A stretch of DNA of 64,000 nt. Origin: a virus. The stretch covers positions 62,001-126,000 of the IMG/VR virus record IMGVR_UViG_3300024260_000002; one strand, given 5' to 3'. The notes under the pieces were generated by a model. It did not search any database, had not been told where the DNA came from, and saw only the letters and a program-made list of their open reading frames with translations. Within the stretch, counting starts at the first letter, position 1. Each line of letters begins with the position of its first letter. This document shows, piece by piece, positions 1 through 64,000 of this stretch. The position numbers and the translations under genes were made by a program.

Positions 1-484
1 CGTAATTAAGATTTCTTGATTTACCTGATATACTTTCATATTCAATATTTAATTGAGGAATATCAATATCAGTTGCAAGTTGACCAAAATCCTTTGCTAC
101 TTTATTAAAGTGACCTTTATTAAATGTACTTGTATCATTATTAGTAATATAATCTTTTTCATATGAACTAATAACCTCTGTCTCTGTCTCTGCTGTCGTA
201 GATTTTAAAGTCTGAGCTGTATTAACCCATGAACCATGAACCATTTGAATATAATAATAACCATTAATATGAGGAGCGAAGCTACTATAATCAATAGTTA
301 CTTTCTCATGCATAATTTGAATAAGTTTATCATATTTAGGATTAGTAGCATTATGTGCGGTATTAAATTTCTTACTAATTTGTTCTTTATATGTGGTGGA
401 ATCTTCTATTCCACTAATATCAGATGTTATATCCGATTGAGTTACGGGTGTTGCTGTAGTACTATTAAATTCCGTTAATGGCAT
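1..484 (-). CDS. Virion-region protein of unknown function, N-terminal part (runs off the window)
   Basis: An open minus-strand frame starts at ATG 484-482, preceded by AAAAGGAAAAATAA, and stays open to base 1, so about 161 residues are visible and the C-terminus is missing. The visible part begins MPLTEFNSTTATPVTQSD, is rich in Thr, Ser and Asn, has a Tyr cluster (NGYYYIQM) and no membrane segment or catalytic motif I recognise. It follows the gene ending at 560 and is separated from it by a strong hairpin. Its place at the end of the structural block suggests a virion protein, but that is context only. The start is well supported by the ribosome binding site. Confidence 0.75.
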   Translation of the reverse strand, partial: MPLTEFNSTTATPVTQSDITSDISGIEDSTTYKEQISKKFNTAHNATNPKYDKLIQIMHEKVTIDYSSFAPHINGYYYIQMVHGSWVNTAQTLKSTTAETETEVISSYEKDYITNNDTSTFNKGHFNKVAKDFGQLATDIDIPQLNIEYESISGKSRNLNY

Positions 485-512
485 TTATTTTTCCTTTTAA
501 ATTATTAATTTT

Positions 513-555
513 GAAGACTTTATAAATTGAAAAAATTTGAATTTATAAAGTCTTC
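513..555 (-). terminator. 16-bp stem hairpin between two late genes
   Basis: GAAGACTTTATAAATT at 513-528 pairs with its exact complement at 540-555, leaving an 11-base loop. A second short stem (CGAGTC/GACTCG, 555-569) overlaps the stop codon of the upstream gene. No clean U-tract follows on the minus strand, so it may be an RNA-processing or stability hairpin and not a classical intrinsic terminator. Confidence 0.5.
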
Positions 556-559
556 GAGT

Positions 560-1738
560 CTAAGACTCGAAGTTAGCATCTTTACAAAATGCTTGTTTTG
601 CTCGTAGTACTATTAATAATAATAGAACCTTTCTAAGTTTTAATCGACTGCTATTGCTACCAGATTTCATAATACCTTTATACATTGTATTTAAAAGAGT
701 ATCGACATATTTCTTAAGCTTAGCAATTTGAACATTATTACCCTTAGCCGAAGTTATCTTAGACACTGTCTGTAATATATGCATACCACATATTTTTGTA
801 TCATCAATTTTGATAATATTAAACATCAATTCATAAATATTTTTAAGATCATCTTCTGCATCGTCAGAGTTTAAAAACACTTCTGAATCAGTTAGGAACT
901 TATTTGAAATTGAATAAGGATCTGCTTTAAGATACCTTCTATCGCTTTCGGATATTTTTTGAGGACGATGCATTAGATTCTTTTGTAGTTTGCTAACGGT
1001 ACTTGCTACCTTAGAACTTTCAATTGAATCAACTTCTGTACCCTTAACATCAGATGTTGCTCCGATAACAGATTTATTACCATCAGCATGTGCTTGATAA
1101 TAATGTTTTTGTATTCCCATGAATACTTGTTCCATTCTTCCCCATGCTTGCATCAATATAACAACTAAACCTAAAGTAGGATGAGCTGGATCTTTTTGAA
1201 CATATGGAAAGTATTTTTCATCTAGAGTTGGTGCAAAGTATTGTGTAATTGCTACAAATGGATTGGGATATTTTTTAAAAGTATGTGACTTACGAAATAT
1301 ACTTTGAATTAAAAATTGTGCAATCTCATCTTGACAGCCATTAGGCATGAACTTATATTGTCTACCATTAAACACTTTAACATATATAAGAGCAATCGAA
1401 ATTGTTCTTAATAAATCATCATCTGCTCTTACCCCAATGTAATATACAAGGCTTAAAGTTTGATAATATAAAGAACTATACATTCTTGAATCAGGATGAA
1501 ATCCAATTTGAGTAAAACTACTAAGCATTTGTCTATCGCTTATGCCAAATATCTTTAATAATTTCTTATCAAGTGTATTAGGTGTTCTAAGTGCATTACA
1601 AAAACTAGAATGACCCATAGAGTCATTGTTTAGTTTTCGAATGATAGCAATTAGTAGATTTTTAATCTCATCATATAGTACTTTATTTTTAAGTATTTTA
1701 TCTGCAACGAACTCTATTTCTTGTGGCATTTTATGCAT
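560..1738 (-). CDS. Unknown 392-residue virion-region protein
   Basis: I do not recognise this protein. It starts at ATG 1738 with AAGGAACTCAA upstream and is mostly helical by composition. A conserved-looking central stretch (HPTLGLVVILMQAWGRMEQVFMG) is hydrophobic but interrupted by charges, so it is probably a buried helix and not a membrane span. The C-terminal third is basic (RLKLRKVLLLLIVLRAKQAF). It lies between a protein rich in protease sites (1753-2514) and the partial gene at the window start. Candidate roles are head or neck component, or an assembly factor; nothing in the sequence decides between them. Confidence 0.8.
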   Translation of the reverse strand: MHKMPQEIEFVADKILKNKVLYDEIKNLLIAIIRKLNNDSMGHSSFCNALRTPNTLDKKLLKIFGISDRQMLSSFTQIGFHPDSRMYSSLYYQTLSLVYYIGVRADDDLLRTISIALIYVKVFNGRQYKFMPNGCQDEIAQFLIQSIFRKSHTFKKYPNPFVAITQYFAPTLDEKYFPYVQKDPAHPTLGLVVILMQAWGRMEQVFMGIQKHYYQAHADGNKSVIGATSDVKGTEVDSIESSKVASTVSKLQKNLMHRPQKISESDRRYLKADPYSISNKFLTDSEVFLNSDDAEDDLKNIYELMFNIIKIDDTKICGMHILQTVSKITSAKGNNVQIAKLKKYVDTLLNTMYKGIMKSGSNSSRLKLRKVLLLLIVLRAKQAFCKDANFES

Positions 1739-1752
1739 TTGAGTTCCTTAAA

Positions 1753-2514
1753 TTATCTTAGAGCTTTGGAGATTCCTGCGAAATTTTTAACACCTGAATC
1801 CGTAAGACCAGTTGATTCTTCGAATAACTTCGGAGCAAGCATAGCTACCATATTAGTAACAGATTCAGTGATTGTATCATCAAGTGCTTTAGCATTCTTA
1901 GTAAATACATCAAAATATTCAGCATCTTGAACAGCAATAAAACTAGCAGTTCTTTCTTCTAGTATTTTTGGTAAAGCGATTCTACGCATGTTAGTGAATA
2001 AAGTGTTTTCAAATAATGCATATTTTAAAAATAATTCATTATTAATTTCTGAACTAAGACCTGATTGAATACTAGCTTCTGTAAGGATTCTAGCTTCTGA
2101 TTTATAATCAGCCAATAGTGTACCTTCAAATAATGGAAGAGCGAAATCTTTATTAACAGAATTTGTAAAGTTCTTAGAGTAAATTTCCATTACTGTACTT
2201 TCTGTTAATTCTTGAGTATCAACTGCTTGACTAATTGTACGAGGCTTCATATTAACTTCGATAAAAATATCTTGTGTTGCTTCTAAAAGAACAGATAATT
2301 GTTCGAAGTAAGTGTCTTTTTCAGACTCTTCCAATACAGAAGTTAATCCCATAAAGAATCTACCGTCGTTTCCTAATTTAGCTTCTAGAGCTGGTTCGTT
2401 ATAAGTATCAGCACCAATAGTAGGTTGTTGAATACTAGCGGACTCTTCTAAAAGTTTCTTTGCGTTTGCACCAGCAGATGCTGCAGCAAACATAAATTGA
2501 TTGTTATTATACAT
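1753..2514 (-). CDS. Probable head/core protein with many prohead-protease-like sites
   Basis: A 253-residue protein starting MYNNNQFMFAAASAGANAKK, ATG preceded by AGGAAATAAA. It contains a series of L-x-E type motifs: LLEESA near residue 21, VLEES near 61, LLEA near 77, then LFEG, LTEA, ILEE and LFEES. T4-type prohead proteases cut after Glu in (I/L)xE contexts, and scaffolds and capsid proteins of that family carry such sites. The same LLEES string appears in the capsid protein and protease of this window. I infer a scaffold, core or internal head protein. No fold is recognised; a non-cleaved virion protein is the alternative. Confidence 0.8.
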   Translation of the reverse strand: MYNNNQFMFAAASAGANAKKLLEESASIQQPTIGADTYNEPALEAKLGNDGRFFMGLTSVLEESEKDTYFEQLSVLLEATQDIFIEVNMKPRTISQAVDTQELTESTVMEIYSKNFTNSVNKDFALPLFEGTLLADYKSEARILTEASIQSGLSSEINNELFLKYALFENTLFTNMRRIALPKILEERTASFIAVQDAEYFDVFTKNAKALDDTITESVTNMVAMLAPKLFEESTGLTDSGVKNFAGISKALR

Positions 2515-2529
2515 TTTATTTCCTATATT

Positions 2530-5385
2530 TTATTTATTTGGGACACAACGAGTGCCTTCTAAGTGATAACCTTGGTTACATTTGATATTACCATGCTGAT
2601 CTGTACGTCCGCCTGGGAATGTTAAGTTCGGCTTATGTTGATTACCTTTACCTTTACCTTTACCTTTACCTTTACCTTTACTATGGTAATTGTCTTTATT
2701 GTAAGTTCTTGATGCTGCTTCAAGTTTTCTACTAGGCGCATCATATTCTTTTTCAACTTCATAATCACTAGTATTAAAACTATTAGATACCTTAGTATCT
2801 TGATTCTTCTTATTGATATCATCAAATTGTTGGTTATAAGATTTTGTTTTTGCTTTATGCTTTTCAATTAATTCACGATGATTAGTTCTTGCTAGTGCAT
2901 GTTTAGCAGGTTCTTTATGCTTATCATGAACATCCATCTGCTTTTGAGCTTTAGCAATTTCAGCAACTATTTTATCTAAATCATCTGAACCACCAGCACC
3001 ATATTGATTATTAAGTGCTTCCATTCTTTGTTCTTTACTAACTTTAAACATTTGATCAGATTTCATTAATAACTTATTAGCAGAAAGTTGACATAAGCCT
3101 TTCATTTCTGTAAATGATATTTTACTAAAGATGCTACTACCAGTAAGAGATAAATAATCAGGTTGTGCTAATATAACATCAGATTTACCAATTATAAATA
3201 CAGGATTCTCACTTAGTCCTAATCTCTTTAAAATATATTTCATGATATTTAAATCATTACCTAAAACAGAAGGTGGATAAGCCAATAATCCAGCTAAGTA
3301 TTTTTGAGTATCAACATAATTTAACATTTCATAAAGAGCTGTTAATGTATCTTGATTAAATATATATGTTTTGAAGTTATTTGGTTTCATAACAGTTTTT
3401 CTAATAACAACGTTCTTTTCAGTTCGCATGTTTGCATACTGCTGAGCTTGAATCATAGAGTTATCACCGTATTCTCTACCTATACGCTTAAACATTAAGT
3501 ATACTTGAGTTTTGATGATATTTTCAATATATGTTTCAATATTCTCTTTGTTATTATCTAACCATTGAGCAGCTTGTTGTTCTTTATCATTTTTATGTCT
3601 ATTCATCATATCAACAGGTACAGAATTATTAATCATAATTGCTTGTTCCATTACAGAACTATGCATTGATTCATATATTGCAAATTTTAATTGATCAACA
3701 TTCCAAACAATACCTTTATCTTGTAACGAACCAAGCATTTTAAATAAGCTGTCTTCACTAAAGTCTTTTCTATCACCTATAGTATCAAATATAATTTGTA
3801 AACTTTTCTTTTCATAAAGAGATACTTCTATACCATGTAGGATAGCAGTGAGTTCGCTTTGAATACCGGCAATATTATAAACTAGTGTAGATTTTCTATT
3901 TTGAGCAGCTGCTGCTGCTATTTCAGCTTCTCTGCTTTCTTGATTGATAAAAATTCTATCTGTTTTAGCATCTTTCAATATTTGATGTTGAGTATTTCTA
4001 CGAGCAGTAAGTGCTTGTATTTTCATACTCGCTTCACTGTCTGTTATAGAAGCATCATTCATTAAATTATCGATTTGATTATCCAATGTATGAATTTCTA
4101 ATGTAGCTTGTTCTATATCTTCAGCATTTGATTGACTAATACCTTTAGTATCAGATTTCGTATTATTAAACATTCCAGTCTGATGAGAAAATTTATCAAA
4201 TGCTAGATTTAACTTATTAACCATATTTAAAAGAAATGCTTCAAAATAATTATTACGTAAACTGTTAATCATTTTATCATAATTAACACTAACATCAATA
4301 TCTTCACCATCTTTATTTTTAAGACGAACTGTATTGTCTTTAATATTATCATCTATATCAACTAGGATACCATCTGTACCTTTATTACCAGCAGTATTAA
4401 AATGTATTAAAGAATCAACCATACTAAGGATCTTATTATAGTCTTGTGTCTTTTGTGCTAAGTATTGACGTTCAATACTAGAACTAACATTTACTTCATT
4501 TGGTAATCCTAAATGACTATGAGAGTTGCCACTGTTTGTAACTCTAGTTCTAATGTTACTTGAAGTGCCTCTAGTATCATCAAAGAAGTCTGCAATATCT
4601 AAATGATTAATTTCATTTAGTAAAAAGTTTACATCTTTTATTTGACCAGATTTTCTATCACCACCAAATAACTTATAGAATCTATTTCCAATAGAATCTT
4701 TAAGAGCAGAATTTTGACGAGTCATACTAATTAAACCTTTATATGACTTATCTCCTGATGATTTTTTATATCCTGCTATCTTGATAAGTTTTACCATAGC
4801 AGAAATTGGATCAGTATTGTTGTTTTTAGAAAATTCAATAAATTTAGCAACATCACTTCTTATTCTATAAGAATCATCTGCTATACCAACCTCAGATAAA
4901 GGAGTTGTTGGATATAACATATCTTTTAAGAATAGAAAAGTTAATGAAAGTGCATCATCATATTTAATTTCTTGTAGTATTTCTTTTTGAATTAAATCAT
5001 TAGTTAAAAGTAAAAAATCATAATCATGTGAGCCATTTTTATTTGGATGTTCTATATAAATAGGATAGTTTACTTTATCTTTATAAAAGACATTACCTTC
5101 AATAATTTTATTAAAATTCTGAAGAGATTTAAATGCTCTTTTCATTGTATTTCTTTTATTTCCTACATCAGTATTAGCGGTGGTAGGGGTACTAACAGGG
5201 TTGTTAAAATACTTAGCAATAACATCAGGTGTAATGTATTGTTGAATATCGTTTGAAGTTTTTTGCATTTGAGTATTCATAGTAATAAGATCCGCATAAG
5301 ATTTAATACTATAATTATCAATACATTGTTTTACATAATCTTCTACTTCCACTACGGGAAATGAACCAAAACGTATTTTCTTCAT
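2530..5385 (-). CDS. Large virion protein with lysine-glycine repeat and Cys-containing C-terminal tail
   Basis: A 951-residue protein with a clear start (AAAAGGAATAAAATG). The N-terminal two thirds are mixed helical. Residues from about 410 to 500 are coiled-coil-like (LEIHTLDNQIDNLMNDASIT), with an EIAAAAAQNR stretch. The last 150 residues are low-complexity and basic, with six KG dipeptides coded by a hexanucleotide tandem repeat, and end in CNQGYHLEGTRCVPNK. This tail looks flexible and surface-exposed or nucleic-acid-binding. I see no lysozyme, portal or tape-measure signature, and the protein lacks the long uninterrupted helix expected of a tape measure. Product length and position point to a structural protein. 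Confidence 0.82.
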   Translation of the reverse strand: MKKIRFGSFPVVEVEDYVKQCIDNYSIKSYADLITMNTQMQKTSNDIQQYITPDVIAKYFNNPVSTPTTANTDVGNKRNTMKRAFKSLQNFNKIIEGNVFYKDKVNYPIYIEHPNKNGSHDYDFLLLTNDLIQKEILQEIKYDDALSLTFLFLKDMLYPTTPLSEVGIADDSYRIRSDVAKFIEFSKNNNTDPISAMVKLIKIAGYKKSSGDKSYKGLISMTRQNSALKDSIGNRFYKLFGGDRKSGQIKDVNFLLNEINHLDIADFFDDTRGTSSNIRTRVTNSGNSHSHLGLPNEVNVSSSIERQYLAQKTQDYNKILSMVDSLIHFNTAGNKGTDGILVDIDDNIKDNTVRLKNKDGEDIDVSVNYDKMINSLRNNYFEAFLLNMVNKLNLAFDKFSHQTGMFNNTKSDTKGISQSNAEDIEQATLEIHTLDNQIDNLMNDASITDSEASMKIQALTARRNTQHQILKDAKTDRIFINQESREAEIAAAAAQNRKSTLVYNIAGIQSELTAILHGIEVSLYEKKSLQIIFDTIGDRKDFSEDSLFKMLGSLQDKGIVWNVDQLKFAIYESMHSSVMEQAIMINNSVPVDMMNRHKNDKEQQAAQWLDNNKENIETYIENIIKTQVYLMFKRIGREYGDNSMIQAQQYANMRTEKNVVIRKTVMKPNNFKTYIFNQDTLTALYEMLNYVDTQKYLAGLLAYPPSVLGNDLNIMKYILKRLGLSENPVFIIGKSDVILAQPDYLSLTGSSIFSKISFTEMKGLCQLSANKLLMKSDQMFKVSKEQRMEALNNQYGAGGSDDLDKIVAEIAKAQKQMDVHDKHKEPAKHALARTNHRELIEKHKAKTKSYNQQFDDINKKNQDTKVSNSFNTSDYEVEKEYDAPSRKLEAASRTYNKDNYHSKGKGKGKGKGKGNQHKPNLTFPGGRTDQHGNIKCNQGYHLEGTRCVPNK
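2644..2679. repeat. Hexanucleotide tandem repeat ACCTTT x6 (codes for KG x6)
   Basis: Six uninterrupted copies of ACCTTT lie inside the 951-residue gene and translate on the minus strand as alternating Lys-Gly. Changes in copy number would keep the frame, so length variation between relatives is expected. Confidence 0.95.
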
Positions 5386-5400
5386 TTTATTCCTTTTATT

Positions 5401-6075
5401 TTATTTTCCATCACATATACTATTAAATTCACAATGTTTGCAAAAATGATGATTAGCACCAAGTATATTAAATGTTGTTGTTGGGAGAATTATTCTCTCT
5501 GTATGTTCTAAAGATTTTGTAAATTGTATTGTATTTAAATTATGATCAATTCTACCAAGTACGCTATCTATAATATAATTATATTCATAGGGTGCTATAA
5601 CAAAATCATCTTTAAAATATAGCTTATCTGATATATTTATTTGTTCTATATTCAATGCTGATTGGAAGTCAATTTTGAAATCAAATAACATAGCATCGTA
5701 ATTTCGAGACATATATTCATTATACTTATTAAATTTATTTATTTTAGATTCTCTTTGAATCAATTCAAGTTCAGAACTAAATTTCTTTTGGATATTATAA
5801 TCATTCGGAAGTTCTTTAAATTGTTCATTAAACATAATATATAAATTACAACCTGAGTAAATATCGATCAAGTTATATGTTTTATCAGATACTGGGTTTT
5901 TTTCTGGCGATATAAATGTTATATCGCCAGAATCTAAAGAGTTAACAATTGTAGGCTGAAAAGGTTTTTCTGTTGGATTAACATCCTTAGTTATAACCTT
6001 ATCAACTACCCTTGTTTTTGCTTTATTGATAAGTTTATCAGGTCGCTTCGGAGCAACCATACCCATCAAATCCAT
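5401..6075 (-). CDS. Unknown protein with C-terminal CxxCxxxxxC motif
   Basis: A 224-residue protein, ATG preceded by AAGGATAAGAT. The first 45 residues are basic (KRPDKLINKAKTRVVDKV); the middle is acidic and aromatic. It ends HHFCKHCEFNSICDGK, a cysteine arrangement reminiscent of the iron-sulfur or zinc-binding C-termini of Cas4/RecB-like nucleases and of rSAM SPASM tails. The rest of a PD-(D/E)XK core is not evident, so a nuclease call is not justified. It sits between the 951-residue virion gene and a small basic protein in a run of head-region genes. Confidence 0.75.
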   Translation of the reverse strand: MDLMGMVAPKRPDKLINKAKTRVVDKVITKDVNPTEKPFQPTIVNSLDSGDITFISPEKNPVSDKTYNLIDIYSGCNLYIMFNEQFKELPNDYNIQKKFSSELELIQRESKINKFNKYNEYMSRNYDAMLFDFKIDFQSALNIEQINISDKLYFKDDFVIAPYEYNYIIDSVLGRIDHNLNTIQFTKSLEHTERIILPTTTFNILGANHHFCKHCEFNSICDGK

Positions 6076-6084
6076 ATCTTATCC

Positions 6085-6366
6085 TTATTTATCGTTCTTA
6101 GGTTTATTATCAGGCTCATTTTTAGGAGCTTTGATTGGTTTGGGAACACTAGGTGCTTTACTTTGATTCTTAGTCCATTCTACTTTAGCACGAGGACCAT
6201 ACTTTCTAGCAATTGCTACTTTAGCAGCAACAAATAATTTTTTAAAACGTGCAGCTTTCTTTTGTTGAATATCACCAGCATCTTTTGCCATTTTCATAGC
6301 TATAACTGCAATAGCAGCATTCTTTTTAGATTCACGAGTTCTACGAACCATTGAAGTTTGTGTCAT
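6085..6366 (-). CDS. Small basic protein, possibly head core or DNA-associated
   Basis: 93 residues, very basic, with an Ala/Lys-rich helix (KKNAAIAVIAMKMAKDAG) and a Pro/Lys-rich tail (KAPSVPKPIKAPKNEPDNKP). The start has AAAAGGAAAAATA upstream and overlaps the previous stop codon by one base (TAATG), so translation is probably coupled. Composition suits a DNA-binding internal head protein or small core protein, but no family is recognised. Confidence 0.75.
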   Translation of the reverse strand: MTQTSMVRRTRESKKNAAIAVIAMKMAKDAGDIQQKKAARFKKLFVAAKVAIARKYGPRAKVEWTKNQSKAPSVPKPIKAPKNEPDNKPKNDK

Positions 6367-6584
6367 TATTTTTCCTTTTCTTTATCTTTGTTTATTTTAG
6401 ATTTAATATGTGTATGTTTTAAAAATTCTTTAATAACACCATATAAATAATCATCATAAAAATCAATTATATTTGTTTCTTTAAACTTACATTCAAACTC
6501 TAAATCTAATGATGCAATGTGATGCTTAACTATACTATAGTCGCTCTCATTTGAGACTACTATGCTTTTTACTATCTTTTTCAT
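6366..6584 (-). CDS. Small unknown protein (72 aa)
   Basis: 72 residues with a compact N-terminal part (MKKIVKSIVVSNESDYSIVK) and a lysine/glutamate tail. It sits in the operon-like run between two virion genes, 5 bases after the previous stop and overlapping the next start by one base. The ribosome binding site is weak, so expression may rely on read-through from the upstream gene. No family is recognised. Confidence 0.65.
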   Translation of the reverse strand: MKKIVKSIVVSNESDYSIVKHHIASLDLEFECKFKETNIIDFYDDYLYGVIKEFLKHTHIKSKINKDKEKEK

Positions 6585-6589
6585 ATTTT

Positions 6590-7966
6590 TTACTTGTCAG
6601 AGAAACCCATTAGCTTACGCTTCAGGTTCTTTTCTTCAGGTTTATTATATTTATAATCTTTTCTATCAAATTCATTTCTATTTTCATGAACTGTTTCAAT
6701 ACGTTTTGAATTTTTAGATAAGTAATCTTCTATTTCACCATCAACAGTGCTTAGTTTTTGTGATAAATAAATTGATGCTTCTCTATCAATATCAAATGTA
6801 CCTTTCTTTAAATCACGAACCATATCATCTAAGAACATACGGTACTTAGTTAAAGTAATTATATTCTCTTTGTTTAACTGATCAGACTCATCTGATACAT
6901 GTAAGAAACTTAATAGTTGTTCTGGATTATTGTGAAAACCTTTTTGCATTACACGAATGATTTTTCTGTAATCTTTTGATTGACTAATATTAGCAATCAT
7001 TAAGAATTTGTACATATCAACAAGTTTCTCAGCTAGACACTTACGGTATCTAAGTAATGTATTAAACTCTTCATCTTTCTTATTTGTAGCTTTTTTGAAT
7101 AAGCTTTCAATAAATACGGTAAATACAGAATTGTATTGTGCTTTATAAAAACCTCTAATGAATCCAGCAAAGCCGCTTGGTAGTTCAACATCATCCATAA
7201 CACCATTCTTCTCAACACATGAAGCAACTATAGTATTGATGCCATCAATTGGTGCTTTCTTATTTTGAGTTCTACTTAAAGAATTAAATAATTTACGAAC
7301 TTCAGGATTAACATCAATATTATCATAATTAAGAATATTGTTATTACTAGCACCTAATGAAGTACCTTTCATTGCTAAAAGACTTTTGGTACCGAATAAA
7401 GCTTTACCTAATCCACCTAGAAGTCTTTCAGAAGCATCATCAGCAGCTCTAGCATATCTTGCAGGCATTAATAAACTGATACCCATAACAGTTAATGCAC
7501 CAAATGCAACTAAAGGAACGGATGGTATAGCCCCTGTAGCTGCAAATATACCACTAGCAGCAGCCATACCTAATCCAATACCTTCTTCAAATTGCTCTAA
7601 TTCATGATTCGAAGAACCCTTATACTTAACATTAAATTGCTCAACAGTAGCTTCTAATATAATTTCTTGTGAGAAACTTAAATCACTTGTTGAATTTTCG
7701 CGAATTAATGAATCATATGTATTTGTGTATAATTCGCTAAGAACTTCATTCTCAATAAAAGCTTTTATTGTCTCATTCTTTTGATACGTTGAATTTTCCA
7801 TAAAGAATTGTTTAGAGTATTTACTTTCCATAAATCTTTCATAATTTACTTCTGCATGTTCTGCTATACTAACATCTGAGAAAATAGTATCTGTAGACTC
7901 TTCTATCTTTGTAGATAATTTTCCATAAAGATCAAAAAATAGTTCTTGACTGTGTGATAATTTCAT
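6590..7966 (-). CDS. Probable internal or membrane-interacting virion protein
   Basis: 458 residues, start with AGAAGGTT upstream. Residues around 130-175 form a long Gly/Ala-rich hydrophobic stretch (GLGMAAASGIFAATGAIPSV then LVAFGALTVMGISLLMP), compatible with one or two membrane-crossing helices. The N-terminal part carries several Glu-terminated motifs (KIEES, FMES, IILEA) that could be prohead protease sites. The C-terminal third is charged and helical. A virion protein with a glycine-rich hydrophobic hairpin could be packaged in the head and ejected, but this is inference. It follows the coiled-coil gene at 7968-8558. Confidence 0.78.
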   Translation of the reverse strand: MKLSHSQELFFDLYGKLSTKIEESTDTIFSDVSIAEHAEVNYERFMESKYSKQFFMENSTYQKNETIKAFIENEVLSELYTNTYDSLIRENSTSDLSFSQEIILEATVEQFNVKYKGSSNHELEQFEEGIGLGMAAASGIFAATGAIPSVPLVAFGALTVMGISLLMPARYARAADDASERLLGGLGKALFGTKSLLAMKGTSLGASNNNILNYDNIDVNPEVRKLFNSLSRTQNKKAPIDGINTIVASCVEKNGVMDDVELPSGFAGFIRGFYKAQYNSVFTVFIESLFKKATNKKDEEFNTLLRYRKCLAEKLVDMYKFLMIANISQSKDYRKIIRVMQKGFHNNPEQLLSFLHVSDESDQLNKENIITLTKYRMFLDDMVRDLKKGTFDIDREASIYLSQKLSTVDGEIEDYLSKNSKRIETVHENRNEFDRKDYKYNKPEEKNLKRKLMGFSDK

Positions 7967-7967
7967 A

Positions 7968-8558
7968 TTAATAACCTTCTAATTTTAATTGGTCTTTTAC
8001 TGAATTAAGTAGTGCATCATTTGATGGTGTGCCTAGTTCATGTGGAGAACCTTGATTTTCTGAGTTTTGCATCATCTTATGCATCTCGTTCATAATTTTC
8101 TCATACCCTTCTTCATTTTTACTTTCTTCTTTCTTAGAAGAGTTCAATTTGACGAATGCGTTAATTTTGTGATTTTCTATATCAATTGACATCTTGATAT
8201 ATTTTTGAATCATATCTTCATACTTAATAAGCATCTCTTGTACTTGAGCTAGAGTTTCAAATTGAGTAAGAATATAACTAGAGTTAATACCAGCTAATTT
8301 ATAATTCTTTTCTTCTGTATATCTTTCAACTAATCTATTACTTCGATCAATCATATCATCTATGATCTTTTCTTTTGATTTTAAAGAAGTAATTTTTATC
8401 TCAGCCTCTTCAATTTTATTATTTATATAGTTTAGTTGCTTGTTTAAATTACTTCCATAATTTTGTAAAGAGAATGTATCAATTTCATTTTCTTTTGACA
8501 ATGTATCATGAGTTACTTTAATATTTGTACTACGAGTTTTGTAGTCTTTCTTTTCCAT
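7968..8558 (-). CDS. Coiled-coil protein of the tail/head region
   Basis: 196 residues, GGAGAT ribosome binding site. Residues 35-75 and 80-125 show long heptad-like helices (LNKQLNYINNKIEEAEIKIT; EKIIDDMIDRSNRLVERYTE). The last 60 residues are Met/Glu-rich and polar. It follows the tail tube gene after a terminator-like hairpin and has its own candidate promoters upstream (8590-8598 and 8623-8630). An assembly chaperone or scaffold-like role is possible; no family assigned. Confidence 0.75.
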   Translation of the reverse strand: MEKKDYKTRSTNIKVTHDTLSKENEIDTFSLQNYGSNLNKQLNYINNKIEEAEIKITSLKSKEKIIDDMIDRSNRLVERYTEEKNYKLAGINSSYILTQFETLAQVQEMLIKYEDMIQKYIKMSIDIENHKINAFVKLNSSKKEESKNEEGYEKIMNEMHKMMQNSENQGSPHELGTPSNDALLNSVKDQLKLEGY

Positions 8559-8589
8559 TTTAAATCTCCTAACGGTTCATCTATTTTAT

Positions 8590-8598
8590 TATTTGTTA
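8590..8598 (-). promoter_or_regulatory. TAACAAATA motif (candidate late promoter)
   Basis: Minus-strand TAACAAATAATAAAATAG, 32 bases before the ATG of the coiled-coil gene at 8558. It is one of seven intergenic copies in the window. Confidence 0.5.
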
Positions 8599-8617
8599 CA
8601 TCAATCGATATTTCAAT

Positions 8618-8682
8618 AGAGTATTTCTATAGTAACTTTTCTATCATAAAAGATCATAAAATAATTACAATAGAAATACTCT
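8618..8682. repeat. 13-bp inverted repeat containing two ATAGAAAT motifs
   Basis: AGAGTATTTCTAT at 8618-8630 is exactly repeated in inverse orientation at 8670-8682, with a 39-base AT-rich spacer. Each arm holds the ATAGAAAT motif, one on each strand. The minus-strand arm faces the gene starting at 8558. Confidence 0.7.
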
Positions 8683-8701
8683 CTGGTATAAACCACAAGA
8701 A

Positions 8702-8729
8702 ATTTACTAAGACCAAGGTCTTAGTAAAT
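8702..8729 (-). terminator. Hairpin terminator after the tail tube gene
   Basis: A 12-bp perfect stem (ATTTACTAAGAC/GTCTTAGTAAAT) with loop CAAG lies directly after the stop of the tube gene at 8731. On the minus strand it is followed by TTTCTTGT. This is the most terminator-like hairpin in the window and fits high-level tube expression ending here. Confidence 0.65.
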
Positions 8730-8730
8730 A

Positions 8731-9504
8731 TTATACAGGTATGTTTGTTTCGTTAGTAGCGAAGTTATTATATAGTTCACTAGTTTTAGTGAATATTTTT
8801 GCACCGTTAAGGATACCAACCGCTTTTGTCATTACTGTATCATTTGTTTCATCTAATGGAAAACCATCAAATTTATATTGAACAGTAGGTTTAACAAATG
8901 AGTTATCTGTAATATTAGCATCATAAGCAGACTTAAGGTCTGTCATTGGCTGAACACCATCAAAGTAATCAATCTTAATAATATCAGATTCTTTCCAAGC
9001 GATTTGAGAATCGCCAACTTGACGAACAATAGGTTTTGTTTGGATAACCATACAAGCACCTTTATATTCAGCAGCTGAGAATGTTTCTGCAATTGTAGAA
9101 GCACCTAAATAAGGATTAATATAAGAAGTCCATTGTCTATGAATACGGAAAATAGGAGCTCCCCAGAAGTCTTTATATTGTATAGAAAATTCACGAGTAA
9201 TAGTCTGGCCAGTAATGAAACTTGAATCTACACCACCCTGTCCTTGAATATCTTGTAGATTAATCTGACGATCTCCAGGAGGAGTGTAAGATTCTGCTGA
9301 TACAAGTAAAAATTCTTTAGCTTGTGTTCTAGTAATTTCAGAAGTAGCGTTATTAAAGATCTTACCTGGTACACCAAAGAATACATAGAAGTATCCTTTA
9401 ATATATGGGTGATCACCTTCAGACTTACTAGAACCACCTAAGTAACCAGTACCATCGACATTTAATGCCGATGTGTTTAATTTTATTTTATCAATGTATG
9501 CCAT
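8731..9504 (-). CDS. Tail tube protein (gp19-like, probable)
   Basis: 257 residues, strong AAGGAGG ribosome binding site, directly following the sheath gene as gp19 follows gp18 in T4. The protein starts MAYIDKIKLNTSALNVDG and carries a Gln/Gly-rich loop (INLQDIQGQGGVDSSFITGQ) followed by TREFSIQYKDFWGAPIFRIH, a beta-rich pattern typical of contractile-tail tubes. It is somewhat longer than the T4 tube protein. The call rests on order, size and composition; a direct family match was not computed. It is followed by a hairpin terminator, as expected for a highly expressed structural gene. Confidence 0.7.
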   Translation of the reverse strand: MAYIDKIKLNTSALNVDGTGYLGGSSKSEGDHPYIKGYFYVFFGVPGKIFNNATSEITRTQAKEFLLVSAESYTPPGDRQINLQDIQGQGGVDSSFITGQTITREFSIQYKDFWGAPIFRIHRQWTSYINPYLGASTIAETFSAAEYKGACMVIQTKPIVRQVGDSQIAWKESDIIKIDYFDGVQPMTDLKSAYDANITDNSFVKPTVQYKFDGFPLDETNDTVMTKAVGILNGAKIFTKTSELYNNFATNETNIPV

Positions 9505-9516
9505 AATTTAGCCTCC

Positions 9517-11649
9517 TTATACCACAATGATTGGAATATCAATTGACTCTAATGTTCCAACAGGTTTAACTGTAATTGTTAATCTTAATTTATATGTTTC
9601 ATCATTAAATGTAGCTTTTACACTTGCTGATTCAAAAATACCATCAACTACGTTCTCAGGTGTAATAACCCATTTTGCAAGTTCACCTTCTGTACGAGTA
9701 ACAGCAGTATCAATTACACTACCAATAGCTTTAGTTTGTAAAAGATCTTTAAGTAATTTAGGAAGATCTTTACGAATTCTATGAAGAACTTTAACTATAT
9801 TAATACGACTAAGCTTAGATGCTTTTTTGTACATTGTAAGTTGATCAATAATATAAGTACCATCAGGCTCTACAATTACTGTATTTACTTGCTCATTTCT
9901 AAGCTTTTCAATTTCCAATGAAGTAGGCGCATAAGTCAAGTTAAGTGTAGTACTAGCTAAAGTACCTTTAACCATATTTGCAACAGGTTCAGTAATAGAA
10001 AAAGTATTATCAATACGTAAGTGACTAATCATAGCGTAGTATGATAAAGGCATATACATTCTTAAGTTATTAGCGGTTCTATGCGTTTTATTAAGCTGTC
10101 CAGAGTAAAGTGCAGAGTTATATGAACTTTGGAATAAACGCTCTTTACGAGTAGTTAAATCGCGGTCTACAAGCTCTTTAGTAATAATCGTAGGATCATA
10201 ATTTAAAGGCATAGATAAAATTGGCATACTTAAACCAATATCATCAGCAAGATTAATAATAGCAACATTTACATCTATATTTTCAGTCCAATCAGGAATA
10301 TAATCGAAATCATATTTAGGATAAAGAACTTCTCTAAGATCTTCAGTGTTGTTATAGAAATTTAACATAAGCTCTTTAGCATTTTGTGAACCAGCGGCGC
10401 TAGTGCCTTGCATGTTAAGTTTACCATTCATGTGAAGATTTTCACCATCGGTACCAGTATAAAGTTTCATAGAATAATCCATTAACTTTGAATAAATCAT
10501 ATGACGTAATAAAGGAGCTTCACTCATTACTAAAATACCAAGAGGAGAGAATGTTAAATTATAAAATGCTTCTTCGCCATCAACAATATAACCATCAACA
10601 GATGCTCCAGTAACAGCAGCAGATACAAATGTAATTTGAGAATCAGTGATTAAGATTTGCTTAGCGACTTCAGTAGCTGTATCATCAATATATTTAATAA
10701 CAACATCACCTGTAGCAGCAGTGTTAGTAATAACAGCAGTTAAACGTTGAGTCGGAACTCTAACATTAACACCATTTTCAACTATAATCTCATCATATGT
10801 TTCAACTTTAACTTCATAAAATTTATCATCAGTAACTGAGTCAGCAATGATTAAACGTTGATCAGTAAGATCATCAATAGTTGCACCAGCAGCCATATCT
10901 TGAGCAAACTCTTCATTAACATTTAATGTAGCAAATTCATTAGCATCTTTAAAAACAGTATTTACAAATAAATCATTACCTGTAGTTTTGTCAATAATAG
11001 GCTCATTAGTAATAGCATCATTTTCAATTAAAGAAAATACAACTGGGTCACCAAGAGATTTAATACCATTAATTGTTTCTTCATATACTTCTGCTTGTAC
11101 AAAGTTAAACTTATAATTAGTTTCACCATTTACATCACTATCCATTTTTTCATGTCCAGCAGCAGGTTCAAATGTTACAAAAATTGAGTTATATCCTTCA
11201 CCACGAGCAGTTGCTAATGCAGAAAGAACCACATCACTATCTGGTAATCCTAATGGAGTTTCACCTGGTAAATAAGGAATGTAATTCATATCTGTTTTAG
11301 ATACAATTCCTGGGTAAGATTTATATTCGCCTTCTGGTTCTTCAACTGTACCAATGTTACGAATAACATTATTAGCATATGTAGCATCATCTGGTAATAG
11401 TCTGTAAGTAATTACGTTATCTGTTTGAGCAGCAGCTAAACCATATAGGTAACTTTTACCATATTTTTTAATATCTTCTCGACCTAAAGAGTATTTGAAA
11501 GCATCAATAGAATCATGTTTCTTAAAGTCTTCTCTACCATATTTAAAAAAACCTGGTAGTAATATTGTTCGAGAACCGTTAATTGTTGTAGTGATTGTAC
11601 TTCTGTCTATAACAGATGTAGTTACACTAGGAATAATTGGGATATACAT
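9517..11649 (-). CDS. Tail sheath protein (gp18-like)
   Basis: 710 residues, start with AAGGAAAATAA. The N-terminus (IIPSVTTSVIDRSTITT) and the C-terminal section, with ASTTLNLTYAPTSLEIEKLR then RINIVKVLHRIRKDLPKLLK, match the layout of contractile sheath proteins: an extended N-terminal strand for inter-subunit linkage, a variable beta-rich middle, and a conserved C-terminal domain ending in a beta strand (DIPIIVV). The tube gene follows 12 bases later. A TAACAAATA candidate promoter lies 67 bases before the ATG. The product would polymerise around the tube and contract during injection. Confidence 0.85.
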   Translation of the reverse strand: MYIPIIPSVTTSVIDRSTITTTINGSRTILLPGFFKYGREDFKKHDSIDAFKYSLGREDIKKYGKSYLYGLAAAQTDNVITYRLLPDDATYANNVIRNIGTVEEPEGEYKSYPGIVSKTDMNYIPYLPGETPLGLPDSDVVLSALATARGEGYNSIFVTFEPAAGHEKMDSDVNGETNYKFNFVQAEVYEETINGIKSLGDPVVFSLIENDAITNEPIIDKTTGNDLFVNTVFKDANEFATLNVNEEFAQDMAAGATIDDLTDQRLIIADSVTDDKFYEVKVETYDEIIVENGVNVRVPTQRLTAVITNTAATGDVVIKYIDDTATEVAKQILITDSQITFVSAAVTGASVDGYIVDGEEAFYNLTFSPLGILVMSEAPLLRHMIYSKLMDYSMKLYTGTDGENLHMNGKLNMQGTSAAGSQNAKELMLNFYNNTEDLREVLYPKYDFDYIPDWTENIDVNVAIINLADDIGLSMPILSMPLNYDPTIITKELVDRDLTTRKERLFQSSYNSALYSGQLNKTHRTANNLRMYMPLSYYAMISHLRIDNTFSITEPVANMVKGTLASTTLNLTYAPTSLEIEKLRNEQVNTVIVEPDGTYIIDQLTMYKKASKLSRINIVKVLHRIRKDLPKLLKDLLQTKAIGSVIDTAVTRTEGELAKWVITPENVVDGIFESASVKATFNDETYKLRLTITVKPVGTLESIDIPIIVV

Positions 11650-11715
11650 TTATTTTCCTTATATTTGTTTTCCGTAAAAGTTTATTTTCCATTTTAATTT
11701 TCTATTTTATTTAAT

Positions 11716-11724
11716 TATTTGTTA
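11716..11724 (-). promoter_or_regulatory. TAACAAATA motif upstream of tail sheath
   Basis: Minus-strand TAACAAATAATTAAATAAAA, just after a hairpin (CTTGTC/GACAAG, 11725-11747) and 67 bases before the sheath ATG. Same core as the copies before the capsid and protease genes. Confidence 0.55.
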
Positions 11725-11750
11725 CTTGTCTTGAATTTCAGGACAAGAAT

Positions 11751-11767
11751 AGGAGGATAATCCTCCT
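11751..11767 (-). terminator. Short GC-richer hairpin after the HNH gene
   Basis: AGGAGGA/TCCTCCT with loop TAA overlaps the last base of the HNH stop codon and is followed by a second stem at 11725-11747. Two stacked hairpins end the endonuclease transcript before the sheath promoter motif. No U-tract follows. Confidence 0.45.
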
Positions 11768-12561
11768 CATGTTATTATTAATAGTTCTTTTAACAATTTT
11801 AATTGCTGATTAGTATAAAAATTTTGCGGATCTTTATTATTTTTTTTAGCATTACACTGTCTACATAATACAACAGCATTTGTTCTAGTTAATCCAAAAC
11901 CTTTAGATAAAGGTTTATGGTGATCTATTTCTAAACCATCTTTCGTGTCACAATTAAAACATTTATGATCAAATAAATTAAAAGTATAATTAATATCAAA
12001 TCTATTATAATTTTCATTAATATTTAATTTTAACTCTCGTCTATTATTATCTAATATTTTTTGAGTCAGTTTTCCTTTATTTGATTGTTTATACTTTAAA
12101 CGAATTGTTTTATAATTTTTAGGATCATTTTTTACATAATTATAATGTTTCTGTTTATATTTATCTGAATTAATTGCATAATCTATTTTATAATTTTTAG
12201 AATTATTTTTTTGAATTTTATCTTTATTTTTTATATAATATTCTTTGTTTTTTTCTTGAATTAATTTTTTATTTTTTAAATTTGATTTTTTAGATTGATT
12301 CAGAATCTTTTTTCGGTATTCAGAATCTTCGTTATACCTAATTTTTCTTTGTGTTATATATTTTTTACTATTTTTGTAATTATATAATTTTACACAATAT
12401 TTGCACTTAGATTTAAGACCCAAATGTAATTTATCAGTAAAACCAAAATTACAGATAAGATGGTTAGTATCACAATGTTTACATTTTTTAAATATAGTAT
12501 TTAACCACTTATCAGTGGTACTTCTAGACAAGTATATACCACTCAATACGTAATGAATCAT
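11767..12561 (-). CDS. HNH homing endonuclease
   Basis: 264 residues. The N-terminal part has a zinc-ribbon-like pair (CKHC near residue 27 and CKYC near 53), followed by a very Lys/Asn-rich linker. The C-terminal domain is a standard HNH core: CFNC, then GLEIDHHKPLSKGFGL, then NAVVLCRQCNAKKNNKDP. The HNH His is in IDHHKP and the second Cys pair is CRQC. The frame starts inside the end of the upstream tail gene (38-base overlap); a TTG close to that stop is an alternative start. HNH genes placed beside structural genes are typical free-standing phage homing endonucleases. It is inserted between a tail gene and the sheath gene. Confidence 0.9.
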   Translation of the reverse strand: MIHYVLSGIYLSRSTTDKWLNTIFKKCKHCDTNHLICNFGFTDKLHLGLKSKCKYCVKLYNYKNSKKYITQRKIRYNEDSEYRKKILNQSKKSNLKNKKLIQEKNKEYYIKNKDKIQKNNSKNYKIDYAINSDKYKQKHYNYVKNDPKNYKTIRLKYKQSNKGKLTQKILDNNRRELKLNINENYNRFDINYTFNLFDHKCFNCDTKDGLEIDHHKPLSKGFGLTRTNAVVLCRQCNAKKNNKDPQNFYTNQQLKLLKELLIIT

Positions 12562-13336
12562 TGACTTCGAGCCATTTAGTTAGTGTTGTGAATCTAGCGA
12601 AACATCTATAGTTTGCTGAATATCTTGAAGTCTCAGTTCCTAGATCAGTTACAGCTGGAATACTGTAACCTTGAACATCTTCGTGTTCGATAGCATAAAG
12701 ACCAGCTTCATTAAATGCAAAAGGTCCTAATTCATTCTCACCAACTTCTTTATAAAGTTCATCACTTCTAATAATCATTGTATATTTAATTGTAGTATAT
12801 GCTTCAACATCTATATCTTGACCATTAATTAGAATACTATGATTCTCTTTAACAATTTCAATACTACCCCCTTCGTCGCTTTGAATCTTTTTCATTCTAC
12901 CATTATGTAAATATTGGTATCTTAAATTTAAATTTGTTGACGTTTCTGTATCTAAAGAATTATCAGCAAACTTACCTGCATCCGCAAGATCTAAATCATT
13001 ATCAAATGGACCAATCTTATTTGGTTGTGCTGAAACATCTGCTCCACCTCTACCAACACCAAAATATCTAATTTTAAAATTAGTTAAATCGATATCAGAT
13101 GGAGGCATTAAACTTAATCCAGAAATATCTGCAAGTTTCTGAGCTAGGAACTCACGCCCAGAAAGTAATACTAAGTTTGGTGTTTCAAGAACTTTTCCGT
13201 CCTTATCACTAATTACAACATAACCTCTCACTGGTTTGTCATAATGCTTTTTAACTTCGGCGTCTGTTAATTCAGCTTTTGATGTATCTACTGGAGTGAG
13301 AACTTTCTCATCCACATGACTAATAGTTTTTATCAT
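12524..13336 (-). CDS. Tail/baseplate structural protein
   Basis: 270 residues, start with GGAATTAAA. Features: an opening MIKTISHVDEKVLTPVDTSK, a helix NLVLLSGREFLAQKLADISG, then KIRYFGVGRGGADVSAQPNK, and a beta-rich end finishing LRIEWYILV. This layout (small helical segment, RYFGVG(R/S)GG loop, beta domain ending in a hydrophobic strand) recurs in phage virion proteins encoded near sheath and baseplate genes, as far as I can recall. It is located between a large baseplate-like gene and the HNH/sheath pair. Exact role is not determined. Confidence 0.75.
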   Translation of the reverse strand: MIKTISHVDEKVLTPVDTSKAELTDAEVKKHYDKPVRGYVVISDKDGKVLETPNLVLLSGREFLAQKLADISGLSLMPPSDIDLTNFKIRYFGVGRGGADVSAQPNKIGPFDNDLDLADAGKFADNSLDTETSTNLNLRYQYLHNGRMKKIQSDEGGSIEIVKENHSILINGQDIDVEAYTTIKYTMIIRSDELYKEVGENELGPFAFNEAGLYAIEHEDVQGYSIPAVTDLGTETSRYSANYRCFARFTTLTKWLEVNDSLRIEWYILV

Positions 13337-13344
13337 TTTAATTC

Positions 13345-15969
13345 CTAAATTTTATTTCCATTTATATATGATGCATCGGCATCTTCAGTAAAGTTATGGA
13401 TACCTGTTACATCATTTACAATAACAATATTATAATTGTCATCTAAAGTTGTTTTACTTGAGTTATTTTCAGCTTCTAAATCTTTATGTATTTTATAAAG
13501 AATATTACCATCTAAATCATATGTATCATCAGCATTTTTAATAACCCAATAGTCAATAATTAACTGGCTATATAGAATTGTTTTATTGAGTGCATTTGTT
13601 TCAAACAATGTTTGATGTATACCCATATCATCTAAAGTACTATGTTCAGAAAAAGTATTATCTACTCTTACTTGATATGCAGCACTTGTACCACATGTAA
13701 CTCGCTGCATCTTATCTCTTATCACTTGAAGTAGTGAATCAGCATTCTGATAACTTAATTCTGCTTTGAAGAAATATTGTTGAAACATATCCATAACAGG
13801 ATCAAAGAATTCTTCTTTGAATGTTGAACTTAATAGATATCTTTTAAATAAATCATTTACAAAATACGTTACAAAATTATCTTCCTTTACGGTTTCAACT
13901 AACATACGTTTATAATTATTTAAGTATAAATCAATAAATTCACTTGGTGAGCTCATTGCTTCAATTGCTTGAACAACTCTAGGATATTTATCAACAAAGT
14001 TATTTTTTAAGATATCATACACAGATGAATTTAATCCAGTATACTCTTCATCATCCATAGCAATAAGATTAAACAATTCTTTTGTTGTAGTAGGAGTATA
14101 TGTTTCATAAATAAACGTTACTTTTTCTAGCAGTAATTGATTAGCTATTCTATCAGCACTAGTGTGTGTATCATCATATAAAAGATCAGTTCTATAAAAT
14201 TCTTCTAATCGTACAAAGAATCCTTCAAACGTTTCTGGGACATTACCAGCTAAGTGTTCATGAAATTGTTCTATATTAAAAATCTTAGTAGTTTTTAGTT
14301 GATTAGATTGACCAAGTAAAGCATTTAATCTTCTTTTAAATTCTTGAAATGCTCCATGTTCATGTCTCATATCTTTATAGTATAAAATCAGATTATAAAT
14401 TTCAATTAATTGATCTTTTGGATAAAGTAGATATGTAAATTGTCGTTCTTGTATCTCATAATCACCATACTTCCAAGGTTGTCCAAGAAGAGCACTTTTA
14501 ACTTCTAATTCTTTTAATCTAATAAATGTTAACATATCAACATACTCAGACATAGGCATCTTAACAACTAAACTACCTATCTTAAAAGTAAATATATCAT
14601 CTTGTGTCTTAGTCATCGCAAACATTCTAACTAAGTCAGGAAGATATTCCATATTATCAACAGTATCACTTGTACCAAATTGGATATATAAAATATTAGT
14701 TATAATAGGAAACACATTCTTTGATTCTTGATTATAAACATCAGCGTCAAAATAATCTTGACGCTTCATTAAGTATTTACTAGTTCTAAGATTATCACCA
14801 TATATTTCTGTTTGAATTGATAATGGATCATTTATTAAAACCGGTTCCAAAACATAAACTAATTGTTCTGGACTTCTATTATTACTATTAGCATTAAAGT
14901 GTACAGTTAAACTAGTTGTACCTGCGTCAATTACAAACTCATCAATAAAATCAAATTGTAATTTAACATTATCAGGTAATGTCCACAAAGGATCTAAATC
15001 ATTATAAAATTCAATTAAGTATTCTACTCTGTTTTCTGCTCTAACAATATTTGGTGTTATGGTATAAGTTAATGTATCATCAATAAATGAATTAATGTCA
15101 ACTGTTCCATAATTGCCTAGAATATCAAAAAGGCTGTCAACATAATACATCTTAAATAATGTAGGAGTACTATATTGAAAATATTGAGCGTCTGTTAATT
15201 CTAATGCATCATTATATAAATCATAATGTTTTTGAGTAAATGTAATTTCTGTCTGACCTCTTTCAATAATAATATTATCTGAATGATCAAGTTTAAAATT
15301 TACAGCTCTTGGTAGCGTCCAGGTGTCTTCATCTAAAGGTCTTTCCTCCGGATAAAATTTAACAACATAAGTTACTTTGTTTAAATATTTATGAATTGTT
15401 GGATATACTTTAAAATTAATATCTATATCTTTATGAGTACTAACATTAATATTTTGTTCCATATATTCATCAGGAATTGAATGATCATTATTTAAATAGT
15501 ATTTATTAACTACTGTAGGTTGTTCATATTTAGATGTAATTTTACGTTGTTCAACTCGAACATTATAAAAATTTAAATCATGATAAAATTCACTTATAAT
15601 ATCATTAAAAATATCATAAGTATTGTTACTTCCTTTTGTTTCAAATAATTGCTGTAACATGTACGCAGTTTTTGTTTTTAATAAATCTGGATAATTGTTA
15701 CTTATTTTATTTGATATACCAAATTGTTTAAATAAGTTATTGATAAATTTCTTTGACGGTTGTTGATTAACAAAATTTATTACCTCTTGTGGTTCAGTAA
15801 CATATAAATCAACAAGAAATTCATATAATAAACCTTTGATATCATCTTGATTATTATTTGTATTAAAAATAGGTGTATCTGTGATAATTTCAGAATATTC
15901 CATAAGGGAATTTTTAAGAAATTTTATATCAGGGGCATCGAGGGTATTCGAGACTGATACGTCAATCAT
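13345..15969 (-). CDS. Large tail/baseplate protein (874 aa)
   Basis: 874 residues, AAGGAGA ribosome binding site. The first 160 residues are helical (EYSEIITDTPIFNTNNNQDD; KKFINNLFKQFGISNKIS), followed by two similar beta-rich segments, each with a Tyr-V-V/I-K/E-FY strand (KVTYVVKFYPEERP and RVEYLIEFYNDLDP) and a PxxVxF-type strand. This suggests a duplicated beta domain. The C-terminal half is helical. Position between the 355-residue neck/baseplate-like gene and the tail protein suggests a baseplate wedge or hub component. No specific gp6/gp7 match can be claimed. Confidence 0.75.
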   Translation of the reverse strand: MIDVSVSNTLDAPDIKFLKNSLMEYSEIITDTPIFNTNNNQDDIKGLLYEFLVDLYVTEPQEVINFVNQQPSKKFINNLFKQFGISNKISNNYPDLLKTKTAYMLQQLFETKGSNNTYDIFNDIISEFYHDLNFYNVRVEQRKITSKYEQPTVVNKYYLNNDHSIPDEYMEQNINVSTHKDIDINFKVYPTIHKYLNKVTYVVKFYPEERPLDEDTWTLPRAVNFKLDHSDNIIIERGQTEITFTQKHYDLYNDALELTDAQYFQYSTPTLFKMYYVDSLFDILGNYGTVDINSFIDDTLTYTITPNIVRAENRVEYLIEFYNDLDPLWTLPDNVKLQFDFIDEFVIDAGTTSLTVHFNANSNNRSPEQLVYVLEPVLINDPLSIQTEIYGDNLRTSKYLMKRQDYFDADVYNQESKNVFPIITNILYIQFGTSDTVDNMEYLPDLVRMFAMTKTQDDIFTFKIGSLVVKMPMSEYVDMLTFIRLKELEVKSALLGQPWKYGDYEIQERQFTYLLYPKDQLIEIYNLILYYKDMRHEHGAFQEFKRRLNALLGQSNQLKTTKIFNIEQFHEHLAGNVPETFEGFFVRLEEFYRTDLLYDDTHTSADRIANQLLLEKVTFIYETYTPTTTKELFNLIAMDDEEYTGLNSSVYDILKNNFVDKYPRVVQAIEAMSSPSEFIDLYLNNYKRMLVETVKEDNFVTYFVNDLFKRYLLSSTFKEEFFDPVMDMFQQYFFKAELSYQNADSLLQVIRDKMQRVTCGTSAAYQVRVDNTFSEHSTLDDMGIHQTLFETNALNKTILYSQLIIDYWVIKNADDTYDLDGNILYKIHKDLEAENNSSKTTLDDNYNIVIVNDVTGIHNFTEDADASYINGNKI

Positions 15970-15986
15970 TATATTCTCCTTTTGGG

Positions 15987-17054
15987 TTATGTTTGAGGTA
16001 ATATATTACCATCTAAATCTCTAATTATATTTACAGCATCTTCTGTAAAAACTTGTTTTTGTGTAACTACTCCTGTTGTATCAGGATTTCCATCTAATGG
16101 TGATTGATAGTTTATAAAGCTCCAATAAATTTCCTGAAGATCATATACTGTTTTCATTATAGGACTAATGAACATACCTGCAAATGGATCATATGGCACA
16201 TTAGGATCAGGAATATTTGGTGCAACATAAGTTGGATCAGGAATATAACAATCAATTTCTTCAATCTTTACAACAAGATCATTATTGTAAATAATACTTT
16301 GATCTATAATAATTTTAGTTTTAAGCTTTACCTTATCATTTAAATAAAGTAATACCGAATTCAGTTTATCTTTTTGTGATTGACTTAATTCTGTTAATAC
16401 ACCATTAACATCTACATAATCAGTATATAAACTTTGAACACAATCATAACCAGCATTAAAGTTATCTATCATTGAATTTCTACTTTCTAAAAGAGTAGCG
16501 TAATTTTCATATAAACTACTATCATAAAATTTGCGAAATTCTTTTACATAATAATAATGTTCAATAATGTTCATTTCATTTACGTCATCAATTGACCAGT
16601 TACTTGTTTCAAATTGTATTTCATATATATTTAAATCTTTTACTGAGTGTACAAAATTAACTGTGTCAACATAAAAGAATTCATTTGTACTTCTATGTTG
16701 ATAAAAATTAAAAATATCTCCTGGTAATGGTTCAATAACAGCCATCATCGTTAATGTCCCACGAGTCTTACGTATTACACCTTGATTACTTTCATCATTC
16801 TCTGTTGTATAATTTAATGGAGCGCTTTGAAGAACCGGGGTAAAATCGAATATATCATAACTTCTACCATAACCAGAAACATCAATAACATCGAGCTCAT
16901 CATGAACTCCTTTAGTTAAAGGTATATTCTGTTTATAATATCGAATGCTTAAACTATTGATCGTTGAATTCAAAGCATAATGTTCTATCTTATTTAAATA
17001 TTCAGCATATATATCATATGCATACATATCTTGATGCAAAGTATCAGCATTCAT
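15987..17054 (-). CDS. Baseplate or neck protein (355 aa), weakly gp14-like
   Basis: 355 residues, start with AAAAAGGATTAAA. The middle contains VIEPLPGDIFNFYQHRSTNE followed by FFYVDTVNFV and DLNIYEIQFE. A 'P(L)PGD..xF' turn followed by short strands also occurs in the T4 neck protein gp14, and beta segments of this sort occur in tail connector proteins. The C-terminal part is polar with a Pro-rich stretch (YIPDPTYVAPNIPDPNVPYD). It lies in a block of baseplate-like genes. The gp14 comparison is from memory and weak; treat as tail/neck structural. Confidence 0.65.
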   Translation of the reverse strand: MNADTLHQDMYAYDIYAEYLNKIEHYALNSTINSLSIRYYKQNIPLTKGVHDELDVIDVSGYGRSYDIFDFTPVLQSAPLNYTTENDESNQGVIRKTRGTLTMMAVIEPLPGDIFNFYQHRSTNEFFYVDTVNFVHSVKDLNIYEIQFETSNWSIDDVNEMNIIEHYYYVKEFRKFYDSSLYENYATLLESRNSMIDNFNAGYDCVQSLYTDYVDVNGVLTELSQSQKDKLNSVLLYLNDKVKLKTKIIIDQSIIYNNDLVVKIEEIDCYIPDPTYVAPNIPDPNVPYDPFAGMFISPIMKTVYDLQEIYWSFINYQSPLDGNPDTTGVVTQKQVFTEDAVNIIRDLDGNILPQT

Positions 17055-17067
17055 TTTAATCCTTTTT

Positions 17068-17889
17068 TTACTCTAACTTGAATTGTATTTCTTCTTCTTG
17101 AGCGATTGAAATTGTTACAGTAATTTGAACCCTTGTAACAATACCATCAGACTCTTCATTATAAACAATATCTACAAGACTAAAATCAGTATTATAAATA
17201 TTTGTTAATGTTTGTGTAAAATCAGTTATCTCTTCTAGAATATTCTTCTGAGTAAAATAATTTGATTTTGTTTGAAGAGATTCTTTTATAGTGCTACCAA
17301 ACTCACCAGAAAAAGGAATAGAACCTTTTCGTGTTCGAACGAATCTAGAAAACATTACACCTAAAAATTCAGACTTATCAGTTATCTTATTAAAATAACC
17401 AGAGTTTAAATTTGTATCAAATAGTGTTTCAGACGATTTAATAAATTTCTCAACACTTCTAAAGTTTCTATATTTAGAATAGAACCAATTGAGAACTAAT
17501 TCATTAAAATTTTTAGTTGAAAACGCATCAATACTAATAGTGTTTTCTACATCAGTTGGAGCTCTACGAATAGCATCTACTAATATTTTTGTTACTAATT
17601 CTGATTCAACAAAAGAAGATAAAAATTTATTCTTATCTAAATACATTACACCATTATTAAATATAACATACTCATAATATTCGAAGAATATTAATCCTAT
17701 TTCATTTTGTTGAGTCAGGATAAATGAATCTAATCTAATAGACTCACTAAAATGAATTCGATGATCTGCTAAATAGTTCATAAGTTTTTGCATCTTAATA
17801 ACATCATTACGTGTTATAATTGTTTCATTATATGTTATTTTTTGAGCTTTTATATTAACTAAATCTTTTACAGATATATCTAAAAACAT
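17068..17889 (-). CDS. Baseplate wedge protein, gp25-like (probable)
   Basis: 273 residues, AAAGGAAAATAA start. The C-terminal 110 residues look like the gp25/GPW lysozyme-like fold: RTRKGSIPFSGEFGSTIKES, a helical stretch (NILEEITDFTQTLTNIYNTD) and a final beta region (VTRVQITVTISIAQEE). The N-terminal 160 residues are an extra helical domain, which makes the protein roughly twice the length of T4 gp25. It is directly downstream of the chaperone-like genes, a placement consistent with a baseplate module. Confidence 0.6.
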   Translation of the reverse strand: MFLDISVKDLVNIKAQKITYNETIITRNDVIKMQKLMNYLADHRIHFSESIRLDSFILTQQNEIGLIFFEYYEYVIFNNGVMYLDKNKFLSSFVESELVTKILVDAIRRAPTDVENTISIDAFSTKNFNELVLNWFYSKYRNFRSVEKFIKSSETLFDTNLNSGYFNKITDKSEFLGVMFSRFVRTRKGSIPFSGEFGSTIKESLQTKSNYFTQKNILEEITDFTQTLTNIYNTDFSLVDIVYNEESDGIVTRVQITVTISIAQEEEIQFKLE

Positions 17890-17973
17890 TTATTTTCCTT
17901 TTTGCTTTCGCTTTTTATTCTTCTACATGTGGTTATCTCGAAATTCATAAAGAAGCCCTTTGACAAGCCTCAA

Positions 17974-18216
17974 CTAGAAACCTGATGCTTTGCTCATCCT
18001 TTCGGATTTATTACTTGCTATTTTCTTTTGTGAGTCTATAAGAAAATCTCTCATATATATTGGCAAAGAAAAATATTCAGTAAACCCTAGAGTTAGCCCA
18101 TCATATGCAACTGCACTTTGATAACGGACTAATTCGAATTCATAAATATTTGTATGGTCTTCACTAGTTGTAAACAGATAACGCTTTAAGAAAGAAGTCT
18201 TGTTCAGGATTAACAT
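17974..18216 (-). CDS. Second-frame extension of the tail/baseplate chaperone (80 aa)
   Basis: An 80-residue frame begins inside the 3' end of the 313-residue gene (53-base overlap), in the +1 frame relative to it. It contains LTLGFTEYFSLPIYMRDFLI, which resembles the 'LPxxxRxFxI' C-terminal pattern of baseplate/tail chaperone proteins. The internal ATG has no good ribosome binding site. It could be made by frameshift from the upstream frame (see the CTTA site near 18190) or by coupled reinitiation. I count it as real because of this pattern and because it fills an otherwise empty gap before the gp25-like gene. Confidence 0.55.
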   Translation of the reverse strand: MLILNKTSFLKRYLFTTSEDHTNIYEFELVRYQSAVAYDGLTLGFTEYFSLPIYMRDFLIDSQKKIASNKSERMSKASGF

Positions 18217-19105
18217 TATCCCATTTAAAATCTGGTTTTGAACAACCTAGATTACTACACTTAATATCTAAATAAAAACTTGGTGTAAATTCAACTAATG
18301 GTACAATAGTTTCATCTGCTAATAATTTAGCTTGTAATTCCATTGGCATTTTTTGAATTGTAGGAATAACTTCTTTTACTTTATCACTTAGTTCAAAAAG
18401 CTCGCCTTCGTTTAGAATTTCTATTCTTTTAATATAAACAGAAAATAATTCGATTGCACTAAGTACATCACCCACTTCTTCAATGTCATCACGCATATCA
18501 GAATTTTCTTTACTTGTTATTATTTGAATTCTTTCTGTTTCAGTTGGCATACCATAAAATACAGTAAATCCTGGAACTATCTCAGAAGCTAATTCATAGC
18601 TTTCAAAACCTATTTCATTATCCCAAGTTTTACTAATTGTATCGGGATGCATTAATGATAATGGTTCAGGTGAATGTGTATCTGCTGTTCCACATGCTGG
18701 ACATTTAATCATCTTTTCTGGTAGCTTAGCAAACGTTGCATCAAGTAATGCAAATGTCATCATAGCTTTATCAGGTGGTGTTAAATGATCTTCAAAATCT
18801 TCAACAGAATCAAACTTTAATCCTTCAAAACGGGCATGTGCAAATATTACACGATTAAACGATTTTACAAATTCAGCACCTGATGCTTTCATTGTTCTAA
18901 GTCTAAGTTCTTCACTTCCATTAACTGGTTGAATAAAAACCTTTGTGCCTAAAATTGGTAAATCAATTTCTACTTCTCGCGTCCCTGCTAAGTTAGCTAG
19001 AGCGGATAATGCTCCTTCTAAGTTTGCAACTTTTTTTACTGTTTTTACTGGCTGTGCAACTTCAGCTGATGCTGTTTGTTGTGCCACTGGTATTTCATCT
19101 AACAT
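18164..19105 (-). CDS. T4 gp26/gp51-type baseplate assembly protein (probable)
   Basis: 313 residues, AAAAGGATACAAAA start. After a polar 25-residue leader come LPILGTKVFIQPVNGSEELR and a helical section with NRVIFAHARF and DKAMMTFALLDATFAKLPEK. A CxxC pair (C135, C138 in KCPACG) and a second Cys pair near the end (CSNLGC) suggest a zinc site. The order 'strand with IxPVxxxEE, helices, CPxCG' matches what I know of the T4 baseplate hub chaperone family. It would be a catalytic or chaperone factor and not a bulk virion component. The stop lies inside an overlapping +1 frame. Confidence 0.6.
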   Translation of the reverse strand: MLDEIPVAQQTASAEVAQPVKTVKKVANLEGALSALANLAGTREVEIDLPILGTKVFIQPVNGSEELRLRTMKASGAEFVKSFNRVIFAHARFEGLKFDSVEDFEDHLTPPDKAMMTFALLDATFAKLPEKMIKCPACGTADTHSPEPLSLMHPDTISKTWDNEIGFESYELASEIVPGFTVFYGMPTETERIQIITSKENSDMRDDIEEVGDVLSAIELFSVYIKRIEILNEGELFELSDKVKEVIPTIQKMPMELQAKLLADETIVPLVEFTPSFYLDIKCSNLGCSKPDFKWDNVNPEQDFFLKALSVYN

Positions 19106-19126
19106 TTTTGTATCCTTTTATATATC

Positions 19127-19135
19127 TATTTGTTA
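19127..19135 (-). promoter_or_regulatory. TAACAAATA motif upstream of the chaperone gene
   Basis: Minus-strand TAACAAATAGATATATAAAA, 21 bases before the ATG at 19105. Only a short leader with the AAAAGGA ribosome binding site would remain if transcription starts just after it. Confidence 0.55.
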
Positions 19136-19158
19136 CTAATCATTACAATCTACTATTA

Positions 19159-19236
19159 TTATTTCTATGTTAATATATTTTTATCTTTATAGATAATACT
19201 GTCTAAAATTTTCTATCTTTTGGGGTAATTTTTTTA
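19159..19236. repeat. Intergenic repeat, copy A
   Basis: Contains, on the plus strand, TTATTTCTATGTTAAT, then TTATCTTTATAGAT, then TTCTATCTTTTGGGGTAATT (19211-19230). The same three blocks in the same order occur near 38974-39040; the last block also occurs near 55422-55441. Located between the 3' end of a homing endonuclease and the chaperone gene. The ATTTCTAT at 19161-19168 is the ATAGAAAT motif on the coding strand. Confidence 0.75.
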
Positions 19237-19317
19237 GTTAACTATATCAAACACTAAGTGGCAAAATATCGCCATTATTATCTTTAAAGATCGTTTTTTA
19301 AAAAATCTCGAATTTTT

Positions 19318-20832
19318 TTAAGATAAATAATTTTTTATAAAACTCATGTTACCTGAGTCATATATAACTCGATATTTATTTTCTATCATATTTTGAATCT
19401 CTGTTTTTTCAGAATCAAAAGTATCCAAAAGGGCTTCTAATTTATGCTTTTGAAATTTTATTCTTGAATATAATTCATTATTTTTAAAATAAAAATAATT
19501 AGGATTTGATATTGTATTATGTTTAAAATTTAATGTTTTATACAAATTACCATTACTCCATCTCCTATTAGCATATGAAATTAATATGTCTGGTTTATAA
19601 TGTATCTCGAAGTATTTTAATAATTTACTTGCAGCTCCTGGTACCTGAAGATTTAATTTTGAACAAAATCTAATTAATTCAAAACTAATATTTTTATCAT
19701 ATCTACTTTTACCAAAAGTCATAACAGATACCAATTCATCTGTTGCGTTACTAAATAATCCTAATTGTATAGAACTTTGACATTTACCTTGTAAATGGTT
19801 TTCATCTAAAAAATTATTAGTTAAAGAATTATCAATCTCTTTAATATAACATTCTCTTGCTCCGATTTTAAATTCAACTTTTCCTAAAGCATTTCTTATT
19901 TGACTTTTCCAAATTTCTTTTTTCTTTTCCCATTCATTTTCAAATATATGAAACAATTGATAACCTTTTGATTCACAAGCTACTGTTTTTTTAATATGTC
20001 TGTTTTTATTATAATTTAAATTATTTTGTTTATCATTAACGTTATTTAAACCATAACTATGCCAATATAAACCGTTAAATTCAATTGCAACCTTATAATC
20101 AGGTATTAATATATCAAGCTCTAGAGGAGATATAAGAGTCCTATCACTTTGCTTAATATCTAATCCTAAAGATTCTACAAAATCCGCAACCTCTTTTTCA
20201 GGACTTGATATTAAACCATTAGTGTATACAATATTAAGATATTGCATTCTTTTGTTAATATTAGATTTAGAAATATTAAAATGCAAAACCATTTTATCGA
20301 TATCAAGTATATTATTTGTAATAAAATTTTTTATAATATATTGTTTATTGTAATCTTTTATATTTGTAAAATGTTTATATGTACTTGAGACAGCCCCATA
20401 TTTTAATATACATGTTTCTTTTACTTTTTTTTGAACTACTGGAACTTGCATATGATTATCAACCCCATATTTCTTTCGACATGTATTTTTAGTTTTCTTA
20501 TTTTTAGTTATCTTTTTTTCTTCTGTCCAACTTTTTGATATTTGTTTTCTTAAAACTGAATCTTTATTTCTGCATGTGATTGAACAATATTGTCTAAATA
20601 AATTCTTTTCATTATCAAATTTTGTATGATTTTTACAATCAATAGAACGACATTCTATATGTGATTTATTCATAACATATAAGTAAATTCTAGCTTTATC
20701 TGAATATACATCATATGTTGTTTCTAATATTAGATCCCATATAGGAAGATCTAATATTTTTTTATTATTAGAACGTAATTTTAATGGGTCTTTCGATTTT
20801 ATATATGGTGCTATTGTTGTTATATCATTCAA
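19318..20832 (-). CDS. Homing endonuclease, Vsr/EDxHD-like (copy 1)
   Basis: 504 residues from a TTG start at 20832 with AAAAGG eight bases upstream; the nearby ATG is out of frame. N-terminal half: a CRSIDC/CSITC zinc-like cluster and KYG-containing repeats (TCRKKYGVDNHMQVPVVQKK; TCILKYGAVSST), likely DNA-binding. Middle: EKEVADFVESLGLDIKQSDR, then LELDILIPDYKVAIEFNGLY and WHSYG, which fits a Vsr-like nuclease core (E..D..H). C-terminal third: GARECYIKEI and SYANRRWSNG. It is closely related to the neighbour at 20967-22604. It likely spreads by cutting alleles that lack the insertion between capsid and tail genes. Confidence 0.82.
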   Translation of the reverse strand: MNDITTIAPYIKSKDPLKLRSNNKKILDLPIWDLILETTYDVYSDKARIYLYVMNKSHIECRSIDCKNHTKFDNEKNLFRQYCSITCRNKDSVLRKQISKSWTEEKKITKNKKTKNTCRKKYGVDNHMQVPVVQKKVKETCILKYGAVSSTYKHFTNIKDYNKQYIIKNFITNNILDIDKMVLHFNISKSNINKRMQYLNIVYTNGLISSPEKEVADFVESLGLDIKQSDRTLISPLELDILIPDYKVAIEFNGLYWHSYGLNNVNDKQNNLNYNKNRHIKKTVACESKGYQLFHIFENEWEKKKEIWKSQIRNALGKVEFKIGARECYIKEIDNSLTNNFLDENHLQGKCQSSIQLGLFSNATDELVSVMTFGKSRYDKNISFELIRFCSKLNLQVPGAASKLLKYFEIHYKPDILISYANRRWSNGNLYKTLNFKHNTISNPNYFYFKNNELYSRIKFQKHKLEALLDTFDSEKTEIQNMIENKYRVIYDSGNMSFIKNYLS

Positions 20833-20868
20833 TTTTTTTCCTTTTCTAACGATTCCTATACAGTTTTA

Positions 20869-20876
20869 ATTTCTAT
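20869..20876 (-). promoter_or_regulatory. ATAGAAAT motif upstream of homing endonuclease copy 1
   Basis: Minus-strand TAACATAGAAATTAAAAC, about 37 bases before the TTG start and immediately after a 36-base palindrome. Candidate promoter element shared with copy 2 and the chaperone gene. Confidence 0.45.
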
Positions 20877-20878
20877 GT

Positions 20879-20914
20879 TATTAACAAACAATCCATATGG
20901 ATTGTTTGTTAATA
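20879..20914 (-). terminator. 36-base perfect palindrome between the two homing endonucleases
   Basis: The sequence is fully self-complementary around CCATATGG (arms starting TTAACAAACAATCC). In transcription order it follows copy 2 and directly precedes the ATAGAAAT motif of copy 1. It can work as a hairpin on either strand. No U-tract follows, so an operator or processing site is an alternative. Confidence 0.55.
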
Positions 20915-20966
20915 TATTATACACTAAGGGGTAAATTTTGAGCATTATTGTCTTTATCAAATATTT

Positions 20967-22604
20967 TTAATAACTTTTGATAAAACTTAAATTTCCAGCG
21001 TCATATATAGATCTATACCCGTCTTCGATCATATTCTGCATTTCTGTTTTTAATGGATCAAAAACTTCCAATTGTTTTTCTAATTTATGTTTCTGGAATT
21101 TTACACGTGAATATAATATATCATTATTTTTAAAATAAAAATAATTGGGGTTAGATATTGTATTAACTTTAAAATTTAAAGTCTTATATAAATGACCAGT
21201 ACTCCACCGTCTATTTGCATAACTAATTAAACCATTAGGTTTATAATTTATTTCAAAATGTTTTAATAATTTACTTGCAGCTCCTGGTACTTGTAGATTT
21301 AATTTTGAACAAAATCTAATTAATTCGAAATCAATATTCTTATTGAATCTACTTTTCCCAAAAGTCATAACAGAAACCAATTCATCCGTTACTTTACTAA
21401 ACAATCCTAATCTAATAGAGCTTTGACATTTACCTTGTAAATGATTAATATCCAAAAAATTATTAGTTAAAGAATTATCAATCTCTTTGATGTAACATTC
21501 TCTTGCACCTAAACGATATTTACATTTTCCTAAAGCATTTCTTATTTGACTTTTCCAAATATTTTTCTTATTATCCCATTCATTTTCAAATATATGAAAC
21601 AATTGAAAATTTTTATTTTCACATGCTTCTGTTTTTTTAACATGTCTATTTTTATTATATTTAAGATCTCCTTGATTATAATTAGTGTTATTTAAACCAT
21701 AACTATGCCAATATAAACCGTTAAACTCAATAGCAATATTATGATCAGGTATTATTATATCAAGCTCTAGAGGAGATATAAGAGTCCTATCACTCTGTTT
21801 AATATCAACATCTAAACTTTTAATAAAATCAGCAACTTCTTGTTCTGCTCTTGATATACCATTTTTAGATTTAAAATCTATGTTATTTAATTTCAAAAAA
21901 TTATATGCTGTTATTTTATTAATATTAAAATATTCACAAAACTTTAGAAGATTAATAGTCTCATCTGGTAAAATAAAATGTTTTTTTATATATGCTTTAT
22001 TGTAATTGTTATAATTTGTAATATTTAACTGTTGATGATGTCGGTCTTTATAAACATGTGGAACTTTATTATTTCTATGTAAATTTTTTATTTGATTTTG
22101 ATTAGTTACTCCATACTTATTAAATATTGTTTTTTGTAGCTTCTGTTGTCGTATACTGTGTTTATCATCGTGAACACAATCACAAAAAGTATTAAAAAAA
22201 TTAGTGCTCTTATTAAAGGTTTTCGTATTAAAACAATTTGAAGATTCACAAATTAATTCTTGTTCTGATAAATCATAAACTAAGATAAACATTCGAACAA
22301 GTATACTTCCTTTAAAAAATTTCGTATCTTCTAATATTTTGTCATAAATGATATCATCTTGTAATTTTTTTAGATTTATAAGTTGTCCATCTTTTCGTAT
22401 ATATTCAGTTAAATTATATTTTTCAATTAAAACTAAATTTCTTTTAATCTTTAGTTTTCTTAATTCAATTTTAATAGAAATTAATTCTTCTTTATTTTTT
22501 TCAATCTCTATTAAAATTGAAGAATTTTTCTGTTTTTTGTCTTGCAATTTCAATAATTGAATTTTTCTTTTAATCTCTATATATTTTTTATATAATAATA
22601 ACAT
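20967..22604 (-). CDS. Homing endonuclease, Vsr/EDxHD-like (copy 2)
   Basis: 545 residues. The N-terminal 130 residues are coiled-coil-like and Lys-rich (MLLLYKKYIEIKRKIQLLKL), unlike copy 1. Then come a CESSNC cluster and a KYGVTNQNQ repeat. From AEQEVADFIKSLDVDIKQSD to the end it parallels copy 1 almost residue for residue: LELDIIIPDHNIAIEFNGLY, WHSYG, GARECYIKEI, SYANRRWSTG. The shared part is also nearly identical in DNA over long stretches, so the two genes are recent duplicates or recombining copies. Located immediately after the major capsid gene. Confidence 0.82.
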   Translation of the reverse strand: MLLLYKKYIEIKRKIQLLKLQDKKQKNSSILIEIEKNKEELISIKIELRKLKIKRNLVLIEKYNLTEYIRKDGQLINLKKLQDDIIYDKILEDTKFFKGSILVRMFILVYDLSEQELICESSNCFNTKTFNKSTNFFNTFCDCVHDDKHSIRQQKLQKTIFNKYGVTNQNQIKNLHRNNKVPHVYKDRHHQQLNITNYNNYNKAYIKKHFILPDETINLLKFCEYFNINKITAYNFLKLNNIDFKSKNGISRAEQEVADFIKSLDVDIKQSDRTLISPLELDIIIPDHNIAIEFNGLYWHSYGLNNTNYNQGDLKYNKNRHVKKTEACENKNFQLFHIFENEWDNKKNIWKSQIRNALGKCKYRLGARECYIKEIDNSLTNNFLDINHLQGKCQSSIRLGLFSKVTDELVSVMTFGKSRFNKNIDFELIRFCSKLNLQVPGAASKLLKHFEINYKPNGLISYANRRWSTGHLYKTLNFKVNTISNPNYFYFKNNDILYSRVKFQKHKLEKQLEVFDPLKTEMQNMIEDGYRSIYDAGNLSFIKSY

Positions 22605-22641
22605 ACTTTTTTCCTTTTTGAATAACGTATAGTGGCTTATA

Positions 22642-22649
22642 ATTTCTAT
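22642..22649 (-). promoter_or_regulatory. ATAGAAAT motif upstream of homing endonuclease copy 2
   Basis: Minus-strand TTAACATAGAAATTATAAG, about 38 bases before the ATG at 22604, directly after the hairpin pair that ends the capsid gene. Confidence 0.45.
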
Positions 22650-22650
22650 G

Positions 22651-22717
22651 TTAATAATATATTATCAATTAAGATAATATATTATTAATTATAGTATTAG
22701 AATTCTAATACTATAAT
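22651..22717 (-). terminator. Two tandem hairpins after the major capsid gene
   Basis: A 30-base perfect palindrome (22688-22717, centre AGAATTCT) lies five bases after the capsid stop codon and is followed by a 16-bp stem (22651-22666 with 22673-22688). Both are AT-rich. Double hairpins would insulate the strongly expressed capsid gene from the endonuclease gene. Confidence 0.6.
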
Positions 22718-22721
22718 GTTA

Positions 22722-24341
22722 TTATACTAGGCCTAAAGCTGTAGCATAACCTTTAAGACGAATTGTACCAAGTGCTTCATTTCTTACTATACCAATCCAG
22801 TTACGAGATTTGATGAAAGAACGTTTAACACTATCAGTAGTTTCTGTGATTACATAAAGAGGTTTATGGCTTATTTCAACAATTGAACTCTGAGCTAAAC
22901 TTTCAGATTTCGGGATTAAGTGAATTAAATCATTTCCAACAGCATGTGAAGTAATAACTTCTAGCTTAGAGAAAGAGCCTGTTTCACCAGAGAAACCTGT
23001 TTCACCTTCAAAACCTTCGAATTTTACAGCGAATGATTGCATTGACTTAAGAACAGCAGCAGAATCAATACCAGTAACTAAATACTTGATTTCAAAACGA
23101 GTAGCTTTCTTAATTGTCTCTTGAAGAGCGATAAGAACAGGAATGATATTTTTGAAGATATCTTGAACTGAAGCTGGTTTAGTATCAGTAGCACCTGAGA
23201 TAGTTGATAAATCAATTTCTCTATAGTGACCGTATTCCATAGCAGCAGGAATGTTAGACTCAAGTAAATCAGCGATTTCGAAATCTCTGTTTAGTTTGAT
23301 TTGGTCTTTTACATAAGACTTAAGTTGTGCAATGATATCTAAATTGTAAAGAGATTTCCAATCTTGGATAACTTCTTCAATGTTTTCGATTTCAAAAGAA
23401 TCTTCAATATCACAGTTGATATCAAGTACATCTTGTTTTGGACGAGCTTTAGTTACAGCAAGACCGTTACCAACACCCATAATTCTAAGTTTAGCATCAA
23501 TAGTAACAGAAGCTACTGCAGCACCACCCATAGAGATAGCAGACCATGTAATGTCACCAGACTCAAAATTAATTTGACCTTGGATTTTAAATGTAGCTAC
23601 TTCAGAACCTGGAGTTGTTACATAAGCATTTGTAGCAGCATCAAAAGCTAATAGTGGGTCAGCAGTTGGATAAAGTTTAATACCTTCAGCTGCAAAGTTA
23701 CCACGAGCATCGGCAACCGCAATCATATCGATAGGATAATCAAGTGCACCATCAGTAGCACCAACATCAGCATTAATAACAACGTTAGTAATTTTGAAGT
23801 TACGCTTATTAAGACGGAACTGAGAATAGTTAGTTGTAGATGTACCTTCGAATAGTTTTCCAAATGCATTACCAGATTGACCAACAGTAATCATTTCATG
23901 ACCTGTACGAACAGATTTAGTAGCAGTTGGGAATTCTAATTCAGTTACATTACCTTTATGGTCAATAACTTTAGAGATCCATTTAAGACGTGGAATTGTC
24001 ATTGTAGGAACTGCAGATGGGTAAACACTTACAACTTTTGATAATAGAGGATCAGAATAGATATCTACTAGCATTGGGAAAGATGTTACAGCATAAGTAA
24101 TAGCATCAGGGCTACCAAGTAAAGAAGCAGACTCTTCTAAAAGTACTTCACGTTGACGATCAAACATACCTTTAATTCTACGAGACTCAGACTCTTCAAG
24201 TCCTTCAAGTAGTTTATTTGCATATGAATCATAAGTAACTTGATCAGTTACAATTGACATAGCTGATGTAGCTTCTTCGAATAACTCAGAGTTTTCTGTG
24301 ATATAACAGTTAAAGTTTTCTAAAATTAGATTTTCGTTCAT
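22722..24341 (-). CDS. Major capsid protein (gp23-like), made as a precursor
   Basis: 539 residues, AAGGAATTAAA start. The first 70 residues are Glu-rich and helical and end in REVLLEE|SASLLGSPDA: a likely prohead protease site after Glu70, close to where T4 gp23 is cut. A second candidate is LFEEA near residue 20. The mature part begins with TYAVTSFPMLVDIYSDPLLS, followed by TMTIPRLKWISKVI and an insertion-rich beta region, and fits an HK97-fold capsid protein of the T4 group. It directly follows the prohead protease gene, as expected (T4 order 21-22-23), but no separate scaffold gene lies between them. Confidence 0.87.
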   Translation of the reverse strand: MNENLILENFNCYITENSELFEEATSAMSIVTDQVTYDSYANKLLEGLEESESRRIKGMFDRQREVLLEESASLLGSPDAITYAVTSFPMLVDIYSDPLLSKVVSVYPSAVPTMTIPRLKWISKVIDHKGNVTELEFPTATKSVRTGHEMITVGQSGNAFGKLFEGTSTTNYSQFRLNKRNFKITNVVINADVGATDGALDYPIDMIAVADARGNFAAEGIKLYPTADPLLAFDAATNAYVTTPGSEVATFKIQGQINFESGDITWSAISMGGAAVASVTIDAKLRIMGVGNGLAVTKARPKQDVLDINCDIEDSFEIENIEEVIQDWKSLYNLDIIAQLKSYVKDQIKLNRDFEIADLLESNIPAAMEYGHYREIDLSTISGATDTKPASVQDIFKNIIPVLIALQETIKKATRFEIKYLVTGIDSAAVLKSMQSFAVKFEGFEGETGFSGETGSFSKLEVITSHAVGNDLIHLIPKSESLAQSSIVEISHKPLYVITETTDSVKRSFIKSRNWIGIVRNEALGTIRLKGYATALGLV

Positions 24342-24369
24342 TTTAATTCCTTAGGGTTTTTATATTAAT

Positions 24370-24378
24370 TATTTGTTA
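24370..24378 (-). promoter_or_regulatory. TAACAAATA motif upstream of the major capsid gene
   Basis: Minus-strand TATAACAAATAATTAATATA, 28 bases before the capsid ATG and directly after a hairpin (24379-24400). The best-placed copy of the motif for a strong late promoter. Confidence 0.6.
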
Positions 24379-24400
24379 TATAGCTTTAAAAAAAGCTATA
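24379..24400 (-). terminator. Hairpin between protease and capsid genes
   Basis: TATAGCTTT/AAAGCTATA, 9-bp stem with a four-base A-rich loop, 19 bases after the protease stop. The loop and right arm read TTTTTTT on the minus strand. It abuts the capsid promoter motif. Confidence 0.45.
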
Positions 24401-24418
24401 ATTTTTTCTCTAAAATTT

Positions 24419-25213
24419 TTATATTTTAAATGAGAAACTTTTTATTGTATTTTTAGTTAATGATAAATCAATTAAATAATTAATTGATTCTTCAATAGTA
24501 CCTTCTATACAACTACCATCGATAGAACAAGCACATACTTGTTCACCATCTAAATCAAATTGAGCATATCCGTTTCCAGATGACTCCATAATGATTTCCG
24601 TAATATCTTTCTTATGGTCCGAAAGTTCTTTTACAAGAGCTAACGGATCAGTGCTTTCATTTATGAACTCATAGATAACAGCTGATGAATGACTTGGATT
24701 AGAAACAACATCAAACGTTAATGCTTTTAATCCAACAGGGTTAACCATTGTAACTCCAGTAGGAGATTTAGTGCTAGCACCAAATGCTCTTAATGAGAAT
24801 CCTATAGTTACCTTGTCTTTTAGAAGACGATAGAAATCCATACCTGCACTGTTTGTGAGAGTTTCACATTCAGCAGTAATAAATTTACCATCATAATCTA
24901 ATTTCGTATAAAGTACACAAGAGTCTTTAAGACTAATGGTACTTGAACGTTTCATTTTTGCAGCTGTATCGCCTTGAGGACTTGGATGATCCATTTCACC
25001 TAGTAACTTACGCTCTGACGCTTTTGGTGCTAATTGATTAACAATAACTTGCAATACTTCATCAGTATATGCTCGACCGTTATTGTTAGTAACACCTTCT
25101 TCTTGTAATTTAGCTTTGAACTTTATTTTTTGTTCTCCGCCAAATGTACTTTCTTCAAGAAGTTCTACATCCATAGAAACATAAGCTGATTCATGAATAA
25201 TATTAAAATCCAT
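24419..25213 (-). CDS. Prohead maturation protease (gp21-like)
   Basis: 264 residues, AAAGGAGAAATAT start. Motifs fit the T4 gp21/S78-type serine proteases: NNNGRAYTDEVL near residue 43, GEMDHP with candidate catalytic His76, VTIGFSLRAFG with candidate Ser140, and LTFDVVSNPSH with candidate Asp168. The N-terminus has its own LLEES string (residues 18-22), which could be an auto-processing site. The enzyme would cut scaffold, capsid precursor and other core proteins inside the prohead. It lies directly upstream of the capsid gene in transcription. Confidence 0.87.
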   Translation of the reverse strand: MDFNIIHESAYVSMDVELLEESTFGGEQKIKFKAKLQEEGVTNNNGRAYTDEVLQVIVNQLAPKASERKLLGEMDHPSPQGDTAAKMKRSSTISLKDSCVLYTKLDYDGKFITAECETLTNSAGMDFYRLLKDKVTIGFSLRAFGASTKSPTGVTMVNPVGLKALTFDVVSNPSHSSAVIYEFINESTDPLALVKELSDHKKDITEIIMESSGNGYAQFDLDGEQVCACSIDGSCIEGTIEESINYLIDLSLTKNTIKSFSFKI

Positions 25214-25289
25214 ATATTTCTCCTTTGGTTAGATCTGCAGATTTAACTTTGAACAGAATGCAGGGATAATGTCTACATTCTGCTGTATT

Positions 25290-25298
25290 TATTTGTTA
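25290..25298 (-). promoter_or_regulatory. TAACAAATA motif upstream of the prohead protease
   Basis: Minus-strand GGTAACAAATAAATACAGCAG, 76 bases before the protease ATG. A CAGAATG/CATTCTG stem-forming pair lies in the leader between motif and gene. Confidence 0.5.
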
Positions 25299-25339
25299 CC
25301 TAACAATATTATTCTAGTTCAAATAATTTAGAAAACTAT

Positions 25340-26608
25340 TTAATCTGTTGAGTTCAGTGGATCGAGTTCTCCACCTAAATATATACCACTAAACGATGGT
25401 GTGTATGGAATTAGGGTGTAAAATTGATTTAAATGGTTTCTTCCTTCTGCTCTAAGAGCATATTTACATTGAACTGTACTACCTCTTTCCATGTAAAATG
25501 CGAATCCATCATTCCATGTAACTGTACTAGTGTCAAAGTCAAAATCAACAACAATGTCACTTTGATCAACATAAAAAGCATTTGAATCAGAAGTATAGTT
25601 GTAATAAATGAATGCTCTAATTTTTGAACTCCATGAAACAAAATATGAGTTATTTGTGACTAAATATCCAACAGTACAACCAACAAAATAAGCGCTACAG
25701 TGATCAATAGTTGAATGAGTCTTTGGTATATAGTTTTCATATTCACCAATTGTACATGTGTAAAAATTTACTGCCATGTGATCGTTAGCAAATCCTGTGT
25801 GATAAAATGACAGTAACATGTTATCACAATTCCAAAACTCAGCATCTCCATGCATTGCATTAAATTGTATATCCATAACAAGATTATTAACCCCTTCAGC
25901 ATGGATTGGACAAAAATTTGTCGAATATCCACAGAAGTCAAAAACACCACTAAAAGAACAAGTTAAATGCATTGATTGTGGAGGAATAGAATTTTTCATA
26001 AATATTAATGGAATAGCATCATCATTTAATGTATATGTATGTTTACCTATATTAAATGCATTATCTAGTACTTGCATGAAAGTTGTAGGAACAACAAATA
26101 CATCCGCATTATATGCAGTACTCGCTAATTCTGGAGTTTGCATAGTTATAATAACATGTCCAAGATTCATATTAATGATTTGTACTTGTTCAGTTATAAC
26201 ATATCCATTTAAAATAGTTACAGTGATTGTAAATGTCGCAGCATCAGTTACAGAGTTACAGTAATCAATACAAGATTGAAGATCTGTATAATCTCCTCCA
26301 ACGCCAACAGTCACATCTATATTCTCTGTTAAAACAACAGCTGCCGGAGCAGGAATATCTGCAATTGCTTCTGTAACGAATGCTATAAGGTCTGTTGCAC
26401 CTGCTTCAAAATATTCTGAAACGAATGCTGTACTTGCTGCTGCTAAAGAATCATCATCAAGAGAAGGAGTAGGCACTAATGGACTACTAGTAAATGTTTT
26501 TATCCCAGAGATTGATTGATCATCCACATTAGTAACACTTTGATTAAAATTATCATCTAGCTCAGCATGAGTTAAGCTTGTCCCTTTTGCTATTCTAGTA
26601 GTTACCAT
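25340..26608 (-). CDS. Tail fibre or spike protein
   Basis: 422 residues. The N-terminus, MVTTRIAKGTSLTHAELDDN followed by DQSISGIKTFTSSPLVP, is a common opening of phage tail fibre and spike proteins. From about residue 100 (VGVGGDYTDLQSCIDYCNSV) the pattern resembles right-handed beta-helix spikes, with an aromatic and Cys-rich body. No catalytic polysaccharide lyase motif is evident. The ATG overlaps the end of the upstream gene by 14 bases. Likely a receptor-facing component. Confidence 0.75.
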   Translation of the reverse strand: MVTTRIAKGTSLTHAELDDNFNQSVTNVDDQSISGIKTFTSSPLVPTPSLDDDSLAAASTAFVSEYFEAGATDLIAFVTEAIADIPAPAAVVLTENIDVTVGVGGDYTDLQSCIDYCNSVTDAATFTITVTILNGYVITEQVQIINMNLGHVIITMQTPELASTAYNADVFVVPTTFMQVLDNAFNIGKHTYTLNDDAIPLIFMKNSIPPQSMHLTCSFSGVFDFCGYSTNFCPIHAEGVNNLVMDIQFNAMHGDAEFWNCDNMLLSFYHTGFANDHMAVNFYTCTIGEYENYIPKTHSTIDHCSAYFVGCTVGYLVTNNSYFVSWSSKIRAFIYYNYTSDSNAFYVDQSDIVVDFDFDTSTVTWNDGFAFYMERGSTVQCKYALRAEGRNHLNQFYTLIPYTPSFSGIYLGGELDPLNSTD

Positions 26609-27164
26609 GTTTCAACCTTGCATTATGATTTCTTAACATTGATTTAAAATCCATACTAATTGTTTCGCTTCTTTTGATAAATTCAAAAGGCATTAAATTA
26701 CCAGTAAGAATTTGCTCACCACAATATGCGCCAAATTTATATGTAGCATCCGCAGGATATTCAGCCATTAGTTGTTCATATACAGCTTTAGGTATTACAC
26801 TTCCTGTAATGATACTTGTACCAGCATGCGGATATCTTGAAGCATCCATCTCATGATCAGGACAACCACTAAGTTTAGATAACCATATACTACCGGCTTT
26901 CTTAGGTTGAACCAACTTATGAACAATATCTCCACCATTAACTCTTACTACAAATTCAGTCTTAACTAAAGGCAATAGTTCTTTAAAAGCATCTTGATAA
27001 TTTCCTGAGAATACTTCACTTCTGAAATCAGAATTAGTAATATGTTCACTGCTAGCATCATCATAAATTAATATGTTCTCTATAGGTATAAATTTTAATA
27101 TTGAATCAATTGTATCTTGACATTCAACATCTGTTTGAATGATACACGTTGTCTTTGTTAACAT
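26595..27164 (-). CDS. Glycosyltransferase-A-like protein, probably degenerate (189 aa)
   Basis: 189 residues, GAGGAACTAATA start. The N-terminus TKTTCIIQTDVECQDTIDSI and NILIYDDASSE resemble the first strand and nucleotide-binding loop of GT-A glycosyltransferases. KTEFVVRVNGGDIVHK sits where a DxD motif would be, but reads NGGD, and IITGSVIPKAVYEQLM resembles a later conserved segment. Metal binding may therefore be lost. It overlaps the fibre gene by 14 bases, so a role linked to that fibre is plausible. The call is tentative. Confidence 0.6.
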   Translation of the reverse strand: MLTKTTCIIQTDVECQDTIDSILKFIPIENILIYDDASSEHITNSDFRSEVFSGNYQDAFKELLPLVKTEFVVRVNGGDIVHKLVQPKKAGSIWLSKLSGCPDHEMDASRYPHAGTSIITGSVIPKAVYEQLMAEYPADATYKFGAYCGEQILTGNLMPFEFIKRSETISMDFKSMLRNHNARLKHGNY

Positions 27165-27215
27165 TATTAGTTCCTCGGCATCTTTAATTAAGATTTGTTT
27201 TTAATTTTTAAATTT

Positions 27216-27266
27216 TTGTCCAATCTTCCGCTAGCATATCGATTTGAGATGCTAGCTATGGGACAA
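27216..27266 (-). terminator. Two-stage hairpin between small fibre-region genes
   Basis: Inner stem GCTAGCAT (27230-27237) pairs with ATGCTAGC (27249-27256); outer stem TTGTCC (27216-27221) pairs with GGACAA (27261-27266). On the minus strand it follows the 71-residue gene and precedes the GT-like gene. A-rich and not U-rich sequence follows, so it may be a structured RNA element and not a terminator. Confidence 0.45.
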
Positions 27267-27288
27267 TTATATTGTCTACGTTTCATAT

Positions 27289-27504
27289 CTATCTGAGGTT
27301 GTCATCATTATTTCCTTTTAAAATTTGAAATTCAGACCACTGAGTACAAGTATCGTACTCGTCTAAATCGCTCGTATCGTTAGTTAACGTTGATAACTCA
27401 CCATTAACTAACTCCAACACAGGTTTTGCTTTCCACGCCATATACTTGAGATATGTAGCGCGATAAATACATTTAGATATAACTACTAAACTATATAAAT
27501 TCAT
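27289..27504 (-). CDS. Small protein of unknown function (71 aa)
   Basis: The frame is open from 27582, but the best start is the ATG at 27504 (GGAAATAAT upstream), giving MNLYSLVVISKCIYRATYLK and an acidic, Trp-containing C-terminus (DLDEYDTCTQWSEFQILKGN). This start sits 13 bases after the previous stop. No family recognised; part of the fibre-gene run. Confidence 0.55.
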   Translation of the reverse strand: MNLYSLVVISKCIYRATYLKYMAWKAKPVLELVNGELSTLTNDTSDLDEYDTCTQWSEFQILKGNNDDNLR

Positions 27505-27517
27505 ATTATTTCCATTT

Positions 27518-28126
27518 TTAAGGATCAGTTGGTTTATTAAAAACAACATGAGCCCCTTCATATTTAACTCTATGTTGAGCATCTGTCAACATTAATTTTG
27601 TATCATTAACGTCAACAGTGTTTCCGTTAATTGCAAATTCAATTGCACTTTGAAGTGTATTTAATTGATCTTGCATCCTAGCAAAATCTAATTCAGATAC
27701 TGGTGAGCTTGTTAATGTTCTATCATGGTGTGCCCATACTTCACCAGCACTTACAACATTTAAACTAGAACCTGTATCAATTGCTAATGCATTACCAGTA
27801 GTTTCTAAGGATAAAAGAACAGTACCGGAATCTGCCCCCAAGAATGGATTTAATCCACCAGTAGCAAAAAGATTTCCATCAACATTTAATGTATAATCAC
27901 CGCTCCATGGTTTTAATCTCCATCCATTTAATAATTCAATATAAGGAGCAATTGTTTTTGTATTTGAGATATATTCTCCACCAATAGATCTGAATGCTTG
28001 AGGGAATGTTAAATTTTTATCTAACTGTGACCATCTCTTCCAATCAGAATATAATGTTTGTGCATTAAACTCATAAGAATTGACAGCAATGTAAATTATT
28101 AGTTCCGGGCCTGAAAATGTAAACAT
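27518..28126 (-). CDS. Tail fibre/adaptor-type virion protein (202 aa)
   Basis: 202 residues, AAAGGAGATACGCA start. It begins FTFSGPELIIYIAVNSYEFN, then LYSDWKRWSQLDKNLTFPQA and FRSIGGEYIS, then LLNGWRLKPWSGDYTLNVDG. The 'sYxFxxxxLYSxWKxW' and 'NGWRLKPWxGDYxLxVxGN' pattern is a recurring phage virion domain located with tail fibre genes. The C-terminal part (ELDFARMQDQLNTLQSAIEF) is a helix, perhaps for trimerisation. Likely a tail accessory or fibre-attachment protein. Confidence 0.7.
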   Translation of the reverse strand: MFTFSGPELIIYIAVNSYEFNAQTLYSDWKRWSQLDKNLTFPQAFRSIGGEYISNTKTIAPYIELLNGWRLKPWSGDYTLNVDGNLFATGGLNPFLGADSGTVLLSLETTGNALAIDTGSSLNVVSAGEVWAHHDRTLTSSPVSELDFARMQDQLNTLQSAIEFAINGNTVDVNDTKLMLTDAQHRVKYEGAHVVFNKPTDP

Positions 28127-28165
28127 TGCGTATCTCCTTTATGATGTTGTATTTGCATATTGCTT

Positions 28166-28363
28166 TTACTTATCTATTTGTTTCCTGATGCAATCTTTAA
28201 CGAACACTTTTTTATCGCCCTTGATTTTTAAGAAGCACCAACCGTTTGCTAATAAAAATGCTTCATCTTGTATCTCTTCTGGATCAGAAGGGAGATCAAA
28301 AGCATTATCAATATTAATTGCTATTTGAGATTGATCTTCCTTCTTTATTTTTTTACGTGCCAT
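28166..28363 (-). CDS. Small unknown protein (65 aa)
   Basis: 65 residues, AAAAAGGATTAAAT start: a basic N-terminus (MARKKIKKEDQSQIAINIDN), an acidic middle and a C-terminal NGWCFLKIKGDKKVFVKDCI. Good ribosome binding site and tight spacing support a real gene. Function unknown. Confidence 0.65.
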   Translation of the reverse strand: MARKKIKKEDQSQIAINIDNAFDLPSDPEEIQDEAFLLANGWCFLKIKGDKKVFVKDCIRKQIDK

Positions 28364-28383
28364 ATTTAATCCTTTTTAATTTA

Positions 28384-28896
28384 TTATATATTTCTACCCA
28401 TCGAATTTTTTCGAGAGAAACTACCATTCTTCATAAAAGGTAAACTACCTTCTGCGAATCTCCAATCATTTGTAAATGTGAACAATTTTAATCTTTCTGA
28501 GTAATCAAATGGTAAAGATTCTGTCATTAATACACCGGCTAATTTCCATTCATCTTGTAACACATAAAATAATTCTTCATATGTACAAGATGTTTTAACT
28601 TGAATTTCTTTTGTCTTGAAAAATATCTCAAGCGTCTCATTAATTACTAACTTAGGCTTTTTAACTTCAGGAACTGGTGTAACATCCATTAATGTTAAAC
28701 ACCAATCTGGTTCAACTAATACAAGAATTTTACCATTTTGTGTAATTTTAAAAGTTCCACCTAATACATTAACAGTTGTACCAATAGTATCATCATCTAG
28801 TACTAAATCTAATTCAATATCTAAAAATGTATTTTTAGTATCACACATAATCTTATAGCGTTTTTTATTTGCAATTTCTTTACTCATCTTACTCAT
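28384..28896 (-). CDS. Unknown protein of the fibre region (170 aa)
   Basis: 170 residues, AAGGAATAAAG start. Mostly beta-rich (KNTFLDIELDLVLDDDTIGT; LVLVEPDWCLTLMDVTPVPE), ending with a basic SFSRKNSMGRNI. It lies immediately after the cadherin-like gene. It may be a small virion or fibre accessory protein; no family recognised. Confidence 0.65.
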   Translation of the reverse strand: MSKMSKEIANKKRYKIMCDTKNTFLDIELDLVLDDDTIGTTVNVLGGTFKITQNGKILVLVEPDWCLTLMDVTPVPEVKKPKLVINETLEIFFKTKEIQVKTSCTYEELFYVLQDEWKLAGVLMTESLPFDYSERLKLFTFTNDWRFAEGSLPFMKNGSFSRKNSMGRNI

Positions 28897-28914
28897 CTTT
28901 ATTCCTTAAAATTT

Positions 28915-30648
28915 TTAATTATTTTTATACCATCTATCAACACGTTGTTGAATAGGTATAGAAGTATCTTCTGCTGGTATTGGCGTCAGGTTTAAAAATA
29001 TATCATCATAACCAATTGAAAATATTCTTGCATATCCATTAACACCACCAGCACCATGTATAATAGTATATGTTGAATCTGTAACATTTTCTATACCAGC
29101 TACATCTGTAGCTGTTTGTGGATTAGTTCCTTGATATAAACGAACTTCTGTTCCAACAACTAAGCCTGTAAATGTTAATTGTGATGAAGTTACTACATTA
29201 ATATTTGGACCGGTATTAATTAAAAAATTACTACCGTTTGAATTTAATGTTATACTTCCACCACTAGTGTTTGTTATTTCTGCTATATTACAATTTGTGG
29301 CATTATATGTACCTGCTTTTTCAAATTCCATTTTACCATTAACAATTGTAACATCATCGAAGTCAATAACCTCTTCTAATATTAAATGTCCTAGAACTGA
29401 AAGTCCATTCGGTAAAGCTCCTAGTTTAACTCTAACTTGTCCTGTTGTTTTAATTGAATTAAATTTAGTAGTACTTGCTAGTTGTGCTAGAATTTCTTTT
29501 TGTACAGTTATTGAAAAATTTGATGTTACTGTACTTGTATCTGTTGAGGTTGCTCTAACAATAATAAGATGTGAAGTAGCATTAGCATGTATAATATTAG
29601 CAGCATCCGCTACTGTAACTATACCAGTACTTGTACCAATAGCAAATCTTCCACCGGCATTATCATCTAATGAATATGTTACTGTATCAGCAAAGTTAAT
29701 ATCTTCTGCGAATGCAACGATACCTACTGTATCACCATTAACACAAATTTCATTAATTATATTCTCTGAAGCATTGATATCACTTAAAGGACTAATAGGT
29801 ATAGGGGTATCATTTATTACTGCTATATTAATAATTAGTTCAGTAAAAGTTAAATCCGCTGACGTACTTCTTACTGTAATATTATGATTCGTATTAACTG
29901 CCCATGATATTAAAGATGCATTAGCTACTGTTACAACACCAGTAGTAGAATTAATAGTAAATCTTCCACCCGCATTATCTGTTAATGAATAAGTTATTGT
30001 TTCAACATCAGGATCAACAGCGAATGCTGTTATACCTACAGTTGTACCATTTGGATCAGCATCAGAAATCTGATTAGTTGTTGCATCTGTATCTGAGGTG
30101 GGTCCAACATGAGCATTTCTAGGAGTTAAATTCCAACTAATTGAATCAATACCAAGGTCCATGTGCCATGCTGTACCAGAATCAACGGTAAATCTAATTC
30201 TTATTTTAAATGTTGAATTTGAGTAAGCAGCAAAATCAGTATTTGCCAATTTCCACGTCGCATCACTTCCGGTTAATCCTGGATAACTAAGGACTACTCC
30301 CCATGCTGTACCATTCCAACCTTCTATATATAAAGAACCGAAACTTCCACTAAATCTATGAGAATAATAAACACTAAAATCTATAAAACTTGTACTTAAA
30401 TCGATTACCGGTGATTCCATTGTATATACATCACCAAATGCACCAGGTGAGGATGCCTCTACATAAACATACCCAGCTGAACTTTGTCCAGTTAGAGGAC
30501 CAACACCAGTAGAACGAGTTTCATTTACGTCAAAACCCCATTTTCTATTTGTAGCTGCTCCTGAGTTTCCGGTTGTACCATCACCATTCGTAAATAGCCA
30601 CTCTAATGTACTTGCATCATTAGCAGCATCAAAAGTATATGTAGCCAT
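28915..30648 (-). CDS. Adhesin-like virion protein with cadherin-type repeats
   Basis: 577 residues, AAAGGTTAGATA start, overlapping the previous stop by one base. Residues 1-175 form a lectin/MAM-like beta domain with Trp-rich strands. Then follow two cadherin-like repeats with the marker strings ITYSLTDNAGGRFTINSTTG and VTYSLDDNAGGRFAIGTSTG, each followed by a VTVA strand. The rest is beta-rich and finishes with a short polar helix (IPIQQRVDRWYKNN). Such repeats bind carbohydrates or surfaces and are common in phage decoration and fibre proteins. Probably receptor or particle-surface binding. Confidence 0.75.
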   Translation of the reverse strand: MATYTFDAANDASTLEWLFTNGDGTTGNSGAATNRKWGFDVNETRSTGVGPLTGQSSAGYVYVEASSPGAFGDVYTMESPVIDLSTSFIDFSVYYSHRFSGSFGSLYIEGWNGTAWGVVLSYPGLTGSDATWKLANTDFAAYSNSTFKIRIRFTVDSGTAWHMDLGIDSISWNLTPRNAHVGPTSDTDATTNQISDADPNGTTVGITAFAVDPDVETITYSLTDNAGGRFTINSTTGVVTVANASLISWAVNTNHNITVRSTSADLTFTELIINIAVINDTPIPISPLSDINASENIINEICVNGDTVGIVAFAEDINFADTVTYSLDDNAGGRFAIGTSTGIVTVADAANIIHANATSHLIIVRATSTDTSTVTSNFSITVQKEILAQLASTTKFNSIKTTGQVRVKLGALPNGLSVLGHLILEEVIDFDDVTIVNGKMEFEKAGTYNATNCNIAEITNTSGGSITLNSNGSNFLINTGPNINVVTSSQLTFTGLVVGTEVRLYQGTNPQTATDVAGIENVTDSTYTIIHGAGGVNGYARIFSIGYDDIFLNLTPIPAEDTSIPIQQRVDRWYKNN

Positions 30649-32126
30649 TATCTAACCTTTATTGTTATTTTTGTTGTAGTGCAAACATAAGCTGCACCAC
30701 TAATACCGATATCTAAATCTAAATCACCTAAATCAAGGATATTACCTTGAGCTTCAATTTGTGGTTTATCCATACTTGGTATTAAAATATTATCTATTTT
30801 ATTTGACTTAGCTGAATCGTATAATCTATCAAGTGTATTAACAATTGTATATGCATCAACTAAAGTTCTATTAGGTTCAGTAATTGAAGTATCATACGCA
30901 CCAATAAATTCTAAATTTTGTCCACCAACTTCTCTAAGAAGTACCTGTAGTCTATTTCTACTTTGGTATAAATAAGCATACATATAGAAGTCATAAAGGT
31001 CAGCATCTGCTCCACCTGGACTATAAGAGGTTTTTGTGGGTATAGCAACACCTAAACCACCATCCCATTTTGCTAATAGAATATTACCCATATCATAAAT
31101 ACCAGCTGCTCCTAATCCACTATAAAGTGTATTATTATTATCAACTGTTCCAACAATAAAGTCATCTATATTATCACCAAGAGAAGTTTTAAAATTTCCA
31201 CTAACACTTTGTTCAGCTTTAATTAATTGAATACTATCTGTTTGATCTGGACCAATAGATAAATTACTACCCTTTGACGAATTAAGAAATGTAACTATTC
31301 CTGTACTAACATCTTGTCTGCCTTGGGGTTGAATATCATCAGCTGTATCATTACCAACAATACCTGCATAATCTTCAATAACTAAACTATAACCAACGGG
31401 TTGAGAAGTACTACCAGAAAAAGCCGCACCTGTAAAAAGGCCGGTATATCCTTTAATTGGATAAAATGGTGTTGCCAATTGACCGAATAAACTTGTATTA
31501 CTTTTATCATTATTAGCCATAACAGTAAAACCATTAATATTAATATCTCTAGTATAAGAATATATTAATTGGTCAAATGTACCATAAGCACCATTTACTG
31601 TTCGTGTATCCCATATTGCATCATTAAAAACAATAACAGAATCGGTTGCAGATGCATTACTATTACCATCAAAACCAATTCCACCACAAGAAATTAAATT
31701 ACCATTCCATGTTAAATTTGCACCAGCTTTGATTAACATGAATGGTCTTGTTGTTGACGCCCATGCATCATTTTTAGCTCTACTTGTACCAAAATCCAAG
31801 TTAACATCTTTTTCTACAACACTAGGGAAATGTTGAGTATTTATATAACTTCCATCAACATTACTTGAATTAAATCCTATAGTTAATGTTCCAGCTACCT
31901 CAATATCAATAACAGATTGACTTCCTGTACCGATTAATAATTGTTCTTGTATCTTATCTAGACCGTTTATAGTTAATGTACCATTTACTACTAATCTATT
32001 ACCACCACAATTATATACTTTATATGCTCCAAAATCAGTAACTGTCGCGCCATTACCAGATAATCCAGCCAATGAGGTATCAGTACCTGACTGTGTAATA
32101 ACTGTCCCATTTAGTAAAAACCCCAT
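30648..32126 (-). CDS. Beta-rich fibre/surface protein (492 aa)
   Basis: 492 residues, ACAAGGATATAAT start. Gly/Asn/Thr-rich with short strand repeats (YNCGGNRLVVNGTLTINGLD; AGTLTIGFNSSN; GANLTWNGNLISCGG), typical of a beta-solenoid. The last 150 residues are helical and beta mixed. It precedes the cadherin-type gene with a one-base overlap, so the two are probably co-translated and act at the same place. No enzyme motif. Confidence 0.7.
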   Translation of the reverse strand: MGFLLNGTVITQSGTDTSLAGLSGNGATVTDFGAYKVYNCGGNRLVVNGTLTINGLDKIQEQLLIGTGSQSVIDIEVAGTLTIGFNSSNVDGSYINTQHFPSVVEKDVNLDFGTSRAKNDAWASTTRPFMLIKAGANLTWNGNLISCGGIGFDGNSNASATDSVIVFNDAIWDTRTVNGAYGTFDQLIYSYTRDININGFTVMANNDKSNTSLFGQLATPFYPIKGYTGLFTGAAFSGSTSQPVGYSLVIEDYAGIVGNDTADDIQPQGRQDVSTGIVTFLNSSKGSNLSIGPDQTDSIQLIKAEQSVSGNFKTSLGDNIDDFIVGTVDNNNTLYSGLGAAGIYDMGNILLAKWDGGLGVAIPTKTSYSPGGADADLYDFYMYAYLYQSRNRLQVLLREVGGQNLEFIGAYDTSITEPNRTLVDAYTIVNTLDRLYDSAKSNKIDNILIPSMDKPQIEAQGNILDLGDLDLDIGISGAAYVCTTTKITIKVR

Positions 32127-32179
32127 ATTATATCCTTGTTAATATTTATAGATGTACCCCTAAAGGTACATACTAAATA

Positions 32180-33010
32180 CTACACTATTGGCATAGCAGT
32201 AGCAACTAATCCAAGTTTTGCTCTAAATACATTCTCAATACTCACAATATTAAGAGATGTAACTTTAGTTACATCTAATTTATTTGCTTGGATATCAGTA
32301 ATAGAAGTTTCGTTTGCTTCAACACGATTTTCTAAATCACCAATTGAACCAACACCTCCACCTGTAATTTCTGTAATTTGTTCTTGTAGTGCAACGTCAG
32401 CATCAGTACGAGCAGCAGTCTCAACATCTACAGCATCTTTAACAGATTTAGCAACAGAACCAACAACAGTATCATCGCCGTTTAAAACATCTAGTTCACC
32501 TTCAGTAGCAGTGATTGCAGCAGATTGCGCAGCATCAACAGCTTCAGTCGCAGCCATACGAGTCTCTTGTACAAGTTTATCCTCCTCAAGAGCAGCAACT
32601 CTTGCCTCACCCTCAATAAGTGCATTATTAATTACAGTATCAAGAGCAGCTTCAGCAGTTTCAGCACGTAGTTGTTCAGCATCAATTTTATTATTTAGAA
32701 CAGCTTCAGCAGCTTCAGCACGTACAGTTTCAGCAGTGATTTGACTTCCAAGAGCAGCAGTATTTCCTTCAACCGTAGTTAAACGACCTTCTAATCCAGA
32801 TATTTGAGTAATGATATTTTGCCCAACAGTAATTTCTCCGTCACCAACACCATCAAGTGCAACATCAATCGCAGAAAGTTTGTCTTGTAGTGTAGCTACA
32901 TCCGTGTTATGAATAGATGCAAATTCAGAAATTTTCTGTGTTACATACTCATCTACAGAAAGCCCCATTGCTTCCATTAACTCAATTAGTTTTAGTTCTA
33001 ATTCATTCAT
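32180..33010 (-). CDS. Coiled-coil tail fibre shaft protein
   Basis: 276 residues, AGGATTATAA start. Heptad-rich throughout: TQISGLEGRLTTVEGNTAAL, QLRAETAEAALDTVINNALI, EEDKLVQETRMAATEAVD. Repeats such as AETVRAEAAEAVLNNKIDAE are typical of trimeric coiled-coil fibre shafts. The C-terminus (NIVSIENVFRAKLGLVATAM) may form a small cap. A fibre or whisker-type protein is the best reading. Confidence 0.72.
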   Translation of the reverse strand: MNELELKLIELMEAMGLSVDEYVTQKISEFASIHNTDVATLQDKLSAIDVALDGVGDGEITVGQNIITQISGLEGRLTTVEGNTAALGSQITAETVRAEAAEAVLNNKIDAEQLRAETAEAALDTVINNALIEGEARVAALEEDKLVQETRMAATEAVDAAQSAAITATEGELDVLNGDDTVVGSVAKSVKDAVDVETAARTDADVALQEQITEITGGGVGSIGDLENRVEANETSITDIQANKLDVTKVTSLNIVSIENVFRAKLGLVATAMPIV

Positions 33011-33018
33011 TTATAATC

Positions 33019-33408
33019 CTATGATTTAATTTTAGTTTTGACGACATTGCGGTCAATTTTTTTACAAATAGTATAAAACTCAGATTTTTGTTCAGATATT
33101 ATTCTATAGTATTTACATAGTTTATTGCCTTTAATTTTAACGTTTATTAAATTCATTCGATCAATTGGATATATGTTTTTATTAATAATTTGTTCTTTGT
33201 AAATAATTTGTAAATTATTTGTTTTAGCATTATTTATATAAATAAAATAGATCAGTAAACCGAACATCAAGAAAGAAACAATCCCTAATATAATAAACAT
33301 TTGAATAGTTTTATAAATAGGGTTTGTTTCTTTTTCAATTTTAACTTTAGTATTGACGGCTAATGCTTCAGCAAGCTCTTCGAGCTTTGATTGTAATTCG
33401 TTTTCCAT
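33019..33408 (-). CDS. Single-pass membrane protein (129 aa)
   Basis: 129 residues with a helical N-terminus (ENELQSKLEELAEALAVNTK), one clear membrane segment near residues 35-58 (MFIILGIVSFLMFGLLIYFI) and a basic C-terminal domain with two cysteines. GGAAG precedes its ATG. It overlaps the upstream gene by 49 bases in another frame. An inner-membrane or lysis-related role is conceivable, but there is no holin or spanin signature. Confidence 0.65.
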   Translation of the reverse strand: MENELQSKLEELAEALAVNTKVKIEKETNPIYKTIQMFIILGIVSFLMFGLLIYFIYINNAKTNNLQIIYKEQIINKNIYPIDRMNLINVKIKGNKLCKYYRIISEQKSEFYTICKKIDRNVVKTKIKS

Positions 33409-33653
33409 ATTGTACTTCCATAATTTTTATCTTGACCAATAGTATTCCACATACCCGTCAATTCTTTGATTTTATATTCTGTTCCATCACTATATATAGC
33501 ATAAAGTATATCTTTATTAAATATGTCTTCTTCTGTATTATTATCTAATAAATTTAATGATTCTTTTCTCCAAATATCTTCATGTATAAATACAAGAATT
33601 TTAGAATAACTATGGGTGTCACTTACAATTTGATTTAATTCGTTTCCTGTCAT
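33360..33653 (-). CDS. Small unknown protein (97 aa)
   Basis: 97 residues, AAAGGATACAT start right after a 46-base palindrome. Sequence: MTGNELNQIVSDTHSYSKIL, then acidic (LLDNNTEEDIFNKD), then DGTEYKIKELTGMWNTIG. It resembles a small soluble beta protein. The 3' 49 bases overlap the membrane protein gene. No family recognised. Confidence 0.62.
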   Translation of the reverse strand: MTGNELNQIVSDTHSYSKILVFIHEDIWRKESLNLLDNNTEEDIFNKDILYAIYSDGTEYKIKELTGMWNTIGQDKNYGSTIWKTNYNQSSKSLLKH

Positions 33654-33664
33654 ATGTATCCTTT

Positions 33665-33710
33665 AATTCTCTGTTGTATCTTTCTTCGAAGAAAGATACA
33701 ACAGAGAATT
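33665..33710 (-). promoter_or_regulatory. 46-base perfect palindrome in the leader of the 97-aa gene
   Basis: A 23-bp self-complementary sequence centred on TTCGAA, with arms beginning AATTCTCTGTTG. It ends 11 bases before the ATG at 33653, so as RNA it would place a very stable stem beside the ribosome binding site. It may be a translational control element, processing site or dyad-binding site. Confidence 0.6.
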
Positions 33711-33716
33711 ATTAAA

Positions 33717-33740
33717 CTAACCCAGCCTAAGCTGGGTTAG
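33717..33740 (-). terminator. Hairpin at the end of the 534-residue virion gene
   Basis: CTAACCCAGC/GCTGGGTTAG, a 10-bp GC-containing stem with a CTAA loop, overlaps the stop codon of the gene ending at 33727. On the minus strand it is followed by TTTAATAATT. It fits a weak intrinsic terminator. Confidence 0.6.
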
Positions 33741-35331
33741 AGTAGTTTCTTTCCAATGAAGCAACCAGTGAAACACTATTTGCATTTGAACGACCAATTG
33801 TCGAAGTTGCTTTTACATATTGAGCTTTATCAAGTCCAATTGCAACAACTGTTACAGCTGCATCTTGTGCAGATGTTCTACCACCTTGTACATTACCATC
33901 ATAATCAAATGTGAATTGTACTTCAGAACCAGTAACATTACCAGCAATATCTACATCTTCATTATCTTGAACGATAAGAGCATCAACATCACCAAAGTTG
34001 TTACCATTAGCATCTGTAAAGAACATTCTATAAACTGCACCTGAATCATCTACAAGATTCTGATTGAAGTTAATACTACCTGCGGCAACGAATGGGAATA
34101 CACGTTTTACACCTGTATTATCATAGAACTCAAGTCTATTGATATCTGTTGAACTAAAGTCATCAATAAAAACACCTTGAGAAGTTACAAGAGTATCCCC
34201 AACAAACTTAAGAAGTGAACTTGCAGTTTTACCAATAACGCTGCCAGCTCCCGCATCAATATCAGAATTTTGTCTTAGAGACCATTCTACGAATTCGTAG
34301 ATTTCTTCTGCTGAAGGATAAGCTCCATTATTAGCAACATCGGCATCAATAATAACATCGAAATCATATGCACTTGCACCAATAATACGAGACTGTGGAG
34401 AAGCATAATACGTAATACTCATATCAGCATAAAGACCAGTATCAGCAGTACCATTAGTATCAGCATCAATTTCAGTATCGACGTGAGTAATTTTCAGGTC
34501 ATCTGCATTCGCTAGTGGAAAACGATAAGCTTGGTATGTAAAAGTTGCAACCCCGATATCCCCAAGTTCTGACTGAGCGTAAAGTTTTGCTTGCTCACGA
34601 ACAAAGATTTTGTAATATTGACGTGCATCCGCAACTATCTCGATATTAGCCCCTGCTGCCTCATCTGTTAGTGTTCCTGATTCTTCAACAACCATTGATA
34701 AATAATCTGGTGAAATACTTAAAATTGTATACGTACTATTATTTGACACTGAACCAGTTACTGTAATAACTTCACCTGGAGCGAAAGTTGTTATGGGTAC
34801 AGTACTTGAAATTGTATCAGAAGCATTATCAAAAGATATTGTGTTTCCTGAAGAATTTCCATAAACTTTAACACACTGATTAACTGCTCCTGGTAATACA
34901 ACATTTGTTGCATGTCCTGAACTAGTTTGTTGAAAGTAAACCTGATCGGCTCCACCAATAGAACCTAGTGTAATAATTCCTGCGAATTCTGAACTAGATG
35001 TACCATCTGCATTTTTAACTGCGAATCCACCATCACGGAATAAGTTTACAGTTTCAATGTTAGCTGGTTGCCAAGTATCAACGAATTCGAATTGTTCTGG
35101 TGTAATTGCAACCATTGGGAACGGGAACTTGATAAGATTTGGATCTGTTTTCCACTCTTCTTTTAAATAAGAATAGAATGCTTGAATAGAAACACCATCA
35201 GCTGAAAGTGAGCCAAAGATATCAGTACTAATAGAGAAAGTAGCTGTATCAATCCAAATATTACCATCAATACCTAATTGTGGTAAAGTTGTACTACGAA
35301 CCAGTAAGTCTGGGTCTATAATTTTTGCCAT
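33727..35331 (-). CDS. Virion structural protein (534 aa), beta-rich
   Basis: 534 residues, AAAAAGGACAAAATT start. Opens MAKIIDPDLLVRSTTLPQLG, then SIQAFYSYLKEEWKTDPNLI and KFPFPMVAITPEQFEFVDTW, followed by a mostly beta-stranded Thr/Ser/Asp-rich body with an inserted domain (TITGSVSNNSTYT-like) and a final VKATSTIGRSNANSVSLVAS. The N-terminal pattern resembles virion proteins in large T4-like phages. Probably a tail or fibre-base component. It follows a TAACAAATA motif about 66 bases upstream. Confidence 0.72.
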   Translation of the reverse strand: MAKIIDPDLLVRSTTLPQLGIDGNIWIDTATFSISTDIFGSLSADGVSIQAFYSYLKEEWKTDPNLIKFPFPMVAITPEQFEFVDTWQPANIETVNLFRDGGFAVKNADGTSSSEFAGIITLGSIGGADQVYFQQTSSGHATNVVLPGAVNQCVKVYGNSSGNTISFDNASDTISSTVPITTFAPGEVITVTGSVSNNSTYTILSISPDYLSMVVEESGTLTDEAAGANIEIVADARQYYKIFVREQAKLYAQSELGDIGVATFTYQAYRFPLANADDLKITHVDTEIDADTNGTADTGLYADMSITYYASPQSRIIGASAYDFDVIIDADVANNGAYPSAEEIYEFVEWSLRQNSDIDAGAGSVIGKTASSLLKFVGDTLVTSQGVFIDDFSSTDINRLEFYDNTGVKRVFPFVAAGSINFNQNLVDDSGAVYRMFFTDANGNNFGDVDALIVQDNEDVDIAGNVTGSEVQFTFDYDGNVQGGRTSAQDAAVTVVAIGLDKAQYVKATSTIGRSNANSVSLVASLERNYSNPA

Positions 35332-35397
35332 AATTTTGTCCTTTTTATTTTATGCATAAAATAATAAATAATTTACAAGAGAATTTCTCTCTATGAT

Positions 35398-35406
35398 TAT
35401 TTGTTA
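35398..35406 (-). promoter_or_regulatory. TAACAAATA motif upstream of the 534-residue virion gene
   Basis: Minus-strand CCTATAACAAATAATCATAG, 67 bases before the ATG at 35331. Marks the start of the fibre operon after the sugar-nucleotide genes. Confidence 0.5.
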
Positions 35407-35502
35407 TAGGCATAGAATATCCTAAGCGCGGAATCGGCGAAAATTAAAATGTTTTAGCGCTGTAATGTTGTGCATTAGAAATGCTTTGATTCCTTGTATA
35501 AT
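35407..35502. other. Intergenic stretch with locally higher GC
   Basis: Between the dehydrogenase-like gene and the virion promoter motif. It holds a CGCGGAATCGGCG stretch unlike the AT-rich neighbouring spacers and a small GCATT/AATGC hairpin. I see no reading frame or tRNA in it. Confidence 0.35.
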
Positions 35503-36285
35503 TCATAATGACTCATTATAATCATTAAATGCTTGTAGTAAAGCATGTTCATGATCTTTAAGAGTAGCACAAAGATCTTTATCAAGACATGCACTAAAAT
35601 CATCCGCATTTTTAGTTAAACTTTGACCATATCCTCTATAACCATTGTGTGAAATATTTTCTTGATTAGGAGTAGGTATGTTTTTCATCATAGAAGACAT
35701 CTTTAATGAGTTACCTGTTATATCTTGAATCATTTCCCAGAATAGAACTTTACTTGCTAGAAGAATATTTCTTGTATATTTAAAATCAATAGCTTCTTTC
35801 ATTGAACAATGTTCAAATTTTAATCCTTCTACTCTTGTGTTGTATTTAAAATTCGTTTTATAAAATTCTTCTACAAGCTTAGTATTAATAATATTACCAC
35901 CGAGTACAAAATAATTTTGATTATAGAAATCTTCATTAGCTGAACGTTGATTTAAAAATTCAGGAGACATTACTATATTTAATTTGTCTGTGTACTGTAA
36001 TATGTTTGAATAAAGGACAGTACTTTTTATTATAACAGTTCCCATAAATTCTCTATCTTCTAATGCATCAAGTACTCTATGTAATACCATAGGATTTTGA
36101 TCACCACTAGAAAGCATAGGTGTATTAACACATACAATAACTATACTATCTTTACTATTCATGATAGGAGTTTCTTTTGAAAATATTTCAGTACTTTCAT
36201 CAAATACTTCAATTCCTTTACCTATATAACTATTATACAATGCTCCACCAACAACACCTAAACCTATAAGTGTATGATTAAACAT
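35503..36285 (-). CDS. UDP-sugar dehydrogenase-like protein, catalytic Cys missing
   Basis: 260 residues, ATG overlapping the previous gene by 8 bases. The Rossmann motif GLGVVGGAL (residues 8-16) and the strings VIVCVNTP, IIKSTV and SPEFLNQRSANEDF are typical of UDP-glucose/UDP-mannuronate dehydrogenases. The usual FGGxCFPKD active-site loop reads RGYGQSLTKNADDF, so the nucleophilic Cys is not there, and the protein is much shorter than cellular enzymes (about 400 residues). It may bind a nucleotide sugar or NAD without four-electron oxidation, or do a different reaction. It follows the epimerase gene. Confidence 0.75.
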   Translation of the reverse strand: MFNHTLIGLGVVGGALYNSYIGKGIEVFDESTEIFSKETPIMNSKDSIVIVCVNTPMLSSGDQNPMVLHRVLDALEDREFMGTVIIKSTVLYSNILQYTDKLNIVMSPEFLNQRSANEDFYNQNYFVLGGNIINTKLVEEFYKTNFKYNTRVEGLKFEHCSMKEAIDFKYTRNILLASKVLFWEMIQDITGNSLKMSSMMKNIPTPNQENISHNGYRGYGQSLTKNADDFSACLDKDLCATLKDHEHALLQAFNDYNESL

Positions 36286-37303
36286 CTTCGGCCTCGTCTT
36301 CTAAAGCAATCTCAGCATCCTCAATTTCTTCTTCTTCACCTTTAATATTATAAAGTATATCATCTAAAGAAATATTTTCCACTTCCATATCAAGAAGTAA
36401 TTCATTATCCATTTTAAGGACTCTGTTTTTTAAAGCATTTGATTCTTTATAATCTTCACTCTGTTCAATAACAGAGTTAGATTCAAATATTTGAATTATC
36501 TTCTCTGCTAAAATAGTTGCATAGCAAACATTATAAACATTTCCAATATTAAAATCACCAAGATTAAAAGGAGAATTCTCTCTTTCAAGCATTAAGTGAA
36601 TACCAATAGGTACTATATAATCAATAGCTTCTCTTATATCACAATAGCTTCTTACACCATCTTCTAATATAATTAAAGGTTCATTTTTTAAAGCAGCTTC
36701 TATAAATGTAGGAACTACCATACCTTTTGTTGTTTGACCTTTACCAATAACATTGAAAAATCTAATAATAGCACTAGGATATGTTCCAGTACCAAAAAGA
36801 AATTCCCCATGTACTTTAGCAGCAGCATATGACCAACGAGGAGAATCTTCAAGCTTCTTAATTTTATAAATTGATTCATCATCAATTGTTCCAGAACCAT
36901 GAACTTCACTAGAAGAACTATATACTACTGGAATATTAAATTTCTCACAAACTTCATCTACAAACATATTAATCTTTGTAGCTTCTCTTAATGTTTCACC
37001 TGAGTTATTAGTAATTGTTTTAACTCCAACTGGACTAGCAAGGTGATAAATTAAACTGACATCTTTAAATGTATCTAATTGTCTATATAAACGTTCATCA
37101 CTAAAATCCATAGTAAATAATTCTAATCTTTCTTCTAATTCTTTAATTTCATCACCAACACAAGAATCCCGAAAATCTTTAAGTACTTGACTAGGTTCTA
37201 GCATCTTATCGCCACCAATTACATGATAGCCTTTTTTAAATAAATCAATTGCTAAATGGCTTCCTATGAATCCACTAGCACCTGTTATAAATATCTTTTT
37301 CAT
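36278..37303 (-). CDS. NAD-dependent epimerase/dehydratase-type sugar-nucleotide enzyme
   Basis: 341 residues, AAGGTGTAAT start. Extended short-chain dehydrogenase: TGASGFIGSH (residues 7-16), YSSSSEVHG, and the catalytic SYAAAKVHGE (Tyr159, Lys163). Closest in pattern to UDP-glucuronate decarboxylase or UDP-glucose 4-epimerase types. C-terminal 40 residues are acidic (EEEEIEDAEIALEDEAEDV), an unusual tail. It lies with a dehydrogenase-like gene, and both would act on nucleotide sugars in the cytoplasm to supply glycan or surface modification. Confidence 0.82.
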   Translation of the reverse strand: MKKIFITGASGFIGSHLAIDLFKKGYHVIGGDKMLEPSQVLKDFRDSCVGDEIKELEERLELFTMDFSDERLYRQLDTFKDVSLIYHLASPVGVKTITNNSGETLREATKINMFVDEVCEKFNIPVVYSSSSEVHGSGTIDDESIYKIKKLEDSPRWSYAAAKVHGEFLFGTGTYPSAIIRFFNVIGKGQTTKGMVVPTFIEAALKNEPLIILEDGVRSYCDIREAIDYIVPIGIHLMLERENSPFNLGDFNIGNVYNVCYATILAEKIIQIFESNSVIEQSEDYKESNALKNRVLKMDNELLLDMEVENISLDDILYNIKGEEEEIEDAEIALEDEAEDV

Positions 37304-37304
37304 A

Positions 37305-38102
37305 TTACACCTTCTTTATATATTGTAAAACACTTGAACCTCTAGTTTGAAAAGAATGTCCTATTGCCATAATTTTAATAGGACATTCTTCTTCATTAAT
37401 AACTTCTTCAATTACTTCCCCTAGCTCGTTAAACACCTTAAACACCACATCACCTGGTTGAACAATATCATTTATATCTTTAATGAAATCAATAAATCCT
37501 GTTTCTAATGTATGCAAACTTTGTAGCTTCTGCTCATCAACTATCATAGAATCTGGAAATTTTTGTATAGCATCAACCAATGAAATAATATCACCTGTTG
37601 CTATTTTTAATTCTTTTGAATTATTTAAAGTACTCATACCTGAAAATTCATATGTAATACCAATTTTACCAATTTGATTAGTATAATCTTTTATTGTTCC
37701 ACCTACTGAATATCTAGAAGCATATTCAACACCAGCACTTTTACATAAGCTTTGAATTGTATAATCTTTTGATATATCAACTAAACAAAAATTAGCACAT
37801 CTATGTGAGTTATGAATATCTATAACAACATCATATTCATCAATCAATTCTTTAATCTTTGTTGTTACCTTACCATGTGTTTCAATTTCGTCTTTGAAGC
37901 TTCTATTTAAATCATATGATGAATTTGAGGGTTGAACTTCTCTTTCATTGCAAATTAGACCTGATTCATTTAAAAAAGGAATCACTTTTATATCTGGATC
38001 ATTATAATATTTCTTTAGTTTAATGCCCAGTTGTACAGCGCTCATTTCATTACCATGAGTTCCTGAGAGTATTAATATTTTTATATTTTTCATATTTTTC
38101 AT
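37305..38102 (-). CDS. Succinylglutamate desuccinylase/aspartoacylase-like metal hydrolase
   Basis: 265 residues. It has GTHGNE (His16, Glu19), NERE, DLNRSF and VVIDIHNSH (His97), the usual zinc ligands and substrate-binding Arg of the AstE/aspartoacylase branch of M14 carboxypeptidases; TYEFSG further on is also compatible. Family members hydrolyse N-acyl amino acids; the phage substrate is unknown. It sits between the epimerase and a 42-residue gene. The start ATG (38102) has a modest AGGAT upstream; a second Met three codons later is possible. Confidence 0.75.
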   Translation of the reverse strand: MKNMKNIKILILSGTHGNEMSAVQLGIKLKKYYNDPDIKVIPFLNESGLICNEREVQPSNSSYDLNRSFKDEIETHGKVTTKIKELIDEYDVVIDIHNSHRCANFCLVDISKDYTIQSLCKSAGVEYASRYSVGGTIKDYTNQIGKIGITYEFSGMSTLNNSKELKIATGDIISLVDAIQKFPDSMIVDEQKLQSLHTLETGFIDFIKDINDIVQPGDVVFKVFNELGEVIEEVINEEECPIKIMAIGHSFQTRGSSVLQYIKKV

Positions 38103-38110
38103 ATTTATAA

Positions 38111-38239
38111 TTATCCTATTTTTATTCTATTTTTGAATTGAGTTGTTATTGAATCACTATCTATTGGATGAATTCCTTCACCCATAGCTAAACCGGTGCC
38201 TAATGCTCTTAAAAAAACTCTTCTATTTACTGTTCCCAT
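38111..38239 (-). CDS. 42-residue protein with a twin-arginine-like N-terminus
   Basis: Its ATG begins on the base after the previous stop codon, and AAAAAAGGAATATAA precedes it. The peptide starts MGTVNRRVFLRALGTGLAMG: RRVFLR followed by a short hydrophobic run resembles a Tat signal (RRxFLK), but the hydrophobic part is only about 12 residues long and no mature domain follows. It could be a small membrane-targeted peptide, a leader or a remnant. I call it from the spacing, ribosome binding site and the clean frame (42 codons). Confidence 0.55.
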   Translation of the reverse strand: MGTVNRRVFLRALGTGLAMGEGIHPIDSDSITTQFKNRIKIG

Positions 38240-38956
38240 TTATATTCCTTTTTTAAATTGTACTGCCATTCTATAAGCATCATCTAATGTTTTAGCTGTC
38301 CAACAACCTTCTCCATACTCATCAGGATACATCGTCCAAATAGCATGATTCAAAGGTTCTCTTCCAATCTGTTCACCTTTAAAATTAGTTTGTATGTTTA
38401 AAATAAAACCTAATCTACCTGAGCTTAATTGAGCAACTGTTGAAATTGCTTCTGTTAGACCTTCTGATAATTCATTTACTAACTCTCCTGCATCTGAGGG
38501 TATGGTGTCTAAGGTGTTTAAGGATTCGTCAGGGTTTTGAACATCTCTTTCAATTGAAAGTAATGTTTTATTCCAGTTTGGTTCTTCTGATTCTTCCATC
38601 CAATAATTAGTGGTCTTCTTTTCAAAGTCTTCTTTTGATATTGGATTATATGCAATATCACCTTCTTTAACTTCTGACCCAATTCCAAAACCAAATATTG
38701 CTCTATGACTCCAACTATACCATTTTTGATTAGCTTCTGAGAATCCAATCGAATTGCTAAAAGTATCAATTTTGTAATCTAAAAGAAATTTAAATTCAAG
38801 CATTACCTCTGGGACTTCATTAACTAGATATTCTTTTGAGATTTTATGAATCCAGCATTTACCAAAATCCATGCCATTTGAATTATATTGAATTAATTCA
38901 AAACCATTCTTAGCAAATAATTCCTCTAGTTTAACTAAATTTTTCTTACGTCCCAT
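38240..38956 (-). CDS. Unknown protein (238 aa) with Trp/Gly-rich core
   Basis: 238 residues, AAAGGATTATCT start. Core strings are NQKWYSWSHRAIFGFGIGSE followed by VKEGDIAYNP, then a polar helical region, and a final HAIWTMYPDEYGEGCWTAKT. I believe similar short proteins occur in phage and bacterial genomes, but I cannot name a family. An ATAGAAAT motif sits 20 bases upstream, and the intergenic repeat begins next to it. It marks the end, in transcription order, of the material between repeat copies. Confidence 0.65.
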   Translation of the reverse strand: MGRKKNLVKLEELFAKNGFELIQYNSNGMDFGKCWIHKISKEYLVNEVPEVMLEFKFLLDYKIDTFSNSIGFSEANQKWYSWSHRAIFGFGIGSEVKEGDIAYNPISKEDFEKKTTNYWMEESEEPNWNKTLLSIERDVQNPDESLNTLDTIPSDAGELVNELSEGLTEAISTVAQLSSGRLGFILNIQTNFKGEQIGREPLNHAIWTMYPDEYGEGCWTAKTLDDAYRMAVQFKKGI

Positions 38957-38973
38957 AGATAATCCTTTCTATA

Positions 38974-39040
38974 TTATTTCTATAGTAAAAATTTAGTTAT
39001 CTTTATAGATATCTAAATTTTTCTATCTTTTAGGGTAATT
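38974..39040. repeat. Intergenic repeat, copy B
   Basis: TTATTTCTATAGTAAAA, then TTATCTTTATAGATAT, then TTCTATCTTTTAGGGTAATT (39021-39040), in the same order as copy A at 19159-19236. It is followed by an ATAGAAAT/ATTTCTAT hairpin (39053-39074). It forms the low-coordinate border of the rSAM island. Confidence 0.75.
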
Positions 39041-39052
39041 GAGAAATTTACC

Positions 39053-39074
39053 ATAGAAATTTCGTAATTTCTAT
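39053..39074. repeat. ATAGAAAT inverted repeat
   Basis: ATAGAAAT and ATTTCTAT separated by TTCGTA, so the motif occurs on both strands within 22 bases, as at 8618-8682. Possible binding site or hairpin in the border repeat. Confidence 0.55.
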
Positions 39075-39146
39075 ATTAGATTTTCGATCTATAAAGATCG
39101 CAGTTTTTTTATGAAATGATCTTTAAAGATCGAAAGACAAGAGTTA

Positions 39147-39169
39147 CTCAAAGACTTTGAGTCTTTGAG
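39147..39169 (-). terminator. Hairpin after the aminotransferase gene
   Basis: CTCAAAGACT/AGTCTTTGAG stem of 10 bp with a three-base loop lies 10 bases after the end of the gene at 39180, the last gene of the rSAM island. On the minus strand it is followed by TAACTCTTGTCTTT. Plausible island-end terminator. Confidence 0.6.
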
Positions 39170-39179
39170 CTTAATTCTT

Positions 39180-39797
39180 CTAATTATAATTAATTTTGCT
39201 TATGTCTGGATAATCTTCTGATGATCCAATTATGAAATCTTTAGTCTTTAATTGGTTTAAAATTAAAATACCTTTTGCTGCCTCATCTGGGGACATATAC
39301 ATATGATATCCCATTATGATATTTTTTAAATCTTCTGAAGTTGTTACAGAGGAATCTCTACCATCATGAGTCATTCTTTTGAGCATTAAATAATCATTAT
39401 AATTATCTAATAGAATTGCTCCACCTTTACCTATGTTTAATGTCTTCTTTTGTTGAAAACTTAAACATTGATATTGACTAGCAATATACATATTCTCTTT
39501 GAATCCAACAGCACAATCATATATATCATATCCTAAGTTATATTTTTCTTCCCAAGTATAATCTACATAATCAAAATTAATTTGGTTATGTAAAAGCATT
39601 TGAGGAACACTAAGGTATGTTTTATTTGGAACAAAAAGCTTTGATGTACTTGTAAGTTCTTTTTTAAGTCTAAGTAACATTAAACATAAAAAGATTGCGT
39701 TTGTACATGAACTAGTTAGTACTACATAAGGAGCACATGTAAACGCTTGAAGTCTTTTTTCGAACATATCATTAAAATCATTATTGTTATTTATCAT
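39180..39797 (-). CDS. Short DegT/DnrJ/EryC1-type aminotransferase (PLP)
   Basis: 205 residues, AGAGGATAAT start. It aligns with the PLP domain of sugar aminotransferases: VVLTSSCTNAIFLCLMLL (cofactor phosphate loop), YDCAVG (candidate Asp94), SFQQKKTLNIGKGGAILLDN (candidate Schiff-base Lys118) and IMGYHMYMSPDEAAKGILIL. Full-length enzymes run about 370 residues; the C-terminal domain is missing here. The cofactor residues are kept, so it may be a minimal or truncated active enzyme. It is the last island gene, next to a glycosyltransferase, and fits amino-sugar synthesis. Confidence 0.72.
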   Translation of the reverse strand: MINNNNDFNDMFEKRLQAFTCAPYVVLTSSCTNAIFLCLMLLRLKKELTSTSKLFVPNKTYLSVPQMLLHNQINFDYVDYTWEEKYNLGYDIYDCAVGFKENMYIASQYQCLSFQQKKTLNIGKGGAILLDNYNDYLMLKRMTHDGRDSSVTTSEDLKNIIMGYHMYMSPDEAAKGILILNQLKTKDFIIGSSEDYPDISKINYN

Positions 39798-39798
39798 A

Positions 39799-40623
39799 TT
39801 ATCCTCTGGTTCGTTTATTAAATTCTATTTTTTGTCTAATTTTCGTTTTAGCCCATTCATCTGTTTCTTCTACAAATAAATGTTCATGCCAAAAGATAAC
39901 TTCTTTAAGTTGTTCATCACTGAACTCACTAACAGGAGAATAACCTTCTCCTAGTTGATAATGCTTGATTGTTTTCATTTCAAGTCTCTTATTATTCAAC
40001 ATTTTATCTGCAACGTACTCTTCTAAGAAGAATAAACTAGCATCTTGATCTAACCAATCTTGCTCATGTTCATAACTTTTATCAAAATAAAGCTTACTGA
40101 ATTCATCACAAAATATAGTATAAAACTTAGAACTAGGTGGAGATATAGTGAATCCTGTATCTAATGGATTCTCCCATTTATCTAAATTTCGTTGACTTAA
40201 AGAACTAACATCATCATATTGTCCTACATAAACATTACCATCAAAATATCTTTCTGGAATAGGTTTAATAATATTCATATCTAAATCAATATGTATCAAT
40301 GTATCATTAAAATACCATTCTTCTAAAATTTTACCCACAAATGGAATCAAAAAGAAACCATATTCAAGTTGTTCAGATACAGGTAAATAATTTTCAACAT
40401 AAGTAACATTAAGTTCTTTTAGTTTCAAGATAGTATCTGCACTTGGTAAATTCTTAGTTGGAGCATAACATATAATATCTACATCTTTTAAACTTCCAGC
40501 ATTTTGTCTCCATTGTTGAAAACATTTAATAGCTTCTTGTTCATACATTCTAGGAACTTTAACATTCCCAGAGTTGTTATTTATATTATTGTTATCACCT
40601 TCTATAACAGTGAATAGTATCAT
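39799..40623 (-). CDS. Glycosyltransferase, DxD-type (GT-A)
   Basis: 274 residues. NDTLIHIDLDMNIIKPIP contains the metal-binding DLD (residues 113-115) in the context seen in GT-A enzymes with a hydrophobic lead strand. NPLDTGFTISPPSSKFYTIF and EHEQDWLDQDASLFFLEEYV resemble the acceptor-side conserved segments. The N-terminus MILFTVIEGDNNNINNNSGN has an Asn-rich loop. The ATG overlaps the previous gene by one base. It probably transfers a sugar from a nucleotide donor; acceptor unknown. Confidence 0.75.
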   Translation of the reverse strand: MILFTVIEGDNNNINNNSGNVKVPRMYEQEAIKCFQQWRQNAGSLKDVDIICYAPTKNLPSADTILKLKELNVTYVENYLPVSEQLEYGFFLIPFVGKILEEWYFNDTLIHIDLDMNIIKPIPERYFDGNVYVGQYDDVSSLSQRNLDKWENPLDTGFTISPPSSKFYTIFCDEFSKLYFDKSYEHEQDWLDQDASLFFLEEYVADKMLNNKRLEMKTIKHYQLGEGYSPVSEFSDEQLKEVIFWHEHLFVEETDEWAKTKIRQKIEFNKRTRG

Positions 40624-41516
40624 TAGAAACCTTCAATACTAAATATATCTTGTAGTTTAGCTACGGGTGTAGGTTTGATATATCTCAATTCATATCCTAA
40701 AAGACCGTTTGATTTACTAGGTCTAATATCTCTTAGATGCTTGAACTTATCTTTAGTTTGAACTAAATGATTAAGACTTGTTGGTTTATCTAAATCTAAA
40801 ATATACTCAACATGTTTACCTTTAAAGTCATCAGGAAGAAACATAAAATTTAAACTCTTAGCAAATATACAATAATCAAAGCTTTGACCCCAAACTAATT
40901 TACCATTTGGTCTTATTCTAAGTTTGTGTAAACTTAAATTTGGAACTAATATATCATCTTTGAGATCTGTCATTATTTGTGTAAGTTGATCAGAGTATTG
41001 ATCAATACTATCAAGATCTTCATCTATAGTTGGCAGACTAGTAGTGTCTTCCATTACTATAAAACTTTTAGTTTCAAGGTAGTATTTACTCATCCATGAG
41101 TATTTTTGAGTAGTAGTTGCTTTGTATAAAGCTTTTATTATATCTTCTAATGACATATTAACTTTGAACTTATCAGCAGCTGGACCAATTTTTGCAAAGG
41201 TCTCATGGACTGTACTTACATCATAATTATAATATTCTTCAATATAAGCATTTACTTTGTCTTTGATAAATAATTTATAATCCGTTCCACCAACAGTAAG
41301 TTTAATAATATAGAGTTTCTCCATACTTTCGTCCATACTTTGATTGATATTATTATTGTCAATTGTTGTGAATAAAATAAGTTTATAATTACCAAGTGTT
41401 TCAACTATTTCATCATCTAATTGTGTTTTATATTTATCTAATATATGTTTTTTATATATTATACATGCAGCTTTCTTTTCAACAAGTGTTCTATTTTTTA
41501 ATTTTTTACGTGCCAT
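40623..41516 (-). CDS. Unknown island protein (297 aa)
   Basis: 297 residues, AAGGAGAAGTA start; begins MARKKLKNRTLVEKKAACII and has a helical middle. Near residue 200 is SLHKLRIRPNGKLVWGQSFD, a His/Asn/Asp arrangement that resembles a catalytic-loop layout, followed by DYCIFAKSLNFMFLPDDFKG. I cannot assign a family; a kinase or transferase is only a guess. It lies between the amidinotransferase and the glycosyltransferase with overlapping ends, so it is part of the same transcript. Confidence 0.65.
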   Translation of the reverse strand: MARKKLKNRTLVEKKAACIIYKKHILDKYKTQLDDEIVETLGNYKLILFTTIDNNNINQSMDESMEKLYIIKLTVGGTDYKLFIKDKVNAYIEEYYNYDVSTVHETFAKIGPAADKFKVNMSLEDIIKALYKATTTQKYSWMSKYYLETKSFIVMEDTTSLPTIDEDLDSIDQYSDQLTQIMTDLKDDILVPNLSLHKLRIRPNGKLVWGQSFDYCIFAKSLNFMFLPDDFKGKHVEYILDLDKPTSLNHLVQTKDKFKHLRDIRPSKSNGLLGYELRYIKPTPVAKLQDIFSIEGF

Positions 41517-42543
41517 TACTTCTCCTTAAATCTAAAGTACTGCAGTGTATTCCACCACCAAAGATTTCACAGTTATCTAATTCAATAGGTACTACTGTAA
41601 ATCCATTTTGCTCAAGTACTTTTATAGTACCATAAGCTTCTTTATTAACTAGAACAGTATCATGACTAACACTTAGAACATTAATATCCATTCCTAAAGA
41701 GCTAGCGAGTTGTCCATCTAAATTGATTTTGTTTGATACATCTCTAACTTGATATTGTTCAGGTACTAATATTCGATAATTCTTTAACCATGGAATCTGT
41801 TTTAATAAAGCATCTTTGTACTTAGGATTCACAAGAAAAGTATTTGAATTTAACTGAACAATAGCTCCATCAATATGATTATCAACTACACTAATTTCAA
41901 AGAATTCTTTATTTGGAAAGAATTTCTTTATCCAAAGATAACCTAAGTAATGGTTATAACTTGATATGTTAACAACTATCTTATCATGAACTCTTAAGAA
42001 TTGGGCACCGTCAATAGCCATCGTATAACCGCTCATATCTCGCGTATAATCTCTTTTAAGATCCCAGGCATCCAAATCTATAGTATCCTCGGTTATTATT
42101 GTTTTAGGCGCTGTAATCCATTGAGTATCTTGTTTAGCAAATATATCATACAATGCTTGGTTCTCAAAATATCTACCAGTTACATATGTAGGAGTCTCAA
42201 TAATAATATCATCTATTACTATTGATAAATCTCTAACATTACTAGCACTTGATAATTCACTTTTAAATTGTGGTGTAACAACTTGTTGAACTTTGTCTAC
42301 AATAGTCGGACGATACACCTTAACTCCGAGTTTTTCTATAGTACTAGATAAATTATCTAAATCATAAATTCTCTTTTGTAATATATCTTTGTTAATGTGG
42401 TAGACGTCTTGTTCGTAAACTGAGTGATTTAAATTTGTTTTATAAAAATGTTTAAAAGTAAAATCTATACTTCTATCATTTAATTCAAGCTCTCTACCAA
42501 CAATAACCTCATGTAATTTTGAGTATCCATTATCTGATCCCAT
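41506..42543 (-). CDS. Amidinotransferase-type (guanidino-group modifying) enzyme
   Basis: 345 residues, AAAGGAATTAA start. Features of the glycine/inosamine-phosphate amidinotransferase family: KLHEVIVGRELE at the N-terminus, VVDNHIDGAIVQLNSNTFLV with the His-x-Asp pair, and the C-terminal EIFGGGIHCSTLDLRR with candidate nucleophile Cys334. Length matches the family. Such enzymes move an amidino group from arginine to an amine, or, in relatives, hydrolyse arginine. With a DegT-type aminotransferase two genes away, guanidylation of an amino sugar or amine is a reasonable hypothesis. The substrate is not visible. Confidence 0.83.
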   Translation of the reverse strand: MGSDNGYSKLHEVIVGRELELNDRSIDFTFKHFYKTNLNHSVYEQDVYHINKDILQKRIYDLDNLSSTIEKLGVKVYRPTIVDKVQQVVTPQFKSELSSASNVRDLSIVIDDIIIETPTYVTGRYFENQALYDIFAKQDTQWITAPKTIITEDTIDLDAWDLKRDYTRDMSGYTMAIDGAQFLRVHDKIVVNISSYNHYLGYLWIKKFFPNKEFFEISVVDNHIDGAIVQLNSNTFLVNPKYKDALLKQIPWLKNYRILVPEQYQVRDVSNKINLDGQLASSLGMDINVLSVSHDTVLVNKEAYGTIKVLEQNGFTVVPIELDNCEIFGGGIHCSTLDLRRSNGT

Positions 42544-42552
42544 TTAATTCCT

Positions 42553-43476
42553 TTATAATAATTCACAACCCTTAGATCGTAGAATATTTCTAATATTCTT
42601 TTCACAGAACTTACAGCAATCATATTCAAAATCTAATATCTTACCATAATCTTGATCCCATATATTAATACCAGATTCTTCTAGCCATATATAACAAGGG
42701 TAAATATTTCCGGATTGATCTATATGTATTGATCCATCTTCGAATGAAGTACAATGCATTGTTTTAGACTTGCGTTCTAATTTAGTCTTATTAATTAGTT
42801 GATTAGTATAATTAATTGCGGTCTGATAAAATTTAAGATCTTCGTTGTGAATAGGAAGTTTCTCTAGATTATAATCATCAACATATGTTGAATGATCTCT
42901 TGTGAAATAAGTTTTAGTGTAATTAACATTGTTAAATGTTTCGATCATCTCACGCATTTTTGTACTATTAAGATCTTCTTTATTATATGCAAATAATATA
43001 TGTTGAATATAATCATTCTTATTAATATTCTTGAATGCAGCTGCATTAGCTAAAAGATTATCTAATGAACAATTAACTCTATATGTTTCATGTAATTCTT
43101 GTGTGCTTCCACATACAGAAAAATATACAGAATCACCTTCTTTTAATAATTTACCTAACTTATACCACCATTCAGGATTATGAGTATCTCCATTAGTACA
43201 TATCTCTATGTCTAAATTTAAATTATGTAACTCTTTTATCAAATGAAATATTTCTTTATATAATGTTGGTTCACTTGTTGCACCAACCAAATTAATCTTA
43301 TTCAAATTAGGAAATAGTTTAATCTGTTCAATAATATCTTCTACTGATCTCTCATTATAAAATATCTTACCAGCTTCATTAAGTGTTTTATAATTTCTTG
43401 CACATAAAGGACAATTTAGATTACATGTTCCGGTTAGATCAAATTCAATCATATTTACTTTACTTCTATCTAACAT
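42553..43476 (-). CDS. Radical SAM protein, CPLC family (1 of 3)
   Basis: 307 residues. Iron-sulfur motif CNLNCPLC (Cys18, 22, 25) follows EFDLTGT; NLVGATSEPTLYKEI replaces the usual GGEP region; CTNGDTHNPEWWYKLGKLLK and SVCGSTQELHETYRV are shared with the two genes upstream in transcription. The C-terminal part has IHIDQSGNIYPCYIWL and CCKFCEKN, a SPASM- or Twitch-like cluster-binding end. It would use SAM-derived radicals; the substrate is unknown. The ATG overlaps the previous gene by 7 bases. Confidence 0.85.
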   Translation of the reverse strand: MLDRSKVNMIEFDLTGTCNLNCPLCARNYKTLNEAGKIFYNERSVEDIIEQIKLFPNLNKINLVGATSEPTLYKEIFHLIKELHNLNLDIEICTNGDTHNPEWWYKLGKLLKEGDSVYFSVCGSTQELHETYRVNCSLDNLLANAAAFKNINKNDYIQHILFAYNKEDLNSTKMREMIETFNNVNYTKTYFTRDHSTYVDDYNLEKLPIHNEDLKFYQTAINYTNQLINKTKLERKSKTMHCTSFEDGSIHIDQSGNIYPCYIWLEESGINIWDQDYGKILDFEYDCCKFCEKNIRNILRSKGCELL

Positions 43477-44423
43477 ACGAAATCCAATCCACTAATCTCA
43501 ATCATCTTTTTAGTCTTAGCTTCACATAAGAAACAATCAGGATATGTAAATTCAAAGATTTTAGTATAATCAAATATATAATCTTTATGTAATTTAGTTG
43601 GATCATCACAAAGGAAATCATCTTTTGATTCAGGAAATTCCATACTAATATAACAGTAATGCATTTGACCAAATTGATTAATATGCATCTTTTTTGTATT
43701 GAATGCTTTACATTCAATTGTTGCAGCATCACCAACTTTCTTACGACGATTGAATAATGTATTAATTGCATTCTCTCTAGTAATTAAAGGACTTATCTCT
43801 TTGGATACTTCCTTAACATGTTCAGTTAAACGTCTTCGTCCTTCTGTTCCAACAATATAACTATGAGAAAAACCTTTTACAATATCATTCATTGCTTCAC
43901 TTTTTAAATCTTCTGTGTTGTATTTGAATTCAATTATTTGAAGGATATCTCTATTAGAATGTAATTTAAATGCTTTGGCATTATTTAGAATTTTACTAAG
44001 ATCACTACCTACTCTATATTCAGCATTAACTTCTTGTGAACTTCCACATAATGTAAATGTACAAGAGCTTCTTTCATGTCCTTGTTTAAAAAGCTTTCCA
44101 AGAGATTCCCAATATTCAGTACTTTGTAATGAACCATTAGAAAACATATCAATATGTATATTTCTAGAATTAAAGTACTCAATAAGTTCTGGCAATTCTG
44201 GATATAATAATGGTTCACTAATAGCTCCAGCTAACATAATTCTAGTTAAATTTGGAAAGAAATCTAATTGTTTGATAATATCTTTTACTGGTCTAACATT
44301 CTTCTTTAATAAGTGTTGAGCATGAGAATAATTTCTTGTACATAAAGGACATTGTAAATTACATGTACCTGTTAAGTCTATCTCAAACTCTTTTATATCA
44401 CTTGTTGTTAATGTTTTTAACAT
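43470..44423 (-). CDS. Radical SAM protein, CPLC family (2 of 3)
   Basis: 317 residues, AAAAGGAAGATAGTT start. CNLQCPLC (Cys21, 25, 28) after FEIDLTGT, ITRIML-type strand, MLAGAISEPLLYPEL, FSNGSLQSTEYWESLGKLFK and TLCGSSQEVNAEYRVG, paralogous to the flanking genes. A C-terminal cysteine-containing part (MHINQFGQMHYCYI; DCFLCEAKTKK) again looks like an auxiliary cluster domain. It is the longest of the three. Co-transcribed with its paralogues. Confidence 0.85.
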   Translation of the reverse strand: MLKTLTTSDIKEFEIDLTGTCNLQCPLCTRNYSHAQHLLKKNVRPVKDIIKQLDFFPNLTRIMLAGAISEPLLYPELPELIEYFNSRNIHIDMFSNGSLQSTEYWESLGKLFKQGHERSSCTFTLCGSSQEVNAEYRVGSDLSKILNNAKAFKLHSNRDILQIIEFKYNTEDLKSEAMNDIVKGFSHSYIVGTEGRRRLTEHVKEVSKEISPLITRENAINTLFNRRKKVGDAATIECKAFNTKKMHINQFGQMHYCYISMEFPESKDDFLCDDPTKLHKDYIFDYTKIFEFTYPDCFLCEAKTKKMIEISGLDFVC

Positions 44424-44425
44424 AA

Positions 44426-45262
44426 CTATCTTCCTTTTAAATGTAATGCTAATTCAGATGTATCTGATTCAGCTTCTGCTAACCTATATATTTTATTATC
44501 ACTTAATATCTTTGAATTATTCTTACTACATTCCCAGCAATGTTTATCACCAAAATTCTTAAAAAGACTACAAGGATTTAACTTATTATCAGAACTTAGT
44601 AATGCGAAATTATATTCCTCCGCAGGACACTCTTTGGTGATATCTTCTCTATTCAAAGTACTATATGCTTCTGATACTAACTTGGGTAAATGTATTTCAC
44701 TATCTAATTCAAAATGTTCACTGACTGGTAAAGTATGAAAATACTCAGCCTTGTATTTATTAAATCTACTTCTATCATCATCTTTGTTATAATTAAATAC
44801 AATATAGTTTAATATGCCTTTTTTAGAATACAGGTTAATGATATCTAATCGTCTAAGAACTGTATTTAGATTACTACCTACTCTATATTTTTCATGAAGT
44901 TCTTGAGTACTTCCACATACAGTTAAATATATATGACCGTTAATGCCTTTAAATAACATACCAAGTTTACGATAATACATATCATCATGAGTGTCACCAT
45001 TAATAAATAATGATACTTCTATATCGCGCATTTTTAAGTATCTTAAAAGTGGCACAAGTTTCTTATATAGAGTCGGTTCTGATGTGGGACCAGCCAGAGT
45101 AACATACTTAAGATCTTTTAAGTTTTCTAATCGTTCAATTAAAACATTATAATCTAATGTTTTATTATCCGTTAATTCAGGATGAGTTTGTCTTATACAT
45201 AATGGACATTGTAAATTACATATATTATTTAACTCTATTTCTATTCTTGTTATTTCTCTCAA
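44426..45262 (-). CDS. Radical SAM protein, CPLC family (3 of 3)
   Basis: 278 residues from a TTG start with AAAGGAAATCTT upstream. ICNLQCPLC (Cys15, 19, 22), YVTLAGPTSEPTLYKKLVPL, FINGDTHDDMYYRKLGMLFK and TVCGSTQELHEKYRVG. C-terminal cysteines occur in LNPCSLFKNFGDKHCWECSK, a likely auxiliary Fe-S or zinc site. It is the first of the CPLC trio in transcription order, 10 bases after the four-gene DTHNQ array. Likely the same general substrate class as its two paralogues. Confidence 0.85.
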   Translation of the reverse strand: MREITRIEIELNNICNLQCPLCIRQTHPELTDNKTLDYNVLIERLENLKDLKYVTLAGPTSEPTLYKKLVPLLRYLKMRDIEVSLFINGDTHDDMYYRKLGMLFKGINGHIYLTVCGSTQELHEKYRVGSNLNTVLRRLDIINLYSKKGILNYIVFNYNKDDDRSRFNKYKAEYFHTLPVSEHFELDSEIHLPKLVSEAYSTLNREDITKECPAEEYNFALLSSDNKLNPCSLFKNFGDKHCWECSKNNSKILSDNKIYRLAEAESDTSELALHLKGR

Positions 45263-45272
45263 AAGATTTCCT

Positions 45273-45899
45273 TTAAATGTAAACTATATTATCAAAATCT
45301 TTTTCAGTTATCCATCTCAATTGACTTTCGATTGTTGCATAAGTTCTATAATTTTTTAAAAGTAGTTTGTGATTAGCTTTGCTTAATTGAGGAGTATAAT
45401 CTTCTAATGATAATGAACCAGGAACTATATGAAATAATCTATTATTGTTATCAAGAAATGATTCTAAATTATGAAAGTTATTATCTGTTACAACAATCAT
45501 ATATTGAACATTCCCTGGTAAATCTTTTATTATCTCAGTATCTAAATTTTCAGAAGCATGGTATAAAATACTATTGAACTTATCAATTAAACTTGGATAC
45601 TTCTCTAAGAATAATCCATTAGTATTTAATGATAAATTATAGTCTTCAAATTCCTCAAGTAAATATAATATTTTTTCTAAGCTTAATGTTCCAACTTCGC
45701 CACCAGATAAAGTAATATTATAATCATTGTATTTCTCATGAACTAATTTAACTTTATTTTGTAATTCAATAGAACTTATAGCTGGTTGATTATGAGTATC
45801 AACACAACAATATTCACAATTCCAATTACATTTATAAGTAACTATAATTTCAAGTTCTTTCTCATTAGCTTTCATAAAATCTAAATTCATTCCTTCCAT
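45273..45899 (-). CDS. Radical SAM protein, DTHNQ array member (1)
   Basis: 208 residues. YKCNWNCEYCCVDTHNQ gives Cys24, 28 and 31; ITLSGGEVGT is the SAM-binding loop in place of GGEP; LNTNGLFLEKYPSLI and ILYHASEN follow. No C-terminal cysteine cluster, so it is a compact rSAM core without SPASM. The start has AAAGGACAAATA and overlaps the next gene by one base. It shares all marker strings with the three genes upstream in transcription. Function unknown. Confidence 0.83.
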   Translation of the reverse strand: MEGMNLDFMKANEKELEIIVTYKCNWNCEYCCVDTHNQPAISSIELQNKVKLVHEKYNDYNITLSGGEVGTLSLEKILYLLEEFEDYNLSLNTNGLFLEKYPSLIDKFNSILYHASENLDTEIIKDLPGNVQYMIVVTDNNFHNLESFLDNNNRLFHIVPGSLSLEDYTPQLSKANHKLLLKNYRTYATIESQLRWITEKDFDNIVYI

Positions 45900-46591
45900 T
45901 ATTTGTCCTTTGTTCTAAGTGAAACACAGTTTTCAAAATCATCTGATTCAAGAAACAATAAAGGTGCATGTGGTAAGAATAACCTATCTTTATATTTTTG
46001 ATATATTTTAAAACCTAATTTTCTATCAAGACCAGATTGATATACCTCTTTAACATAACCAGCATTAGCACCAATAACAGCAAATTGAAATTGAGGATAC
46101 TTATTTAAATACCATTCAATATCTTCAAATGAATCTTTATTTGTTACCACTAGTTGATAAATAAAATTATCATTTACAGGAATATGATCAAAGTGATATA
46201 ATTTAATTTCTTTTCTTGATCTAACATCTTGTACTGTATGATAGAGAACATCGCTTATGTATTTAACAACTAAGTCAGGATACTTCTCTAAAAATAGCCC
46301 ATTTGTATCAACTGTGATTACACAGTTCTTTTCTTTTAGGATTTCACAATACTTAATAATAAGATCTTTGGATACCATTCCTGGTTCACCACCAGCAAAC
46401 GAAACAATAGTATTATTTGGTACTTTAGCTAATTGATTCATAACAGAAGCATCATCTATCTGTTCATCTTGATTATGTGTGTCTGCACAACAGTACCAAC
46501 AATCCCAATTACATTTAAAAGTTAAATCAACATTGTAATGTATACTTGTTATCTGTTCAAAGTCTATCTTCTCTTCTTGCGTTTCTTGCAT
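45899..46591 (-). CDS. Radical SAM protein, DTHNQ array member (2)
   Basis: 230 residues, AAAGGAAATTAAA start. FKCNWDCWYCCADTHNQ (Cys27, 31, 34), TIVSFAGGEPGMVSKDLIIK (SAM-binding GGEP), VDTNGLFLEKYPDLVVKYIS and VLYHTVQDV. The last 70 residues have no cysteine motif beyond a lone Cys near the C-terminus. The protein keeps the whole catalytic front half and is about 100 residues shorter than typical SPASM enzymes. Confidence 0.84.
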   Translation of the reverse strand: MQETQEEKIDFEQITSIHYNVDLTFKCNWDCWYCCADTHNQDEQIDDASVMNQLAKVPNNTIVSFAGGEPGMVSKDLIIKYCEILKEKNCVITVDTNGLFLEKYPDLVVKYISDVLYHTVQDVRSRKEIKLYHFDHIPVNDNFIYQLVVTNKDSFEDIEWYLNKYPQFQFAVIGANAGYVKEVYQSGLDRKLGFKIYQKYKDRLFLPHAPLLFLESDDFENCVSLRTKDK

Positions 46592-46592
46592 T

Positions 46593-47156
46593 TTAATTTC
46601 CTTTTAATAAATGACTTATACTATCCCCGTGTACTTTATAGTTCTTGATTATATATAATGCATTCTTATTTGATAAACTATTTCCATTGACCTCTTTCAT
46701 ACTTGAAACAAAAAATTGAATATTATAGTTATCATAATACCAATCAAGCGCAAGAAAATTTGAATCATTAACCAACAACATATATGTAATTGGAACACTG
46801 ATATCAAATAATTGTATTTCTTTTAACTCTTCTATATGCTCTATACAATGATATAAAATATCATCAACATATTCTTCTACTATCTTTGGATACTTCTCTA
46901 AGAATAAACCATTTGTGTTTAGAACAATCTCACAGTTCTTTTCTTTAAGTAATTTAAAGTACTCAAGAATATCTTCTTCATTAACAGTACCAGGTTCACC
47001 ACCTTCAATATGGACTGAACACCCTTCTGGAATATTCTCAATACATTTAAGTACTTTCTTTTTAGTAGCTTTTGAACTACTTTGATTATGTGTATCAACT
47101 ATACAATAATTACAATGCCAATTACAAACATAAGTTATAGGTAAGAAACAATTCAT
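46593..47156 (-). CDS. Radical SAM protein, DTHNQ array member (3)
   Basis: 187 residues, the shortest of the array. VCNWHCNYCIVDTHNQ (Cys11, 15, 18), SVHIEGGEPGTVNEEDI, LNTNGLFLEKYPKIVEEYVD and ILYHCIEH. ATG overlaps the previous stop in an ATGA arrangement, so translation is coupled. Only the core beta/alpha units are present. Substrate unknown. Confidence 0.83.
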   Translation of the reverse strand: MNCFLPITYVCNWHCNYCIVDTHNQSSSKATKKKVLKCIENIPEGCSVHIEGGEPGTVNEEDILEYFKLLKEKNCEIVLNTNGLFLEKYPKIVEEYVDDILYHCIEHIEELKEIQLFDISVPITYMLLVNDSNFLALDWYYDNYNIQFFVSSMKEVNGNSLSNKNALYIIKNYKVHGDSISHLLKGN

Positions 47157-47773
47157 CTAAACCCCATTACTTTTACATTTTGATCAACTGATGTATTTTC
47201 ACCAAGTAGTTGCAAGATAGACTCTTTTGGAATTATATCTTTAATTTCATTATAGAGTTTAAATGCATTCTTAATACTTAGACTTGTTAAGTTTTGATTT
47301 TCATTCTTTCTTGCTCTATGAACATGAATAGGTAAATCAACATTGAGTAAGAAATCTCTAACAAGATGAAAATTAGTATCATCTGCTATGATAACATAAT
47401 CCATAGGTACATTGATAATAGGCATATATACATCGTAATTAGTTAAATCATCTTGTACATGATAAAAGAAGTATTCAATATATTTAACTAACTCAGGATA
47501 TCTTCTAAAGAAGAGTCCATTAGTATCCATGTGAATATTACAGTTCTTTTCTAATAATCTTTGTATTATTTCAACTAAAAATTCTTTCTTAGCCATTCCT
47601 GGTTCACCACCAGCAAGAGAAACTAAACTTCCATTTTTTAATGAATCAATACTATCAAATATATCTTGAGGTTTAGGTTCATCTTGATTATGTGTATCAA
47701 CTATACAATATGAACAATCCCAATCACACTTAAAAGTAATTAGTAAACAGTATTTTACTTTAACTTCTTCCAT
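47153..47773 (-). CDS. Radical SAM protein, DTHNQ array member (4)
   Basis: 206 residues, AAAGGAAATAAT start. FKCDWDCSYCIVDTHNQ (Cys16, 20, 23), LVSLAGGEPGMAKKEFLVEI, MDTNGLFFRRYPELVKYIEY and FFYHVQDDL. First of the array in transcription order and overlaps the glycosyltransferase-like gene by 19 bases. The late-conserved DTHNQ string, identical in all four, is unusual next to the iron-sulfur cysteines and may define the family. Confidence 0.84.
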   Translation of the reverse strand: MEEVKVKYCLLITFKCDWDCSYCIVDTHNQDEPKPQDIFDSIDSLKNGSLVSLAGGEPGMAKKEFLVEIIQRLLEKNCNIHMDTNGLFFRRYPELVKYIEYFFYHVQDDLTNYDVYMPIINVPMDYVIIADDTNFHLVRDFLLNVDLPIHVHRARKNENQNLTSLSIKNAFKLYNEIKDIIPKESILQLLGENTSVDQNVKVMGFR

Positions 47774-48657
47774 ATTATTTCCTTTAAAATGTTGATTATA
47801 TTATCATCTTTAGTAAGTTCTACCTGATTGAGATTCTTTAGATCTTCTATGCGATATTTCAAACCAAGATCAGTATCCAAATAATCAATATTTAGATACT
47901 CAACATCAATACCGAAGTATTGACATTCTGCTATCATTCGTGGAGAACAATCCCATTTTCTCGAAATAGGAGTATAAATATATTTAGATATATTTATAAA
48001 TTCTTCATAAGGTGTTCTTTCAATTTGACATATGTTAGATAATGAATCATAATAATCATTGTCTGTCAGTAATAAATAATTACCCGGATTACTTAAAATA
48101 TAATCCTTAACTACATCAAGTTCTAAAATTCGACAATTACCAGTTAGATACATTAATATTTTATCCGTTCTAATTGGTGATTTCAATTTACTAAATAAGA
48201 TCTTTTTCTTATAATCAATACCATTTACCTTTACTTGTTCATAGACTCTTTGGTCTTGTAACACATGAAGCTTAGGGTTGACATTATTTTTTATTTCTTT
48301 GTTTCCACATGCGAATGTAAAAACATTATCTGATAGATATGTTACTAAATTCATAGTATTTATATCTCCATCCATAAAGAATATATTCTTACATTTAATC
48401 AATGTAGGATGATAATTATTAAATGTAGTAACGCTTAATAACTTTTCAACTTCTTGTTGAGTGAATGTGTACTTCTTTATAACAGTACGAAAATCTTCTT
48501 CTGATAGACCTATAAATAGTACTCGGGTATCAAAAACATCTTTTAGAATATAATAGTAATCTATCAATTCAAAGATATGGCCACATATATTGTGACCATT
48601 ATTATTCCAGGTATAAGTTAATATTAACTCACCTTCTAGCATTAATATCTTTTTCAT
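47755..48657 (-). CDS. GT-B-like glycosyltransferase (probable)
   Basis: 300 residues. N-terminus MLEGELILTYTWNNNGHNIC with GHIFELIDYYYILKDVFDTR resembles the first domain of GT-B enzymes; the C-terminal domain has YTPISRKWDCSPRMIAECQY and FGIDVEYLN, where R-x-x-E-type donor-binding segments lie. No DxD motif. Ribosome binding site is weak, so it probably depends on upstream translation. It directly precedes the rSAM array, overlapping its first gene. Assignment is by pattern only. Confidence 0.6.
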   Translation of the reverse strand: MKKILMLEGELILTYTWNNNGHNICGHIFELIDYYYILKDVFDTRVLFIGLSEEDFRTVIKKYTFTQQEVEKLLSVTTFNNYHPTLIKCKNIFFMDGDINTMNLVTYLSDNVFTFACGNKEIKNNVNPKLHVLQDQRVYEQVKVNGIDYKKKILFSKLKSPIRTDKILMYLTGNCRILELDVVKDYILSNPGNYLLLTDNDYYDSLSNICQIERTPYEEFINISKYIYTPISRKWDCSPRMIAECQYFGIDVEYLNIDYLDTDLGLKYRIEDLKNLNQVELTKDDNIINILKEIIWKKLK

Positions 48658-48660
48658 TTT

Positions 48661-49485
48661 TTAATCTTTTAATATTGTTTGTACCATTAAATCATTTTTG
48701 TCTAATGTGTATTTTTGTAATTGACCATCTTTGATATCTTTTTGGCGTAGTGTAGTGCTATCTTCAATGGTAGTTCTTTCTTCAATTATAATTGGAATAT
48801 TGTACCATGCTGCTTCTACTATAATACGATTATTTGTATCTAAACCGATATGAACATAAACAATTTGGTCTATTATATTAAATAGATTTTTAATTATTTT
48901 GATATCACTCTTCATTAGAATATTCTTTAAATTGTATTTCTCAGCAATTACAGCAATTTCACAACTATCACTCTTTCCCTTATTTACATAACTTAAGAAT
49001 GTTGTTTCCGTTTTACAATTTTCAATTTGTTTAAAAATACTAAAGTTCAACTTCAAAGTGCTCTTAATATCAAATTTTTGATAATCATAATAACCAAAAT
49101 ATGTGGTACCATTCGGGCTTCTATAATTATCATGAGTTTCATTACTATAAACAAAATGTTCACCTCGAACAAAACCTCTTAATCGTTTATAAGATGATAC
49201 ATCAACGAATAAAGCTTTTCTAACATTATAAGTATACATCTGTACAGTAGTACAGAATTGTATATCAATTTCTTCAATATCGTATTTATCTTTAATAGCA
49301 TTAAGTGAAAGAATTTCATCCTCTTTTAATTTACGCTTAGCAACAATATATAAAGTACATAATGAATGTTGTTGTAGTAAATAAAAATATTCAAATGCAT
49401 AATAAAAAGAACCGTTTATTTTGTTATGATCATTTATATAATATACAACCGCATTATGAGATTGTATATGATTAGGATTTATCAT
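48661..49485 (-). CDS. GT-B/GT4-like glycosyltransferase (probable)
   Basis: 274 residues, AGGAAGTAGG start. FYYAFEYFYLLQQHSLCTLY, then SYKRLRGFVRGEHFVYSNET, and the C-terminal YVHIGLDTNNRIIVEAAWYN followed by IPIIIEE, which resembles the GT4 'E..A.....P(V/I)I' donor-binding segment. Slightly short for the family. It pairs with the GT-like gene at 47755. Could be a non-catalytic relative. Confidence 0.62.
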   Translation of the reverse strand: MINPNHIQSHNAVVYYINDHNKINGSFYYAFEYFYLLQQHSLCTLYIVAKRKLKEDEILSLNAIKDKYDIEEIDIQFCTTVQMYTYNVRKALFVDVSSYKRLRGFVRGEHFVYSNETHDNYRSPNGTTYFGYYDYQKFDIKSTLKLNFSIFKQIENCKTETTFLSYVNKGKSDSCEIAVIAEKYNLKNILMKSDIKIIKNLFNIIDQIVYVHIGLDTNNRIIVEAAWYNIPIIIEERTTIEDSTTLRQKDIKDGQLQKYTLDKNDLMVQTILKD

Positions 49486-49493
49486 CCTACTTC

Positions 49494-50099
49494 CTATGAA
49501 ATGTCGTTTAGATATTTCGACATGAATGTAGCATATAGTTCATCAACTTTTGATTCATCAGTTGCTAATCTAATCTCTGAAAAATATTCAGTGTATTTCT
49601 CTTCTAAATAAGAACTTCTAGCAATTTCATCTCTAGCATTTAAATACATCTCAAGTTTATCAATTAAAGCATCATCACCTGTTTCAAGTATTTTGAGATA
49701 TGTTTCTTCTTTATTATCATCATGAATAAAGTATCCATTATCACAAAGAATATTATTGATATTAATATATTGATACATCATTAGTCCAGAAACGTTTGCT
49801 TGCTGGTGTGTAACCAATTGGCGTACTTTTTTAAGATATATACTTTTGTATAATTCTAACTCATTATTTACATCAACAATGATAAGATCATGTACTTGTA
49901 TATCAATATTTTTATAATCTTTTATAATTCTAACTATTTTATTATTTGATATATGTTTCTTTATTTCACTTGCAGCAAAGGTGCTTAAACCTAAGAAACC
50001 TGTGTGGCTCTCAAACTCTTTATTGTGTGATGCAGTTAAATATTCTATTTCAAAATATGTACCACAATCAATGACTGCTGCCATTTCAAATACTTTCAT
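49494..50099 (-). CDS. Unknown island protein (201 aa)
   Basis: 201 residues, with two AAAAAGGAAT stretches upstream. Middle: KVRQLVTHQQANVSGLMMYQ and YININNILCDNGYFIHDDNK; the last 60 residues are strongly helical and acidic (DALIDKLEMYLNARDEIARS). I have an impression that similar proteins occur in large T4-like marine phages, but I cannot name one. It lies between an rSAM gene and the GT-like gene. No enzymatic motif. Confidence 0.65.
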   Translation of the reverse strand: MKVFEMAAVIDCGTYFEIEYLTASHNKEFESHTGFLGLSTFAASEIKKHISNNKIVRIIKDYKNIDIQVHDLIIVDVNNELELYKSIYLKKVRQLVTHQQANVSGLMMYQYININNILCDNGYFIHDDNKEETYLKILETGDDALIDKLEMYLNARDEIARSSYLEEKYTEYFSEIRLATDESKVDELYATFMSKYLNDIS

Positions 50100-50121
50100 T
50101 TATATTCCTTTTTATTCCTTT

Positions 50122-51048
50122 TTATTTTTCGTAACCATCGCATCGAAGAATGAATTCACAATCTTTACATGAACGAGGTTTATCGTAAGAAGCTATCCTA
50201 TTAGTTATAGCTGTTTCTAACATTGACTCTACTGTTATATCCTGAACTGTGGTTAAATCAAATGTTTGAATATTCCAATCAGTTAGATCATATATATGAT
50301 CTAACGTACTAACGCAGTATTTTTCATATCCTTTCATAAAGCAGAAAGGAATATATCTAACAGTCACAGGAACGATATCTTTATCGATAAAGATCATTAT
50401 CTTAGGAGATACTTTCTGGTAATCTAAATAATCTAATTTATGTGATGATTCCCATCTATTTAAAGGTAAGAAGTTTAACTGTTGAATTTTAACACCACAT
50501 CTTATTAGATATTTTATAATTCTAGCATAATTACGACCATCAAAATCATTTTGAACAGTGCAATTAATTCGAATATCCATATCTAACTCTTGAGCATTCT
50601 TAATTGCTTGAATTATCTTTCTAAACGCTTTATGATCAACTTTCTCATTATGCGATTTAGTATTCCAACCGTGTAAACTGAATAATATTTCAGATAAGCC
50701 ATGATCTTTAGCTTCTTTTAGTTTATCAATATCACTGAAACTAATACCATTTGTAAGCATAGCTATTTTATCAAAGTTTTTACACATATCTAAGATTGTT
50801 AAGAACTCAGGATGTATAGAACTTTCACCACCTGATAAATCAATACTTGTCATACCAGAAGCTTTCAATAAATTAATTTCATTCTCAATGATACTAAGTT
50901 TTCTAAAAGGATCTTTTAAATTACCTTGATAGTAACAGAATTCACAATTTAAATTACAAGTAGTTCCAGTATTTAATCTACCTCTTAAACATATCGGTTT
51001 ATCTGGTAGATCATTAATTTTGGGCTTTATTATTTTATTTAAATTCAT
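50122..51048 (-). CDS. Radical SAM protein next to the Cys-repeat fibre
   Basis: 308 residues. TTCNLNCEFCYYQGN (Cys31, 35, 38), SIDLSGGESSIHPEF (SAM-binding loop), CTVQNDFDGRNY and a C-terminal RSCKDCEFILRCDGYEK, a short SPASM-like cysteine group. The start overlaps the end of the fibre gene by four bases (ATGA). Ribosome binding site is modest. The overlap makes this rSAM protein and the fibre a translational pair. Confidence 0.84.
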   Translation of the reverse strand: MNLNKIIKPKINDLPDKPICLRGRLNTGTTCNLNCEFCYYQGNLKDPFRKLSIIENEINLLKASGMTSIDLSGGESSIHPEFLTILDMCKNFDKIAMLTNGISFSDIDKLKEAKDHGLSEILFSLHGWNTKSHNEKVDHKAFRKIIQAIKNAQELDMDIRINCTVQNDFDGRNYARIIKYLIRCGVKIQQLNFLPLNRWESSHKLDYLDYQKVSPKIMIFIDKDIVPVTVRYIPFCFMKGYEKYCVSTLDHIYDLTDWNIQTFDLTTVQDITVESMLETAITNRIASYDKPRSCKDCEFILRCDGYEK

Positions 51049-51872
51049 ATTATTCTGCTGAATATATCTCTATAAAGAGCATCATAATCGACTTGAAAAT
51101 ACTCTTCTGTATTTATAACATAAATTGATAAACCATCTCTGATTAAATCTTGAGCCATTACACCAAATTGTTTTTCTTTTGGTAAATCAAGTCCTAGTTC
51201 AGTACCATCAACATAATAAAATGAATAGAATTTAATAGGAGTTTTACTCTTAATTTTATTCGATGCTACTGTTCCAATATGATTTATTTCAATCTTTAAT
51301 CGTCTATCGCTATAGTTACAACCACAATCTGTATTACATGTACATACATTATTACAAGCACAATCTGAATTACATAAACAGTTATCCGCAATACTAATAT
51401 AATTGTTTATAATATTATTATAAAAAGCTGCTTCTATTTCTGCTGGACGAGATATTGAAGCTATACCAAAAGTACTAAATGAATTAATAACAGATACCAT
51501 TTGATCCCATTCGTATTTATAAGCAACATTTCCTTTAATAGCATTTAAAGTAATTTTAGGAATATACCATGATTGATTACTTGCTTGCTTGTATCTAGGA
51601 TCAGGATTACTTACTCCCCTAGACCAATTATTAGCAATACTATTTAATGAGTGTTTTAAACTTGTAGTGTCTTCTGTACAAACTGTATCAGTAATTCCTA
51701 CAAAATTTAAAGAGGGGAAAGCTGCTCCTTGATTAGGTGCATGGTGAGCCGCACAATCAATTCTTCTATCTTGTATAGCAGTAGCGCCTCCATATACTAC
51801 TTGACCTTCTATTGTAGCTGGATTAGCTACAAGGGTTGGAGTCGTTTCATCTGTTATATTATTAACTGCCAT
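51045..51872 (-). CDS. Tail fibre with four CxCN-type repeats and an S74 self-cleaving C-terminus
   Basis: 275 residues, AAAGGAATAAAA start. The first 160 residues are a beta-rich fibre head. Residues 165-185 hold eight cysteines at 165, 167, 171, 173, 177, 179, 183 and 185: hexapeptides with CxC spaced by NSD, NNV and NTD. It continues straight into SDRRLKIEINHIG (188-200), the S74 intramolecular-chaperone entry with candidate cleavage Ser188, then FGVMAQDLIRDG and FQVDYDALYRDI. S74 domains trimerise and cut themselves off fibre proteins. The cysteine run lies just before the predicted cut and so stays on the mature fibre. It lies between two rSAM genes. Confidence 0.85.
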   Translation of the reverse strand: MAVNNITDETTPTLVANPATIEGQVVYGGATAIQDRRIDCAAHHAPNQGAAFPSLNFVGITDTVCTEDTTSLKHSLNSIANNWSRGVSNPDPRYKQASNQSWYIPKITLNAIKGNVAYKYEWDQMVSVINSFSTFGIASISRPAEIEAAFYNNIINNYISIADNCLCNSDCACNNVCTCNTDCGCNYSDRRLKIEINHIGTVASNKIKSKTPIKFYSFYYVDGTELGLDLPKEKQFGVMAQDLIRDGLSIYVINTEEYFQVDYDALYRDIFSRII

Positions 51873-51883
51873 TTTTATTCCTT

Positions 51884-51908
51884 TAATTCCTAATTTTCTT
51901 AGGAATTA
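51884..51908 (-). promoter_or_regulatory. Hairpin between rSAM-SPASM gene and fibre gene
   Basis: TAATTCCTAA/TTAGGAATTA with a five-base loop overlaps the stop codon of the SPASM gene and lies 12 bases before the fibre ATG. It can serve as an attenuator or translation-control stem for the fibre; the fibre AAAGGA site follows it directly. Confidence 0.45.
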
Positions 51909-53009
51909 AATTCCTAAGTGTTTTTGCACGGTTCTATCTATTTTTCCGAATGCTTTATATATTCCACATAAGTCATCTTTTGGATCATGATACTTTTCTT
52001 CATATGTTTCTTTTGTTGATGTATCATGATTTACAATTGGACATTGATAACATACAGTTGCTGTACAACCTTTACAATGTTCAGGAACAAGCATAATTTC
52101 TTTATGTCTTTCATGTGAAGTCATAACAGCTTCAACCGGATTATCAATATGCCCAATTATAAAATCTTCTTTATTTTCAGAATATAACGCTCCATGACAA
52201 ACTAAAAGATTACCATCAATATCAACATTAGCTATATTCGTACCAGCAGAACAAACATTGCGTTCACCTGTTCCAAACCATGACCAAACGAATCTACCAT
52301 TAGCTTTATAATATTCTATTTCTAGCTTAGCAATCTTTAAAAATTGTTCATTAACTATCTTTAAGAACGGTTCATCTATTACATATTTGTTAGTGTACTC
52401 TAATGTAGGAGAATAGTTAAAAGTGGGATATTTTTCAATTAGTTCTTTAAAATGTAACCAATTCTCTAATAGATTAGGCATTTCATGAATTGCTAATGTA
52501 CTCTTTATACTGAGTTTAATATCTGGAAATTTATCCATTAAGTAATGAACTGAGCTTAGGACTGTACTTGATGTACCTTCACCTTTATGATCAACTCTTT
52601 CTAAATCATTATTAAGACCGTCATAACTTATTTGATAACTAAATCTTGAAGTGTCATCTATAAATAATTTAAAGTTATTAATAATTTTCTCAATATTTTT
52701 AACATTAAAACCATTAGTATACATGAAGAAATCAACAGGAGAATCTTTAAATTCATTAATCAATCTAATAATCATTTTAGAATTTAGAGTAGGTTCACCA
52801 CCCCAAAAATTAATAGTTACGCCGTTGAACACTTCTAGGAATTTCTCACCATTAAGCATCTCATGAACTGATTTAATAATATCATCTGTATGTAACTGAG
52901 GATTCTTATTTTGAAGCTCTTCCCCTTCGAAACAATAGGTACAAGCCATATCACACTTTTGTGTAGTTGTTACTTCATATGCGAAATATCTTTTTTGTCT
53001 TTGATTCAT
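51906..53009 (-). CDS. Radical SAM/SPASM maturase-like protein
   Basis: 367 residues. TQKCDMACTYCFEG (Cys19, 23, 26), VTINFWGGEPTLNSKMIIRL, and a full SPASM end: RNVCSAGTNIANVDIDGNLL followed by CHGALY, then CKGCTATVCYQCPIVNHDT. This is the anaerobic sulfatase-maturase/peptide-modifying architecture, where auxiliary clusters position a peptide. It is the most peptide-maturase-like of the ten. It is flanked by an 82-residue gene upstream (ATGA overlap) and the cysteine-repeat fibre downstream. Confidence 0.88.
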   Translation of the reverse strand: MNQRQKRYFAYEVTTTQKCDMACTYCFEGEELQNKNPQLHTDDIIKSVHEMLNGEKFLEVFNGVTINFWGGEPTLNSKMIIRLINEFKDSPVDFFMYTNGFNVKNIEKIINNFKLFIDDTSRFSYQISYDGLNNDLERVDHKGEGTSSTVLSSVHYLMDKFPDIKLSIKSTLAIHEMPNLLENWLHFKELIEKYPTFNYSPTLEYTNKYVIDEPFLKIVNEQFLKIAKLEIEYYKANGRFVWSWFGTGERNVCSAGTNIANVDIDGNLLVCHGALYSENKEDFIIGHIDNPVEAVMTSHERHKEIMLVPEHCKGCTATVCYQCPIVNHDTSTKETYEEKYHDPKDDLCGIYKAFGKIDRTVQKHLGI

Positions 53010-53254
53010 GATTTCTCAATTTGACCAAGAATATCATCATAGTCATCGGCACTTAATTTAGAAGCATCTAATTTAGAATTTTCTTCCATTGCAGTTAAAG
53101 TAACTTTTGCCATATTAAATATAGTAGCAGCTGCGTCATTAAAACCAGCATCGTCTAATATATTACCAGCTTGAACTAAATGCCAAATTGAAGCCTTTAA
53201 TTGTACTTCTAAAGGCTCATCTTTTAATGGAGTCTCTTTATTTTCTTCATTCAT
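53006..53254 (-). CDS. Small helical protein (82 aa) beside the SPASM gene
   Basis: 82 residues, AAGGATATAAAA start. Acidic leader (MNEENKETPLKDEPLEVQLK), helix KASIWHLVQAGNILDDAGFN and acidic tail. No cysteine or core-peptide repeat. The ATGA overlap with the SPASM gene couples them, a layout known for RiPP precursor/maturase pairs. It could be a precursor, an adaptor or an unrelated small protein. Confidence 0.62.
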   Translation of the reverse strand: MNEENKETPLKDEPLEVQLKASIWHLVQAGNILDDAGFNDAAATIFNMAKVTLTAMEENSKLDASKLSADDYDDILGQIEKS

Positions 53255-53264
53255 TTTTATATCC

Positions 53265-53780
53265 TTAAATTTGTATTTTATATTGTTCTGATAATGTTTC
53301 TAACACATCTAACTTTTGTAAATTATATATTGGAACGTTGTAAGTATCAGCTACACCAATAGCTAAACCCGTTCCACCTGTATCTTTACCGACTTCTTCT
53401 TTATTTGTAGCACCATCTATAGTCCAACATATTAAGAAATCACTTGGACGATCTAAACCTATTCCTAGAACTTGATGAACATTTCTAGCCATGAGTCTTT
53501 TAACTGGTGTTTTTAAATATTTCCAACTCCGATGATGTTCAGATGCTATATCAAATGCTTGAGGCCAAATATTAAATAAACTTGATGTGTTATTATTAAA
53601 ACCTTTCCATGGCAGAAATATATCTTTCTTATCAATATCTTTTTCAAATGCTAAATCTGCTCCATCTGCTCCACCAGATCTTAGAATATATGTATCTTTA
53701 AATACTTGTGAGAAGCTTGACATAAATTCTAAAATTGCTGTTGGAGTCTTTCTTGCGCCTATCCCTGTATAGTAATTCAT
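53265..53780 (-). CDS. SLOG-type (LOG/DprA-like) nucleotide-binding protein
   Basis: 171 residues. YTGIGARKTPTAILEFMSSF followed by LRSGGADGADLAFEKDID is the classic SLOG opening (GSRxxP...SGGAxGAD). Later KDTGGTGLAIGVADTYNVPI fits the second glycine-rich loop. Such domains bind nucleotides or nucleotide-derived ligands. They occur widely in phages. The ATG overlaps the previous gene by four bases. Confidence 0.72.
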   Translation of the reverse strand: MNYYTGIGARKTPTAILEFMSSFSQVFKDTYILRSGGADGADLAFEKDIDKKDIFLPWKGFNNNTSSLFNIWPQAFDIASEHHRSWKYLKTPVKRLMARNVHQVLGIGLDRPSDFLICWTIDGATNKEEVGKDTGGTGLAIGVADTYNVPIYNLQKLDVLETLSEQYKIQI

Positions 53781-54325
53781 GACTTATATTCTAACGGCAT
53801 TGTAGCTATGCTAATAATATGATCAATTGTTCCATCATCAACATCAACAACAATATATGGAATTGAATTTTTCATTAATAAATGAGCAATTGTATCATCT
53901 AAAAGTTTAGCACCTTCCAAATCTTGTTCTCTACCATACTCTTCGTATAGAGCTTCTTTATTTCTTCTAAGAAGAATATTAACATTATTATATCTATTAA
54001 ATTGTTCTTTTAGATAAGCATTAAATTCAGCAATTGGTATCTTAGTTTCACAACAATATGACATTCCCATTATGAATGGACTATCATGTACAGCATAATC
54101 AACTTTATTAAGAAGTCTATACATTCTATGATGCTGTTCACCTGCTACCAATAGTTGGTCAGAAAGTCTAAACCAATCTTCTGAATATACTAATTCTTTA
54201 GCAAACTCTTGAGTCATATCAACTTTCTTTCCTAGCATTTTTAATCTATCAAATACAGCAGCAGCTGTTCTACTTTTACCAACTCCTGGGCCTCCGAATA
54301 GGTTTATATTTATTGCACTTTTCAC
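53777..54325 (-). CDS. P-loop NTPase/kinase-like protein (182 aa)
   Basis: 182 residues from a GTG start that overlaps the previous stop (ATGTGA). Walker A GGPGVGKS at residues 11-18; a kinase-like YAVHDSPFIMGMSY follows and REQDLEGAKLLDDTIAHLLM later. The length and layout (P-loop at residue 11, D-x-x near 95) resemble small nucleoside or ATP/GTP-binding phage kinases. Likely cytoplasmic. Substrate unknown. Confidence 0.72.
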   Translation of the reverse strand: MKSAININLFGGPGVGKSRTAAAVFDRLKMLGKKVDMTQEFAKELVYSEDWFRLSDQLLVAGEQHHRMYRLLNKVDYAVHDSPFIMGMSYCCETKIPIAEFNAYLKEQFNRYNNVNILLRRNKEALYEEYGREQDLEGAKLLDDTIAHLLMKNSIPYIVVDVDDGTIDHIISIATMPLEYKS

Positions 54326-55302
54326 ATATTTTCCTTTTCAAATAAAATTAACAGAGTATGTCGTGTTCTAGATATTAATTCTGTAATCTCTTTATTAATG
54401 TACTTGTAGATCTCACATAACTCAGCGATAGGAGCTTTGTTTTTAATTTGCTCATAAGTACACCCACGATGACAAAATTGACTTATGTCGCATTTATCAC
54501 ACACATCAGTTACTATATATTTATTAGTTAATAATGTTGTAGAGTCTCTCTCGAAACGCTCGCATGCAACTATTTTCTTCTGAGGAGTAATTGCCCAGTA
54601 GCTTGTTCCTACTCCACAATCTTCTTGTTCATGACCTTTCATAAAGAATTCTAGAACAGGATTGAGATATGTTTTAATTAATCCTGGTATCTCATTGTAA
54701 GTCTTATATTGTTTAAAGTCACCAAGATAATTAATGTATTTAGTAAACTCTTTATTAAATGTTTGAACTTGTTCATCATTCCATGAACCAATGTCTCTAA
54801 CAAGAGTCATATCAGGAACTAATCCTACATCTATAAGAGCTTCGTGTTGTTTAATAAGAATATTATCTTGCATATCAATTCCATTAATCATACAATGACC
54901 ATGAGTTGCACCTGCTTCAATTAATGATCGAATATAGATTCGATGATTCCCTCGATGAGCTTCTTGAAAAATACCATCATATGATATAGTGGTTCTAATA
55001 TTAGGATGCTCCACAATTTTTTTAACTGTTTTATTATATATTGTCCCATTTGTAGTTATTACAATTTGAATCAAATTTGGATGAGATTCTAATTTATTTA
55101 TTATATATTCTACAATATCTAATTGTAGAAAAACTTCCCCACCGAATATACTAAACACAAAAGGCTCAGTTAAATTCAACATAAATTCATCAAAGTACGC
55201 TTCGTCTAATCTAAGTTTATTATTGACGTCAACATTACAATATGTACAATTCATATTACATAACTCTGATACCACATAATGCCAATGTTTTACATCTTTC
55301 AT
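54322..55302 (-). CDS. Radical SAM protein with SPASM-like tail (first island gene)
   Basis: 326 residues, AAAGGCTAGTA start. SELCNMNCTYCNVD (Cys15, 19, 22), FVFSIFGGEVFLQLDIVEYI, TTNGTIYN, TISYDGIFQEAHRGNHRIYI, and a cysteine-rich end VCDKCDISQFCHRGCTYEQI with a further Cys in ELCEIYK. It resembles SPASM maturases, though GGE is followed by V and not P. First in the island transcript, just after the border repeat and an ATAGAAAT motif 19 bases upstream of the ATG. Confidence 0.85.
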   Translation of the reverse strand: MKDVKHWHYVVSELCNMNCTYCNVDVNNKLRLDEAYFDEFMLNLTEPFVFSIFGGEVFLQLDIVEYIINKLESHPNLIQIVITTNGTIYNKTVKKIVEHPNIRTTISYDGIFQEAHRGNHRIYIRSLIEAGATHGHCMINGIDMQDNILIKQHEALIDVGLVPDMTLVRDIGSWNDEQVQTFNKEFTKYINYLGDFKQYKTYNEIPGLIKTYLNPVLEFFMKGHEQEDCGVGTSYWAITPQKKIVACERFERDSTTLLTNKYIVTDVCDKCDISQFCHRGCTYEQIKNKAPIAELCEIYKYINKEITELISRTRHTLLILFEKENM

Positions 55303-55319
55303 TACTAGCCTTTATATTA

Positions 55320-55447
55320 TTATTTCTATGGTAATTATTGAATCTCTTTAAAGATAATAATTTTTTTACCCTAAAAGATAATAATTTTTTTTACCCTAAA
55401 AGATAATAATTAGAAAATAATTGCTATCTTTTAGGGTAATTTTTTTA
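55320..55447. repeat. Intergenic repeat, copy C (upstream border of the rSAM island)
   Basis: Begins TTATTTCTATGGTAAT like copies A and B. It then has a 24-25-bp unit (AGATAATAATTTTTTTACCC) twice plus a partial third, and the core CTATCTTTTAGGGTAATT (55424-55441) in opposite orientation to those units. TTACCCTAAAAGATA (55391-55405) pairs perfectly with 55425-55439, a 15-bp stem. A further inverted core, matching copy A's GGGG version, lies at 55487-55504. Confidence 0.75.
55322..55329 (-). promoter_or_regulatory. ATAGAAAT motif at the head of the rSAM island
   Basis: Minus-strand ACCATAGAAATAATAATAT, 19 bases before the ATG of the first island gene at 55302. Its spacing to the gene is close to that for the gene at 38956. 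Confidence 0.5.
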
Positions 55448-55535
55448 GGTAAGGAAATTCAATACTATAGTCTAAAAATTCTATAGAATTACCCCAAAAG
55501 ATAGAAATTAAAGACAAGAGATGTAGAGGTAAGGA

Positions 55536-57434
55536 TTAAACCTTAACCTCTACATAACCACCTTTCGAAGGAGTAATAGCTATACCAATTAATGGTTCAC
55601 TACTATAATATGAATCTTTAGATTGTGATCTAGTCACACCTATAACTTTTCCGAACTCTTTTGGATCTGGGAAAATATACATACCTCTAACTATATCATG
55701 ATTTGTCTTAACTGGGATCCGTCCTTTTAAGGCAACAAAAATATAATCTTTTGTTCTAACTGAAGCATTAAGTTCAAGCCCTGGTGAAGTAGAAACAACA
55801 CCCGCTAATGGTAATTCAGGATTATACAAAGTAACTTCTGTATCTATACCAATACTAAGAACCGTACCTGGCTCATATTGTAAATCACTTTCGTATTTTT
55901 CAGCTAAATCTGCATACTCTGCAGATGTCGCAACACCTTCAAATTTACCACCATCTGTTTTAAAATCAAATGCTGTAACTCTGCCTGAGAAAGTACCATT
56001 TGCACCATTCTTAAGAGAATATGTATTATTTAAATCTAAATCACCACCTAATAATAATCCACCTGCTGCAGTAATTTTACCAGTACTTGTAAAAGTACCA
56101 GCATTTTCAAAATTACCATGTACATACATATTTCTCAAAACATCTAAATCTCTTCCAAGATAAGTATCTTTACCAGTTATTTGATGAATCTCATCGTTGA
56201 ATGTTGCTTCGCCTGTTAAAGTCATATCACCTGCATTCGTAACAATAAATTTTACATCACCAAGCTTCTCAATAAAAATTGAATTTTCAGTTTGAATGTC
56301 ACCAACTACTGTTAAGTATCCACCTACTGTTAAGTATCCACCTACTGTTAAATAATTACCAACTGTAAAGTATTCACTGATAGTACCAAAACCATCAAGT
56401 ATATTAAGATTACCTAATCCAGTAATTTCGATATCTCCAGCTGCTGTAGCGATACCAGTAGTAACATCTAATCGGCCATCACCAGTACTAATATCACCTG
56501 TACCTGTACTAATATTACCAGCTCCTGTATTAACAAAACCATTATTAGTTGAAGTAACACCATCTCTAATAAAACTTAAACCTCTAGTAATATCTAAATT
56601 ACCATTTGAAGCAACTATATTACCAATGTCAGTTCTGATTTCACCATCAACTGTTGTAATATGACCTTGTCCACCAACATTAACAAAACCACCACCAGCA
56701 TTACTTCTAAAACCAGTATTAACATGACAATATCCAAGTGAACTTAGAATATTACCGTTTGTTGTTAATGAATTATCTGATGAATTGGTTGAATTAATAG
56801 TAACTTTTCCAGTAGTATCAACTTTAAAAAATGTTTGAACTTCAAATGTTCCAGGTAGATAAACTATATTAAAACGACTAGCATCACCAATAGTTAAAAG
56901 GTGAGTATTTTCATTCATATTTAAAATAGTTTGATCTTTATACCACATTGATAAAGCATCAATATATAACCAATCTCTATTTACTTGAAGATTTTCTATA
57001 TCGTAACCTGTTAAAAGCCCTTCTACATAAGTAGGCGATTTAATAGGACCGGTAAAGTATTCTAATTTTTTTAGATGTAATATTTCAGCAGTATCTTCTA
57101 TGATGGCATCAGCTCTACGACTTTCTTTTCGAAGTTGACCTAAAGCAAAATAATTTTTAGATAATTCATCAACTGTTAAATCTTTAAGAGCACCAACATT
57201 TATTTCAAGTTGAAGCATATCAGCTCTAAGTAATTCATTTGAATTATGTGTAACTTCTAATAGTTTTGTAACTATTATTTTGTAATCATTTTCTAGCTTA
57301 TACGATAATTCGTCACTCTGCTCATAATAAGCAGCAACATCATTCGTAAGGCCTTGAATATTACTTTTTAATTTAGCCTCGTTAAATTTTAGGGCATTTA
57401 AAGTTGCTACTTCTTGCAGTATTGACTTTGACAT
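55536..57434 (-). CDS. Tail fibre protein with phage-type C-terminal chaperone-like domain
   Basis: 632 residues, AAAAAGGATGGATA start. N-terminal coiled-coil (residues 1-110), then a Gly/Thr/Asn-rich beta-solenoid shaft (NTGAGNISTGTGDISTGDGR), three near-identical TVGGYL units, and a C-terminal ATSAEYADLAEKYESDLQYE followed by PGTVLSIG, a common end of marine T4-like phage fibres. The last 100 residues form a beta domain (PLIGIAITPSKGGYVEVKV). It is directly outside the rSAM island border, next to the repeat. Receptor binding is probable. Confidence 0.75.
   Translation of the reverse strand: MSKSILQEVATLNALKFNEAKLKSNIQGLTNDVAAYYEQSDELSYKLENDYKIIVTKLLEVTHNSNELLRADMLQLEINVGALKDLTVDELSKNYFALGQLRKESRRADAIIEDTAEILHLKKLEYFTGPIKSPTYVEGLLTGYDIENLQVNRDWLYIDALSMWYKDQTILNMNENTHLLTIGDASRFNIVYLPGTFEVQTFFKVDTTGKVTINSTNSSDNSLTTNGNILSSLGYCHVNTGFRSNAGGGFVNVGGQGHITTVDGEIRTDIGNIVASNGNLDITRGLSFIRDGVTSTNNGFVNTGAGNISTGTGDISTGDGRLDVTTGIATAAGDIEITGLGNLNILDGFGTISEYFTVGNYLTVGGYLTVGGYLTVVGDIQTENSIFIEKLGDVKFIVTNAGDMTLTGEATFNDEIHQITGKDTYLGRDLDVLRNMYVHGNFENAGTFTSTGKITAAGGLLLGGDLDLNNTYSLKNGANGTFSGRVTAFDFKTDGGKFEGVATSAEYADLAEKYESDLQYEPGTVLSIGIDTEVTLYNPELPLAGVVSTSPGLELNASVRTKDYIFVALKGRIPVKTNHDIVRGMYIFPDPKEFGKVIGVTRSQSKDSYYSSEPLIGIAITPSKGGYVEVKV
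56307..56360. repeat. 18-bp tandem repeat in fibre gene (x3)
   Basis: Three units of TACTGTTAAGTATCCACC (last one diverged), coding for a repeated YLTVGG in the fibre shaft. In-frame copy changes would alter shaft length. Confidence 0.85.
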
Positions 57435-57446
57435 TATCCATCCTTT

Positions 57447-57908
57447 TTATATTCCATATGTTTTTGATATATTTTCTATACTTTGAAGAATTATTCTACA
57501 AGCTCTAGCAGGCGATAAATCAACCTGTACTGTATTTTCATTTATAATTGTTATTGGCACTATCGAATTTTGCCATCCAGCTGTTTCCAATACCCAAATA
57601 TTATATTGAAAAAATTCAGTATCTAAATTATGATTAAATATATGTTGTACATTTACAGCACCTTCATACATTACATTATTATCATTTATATTATTTATAA
57701 CTCTTTCTACTTCAAGTGAATCAGTTCCAGTTCCAGTTGATAAAGTATCAACTACTGCTAATGCATCTGCTAAGTTATTAACACCTGCTAAGTTACCCAC
57801 ACCAGGCGCAGTATTTATTGTATTAGATATTACACTTTTAAATCTAAGGTCTGATGCTTTTACATTTTGAACAATGCCATCTGAATTAGTTACATCTATA
57901 TATCTCAT
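57447..57908 (-). CDS. Fibre/structural protein (153 aa)
   Basis: 153 residues, ATGA overlap with the previous gene. Begins YIDVTNSDGIVQNVKASDLR; the C-terminal half (NVQHIFNHNLDTEFFQYNIW, then SIVPITIINENTVQVDLSPA) is the short beta domain often found on phage fibres, with a strand-loop-strand of 'V.HxxN' type. It sits with the adjacent gene between the large virion protein and the fibre. Likely a tail accessory protein. Confidence 0.62.
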   Translation of the reverse strand: MRYIDVTNSDGIVQNVKASDLRFKSVISNTINTAPGVGNLAGVNNLADALAVVDTLSTGTGTDSLEVERVINNINDNNVMYEGAVNVQHIFNHNLDTEFFQYNIWVLETAGWQNSIVPITIINENTVQVDLSPARACRIILQSIENISKTYGI

Positions 57909-58318
57909 GCAAATACCTCATTATAACCCACGTAATTAAGCGTTAATACTGAGTTATCAGTAATCCATTGACTTGGTATATTTAAAGCTGTAATATCAAA
58001 GTATAAGTGATTATCAACCATATGCTGAGAAAGTTCCTCATTGATTTCAATATCTCCAATACCATTAAAATATATATTATCTATATAAACTACTTTGTTT
58101 GGAAATGGTATACTTAGTATACCATCATCGATTGTTAATCCTGTAATAACTTTATCTTTATAATGCACGAAGTCAAATTCTGAGACAAAAGTGTGAAATA
58201 ATTCCTTAACTGATAATCCTTCTAGGCTATCAGTATTCTTAGAGATTATTGTTCCATCTCTAATACCTGAAACAATAGTTCTAACTATTGTTTCATAATT
58301 ATCTATTATTACACTCAT
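57905..58318 (-). CDS. Small structural protein (137 aa)
   Basis: 137 residues, AAAGGATTGTT start. Contains SLEGLSVKELFHTFVSEFDF and a beta-rich C-terminus (YIDNIYFNGIGDIEINEELS; SVLTLNYVGYNEVFA). No family recognised. It overlaps the next gene by four bases, so it is probably made together with the 153-residue protein. Confidence 0.65.
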   Translation of the reverse strand: MSVIIDNYETIVRTIVSGIRDGTIISKNTDSLEGLSVKELFHTFVSEFDFVHYKDKVITGLTIDDGILSIPFPNKVVYIDNIYFNGIGDIEINEELSQHMVDNHLYFDITALNIPSQWITDNSVLTLNYVGYNEVFA

Positions 58319-58341
58319 AACAATCCTTTCTTTTATTAAAA

Positions 58342-61300
58342 TTATTGAACTATAATATCTACTTTACCTTTAACAACACTACCATCAGATTCATCTGCAC
58401 CATCTGTACCAGTACCGATTGAAATAGTACCATCAGTGATATAATAGTCAAATGTATCATTACCAGTATATCCTAAAGTAGGCTCGTAAACAATTTCACC
58501 AGGAACAGCAGGAACTTGTCCCATAATACCTTGAGTAAAACTAATTGTACCATGGGCTGGTTGAGTAACTGACATTATTACAATTTCTTCATTACCTGTA
58601 TGACCATCATTAGATAAAGGATTTAAAATATTATTAGCTGAACTAACAGAAACAACATAATTATCAGGAACTGTATAAGGACCAGTAACTTCAACAGTAA
58701 TAGTTCCAAAACCAATTTTACCTTCTGTATCTGTAATAGAATATCCGAAGATATCTGGACCAGCATACTCAGTATCAGGAATATATGAAACACCACCTGT
58801 AATTGTAATTACTCCACTTGTTGCACCACCTAATGAATTAAGTAAAGTATAAGCACTCATATCAACATTACCTGGAATCATTGTAAATAGTTTATTATTT
58901 TCAACTACAAATGGAATATTTTGAACACCATCATTTAGTACATAATTTTCTAAATCAATATCATCTAGTATAGTAGGTTCAAATAAGAATCTAGTAGATA
59001 ATATACTTGTACCATGATTTGCATTATTAACAGAATACATACTAATAGTATCACCTGTACCATGACCATCATTAACCATAACATCAATGAATTGAGCACC
59101 TGAATTTTTAGAAACTATAAATCCATCAGGACTAGTATAAGGACCACAAGGAGAACTAATTAAGTTAGTAGCTAAGCCACCATAAGTAGTTTCAAAATCA
59201 TCACAACCATATCTATATGTACCAATTTTTTGATTAGCATAACCGCCATCATCAAAGTTTATATCACCTTCAATAATAGGAGATATATTAGGGAAATATT
59301 CAGCACGAATTTTATTATATTCAGTTGTATAATTACTAATAAAAGTATTATTTGCTGTCACATAATTTTCAATTCTATTTACTTCACCTAATGCAGAAAC
59401 TTGTTCGATAATAGTACTTTGTTCATTATTCTGAACAGCTTCATAAAGAGTCTGAGCTTTAATTAAATCAGAATTTAATCTATTAACTAAAATAAGACGC
59501 TTCTGTAATCTATCTGTAATATATGTATAGTTAAAGATTACACGTTGGTAATCATCCATCTGAAATATATCTAATTTATTACTATCTGCATTCATAATAT
59601 TACCAGCAGCTAAATCTTTAGTTGTTTCAGCTAAATCAATTGCAGCTGAGTTGTCCCCTAATTCAATAGTATCAATAATATTTTGTTCAGTTTCTCTATC
59701 AATTAAAATATCAATACCTGCATTATATAAATTCATTTCTTCTAACATAGCTTTTAATTTATTAATCTCAGTTACTTGTGTAAAATAAGATTCTTTTGCT
59801 ACTAGTTGTGAATCACTTATAGTTGTAATATTATCACCAGCTATATCAACAACACTACCAACACCTGAATCATAATTAAAAATATCATTATTTATAAGTT
59901 GATAATTTTCAAAGTTATCAATATTATTATAATCATCTCCAAGCTTATATCTAGCAATTTGCAACTCTAAAGTTAAAATATCAAACTGATTAGTAGTTCC
60001 AGATACTTTAAAAGAAGCAATAAAATTACTCAATTCAGTTTCTTTTGCTTGTAAAAGAATTTCAATATCAGCAATAGATTCATTTATCATATTACGAATA
60101 TTTTTAAGATTATTAAATCCTAGGACATTAGTTTTAATATCTAATTGTTGACCAGTACTAAATGTTCCCATATCTATAAAGTCTAATCCAAGATCAGTAT
60201 CAATAATATTTTTAGAATTAAAACCTTCTGCAAAATATTTTACTAAAATATTGTACATTAGATATGTGAATTCATAAGAATACAAAGGGTTTGAATAGTT
60301 AAAGAAGAACGCATTAACCTCGGGAGCATTGTTATCACCGACACGTATAGTAGTATCTGCAACTTTATTTTGTAATTTAATATTTCTTTCCTGAAGAGTA
60401 TTAATTTCTATTGTAGCATTAATAACTGATTCATTTGCTTCATATTCTCTTTGGTATTCATCATATGTTCCAAAAAGACTAATTAAATTTTGTGTACCTA
60501 TTTCAGCACTATGGTCAATATTTAAAACAATTTGATTACAAGCTGTAGCATATCCAACTCTAACAGAACTTGGATAATAACGGTTTGAAATTCTACCAGA
60601 GCTATCACTTAGAACATAGTTATCAATTGTACGAATTTGATTTTGTGATTCAAATAAACTAGTAGCATCTTCTAAGAAGTAATGTGTACCAGGCACCATT
60701 GTTAAAAGTTGATGATCAGGAGGAAGGTTGTATTTTACAGCATCTAATGTAATATAACCACCAGTATATATTAAGTGATTTCCTTCATTATATTCATTTA
60801 AATACATTCCAATAACTTGACTAAACTTTTGTCTAGAAGCAACTGATCGTTTATATGTACCGGACTCATCATCAAAGTAACACATATCACCAGAACGAAG
60901 ATCTTCTTCTTCTGAGAATTGTGGATCAGATGCTTTATGCAATTGTTCTTCCGCTACGGCAATAAAGTTTGCTGATGTTAATCCCATTGAACTATAAATT
61001 GCCCTTGACTGATTACCAAAGTATTCGAAAAGTAGTTTATAATTTTGAATATAAAGTTTAGATAAATACTGAGGATCTATACCATTTACAATAGCACCAG
61101 GGGTTGCAGGATTTGATTGAATAATTTGACGAGCTTCTGTATTTTCATCATCTATTATATCAGAACTAGTAGCAAATGTAGCTATCAGTAATCCAGGCTT
61201 ACCTGAAAATACAGTAGTTGAATTATTACCATCTAAACTCTTATCATTAAAATCACAACTTACAACATTAGAATCTTCAATACGAGGAAAATGTAAACTT

Positions 61301-61746
61301 GCATAATCGATAAATCTAATTTTTGCAATATTATCTTGGCGTTGTTCAATATAATCATATTCAATAACTATACCATATTTAGTATCAGGAATAAAATCAG
61401 TATTTGAAAATACAAAATAAGTATCTTCAAATATATCAATTAGTTGATTATCAACCATACATACACCGGCTTCAATCTTAAATATATTACTAATTACATT
61501 TGGGTCAGTTGGATACTCACCAGGAATATCAACTTCATTCACTGTTATTCCAAAACCATTAATATATGTTACAACAGTTTCTCTAGCAGGAGTATTTCTA
61601 AATGTTGAAAATGTTCTAGCAACCATTCTTAAATAATCATTTTGTTTTCTATCGTTTGGTCCTAAACCATGCTTCTGATAAGTACCTTGTTCAGAAGTGG
61701 TAGGATTAATATTAGTTTGTATTCCATTAATTGACAAGATTGGCAT
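58342..61746 (-). CDS. Very large virion protein with tandem Ig-like repeats (1134 aa)
   Basis: 1134 residues, AAAGGACAATAA start. N-terminus is a beta domain (TYINGFGITVNEVDIPGEYP; VDNQLIDIFEDTYFVF). The middle 450 residues are long helices and coiled coil (INTLQERNIKLQNKVADTTI; AKETELSNFIASFKVS). The C-terminal 300 residues hold repeated domains with VMVNDGHGTGDTISMYSVNN, YVPD/IPDTEYAGPDIFGYSI and PLSNDGHTGNEEIVIMSVTQ, typical tandem Ig-like (VCBS/tandem-95) modules. Such proteins form long surface fibres or decoration filaments. Probably tail or baseplate-attached. Confidence 0.75.
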   Translation of the reverse strand: MPILSINGIQTNINPTTSEQGTYQKHGLGPNDRKQNDYLRMVARTFSTFRNTPARETVVTYINGFGITVNEVDIPGEYPTDPNVISNIFKIEAGVCMVDNQLIDIFEDTYFVFSNTDFIPDTKYGIVIEYDYIEQRQDNIAKIRFIDYASLHFPRIEDSNVVSCDFNDKSLDGNNSTTVFSGKPGLLIATFATSSDIIDDENTEARQIIQSNPATPGAIVNGIDPQYLSKLYIQNYKLLFEYFGNQSRAIYSSMGLTSANFIAVAEEQLHKASDPQFSEEEDLRSGDMCYFDDESGTYKRSVASRQKFSQVIGMYLNEYNEGNHLIYTGGYITLDAVKYNLPPDHQLLTMVPGTHYFLEDATSLFESQNQIRTIDNYVLSDSSGRISNRYYPSSVRVGYATACNQIVLNIDHSAEIGTQNLISLFGTYDEYQREYEANESVINATIEINTLQERNIKLQNKVADTTIRVGDNNAPEVNAFFFNYSNPLYSYEFTYLMYNILVKYFAEGFNSKNIIDTDLGLDFIDMGTFSTGQQLDIKTNVLGFNNLKNIRNMINESIADIEILLQAKETELSNFIASFKVSGTTNQFDILTLELQIARYKLGDDYNNIDNFENYQLINNDIFNYDSGVGSVVDIAGDNITTISDSQLVAKESYFTQVTEINKLKAMLEEMNLYNAGIDILIDRETEQNIIDTIELGDNSAAIDLAETTKDLAAGNIMNADSNKLDIFQMDDYQRVIFNYTYITDRLQKRLILVNRLNSDLIKAQTLYEAVQNNEQSTIIEQVSALGEVNRIENYVTANNTFISNYTTEYNKIRAEYFPNISPIIEGDINFDDGGYANQKIGTYRYGCDDFETTYGGLATNLISSPCGPYTSPDGFIVSKNSGAQFIDVMVNDGHGTGDTISMYSVNNANHGTSILSTRFLFEPTILDDIDLENYVLNDGVQNIPFVVENNKLFTMIPGNVDMSAYTLLNSLGGATSGVITITGGVSYIPDTEYAGPDIFGYSITDTEGKIGFGTITVEVTGPYTVPDNYVVSVSSANNILNPLSNDGHTGNEEIVIMSVTQPAHGTISFTQGIMGQVPAVPGEIVYEPTLGYTGNDTFDYYITDGTISIGTGTDGADESDGSVVKGKVDIIVQ

Positions 61747-62256
61747 TTATTGTCCTTTTATTTTATCTTTTGCTATATTTTTTTCTAAAGAAGAATTATA
61801 AACTTCAAGTATGTCAATTAATTCTAGTTCGATTTGACCCAGAAGTTTGTAAACAACTGGAGTACTAATTGTAAATATTAATTCATTTAGTACATTTAGA
61901 TATTGTGAGTAATGAGATAGATTTGCAATTAAATCCATATTCTCAGCACTTGTATCGTTCTTTATATTATCTTGAAGAATATCTATCTTTCCAGATAAAT
62001 CAATAAGCTTATCATATAAAGTGAACTGAAGAAATTTATCTTCAGTTCCTTCTAATTCATATGTAAACAGTTCTTCTTCTGTTGGCTGAACTTCTTGACC
62101 TTCTTCTTCTTCAGGTGCATCTTCCGCCGATTCTTCAGGTGCATCTTCCGCTGATGCATCTAATTCATCGTCTGAATTTAGTTCTTCAGCCTCTAACAGT
62201 AACAACAAAGGAAGATTAACCTCTTCCAATATTAGTCTCTGATTATAATTTAACAT
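61747..62256 (-). CDS. Acidic low-complexity protein, possible head core
   Basis: 169 residues, AAAGGATGATTA start. The first 55 residues are Leu/Glu-rich with LILEEVNLPLLLLLEAEELN and a duplicated EDAPEESA block; overall very acidic, then helical and coiled-coil. LILEE and LLEAEE fit the protease-site pattern seen in capsid-related proteins of this window. The N-terminal acidic/Leu-rich composition resembles phage head core proteins, but it is adjacent to fibre genes. Role unknown. Confidence 0.65.
   Translation of the reverse strand: MLNYNQRLILEEVNLPLLLLLEAEELNSDDELDASAEDAPEESAEDAPEEEEGQEVQPTEEELFTYELEGTEDKFLQFTLYDKLIDLSGKIDILQDNIKNDTSAENMDLIANLSHYSQYLNVLNELIFTISTPVVYKLLGQIELELIDILEVYNSSLEKNIAKDKIKGQ
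62107..62154. repeat. 24-bp tandem repeat (x2) coding for an acidic motif
   Basis: Two copies of a 24-base unit beginning TTCTTCAGGTGCATC, with one base difference, code for the EDAPEESA duplication in the acidic protein. Confidence 0.85.
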
Positions 62257-62291
62257 TAATCATCCTTTCTTGTTATTTATTTTATATCTAG

Positions 62292-62300
62292 TATTTGTTA
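62292..62300 (-). promoter_or_regulatory. TAACAAATA motif upstream of the acidic/fibre genes
   Basis: Minus-strand TCTAACAAATACTAGATATA, 36 bases before the ATG at 62256. It overlaps a stem (GTTAGAGAC/GTCCCTAAC) that follows the homing endonuclease stop at 62321. Confidence 0.5.
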
Positions 62301-62320
62301 GAGACCTAAGTCCCTAACGT

Positions 62321-64000
62321 TTAATAAATTTTATAGAATACTATATTACCAGAATCATATATTTTTCGGAAATCATTATTATACATATTAACAGTTTCCG
62401 TTAATTCAGCGTTAAATATTGGTAATATTTTATGAAGCTTATGCTTTTGATACTTATTTCTTGATTCTAATAGATTCTGATTCTCTGGTTTAAAATAGAA
62501 ATAATTTGGTTGAGATATATGACTAAAGATGAATCCAATTGTCTTATATAAATGTCCAGTGCTCCATCTTCGATTAGCATATGTTACTAAGCTTACTGGG
62601 TTTATTGTTTTTTCAAAATGTTTTAGTAGTTTAGAAGCTGCTCCTAATACTGTATGGTTAAGTTTAGAGCAAAATCTTATTAATTCATATTCGTATTGTT
62701 TAGACATTCTAGCTTTACCAAACGTCATCAAAGATACTAATTCATCTTTATAATAAAGACCGTATCGGAATTTAGCATTACCATGTCCTTGTAAATGATT
62801 AAGGTCTTCGAATTCTCTAGCTGTTTTTGCGTCAACATCTTTTATAACTGTTTTTCTTCCAAATATTCTAGTAGTTCTTCCCATCTTAGAATTTATAACG
62901 CTTTTCCATATATCTTGTTTTGTATCCCATTCATTTTCAAAAATTTGAAATAATTGAATTTCTTTATTCTCTACTAATTCAGTTTTATCTAAATGTCTTT
63001 TTTTATTTTCTGTTGGATTATTAAACATTGAATATTTACTAATTCCTTGAGAATGAAACATTAATCCATTATATTCGATAGCAAAATTATTTGGAACTAA
63101 TATATCTAATTCTTTATTGATTAAAGTCCTATCACCTTGAATTGTTTCATCTGAATCGATAAACTCAATTATTTCTGTTTCAGCTTCACTATTACCAGTA
63201 CGTTTCGTAAATTCAATATTTAATTCTTCAAATTTTTTATAAACAATTGAAGAACTACAATTAAAATAAGCTCTAAATTTTTTACTTAATATATGCTTCT
63301 GACTATCTAAGAAATTTTTTTCTATATAATCCGCATCATTCCAAAATATAGAATTATCTATTTTAGTTTCTATTATTTTTAGTTGAACATCTTTTGATCC
63401 AAACGGTGAGTTAGAATTAAATTTTAACATATTGTTTTGATTTCTTATCTCCTGAACCAGTTTTGATTGGTACGGATAATCGCTACTATATCTTAAATTA
63501 TTAGTATTTTTTATTTTATTTGAAATTATGGTGGACATAGAAGCTACTTCATTACCAAATAATTTTAAATTTGTTTTTTTAATTTTTGTAATTATTTCTG
63601 AATTTGAAAATACACACTTTGTTCCATATTTTTCTAAATTTGTTTTAATCACTTGATCTTTTTTCTCTTGAGTGGAGTTAACAGATTCTACCCCATACTT
63701 TAATATACAAGTTTCTTTTATTTTTTGTTTAACTTGTTTACTTTTGCTCATACATTTAACACAACAATAATCCTTAAATTTATAATTTTGTTTGTTAAAT
63801 TCTACTTGGTTATTGCAATTGTGATTCTTACAAATTAAATCATTATTAGATAATTCTTGTTTGATTATTTGATATCTGATTTTTATATCATTTGTTATAT
63901 AAAAATCAGTATAATTAAAAAGTATTTTTAAAGCAATTTGAATTTCTGTATCGTTTTTATATTTAGCAGATTCTAAATTATTTTTTAATCTTCCAGAATT
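62321..64000 (-). CDS. Homing endonuclease, Vsr/EDxHD-like (copy 3), N-terminus outside window
   Basis: The frame stays open to base 64000: before the Met at 63751 the codons read in-frame through a CKNHNC and CCVKC cysteine pair, so about 560 residues are visible and the start lies beyond the window. It has at least four KYG-type repeats (ETCILKYGVESVNSTQEKKD; TNLEKYGTKCVFSNSE). The core is like copies 1 and 2: AETEIIEFIDSDETIQGDRT, NKELDILVPNNFAIEYNGLM with FHSQG in place of WHSYG, then TYANRRWSTGHLYKT. It is more diverged from the tandem pair than they are from each other. Confidence 0.85.
   Translation of the reverse strand, partial: NSGRLKNNLESAKYKNDTEIQIALKILFNYTDFYITNDIKIRYQIIKQELSNNDLICKNHNCNNQVEFNKQNYKFKDYCCVKCMSKSKQVKQKIKETCILKYGVESVNSTQEKKDQVIKTNLEKYGTKCVFSNSEIITKIKKTNLKLFGNEVASMSTIISNKIKNTNNLRYSSDYPYQSKLVQEIRNQNNMLKFNSNSPFGSKDVQLKIIETKIDNSIFWNDADYIEKNFLDSQKHILSKKFRAYFNCSSSIVYKKFEELNIEFTKRTGNSEAETEIIEFIDSDETIQGDRTLINKELDILVPNNFAIEYNGLMFHSQGISKYSMFNNPTENKKRHLDKTELVENKEIQLFQIFENEWDTKQDIWKSVINSKMGRTTRIFGRKTVIKDVDAKTAREFEDLNHLQGHGNAKFRYGLYYKDELVSLMTFGKARMSKQYEYELIRFCSKLNHTVLGAASKLLKHFEKTINPVSLVTYANRRWSTGHLYKTIGFIFSHISQPNYFYFKPENQNLLESRNKYQKHKLHKILPIFNAELTETVNMYNNDFRKIYDSGNIVFYKIY

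Follow-up and report, generated by a model that had tools for sequence, protein, structure and literature searches.

A ten-gene radical SAM cluster in a phage late region probably includes enzymes that cross-link a cysteine-packed tail fibre tip

Introduction

The window analyzed here, a stretch of 64,000 nucleotides from a virus record, contains ten radical SAM (rSAM) genes in the middle of virion genes, which raises the question of what a phage does with so many of these enzymes. The cultured Campylobacter Firehammerviruses CP220 and CPt10 encode 11 and 12 rSAM proteins, respectively, and share an interchangeable module of five rSAM genes and an amidinotransferase (Timms 2010, PMC2853527). 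The abundance of rSAM proteins in Firehammerviruses has lacked an explanation since 2010. Our analysis suggests that two or more of the ten enzymes probably introduce chemical cross-links into a cysteine-packed tip of a tail fibre encoded by the same phage.

Results

Ten rSAM genes form a single cluster

The ten ORFs lie on the minus strand, and each encodes a CxxxCxxC motif; the start coordinates given for them in the original prediction are therefore low-coordinate 3' ends. All ten proteins exceed the PF04055 gathering cut-off (30.9–64.0 bits versus 29.5), ruling out a non-rSAM family, and the AF2 models of two of them, an R2 and an R3 protein, contain the partial TIM barrel and match rSAM structures in the PDB. 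The whole 181,622-base record contains exactly ten PF04055 matches, all inside the cluster, indicating that the clustering is non-random. All genes of the cluster point the same way, many of them overlapping their neighbors. A misassembled bacterial contig is ruled out by the virion genes that flank the cluster and by homologous clusters in other phages. The proteins fall into four families rather than the three types originally predicted: three R1 (CPLC type with C-terminal cysteines), four compact R2 (DTHNQ type), one R0, and two SPASM-like R3 proteins. The predicted neighbors, namely the amidinotransferase, the sugar enzymes, and the cysteine-repeat S74 fibre, are genuine.

The prediction of ten true rSAM genes among virion genes is thus borne out, while the view that they match no known system is not: besides the sets of CP220 and CPt10, more than 20 uncultivated viral records carry similar sets, with up to 16 rSAM genes. 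The cluster belongs to an already known, though unexplained, group of gene clusters in phages. Membership of the genus Firehammervirus was rejected, as the DNA has no match to phages, the capsid protein has no tblastn match, and the terminase reaches only 22%.

A conserved cysteine-rich tip precedes the S74 domain of the fibre

The tail-fibre-type protein (51045–51872, minus strand, as are all genes described below) carries a C-terminal S74 chaperone domain (PF13884, 28.6 bits versus a cut-off of 22, residues 188–244) with the S-D-x-R-L-K site. The Cys-rich tip CLCNSDCACNNVCTCNTDCGCNYS (51309–51380, fibre residues 165–188) ends at this SDRRLK site. This tip, of the CNSDC type, follows the 24-residue pattern CxCNxDCxxxxVCxCxxxCxCNYS and contains eight cysteines, compared with 1% Cys genome-wide. 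It shares 75% identity with its relatives, versus 26–36% for the fibre body (26% over the preceding 150 residues), and its operon position is likewise conserved. Since the tip terminates at the S74 autocleavage Ser, it would become the mature C-terminus. The tip proteins of loci L033, L071, and L087 stop at the cleavage site, and a Hint domain replaces S74 in that of L209. A tblastn search of the fibre against phages gave no match, with low-complexity masking as the probable cause.

Directly upstream of the fibre lies R3a, a SPASM-like rSAM gene (51906–53009), preceded by a gene for an 82-residue helical protein (53006–53254) and then by R3b (54322–55302; PF04055 38.0 bits, HMM class R3b). R3b falls in a clade with CP220 gp023 (support 100/99). 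The 82-residue protein is the counterpart of f17, a 79-residue protein situated between R3b and R3a in relatives (f17 profile, E = 2e-4 within a small set; P = 8e-5 by hhalign), and may be a helper or chaperone. A further tail fibre gene (55536–57434; phrog_19602), also a conserved neighbor in relatives, lies next to the cluster, beyond R3b. On the other side, the start codon of the R0 gene (50122–51048; PF04055 64 bits; phrog_27238; 42% identity to CP220 gp163) overlaps the fibre stop codon. The adjacent u49494 (49494–50099) is a homolog of CP220 gp015. Relatives retain this gene downstream of the Cys-tip gene, at a distance of about 0.5 kb; it is present in 19 of 31 loci and in 10 of 15 and 26 of 29 tip loci, and may act as an assembly factor.

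R3 enzymes co-occur and co-vary with the tips

The viral_contigs collection was searched with DNA patterns for two tip types, without consulting the rSAM genes. R3 genes adjoin nearly every tip found. An R3 gene lies upstream in 28 of 29 CTCNCNY-type proteins with sufficient flank, and R3 is present wherever the relevant flank is available for CNSDC-type S74 fibres; much of this linkage derives from related operons, and the counts are therefore not independent. As a control, S74 fibres were collected with two Cys-free DNA patterns, requiring at least 2 kb upstream. R3 occurs within 3 kb of all six Cys-tip fibres but of only 2 of the 64 others (Fisher 2e-7, for sequences that are not independent), and a different Cys-rich ORF is located near R3 in both exceptions (L141 and L209). 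Fragments L098 and L099 encode a CTCNCNY-like tip with no rSAM gene within their 22.7 and 16.1 kb. A scan of bacterial genomes for CTCNCNY yielded one 3-kb MAG contig (L246), which carries R3a and R3c.

The enzyme set also varies with the tip type. Each of the 12 fully flanked CNSDC records encodes R3a and R3b, with R3c absent, and 15 CTCNCNY records encode R3a, R3b, and R3c, with the single exception of L106. The two R3 enzymes of the window go with the Cys-rich tip, and the other rSAM groups follow different genes. In CP220, the R3a, R3b, and R3c homologs are scattered 29–81 kb apart, and the gene for gp140, a CTCDCNY-heptad protein with no recognizable relationship to the S74 fibre, lies 2 kb from R3a. 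This arrangement fits the pairing of tip and enzyme. The CP220 virion gel has 11 listed bands, among which gp140 does not appear. The rSAM pair of Cronobacter phage CR5 was considered as a parallel and rejected, as no comparable Cys-rich tip accompanies it.

R3 enzymes resemble peptide maturases

The AF2 model of R3a (pLDDT 85) is closest in fold to CteB (5WGG, E = 8.6e-15), followed by anSME, both of which act on peptidyl Cys. Additional cysteines of R3a (C253, C271, C312, C315, C320, C323, and C348), candidate ligands of auxiliary Fe-S clusters, are invariant or nearly so. The SPASM model PF13186 reaches 16.6 bits, under its cut-off of 21.5. The NCBIfam matches of R3 are headed by PapB, TIGR04115, QhpD, and SCIFF, with PapB as the best match of R3b (65 bits, under its cut-off). 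The scores against the PapB equivalog NF047865 (78.6 and 65.4 bits; up to 127 bits among relatives) remain far under its cut-off of 340. A single-sequence search of the viral contigs with R3a found no relatives, while alignment-based queries succeeded.

As in RiPP loci, a Cys-rich protein adjoins the maturase; however, the candidate substrate is a structural-type protein of 160–535 residues rather than a short leader-core peptide, and no RRE-like protein or leader was recognized at the tip/R3 loci. Any release at these loci would be that of the S74 or Hint domain.

R1 and R2 genes lie in a probable sugar module

The three R1 genes (42553–43476, 43470–44423, and 44426–45262; PF04055, phrog_21308) lie next to the four R2 genes (45273–45899, 45899–46591, 46593–47156, and 47153–47773; PF04055). 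The AF2 model of the R2 protein at 46593 (pLDDT 93.1) matches anSMEcpe and EpeE best in the PDB. Beyond R2 lie GTa (47755–48657), a homolog of CP220 gp184 (33% to CP220 121565–122395) found in 26 loci, and u48661 (48661–49485), found in 18 loci. GTa is a probable glycosyltransferase. The related u48661 is likewise a probable glycosyltransferase, judging from its C-terminal motif, and the two profiles match one and the same protein in L120.

The amidinotransferase of the AGAT/StrB family (41506–42543) contains the catalytic motif GGGIHCSTLD and shows pentein homology (2jdx, E = 1.7e-22; 1bwd, 2.9e-22); its GGG-H-C, including the catalytic Cys of G-G-x-x-H-C, is invariant with CP220 and CPt10. 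A protein with no Pfam or PHROG match (40623–41516) separates it from a GT8-like nucleotide-diphospho-sugar transferase (39799–40623; 34.6% to CP220 gp088; phrog_23758). The region also encodes a compact DegT/DnrJ/EryC1-type sugar aminotransferase (39180–39797; PF01041, 50.6 bits), an NAD-dependent nucleotide-sugar epimerase (36278–37303; 29% to CP220 gp158), and a UDP-glucose dehydrogenase-like protein (35503–36285), assigned from gene order and 27.5% to CP220 gp019, whose gene is the first of the operon in relatives. Judging from homology, R1 and R2 appear to make up, with the amidinotransferase, the aminotransferase, and the glycosyltransferases, a second glycan-related module that can be swapped.

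Discussion

We favor, with a probability of roughly 0.6, a model in which the cluster comprises two linked systems: thioether maturation of the fibre tip by R3 and a swappable sugar module. From homology, gene linkage, enzyme–tip co-variation, and predicted folds, we infer the identity of the substrate, the reaction, the cleavage, the location of the tip, and the whole glycan module. A virion- and glycan-modifying role is the best guess, in line with the original proposal of a virion- or glycan-modifying pathway, in which no particular enzymes had been tied to the fibre; new here is the assignment of the cysteine-repeat fibre as the probable substrate for some of the rSAM enzymes. In this mechanism, R3a and R3b would act as SPASM-type peptide maturases on the S74 fibre tip, most likely forming thioether cross-links from Cys sulfur to a carbon of a neighboring residue such as Asp or Asn. 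The S74 chaperone would then cut itself off at SDRRLK, and the modified, rigid tip would form the C-terminus of the fibre and face the host. To the sugar module we assign R1, R2, the amidinotransferase, DegT, GT8, epimerase/UGD, and GTa/u48661. It probably synthesizes an amino-sugar that is amidinated (guanidino), or a glycan of similar kind, and attaches it to a target on the virion or the host surface.

R3 might instead modify the tip by a non-thioether reaction, such as epimerization, C–C cyclophane formation, formylglycine formation as in anSME, or preparation of Cys/Asn for glycosylation by GTa/u48661. The occurrence of anSME and the epimerase EpeE among the fold neighbors is compatible with such chemistry, as are the two glycosyltransferase-like genes that follow the fibre in most loci. 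We regard it as rather unlikely, because the top family and fold matches are thioether-forming enzymes and the conserved Asp/Asn next to Cys recalls the PapB and QhpD substrates, in which Asp/Glu is the link acceptor.

It is less probable still that the tip forms a knob based on metal binding or on disulfides, resembling the CxC array of metallothionein, with R3 modifying another target or aiding metal or cluster loading. Phage needle tips are known to bind iron, and the CxC motifs and conserved Asn, Asp, and Tyr are suited to metal binding. Under this explanation, SPASM enzymes would have to load metal, a role that would be new for them, and it would not account for the strict co-occurrence with peptide-modifying rSAM types or the match between tip type and enzyme type.

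A slightly more doubtful proposal, published for CP220 and CPt10, regards the rSAM genes as auxiliary metabolic genes: they would enhance the metabolism of the host at low oxygen and have no particular connection with the virion (Timms 2010, PMC2853527). The interchange of the module between near-identical phages and the metabolic types of its sugar-nucleotide and amidino enzymes agree with it; the location of R3 beside Cys-rich tips in unrelated operons, the tracking of one tip type by R3c, and the proximity of the R3 fold to CteB and anSME are left unexplained. Modification of phage DNA for restriction resistance, put forward in the IBB_35 paper and compatible with a QueD-like gene in the virus record analyzed here, was considered and rejected for the ten genes as highly improbable, because tail genes and glycosyltransferases surround the cluster, the QueE-like rSAM gp017 of Firehammervirus is a separate gene, and the R3 families resemble peptide maturases.

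Two-system organization might reflect a general, hitherto unrecognized viral strategy, to which we assign slightly less than even odds: in tail fibres and other proteins of the tail, dedicated rSAM sets would cross-link C-terminal tips rich in Cys, with two or three enzymes specific to the tip type (CNSDC, CTCNCNY, NCNCNCDC, or NCNCGN). The tip would be exposed through an S74 domain, a Hint domain, or simply a stop codon, and a swappable glycan module would act alongside. The products would be RiPP-like hardened receptor-binding tips. If so, RiPP-type radical chemistry builds virus particles with an enzyme set matched to each tip, implying new enzymology, a new layer in how phages and hosts recognize each other, and a rich supply of enzymes that cross-link peptides. 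The link between rSAM enzymes and tips also makes the Firehammervirus puzzle directly testable by mass spectrometry in a phage that can be cultivated. A literature search outside preprints and most subscription papers found no paper joining rSAM, phage, and a cysteine-rich fibre, nor earlier work linking Firehammervirus rSAM genes to a Cys-rich protein, nor any report of such protein tailoring in viruses.

Comparison with known systems

The closest known system is the Firehammervirus module (CP220 gp080–gp090, CPt10 gp086–gp092; PMC2853527), in which several rSAM genes of a T4-like myovirus are likewise clustered and accompanied by genes for an amidinotransferase and for NDP-sugar transferases, with homology to the present cluster in the amidinotransferase (42.5%), the GT (34.6%), and R1 (30–41%). 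CP220 also has R0 and R3 homologs and the CTCDCNY protein; its R3 and R0 genes are scattered, whereas here ten rSAM genes and an S74 fibre with a CNSDC tip form one run. Endosialidase-type S74 fibres share the C-terminal PF13884 domain with the SDRRLK site, but ordinary ones have neither a Cys-rich tip before the cleavage site nor R3 neighbors. QhpD, an rSAM SPASM enzyme that places several Cys–Asp/Glu thioethers in a full-size protein, is among the top R3 matches (TIGR03906), yet its sequence is only distantly similar, and it serves the maturation of a cellular enzyme, quinohemoprotein amine dehydrogenase, rather than a virion. The PapB/PapA ranthipeptide (freyrasin) and SCIFF/CteB systems similarly pair a SPASM rSAM enzyme with an adjacent Cys-rich ribosomal substrate containing Asp/Asn near Cys. 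Their substrate is a short leader-core peptide, in contrast to the phage structural-type protein with an autoproteolytic domain, and, unlike in those systems, two or three paralogous maturases accompany each putative substrate here.

Radical SAM genes in the virion region

All ten radical SAM (rSAM) ORFs of the original prediction are real: the profile-HMM search proposed there assigned each of them to the rSAM family above the PF04055 cut-off, and they are the only matches in the 181,622-base virus record containing the window. The positions given for them were correct but mark 3′ ends rather than starts, since the genes lie on the minus strand. The proposed virion setting also holds, with tail and capsid genes and a tail fiber flanking the cluster. 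Elsewhere in the window, 38240–38956 is probably an anti-defense gene: its product scores 91.8 bits against the Pfam family of the type I Thoeris inhibitor Tad6 (cut-off 27). Three homologs of the homing endonuclease gp054 of phage CP220 (19318–20832, 20967–22604, and 62321–63751; 40–48% identity) may reflect repeated invasion.

The cysteine-rich fiber tip

Residues 165–188 of the fiber (51045–51872, minus strand), CLCNSDCACNNVCTCNTDCGCNYS, contain eight cysteines, against a genome-wide content of 1%. The pattern C.CN.DC....VC.C...C.CNY is invariant across 12 tips, whose median identity is 75% versus 36% in the preceding 150 residues (26% for the window fiber). The last tip position is the serine of SDRRLK, which we take to be the S74 self-cleavage point, as for endosialidase chaperones. 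Some relatives (L033, L071, and L087) have a stop codon at the tip end, and one record (L209) carries a Hint domain in place of S74. Since these three routes (S74, stop codon, and Hint) yield the same C-terminus, the findings suggest that selection acts on the exposed tip itself.

Association of R3 enzymes with the tips

Viral contigs were scanned with two tip DNA patterns designed without reference to rSAM. The SPASM-type family R3 was found upstream of CTCNCNY tips in 28 of 29 cases (only those with at least 1.8 kb upstream) and with CNSDC S74 fibers in every case where the upstream flank was present. Two fragments (L098 and L099) carry a CTCNCNY-like tip, and no rSAM gene was found on them. 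In a control, S74 proteins were retrieved by a Cys-independent pattern with at least 2 kb upstream required; R3 lay within 3 kb of 6/6 Cys-tip proteins versus 2/64 others, where, as in the tip scan, the sequences are related to each other and the statistics are indicative only. Both exceptions (L141 and L209) have different Cys-rich ORFs near their R3, as does L226, further off. Other Cys-rich types (L052, L060, L063, L068, and L084) have R3-like genes downstream.

In L052, L060, L068, and L084, an R3-like rSAM gene lies about 2 kb downstream of a protein whose C-terminus resembles ...NCNCNCDCNCNCNC; these proteins represent a further Cys-tip type. Long Cys-rich stretches resembling NCNCGNINC are found in tail-type proteins of L209 (10051–11043, with the Hint domain C-terminal of the Cys part), L226 (7557–7976), and L055 (7424–7969); an R3-like rSAM gene lies beside the first two, and none was seen on the L055 fragment. 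The 69-residue Cronobacter phage protein CR5_156 (L247, 10012–10221), which has the C-terminus CNGSCSWTSSGGAKAVTWPS, is possibly a separate phage rSAM substrate; virion genes and a pair of rSAM genes are located nearby.

The R3 tree splits into R3a, R3b, and R3c. All 12 records with CNSDC tips and a full flank, the window included, have R3a and R3b and never R3c, while all three accompany CTCNCNY tips in 15 records, with one (L106) lacking R3c. The R3 enzyme set thus corresponds to tip type. This match could reflect shared lineage, against which synteny is broken in CP220, whose R3a, R3b, and R3c homologs (gp136, gp023, and gp099) lie 29–81 kb apart on the circular map. CP220 gp140, a 534-residue hypothetical protein, was inspected because its gene, situated about 2 kb from that for R3a, is marked in the CP220 record as containing a repeat of 21 bp (seven codons); the repeat is mentioned, but not translated, by Timms et al. 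(2010, PMC2853527). The protein contains CLCDCNYCTCDCNYCTCDCNYCTCNCNYCTCDCNYCTCDCNYCTC, a domain search found no S74 domain in it, and IBB_35 and CP21 encode the same protein. CP220 also encodes the CxxC-repeat proteins gp166 (L007, 8107–8532), 0.8 kb from the R0-type rSAM gp163, and gp032 (L009, 24206–24577).

Gene order and likely reactions

Family clustering revealed a conserved order: a UDP-glucose dehydrogenase-like gene, R3b, a small helical protein, R3a, the Cys-tip S74 fiber, u49494, two probable glycosyltransferases (u48661 and GTa), R0, one or more R2 and R1 copies, and DegT/GT8/amidinotransferase. The window departs from this order, in that R0 has moved to adjoin the fiber and two additional genes separate R3b (54322–55302, minus strand) from the small protein. 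The latter is represented by the 82-residue product of the gene at 53006, which has diverged from the rest of its family. Most CNSDC operons contain R1, R2, the amidinotransferase, DegT, and GT8. Since R1 is also found with CTCNCNY tips (CP220 and L106) and is absent from L045 and L048, these five are independent of tip type. With low confidence, we regard them as a glycan module. The catalytic motif of the window amidinotransferase is intact. R2 consists of a partial barrel alone and has no additional conserved cysteines.

The best NCBIfam matches of R3 are the Cys-thioether maturases PapB, TIGR04115, QhpD, and SCIFF, all below equivalog cut-offs, and the predicted structure of R3a (51906–53009, minus strand; pLDDT 85) is nearest to CteB, followed by anSME. 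PapB joins Cys to Asp/Glu, tolerating spacings of 0–6, QhpD makes Cys–Asp/Glu links within a whole protein, and an Asp or Asn adjacent to Cys is retained in the tips. On these grounds, thioether formation is the leading, as yet unproven, candidate for the R3 reaction.

Comparison with known phages

Searches by tblastn with R3a, R1, and R0 matched Campylobacter Firehammerviruses. CP220 has 11 rSAM genes, including gp080, 081, 083, 084, and 087, which adjoin the amidinotransferase gp086 and two sugar transferases. Timms et al. (2010, PMC2853527) counted 11 rSAM proteins in CP220 and 12 in CPt10, described a module of five rSAM genes as interchangeable, and suggested a host-metabolic function. 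The window phage lies outside Firehammervirus, since terminase and sheath share 22–24% identity; cluster genes reach 41–43%. PF04055 counts are 1–13 in the 26 IMG/VR records from alignment searches and up to 16 in tip-bearing records, the maximum in this analysis being that of a 207-kb virus record (G035, L103).

In G000 (29904–35930; L002, 9904–15930), both ribonucleotide reductase subunits are far longer than in CP220 and align to their CP220 counterparts as two separate segments, which suggests that they contain inteins or inserts. In-frame TAG codons in rSAM frames (three in the L016 record, G004; one in the L015 record, G003) hint that these phages read TAG as an amino acid.

The original interpretation, a possible virion or glycan-modifying pathway that could not be matched to a known system, was right in part: the ten-gene set does have matches, in the rSAM-rich clusters of Firehammerviruses and IMG/VR records, and the window cluster is therefore not unique. 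The link between rSAM enzymes and the fiber tip, of which no earlier report was found within the literature open to search, is new to that literature; the cluster type itself is already known, though unexplained.

Follow-up and report, generated by a model that had tools for sequence, protein, structure and literature searches.

Three tandem phage radical-SAM genes that probably help to decorate the virus tail

Why Campylobacter phages should carry a dozen radical-SAM genes has been a question since 2010, and it arises again for a locus in which three such genes, A1-A3, follow one another among tail genes. What kind of enzymes do they encode, how did they come to stand side by side, and what might they make? 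The window analysed here is a stretch of 64,000 bases, running from 62001 to 126000 in a virus record of 181,622 bases. It holds phage structural genes and has a low GC content, mostly 26-34%, with nearly all genes in the stretch of interest on the minus strand. Ten radical-SAM genes lie at 42553-55302, in about 13 kb, and are the only ones found in the entire record (Table 1). A tblastn search of 50,697 phage records with the presumed major capsid protein (22722-24341) found no match, which places the phage far from sequenced isolates. Between the structural genes, three related large ORFs (19318-20832, 20967-22604 and 62321-64000) share the motifs DRTLISPLELDI / DRTLINKELDI and YANRRWS, and are probably homing endonucleases.

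Table 1. Radical-SAM genes and their neighbours, by position in the window.
Feature	Coordinates	Strand	Description
UDP-glucose dehydrogenase-like	35503..36285	-	short
NAD-dependent sugar epimerase/dehydratase	36278..37303	-	PF01370, 2e-26
AstE/AspA-type deacylase	37305..38102	-	8.7e-12
DegT	39180..39797	-	N-terminal PLP domain only, ~205 aa; candidate Lys retained (SFQQKK...GKGG)
GT398	39799..40623	-	GT-A-like glycosyltransferase candidate; invariant DxD (IDLDM)
H406	40623..41516	-	no family match
AMT	41506..42543	-	arginine amidinotransferase, AGAT/StrB kind, by homology
A1	42553..43476	-	307 aa; radical-SAM, twitch-type C-terminus; CX3CX2C at 18; CGSTQE at 122; CX13GX4C...CX2C
A2	43470..44423	-	317 aa; radical-SAM paralogue; CGSSQE at 126
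A3	44426..45262	-	278 aa; radical-SAM paralogue; CGSTQE at 116; TTG start after AAAGGA
B1-B4	45273..47773	-	short radical-SAM proteins, 187-230 aa
H478	47755..48657	-	glycosyltransferase, GT-B/GT4 fold (predicted model)
H487	48661..49485	-	probable further GT-B-like protein, by motif
C	50122..51048	-	radical-SAM; 4-base overlap of its start with the CysS74 stop
CysS74	51045..51872	-	S74-chaperone tail protein; C.C...C.C...C.C...C.C ahead of the S74 domain
D	51906..53009	-	radical-SAM; SPASM cysteines close to canonical; top NCBIfam profile, scoring below its cut-off, is the PapB thioether (ranthipeptide) maturase
E	54322..55302	-	radical-SAM/SPASM, PapB-like

Motifs and fold of the A enzymes

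A1-A3 are real ORFs, tandem on the minus strand within 42553-45262; the ATG of A1 overlaps the end of A2, and AAGGA-like sites precede A2, A3 and AMT. All three pass the Pfam Radical_SAM (PF04055) cut-off of 29.5 bits, with scores of 56.7 (A1), 30.9 (A2) and 42.1 (A3). The initial annotation had reported CPLC, SEP and CGSxQE motifs in each protein, and rereading the ORFs bears this out: for A1, A2 and A3, respectively, the CX3CX2C region is TGTCNLNCPLC, TGTCNLQCPLC and NNICNLQCPLC, the SEP region is TSEPTLY, ISEPLLY and TSEPTLY, and the CGS(T/S)QE region is CGSTQELHETYRV, CGSSQEVNAEYRV and CGSTQELHEKYRV. The last motif was also said to be exact in position and spacing, which holds for its spacing but not for its position, 104, 105 and 101 residues from CX3CX2C. 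Nor does (T/I)SEPxLY replace GGEP, as had been proposed; it occupies the same place as the methionine-binding GGE(P), as a variant xxSEP in which E and P are retained in 37-38 of 40 A members. CX3CX2C and Y-R are invariant in the family, and the C-terminal end of A2, GLDFVC, is kept in most A2 orthologues. Pairwise identity is 39% for A1/A2, 33% for A1/A3 and 34% for A2/A3. The best NCBIfam match of all three is TIGR04317, the tungsten cofactor oxidoreductase radical-SAM maturase (1e-18 for A1), yet they are not members, scoring 50-68 bits (A1, 67.6) against an equivalog cut-off of 380.

The C-terminal cysteines narrow the class further. A1 and A2 carry the motif of a first auxiliary cluster (CX9-15GX4C-gap-CX2C; PMC6231123) as CX13GX4C...CX2C, and A3 has the same cysteines with N for G, that is, CX13(G/N)X4C...CX2C; the four cysteines are retained in 37-40 of 40 A members. 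The CX5CX3C-gap-C part of the full seven-cysteine SPASM motif is absent from A1-A3, which therefore appear to be of twitch rather than SPASM type, and the spacing in A1 fits one auxiliary cluster, as in BtrN. A structure prediction, which the initial annotation had proposed, was run on A1 from 35 sequences and gave a SPASM/twitch fold (mean pLDDT 90.3, pTM 0.88). Its nearest solved fold is SuiB (Z 18.2, rmsd 3.9, 252 aligned), followed by BlsE (Z 17.5, rmsd 3.6, 240 aligned), SkfB (Z 17.4), anSMEcpe (16.4), MoaA (16.3), DesII (15.7) and BtrN (13.8). Judged by motifs and the predicted model, A1-A3 are SPASM/twitch-class radical-SAM enzymes. Since peptide and sugar enzymes tie in Z, the fold does not give the substrate class.

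The canonical ribose segment of radical-SAM enzymes reads S-x-D-G...H..YR. In A1, Ser120 and Arg133 are 13 apart, with Cys122 at the usual Asp place of S-x-D-G. In the SkfB structure, the ribose-motif Ser is followed 12 residues on by an Arg that also holds the SAM carboxylate (PMC6231123); the alignment of A1 to SkfB is our own reading of this spacing. CGS(T/S)QE is the stretch of the radical-SAM core that binds the ribose, with a Cys where Asp would stand, rather than the special motif for which it had been taken. A new catalytic loop is ruled out by the position, which is that of DG in the ordinary ribose motif. The Campylobacter phage relatives (CP220 gp080, gp083 and gp084, and their F379 counterparts) have DGSTQELHSKYRV at the same place, with DGSTQE. 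Across the fetched loci, no protein outside the A family has Cys in place of this Asp; among those of bacteria and archaea, Asp stands there in 19 of 24 cases and Cys in none of the 24. The Cys marks a single clade of uncultured phages (29 rows, 100/99), within which L025 has Thr and L023 has Phe.

Family history and the shared gene block

In a tree of 85 radical-SAM sequences, all A sequences, A1-A3 included, form one clade (41 rows, 100/99), the B array forms another (21 rows, 100/98, CPt10_0881 included), and C, D and E each fall in clades of their own. The three A genes do not scatter over unrelated families, and the earlier view of them as a single family stands. Alignment scores agree, exceeding those of shuffled sequences by 19-33 sd between A proteins and 12-24 between B proteins, but only by 1-7 between A and B. 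B1-B4 have no conserved cysteines beyond CX3CX2C, and B copy number ranges from one to four among the phages.

Within the A clade, A1, A2 and A3 belong to separate orthologue groups of 8, 10 and 6 rows. Because each has orthologues in other phages, the triplication is, on this phylogeny, ancient and not a local expansion. A tree constraining A1-A3 of the window together was rejected (p-AU 9e-65), which rules out a recent local triplication. Thus, of the two independent expansions envisaged by the initial annotation, the separateness of the families survives, while a local and recent expansion of A does not. The CP220 trio (gp080, gp083, gp084) groups apart, with two genes of another phage contig, L028 (95/90), and the CP220 set hence expanded separately. 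The A family was found only in phages in this analysis; a pattern-limited contig scan for relatives in cellular genomes gave only distant matches, the best with 23% identity over 284 residues (6e-11). With no cellular homologue of known function found, function cannot be carried over to A1-A3.

About 15 IMG/VR contigs share the surrounding block wholly or in part, and CP220/F379 have a core version of it. Its gene order is an S74 tail gene, UDP-glucose dehydrogenase, E, D, CysS74, H495, H487, H478, C, the B copies, A3, A2 and A1, then the amidinotransferase, glycosyltransferase and DegT genes in varying order, and the epimerase. In the window, the dehydrogenase lies at the opposite end, beside the epimerase. 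In all, the block comprises five kinds of radical-SAM gene, three glycosyltransferase-like genes, a DegT fragment, an arginine amidinotransferase, a tail protein, a dehydrogenase and an epimerase. The conserved order A3-A2-A1, with the amidinotransferase alongside, would fit consecutive steps in a single pathway; that the two sets act on successive parts of one product, as the initial annotation had suggested, is a conjecture. Within the module, positions 38240-38956 of the window strongly match the Pfam family of Tad6 (5.5e-26), which inhibits type I Thoeris.

Several neighbours can be assigned with some precision. AMT matches AGAT (1.7e-22) and StrB (2.9e-22), its IDGAQ, HID and GGGIHC align with FDAAD, HID and GGGFHC of AGAT, covering the catalytic Asp, His and Cys, and it is 42.5% identical to CP220 gp086; by these sequence comparisons it is a true amidinotransferase homologue. 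Its homologues were recovered through the A alignment, a scan of viral contigs for amidinotransferases with a single sequence having found none. H478 was approached by structure because it matched no sequence among solved structures; its predicted model has a GT-B glycosyltransferase fold over nearly the whole length (Z 16.0 to 6eji, 15.9 to PimA). A Pfam search of GT398 orthologues found nothing relevant, and its CP220 homologue, gp088, is annotated as a nucleotide-diphospho-sugar transferase. DegT is reduced to its N-terminal half in other phages too (201-231 aa, the apparent catalytic Lys kept). The DegT protein and the dehydrogenase, both short, may lack activity. PIG-L deacetylases occur in the module of L016, L019 and L028. 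In other phages (L016:12879-14395, L016:12340-12870, L019:12417-13073) the module also includes membrane proteins that read as desaturase-like, together with an Asp/Arg hydroxylase and a 2OG-Fe(II) oxygenase. The StrB, BtrN and BlsE pathways provide the basis for comparison with sugar or aminocyclitol pathways, which the gene inventory resembles by analogy and not by membership.

What the module may build

Given that A1-A3 represent one ancient family and lie in a conserved block made up of genes for sugar building and tail fibres, the three genes probably help to decorate the virus tail. As the most likely role of their module we tentatively propose that it matures a glycan of an unusual kind, probably guanidinylated, which the virion displays; the reactions of the individual A enzymes, the nature of the glycan and that of its acceptor are what we infer. 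The dehydrogenase and epimerase would make sugar nucleotides, in which A1-A3, acting in series within this tail-linked biosynthetic module and together with B and C, would oxidise, epimerise or rearrange unreactive C-H positions of the sugar. The DegT protein would handle an amine, onto which the amidinotransferase would pass the amidino group of an arginine. Glycosyltransferases of the GT-A and GT-B kinds would assemble the glycan and attach it to the tail fibres of the same stretch, its most likely acceptor. The sugar part of this proposal draws on the dehydrogenase, the epimerase, DegT, the PIG-L deacetylases, the GT-B fold and the DxD protein, and on the presence of the sugar enzymes BlsE, DesII and BtrN among the fold neighbours of A1; against it, the peptide maturases SuiB, SkfB and anSME stand at equal Z. 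The link to the tail draws on the S74 tail gene inside the block, with its 4-base overlap with gene C, and on comparable radical-SAM cassettes described in a pelagimyophage host-recognition cluster (PMC7029224).

The acceptor could instead be host LPS or capsule. If the module remodelled the surface of the infected host, be it LPS, capsule or a flagellar glycan, other phages might be kept out, for example, or progeny kept from sticking to debris. Such remodelling would account for the glycosyltransferases, epimerase, dehydrogenase and deacetylases, which are typical of surface-glycan clusters, and the authors of the pelagimyophage study favour such a role for its glycosyltransferases (PMC7029224). 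Nevertheless, the cassette genes of the window include no recognisable polymerase, flippase or membrane protein, and the module genes lie within and overlap tail genes; we consider this role unlikely. Far more improbable is an auxiliary metabolic role under low oxygen, with a hypermodified nucleobase or small metabolite as the product. Timms et al. 2010 (PMC2853527) suggested that infected Campylobacter might gain metabolically, and A1-A3 do have weak QueE-like matches, but these reach 4e-05 at best, compared with 4e-47 for phrog_21308, and the tail region in which the genes sit also holds genes for glycosyltransferases and an amidinotransferase.

Another alternative, which we regard as unlikely, is RiPP-like maturation, in which the radical-SAM enzymes would cross-link or epimerise a tail protein and A1-A3 would modify peptide side chains. 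CysS74, which matches PF13884 above the cut-off, is the clearest target, for D and E. Its most conserved part is a C.CNSDC.CN.VC.C...C.CNYSD.RLK segment with eight near-invariant cysteines, and D lies directly upstream of it in the window and in 12 of 12 loci found, although these share ancestry and were chosen through the cysteine motif and hence are not independent trials; in two of them, L139 and L140, part of the motif is missing. A narrower scan for the cysteine motif found three contigs. PapB is the best match in all seven D-type proteins scanned, with maturases of CXXX-repeat and SCIFF peptides also scoring high. In CP220, the D orthologue gp136 has gp140, with its run of CTCDCNY-type repeats, about 2.2 kb upstream. 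SuiB and SkfB are, moreover, among the top folds for A1. On the other side, every D match is far below the curated cut-offs (68-93 bits against 340 for PapB), so that D is likened to this ranthipeptide maturase solely in how it may work; the cysteines of CysS74 might just bind metal or form disulphides; the A enzymes are not close to RiPP maturases; and after the A genes come an amidinotransferase and glycosyltransferases instead of peptide genes.

The CP220 pair stands at a distance (160932-162536 and 164742-165911) and resembles the adjoining CysS74/D pair of the window. A 21-bp repeat within a gene was noted by Timms et al. 2010 (PMC2853527), in whose text the word cysteine was not found. 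We regard D/CysS74 as a candidate for radical-SAM modification of a virion protein. The two chemistries might also be combined: D, and E, would form thioether or similar cross-links in the eight-cysteine tail-fibre segment while the A and B sets, the amidinotransferase and the glycosyltransferases build the guanidinylated glycan on the same protein. This combination is doubtful. If true, it would place RiPP-like post-translational chemistry on the virus particle. For cultured phages, the predictions are testable as a mass shift of the tail protein and as thioethers in the cysteine repeat.

Relation to known phage modules

The literature joining phage, radical SAM and glycan or tail fibre yielded nothing relevant beyond PMC2853527, PMC7029224 and PMC6231123. 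BlsE, DesII and BtrN share the SPASM/twitch-class fold of the A1 model, with only 14-17% identity, and the A family is not a member of BtrN, whose profile matches only at E 0.01-0.1. In the pelagimyophage host-recognition cluster, a hypervariable region of T4-like phages, radical-SAM cassettes occur among tail fibres and glycosyltransferases; they are likened to ours by description, the available part of that report giving no family assignment or amidinotransferase (PMC7029224).

Modules of this type have been described before. According to Timms et al. 2010 (PMC2853527), CP220 and CPt10 each have an interchangeable cluster in which five radical-SAM genes stand together with a putative glycine amidinotransferase. 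As here, the tail/baseplate region of these phages holds several radical-SAM genes along with genes for an amidinotransferase and for nucleotide-sugar transferases. The window likewise has an orthologous amidinotransferase beside A-family genes in the tail region, with CGSTQE in place of the DGSTQE ribose segment of the CP220-type module. CP220 gp080, gp083 and gp084 belong to the A family and CPt10_0881 to the B family; whereas CP220 and CPt10 carry A-type and B-type genes in alternative cassettes, the phage of the window has both families in one genome. It further differs from them in its ten radical-SAM genes in 13 kb, its D-to-C signature, its separate triplication, and its extra dehydrogenase, epimerase and DegT genes.

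As far as our searches reached, what is new is the family structure, the ancient triplication, the D-to-C signature and the coexistence of both families, together with the wider syntenic block with its glycosyltransferases and the D/CysS74 pairing. For the Campylobacter phages, the block defines the enzyme families that occupy the alternative CP220 and CPt10 cassettes, and it connects these families with a tail protein, with glycosyltransferases and with an amidinotransferase.

Follow-up and report, generated by a model that had tools for sequence, protein, structure and literature searches.

The viral DNA analysed here (the window; 64,000 nucleotides, bases 62001-126000 of a 181,622-bp IMG/VR virus record) harbors a conserved gene pair: a radical-SAM/SPASM enzyme is encoded immediately upstream of a fibre whose regular cysteine ladder directly precedes an S74 self-cleavage domain. 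We consider it likely that the enzyme matures this ladder, most probably by forming thioethers, that the S74 domain is afterwards lost by self-cleavage, and that a hardened fibre tip results. Enzyme and ladder occur together in many phages, cultured Campylobacter phages among them, which makes it probable that phages harden components of their virions in this manner. The record also encodes a tail sheath and a head protease, as found in contractile-tail phages.

The proposed substrate is a fibre of 275 aa (ORF 51045-51872(-)). Its ladder, CLCNSDCACNNVCTCNTDCGCNY, spans residues 165-187 (51312-51380(-)) and consists of four CxCNxx units with 8 Cys; two further Cys (C40, C65) lie outside it. A first-pass annotation of the window had described eight Cys in four CxCN-type hexapeptides just before an S74 site, and both the reading frame and Pfam bear this out. 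Because four CxCN units arise in 0 of 200,000 shuffles of the fibre protein, the ladder is not a chance occurrence. Among relatives it is the most conserved stretch of the protein (65% identity; the N-terminal part has 23% and the S74 domain 46%), with Cys at most of its invariant positions. The S74, or intramolecular chaperone autocleavage, domain (51045-51311(-)) matches PF13884 at residues 188-244 (E 1.8e-6; 28.6 bits vs a gathering score of 22). It starts with S188-D-R-R-L-K193, at most two residues behind the end of the ladder, and thus has the catalytic Ser188 with Lys at Ser+5. S74 proteins use a Ser-Lys dyad and are cut before the Ser, as with S911/K916 of endoNF (PMC8326128), of which S188/K193 are the counterparts. 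The cut in the window fibre is accordingly predicted between Y187 and S188, and cleavage would make the ladder the mature C-terminus. This position is supported by the ladder proteins that have no S74 domain, since they terminate in CNYS, CNYA, CNYTA or CNYTQ, which is the predicted S74 cut point.

The putative ladder maturase (367 aa, 51906-53009(-)) ends 33 bases before the fibre and begins right at its radical-SAM domain (PF04055, E 5e-10). The three cysteines of the CxxxCxxC motif (C19, C23, C26) are invariant in an alignment of 34 sequences; a GGEPT motif is also present. The SPASM cysteines, C253-x12-G266-x4-C271 followed by C312, C315, C320 and C323 (Cx12Gx4C, CxxCx4CxxC and a final C), are conserved in viral relatives; the first group fits the Cx9-15Gx4C pattern of the family, and the CxxCx4CxxC spacing is slightly off CX2CX5CX3C. 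Some features count against a maturase: the enzyme scores 16.6 bits with Pfam SPASM (PF13186), under the gathering score of 21.5, and an N-terminal leader-binding domain is absent. Among characterised proteins it matches best the PapB ranthipeptide maturase, CXXX-repeat maturases and QhpD. The NCBIfam PapB model is matched by each of the 34 aligned enzymes (best 1.8e-60). The window enzyme matches it over nearly its full length (NF047865, 78.6 bits, E 4.7e-22) but far under the curated cut-off of 340; this too counts against a maturase, and the enzyme is for this reason not filed as PapB. Of solved structures, 5wgg is nearest to the enzyme profile (E 8e-27); it is CteB, the thioether-forming SCIFF maturase.

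This family resemblance suggests the chemistry. PapB joins Cys to Asp/Glu across 0-6 spacer residues (PMC9413430), and QhpD introduces three Cys-Asp/Glu thioethers within one protein subunit (PMC7876137). If dedicated to maturing the adjacent fibre, the window enzyme would most likely form comparable intramolecular thioethers, from Cys sulfur to carbon of nearby residues. The repeat adjoining the SPASM gene has the pattern CxCNxx rather than CX3D, and the obvious acceptors that it includes are Asp and Asn. Alternatively, the enzyme may modify the ladder by epimerisation, by C-C or C-O cross-links at Asn/Tyr, by hydroxylation or, together with the possible glycosyltransferases of the cassette, by S-glycosylation of Cys, with the Cys then in disulfides. 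Radical-SAM/SPASM maturases are chemically diverse, the window enzyme has scores with maturases of cyclophane and dynobactin type as well, and two possible GT-B proteins are encoded near the ladder gene. However, Cys-rich substrates are the targets of the characterised relatives with the best scores (PapB, CXXX-repeat, SCIFF, QhpD), those studied form thioethers, and the invariant positions of the ladder are mostly Cys; we consider modification of these other kinds unlikely. With thioethers in place, the S74 domain would trim itself off at Y187/S188, and the fibre, probably a trimer, would be left with a C-terminal tip in the form of a rigid cysteine knot that resists reduction.

The fibre lies in a region rich in radical-SAM genes. 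The first-pass annotation had placed it between two of them; both are present, at the distances given there, yet the record contains ten, all inside 42.5-55.3 kb of the window. The downstream gene of the two, a MoaA-like radical-SAM gene (308 aa, 50122-51048(-); phrog_27238, E 2e-64), overlaps the fibre by 4 bases. This arrangement occurs in the window only, homologues being located elsewhere in the relatives mapped. What is conserved beside the ladder is the SPASM enzyme upstream. The earlier suggestion of a maturase is supported for a recurrent pair of SPASM enzyme and Cys-ladder virion-type protein, but not for the two genes that it had named as a pair. In relatives, the cassette consists of a long fibre, in some a UDP-glucose-dehydrogenase-like gene, a PapB-like enzyme, a small helical protein, the SPASM enzyme, the ladder protein, a 200-aa protein, two possible glycosyltransferases and, in many cases, a MoaA-like radical-SAM gene. 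The window matches this set, except that two additional genes are inserted (53265-54325) and that the MoaA-like gene is beside the fibre. Upstream of the cassette is the long tail-fibre protein (632 aa, 55536-57434(-); phrog_19602 tail fiber protein, E 3.9e-12). The second radical-SAM enzyme, PapB-like and with SPASM-type cysteines (326 aa, 54322-55302(-)), is conserved in the cassette. The small, probably helical protein (82 aa, 53006-53254(-)) overlaps the SPASM gene by 4 bases and has no family match; its position holds a small gene in the relatives mapped. Downstream are a protein without assigned function that is conserved with the cassette (201 aa, 49494-50099(-)) and two proteins that, from a reading of motifs, may be GT-B-like glycosyltransferases (274 aa, 48661-49485(-), and 300 aa, 47755-48657(-)). 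The profiles of both found no convincing solved or Pfam relative, so the GT-B-like label remains a guess.

Direct IMG/VR searches with the window fibre and with the window enzyme returned nothing, and an alignment-based query was required. A scan of IMG/VR DNA for three CxCN units gave 111 stretches, whose reading frames were then checked. Many matches proved to be in the wrong frame or to fall in spurious ORFs, and some of them were used as negative controls. Each of the 11 hexapeptide-ladder records (whole-contig scan, window included) contains 5-10 radical-SAM genes, compared with none in 11 control records with an out-of-frame CxCN pattern and with 3 of 39 ordinary S74 records that have any. 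A second ladder type, (NC)n, is carried by a protein of 122-128 aa encoded next to an S74 fibre. Exactly one radical-SAM gene occurs in 16 of 20 such contigs, 1.2-1.7 kb downstream; the remaining four have their ladder no more than 1.2 kb from a contig end. The one (NC)n-associated enzyme tested has PapB as best match and a SPASM domain above the cut-off. At two loci (L151 and L152) the enzyme also abuts the ladder. The first-pass annotation had proposed a search for Cys repeats beside radical-SAM genes in other phages, and the pair is indeed recurrent.

Selection by the enzyme profile points the same way. This profile picked 80 viral loci, of which 63 were examined. A Cys-repeat ORF, defined by at least 6 Cys in 30 aa, was present on the same strand and no more than 4 kb away at 55 of them, in many cases at most 65 bp from the enzyme, compared with 4 of 120 S74 control loci; the closely related loci have a common origin with the seed ladders, and there are near-copies among the loci. 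Remote enzymes (about 20-26% identity) mostly still have a Cys-repeat neighbour, with a quite different pattern (CDCNYCT heptads, CDCDRC, CNxRT, CxxxC, CxxC). Two of these viral neighbours (L336 and L362) match CXXX-repeat target models weakly, below cut-off. A scan of bacterial genomes gave 15 remote matches, one of which (L380) has a clear Cys-repeat ORF beside the enzyme. A 645-aa protein whose tail is of the CGCNTG type (L012 and kin) counts against a maturase, as no radical-SAM gene was found near it. The 300-aa cassette protein served as an independent bait. At 40 loci with enough flank, ladder and enzyme are both present in 29 and both missing in 10; one locus has the enzyme only, its ladder ORF being broken. 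These presences and absences are not significant on the tree because they represent only about three independent events. Homologous fibres with the repeat but without radical-SAM genes had been named at the outset as evidence against a modification; a ladder without the SPASM gene occurs at 0 of the 40 cassette loci, an outcome in favour of the modification for homologous fibres.

The abundance of radical-SAM genes raises the question of whether the fibre is merely one gene among many in a host-recognition island. The ten radical-SAM genes that the window has in 13 kb would fit such hitch-hiking, as would the radical-SAM cassettes gained by pelagiphage host-recognition islands (PMC7029224). 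We hold it to be very improbable: in numerous divergent phages it is the same SPASM subfamily, and no other, whose gene directly precedes that of the ladder, contigs with a single radical-SAM gene have that gene beside the ladder, and the enzyme-picked and cassette-bait loci largely refute it. As a main explanation, hitch-hiking was rejected on the single-gene contigs.

Ladder types and maturase phylogeny agree. In a 40-enzyme tree the ladder class changes 9 times, compared with a minimum of 15 and a mean of 21.5 in shuffles; the window enzyme belongs to the hexapeptide clade. This bears on a different role for the ladder, that of a metal-binding fibre tip, a Cys version of the HxH motif of T4 gp37 with iron or zinc on the three-chain axis, in which case the radical-SAM genes would serve, for example, sugars of host or fibre glycans. 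HxH iron ladders are established in trimeric fibre tips (PMC11705849), CxC alternation would place both Cys on the same strand face, and Asn, His or Asp beside the Cys are also potential ligands. Metal binding leaves unexplained why one SPASM family is located next to very different Cys patterns, why a lone radical-SAM gene lies 1.2-1.7 kb from the ladder and why ladder type tracks the enzyme tree, and we judge it distinctly unlikely. A metal ladder and a maturase are both possible if modified and metal-bound Cys coexist. For the maturase, we consider it fairly likely that many tailed phages have a dedicated ranthipeptide-type enzyme that cross-links the ladder of their own fibre, with repeat types that have diversified and coevolved with the enzymes.

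An enzyme homologue and a Cys-repeat protein occur together in 15 cultured Campylobacter phage records. In CP220 the Cys-repeat protein contains 18 Cys in 40 residues. The authors of the CP220 genome counted 11 radical-SAM genes and interpreted the clusters as metabolic, and they noted a 21-bp coding repeat separately, unconnected to these genes (PMC2853527). The repeat protein, a putative virion component, is absent from the gel bands named in that paper, which counts against the proposed maturation of a virion protein.

To our knowledge, radical enzymes of this kind have so far been described chiefly for peptide natural products and for a small number of enzyme subunits. In a literature search that left aside most subscription papers and all bioRxiv preprints, no work linking radical-SAM enzymes with Cys repeats of virion proteins was found. 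If the proposed maturation is correct, it would extend RiPP-style modification to virus particles, and phage host-recognition parts would be hardened by radical enzymes. It would also explain at least part of the phage radical-SAM clusters described as metabolic, such as the 11 genes of CP220 (PMC2853527), and would add many new pairs of maturase and substrate, with repeat types unmatched by known RiPP models. Cultured phages would be available for testing.

Several known systems share part of this arrangement. The PapB/PapA system (NF047865) also has a radical-SAM/SPASM maturase beside a Cys-repeat substrate. In contrast, the window substrate is a virion-type protein of several hundred residues with its ladder at the predicted fibre tip, the window enzyme is far under the family cut-off, and the repeat is CxCNxx instead of CX3D. 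CXXX-repeat systems (TIGR04115, TIGR04117, TIGR04118) likewise have a Cys-repeat target beside a dedicated radical-SAM gene, and these targets are resembled by the C-terminus of the fibre-like proteins at L336 and L362. Known targets, however, are annotated as RiPP peptides or target proteins, and the CxCN repeat of the window fits no such model: the fibre does not match TIGR04117 or TIGR04118, having neither Cys at every fourth residue nor a score at the cut-off. QhpD is a related SPASM enzyme that forms Cys-Asp/Glu thioethers in a structural subunit, QhpC, of quinohemoprotein amine dehydrogenase; QhpD is longer, and its different substrate belongs to an enzyme, not to a virion. CteB (5wgg) aligns with the window enzyme in the radical-SAM and SPASM regions and has about 100 extra N-terminal residues that the latter lacks. 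On the side of the fibre, the HxH iron ladder of T4 gp37 likewise places a regular alternating motif able to bind metal at the tip of a fibre, whereas the window ladder has Cys in place of His and is linked to radical-SAM genes. S74 fibres and endosialidases share with the window fibre an S74 domain with a Ser-Lys dyad at the protein end, but ordinary ones have no Cys ladder and seldom share a record with radical-SAM genes. Among cultured phages, the window fibre itself has no match, and the nearest parallel is provided by the CP220-like Campylobacter phages (Firehammervirus). Like the window, they encode a homologous SPASM enzyme (28.5% identity over 99%), with a 534-aa Cys-repeat protein 2.2 kb away and 11 radical-SAM genes; in contrast to the window, their ladder consists of CDCNYCT heptads, no S74 domain is seen, and the ladder protein is otherwise dissimilar.

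The regular cysteine ladder and the SPASM gene, which encodes its proposed radical-SAM/SPASM maturase, appear to have been lost together at one of the compared loci, where a residual S74 fragment and the downstream cassette genes are kept and both ladder and SPASM gene are absent (L402:7327-7650). At three further loci (L304:7089-8074, L307:7141-8116 and L312:7094-7998), ORF layout and DNA place the S74 domain in two pieces: the ladder ORF stops just past the SDxRLK motif (SDEELK in L307), and the remaining part of S74 forms its own ORF immediately downstream. Because it is seen at three different loci, this split is probably genuine.

A Cys-rich protein with the C-terminal end CGCNTGCGCNTGCGCNGSCGGSCSTCHS occurs in L012, L024, L074 and L107 (645 aa; 607 in L107; partial in L074), and no radical-SAM gene was found near it in the two contigs searched (L012 and L024). 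This protein is possibly an exception to the pairing of ladder and radical-SAM gene, or a different kind of tail. The CxxxC C-termini of two fibre-like proteins (L336:3738-5186 and L362:4403-5206) weakly match NCBIfam models of radical-SAM target peptides, so fibre tips may be among the sequences annotated as RiPP targets.

Within the window, three related large ORFs (19318-20832, 20967-22604 and 62321-63751) with repeated T-C-I-L-K-Y-G-type N-termini are possibly homing endonucleases. Seven radical-SAM genes run in tandem at 42553-47773, four of them short (187-230 aa) and carrying a D-T-H-N-Q motif past the cluster cysteines; an amidinotransferase-like gene, identified by eye, adjoins the run (41506-42543). 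The clusters described in the cultured Campylobacter phages CP220 and CPt10 likewise combine radical-SAM genes, there five, with a putative glycine amidinotransferase (PMC2853527).
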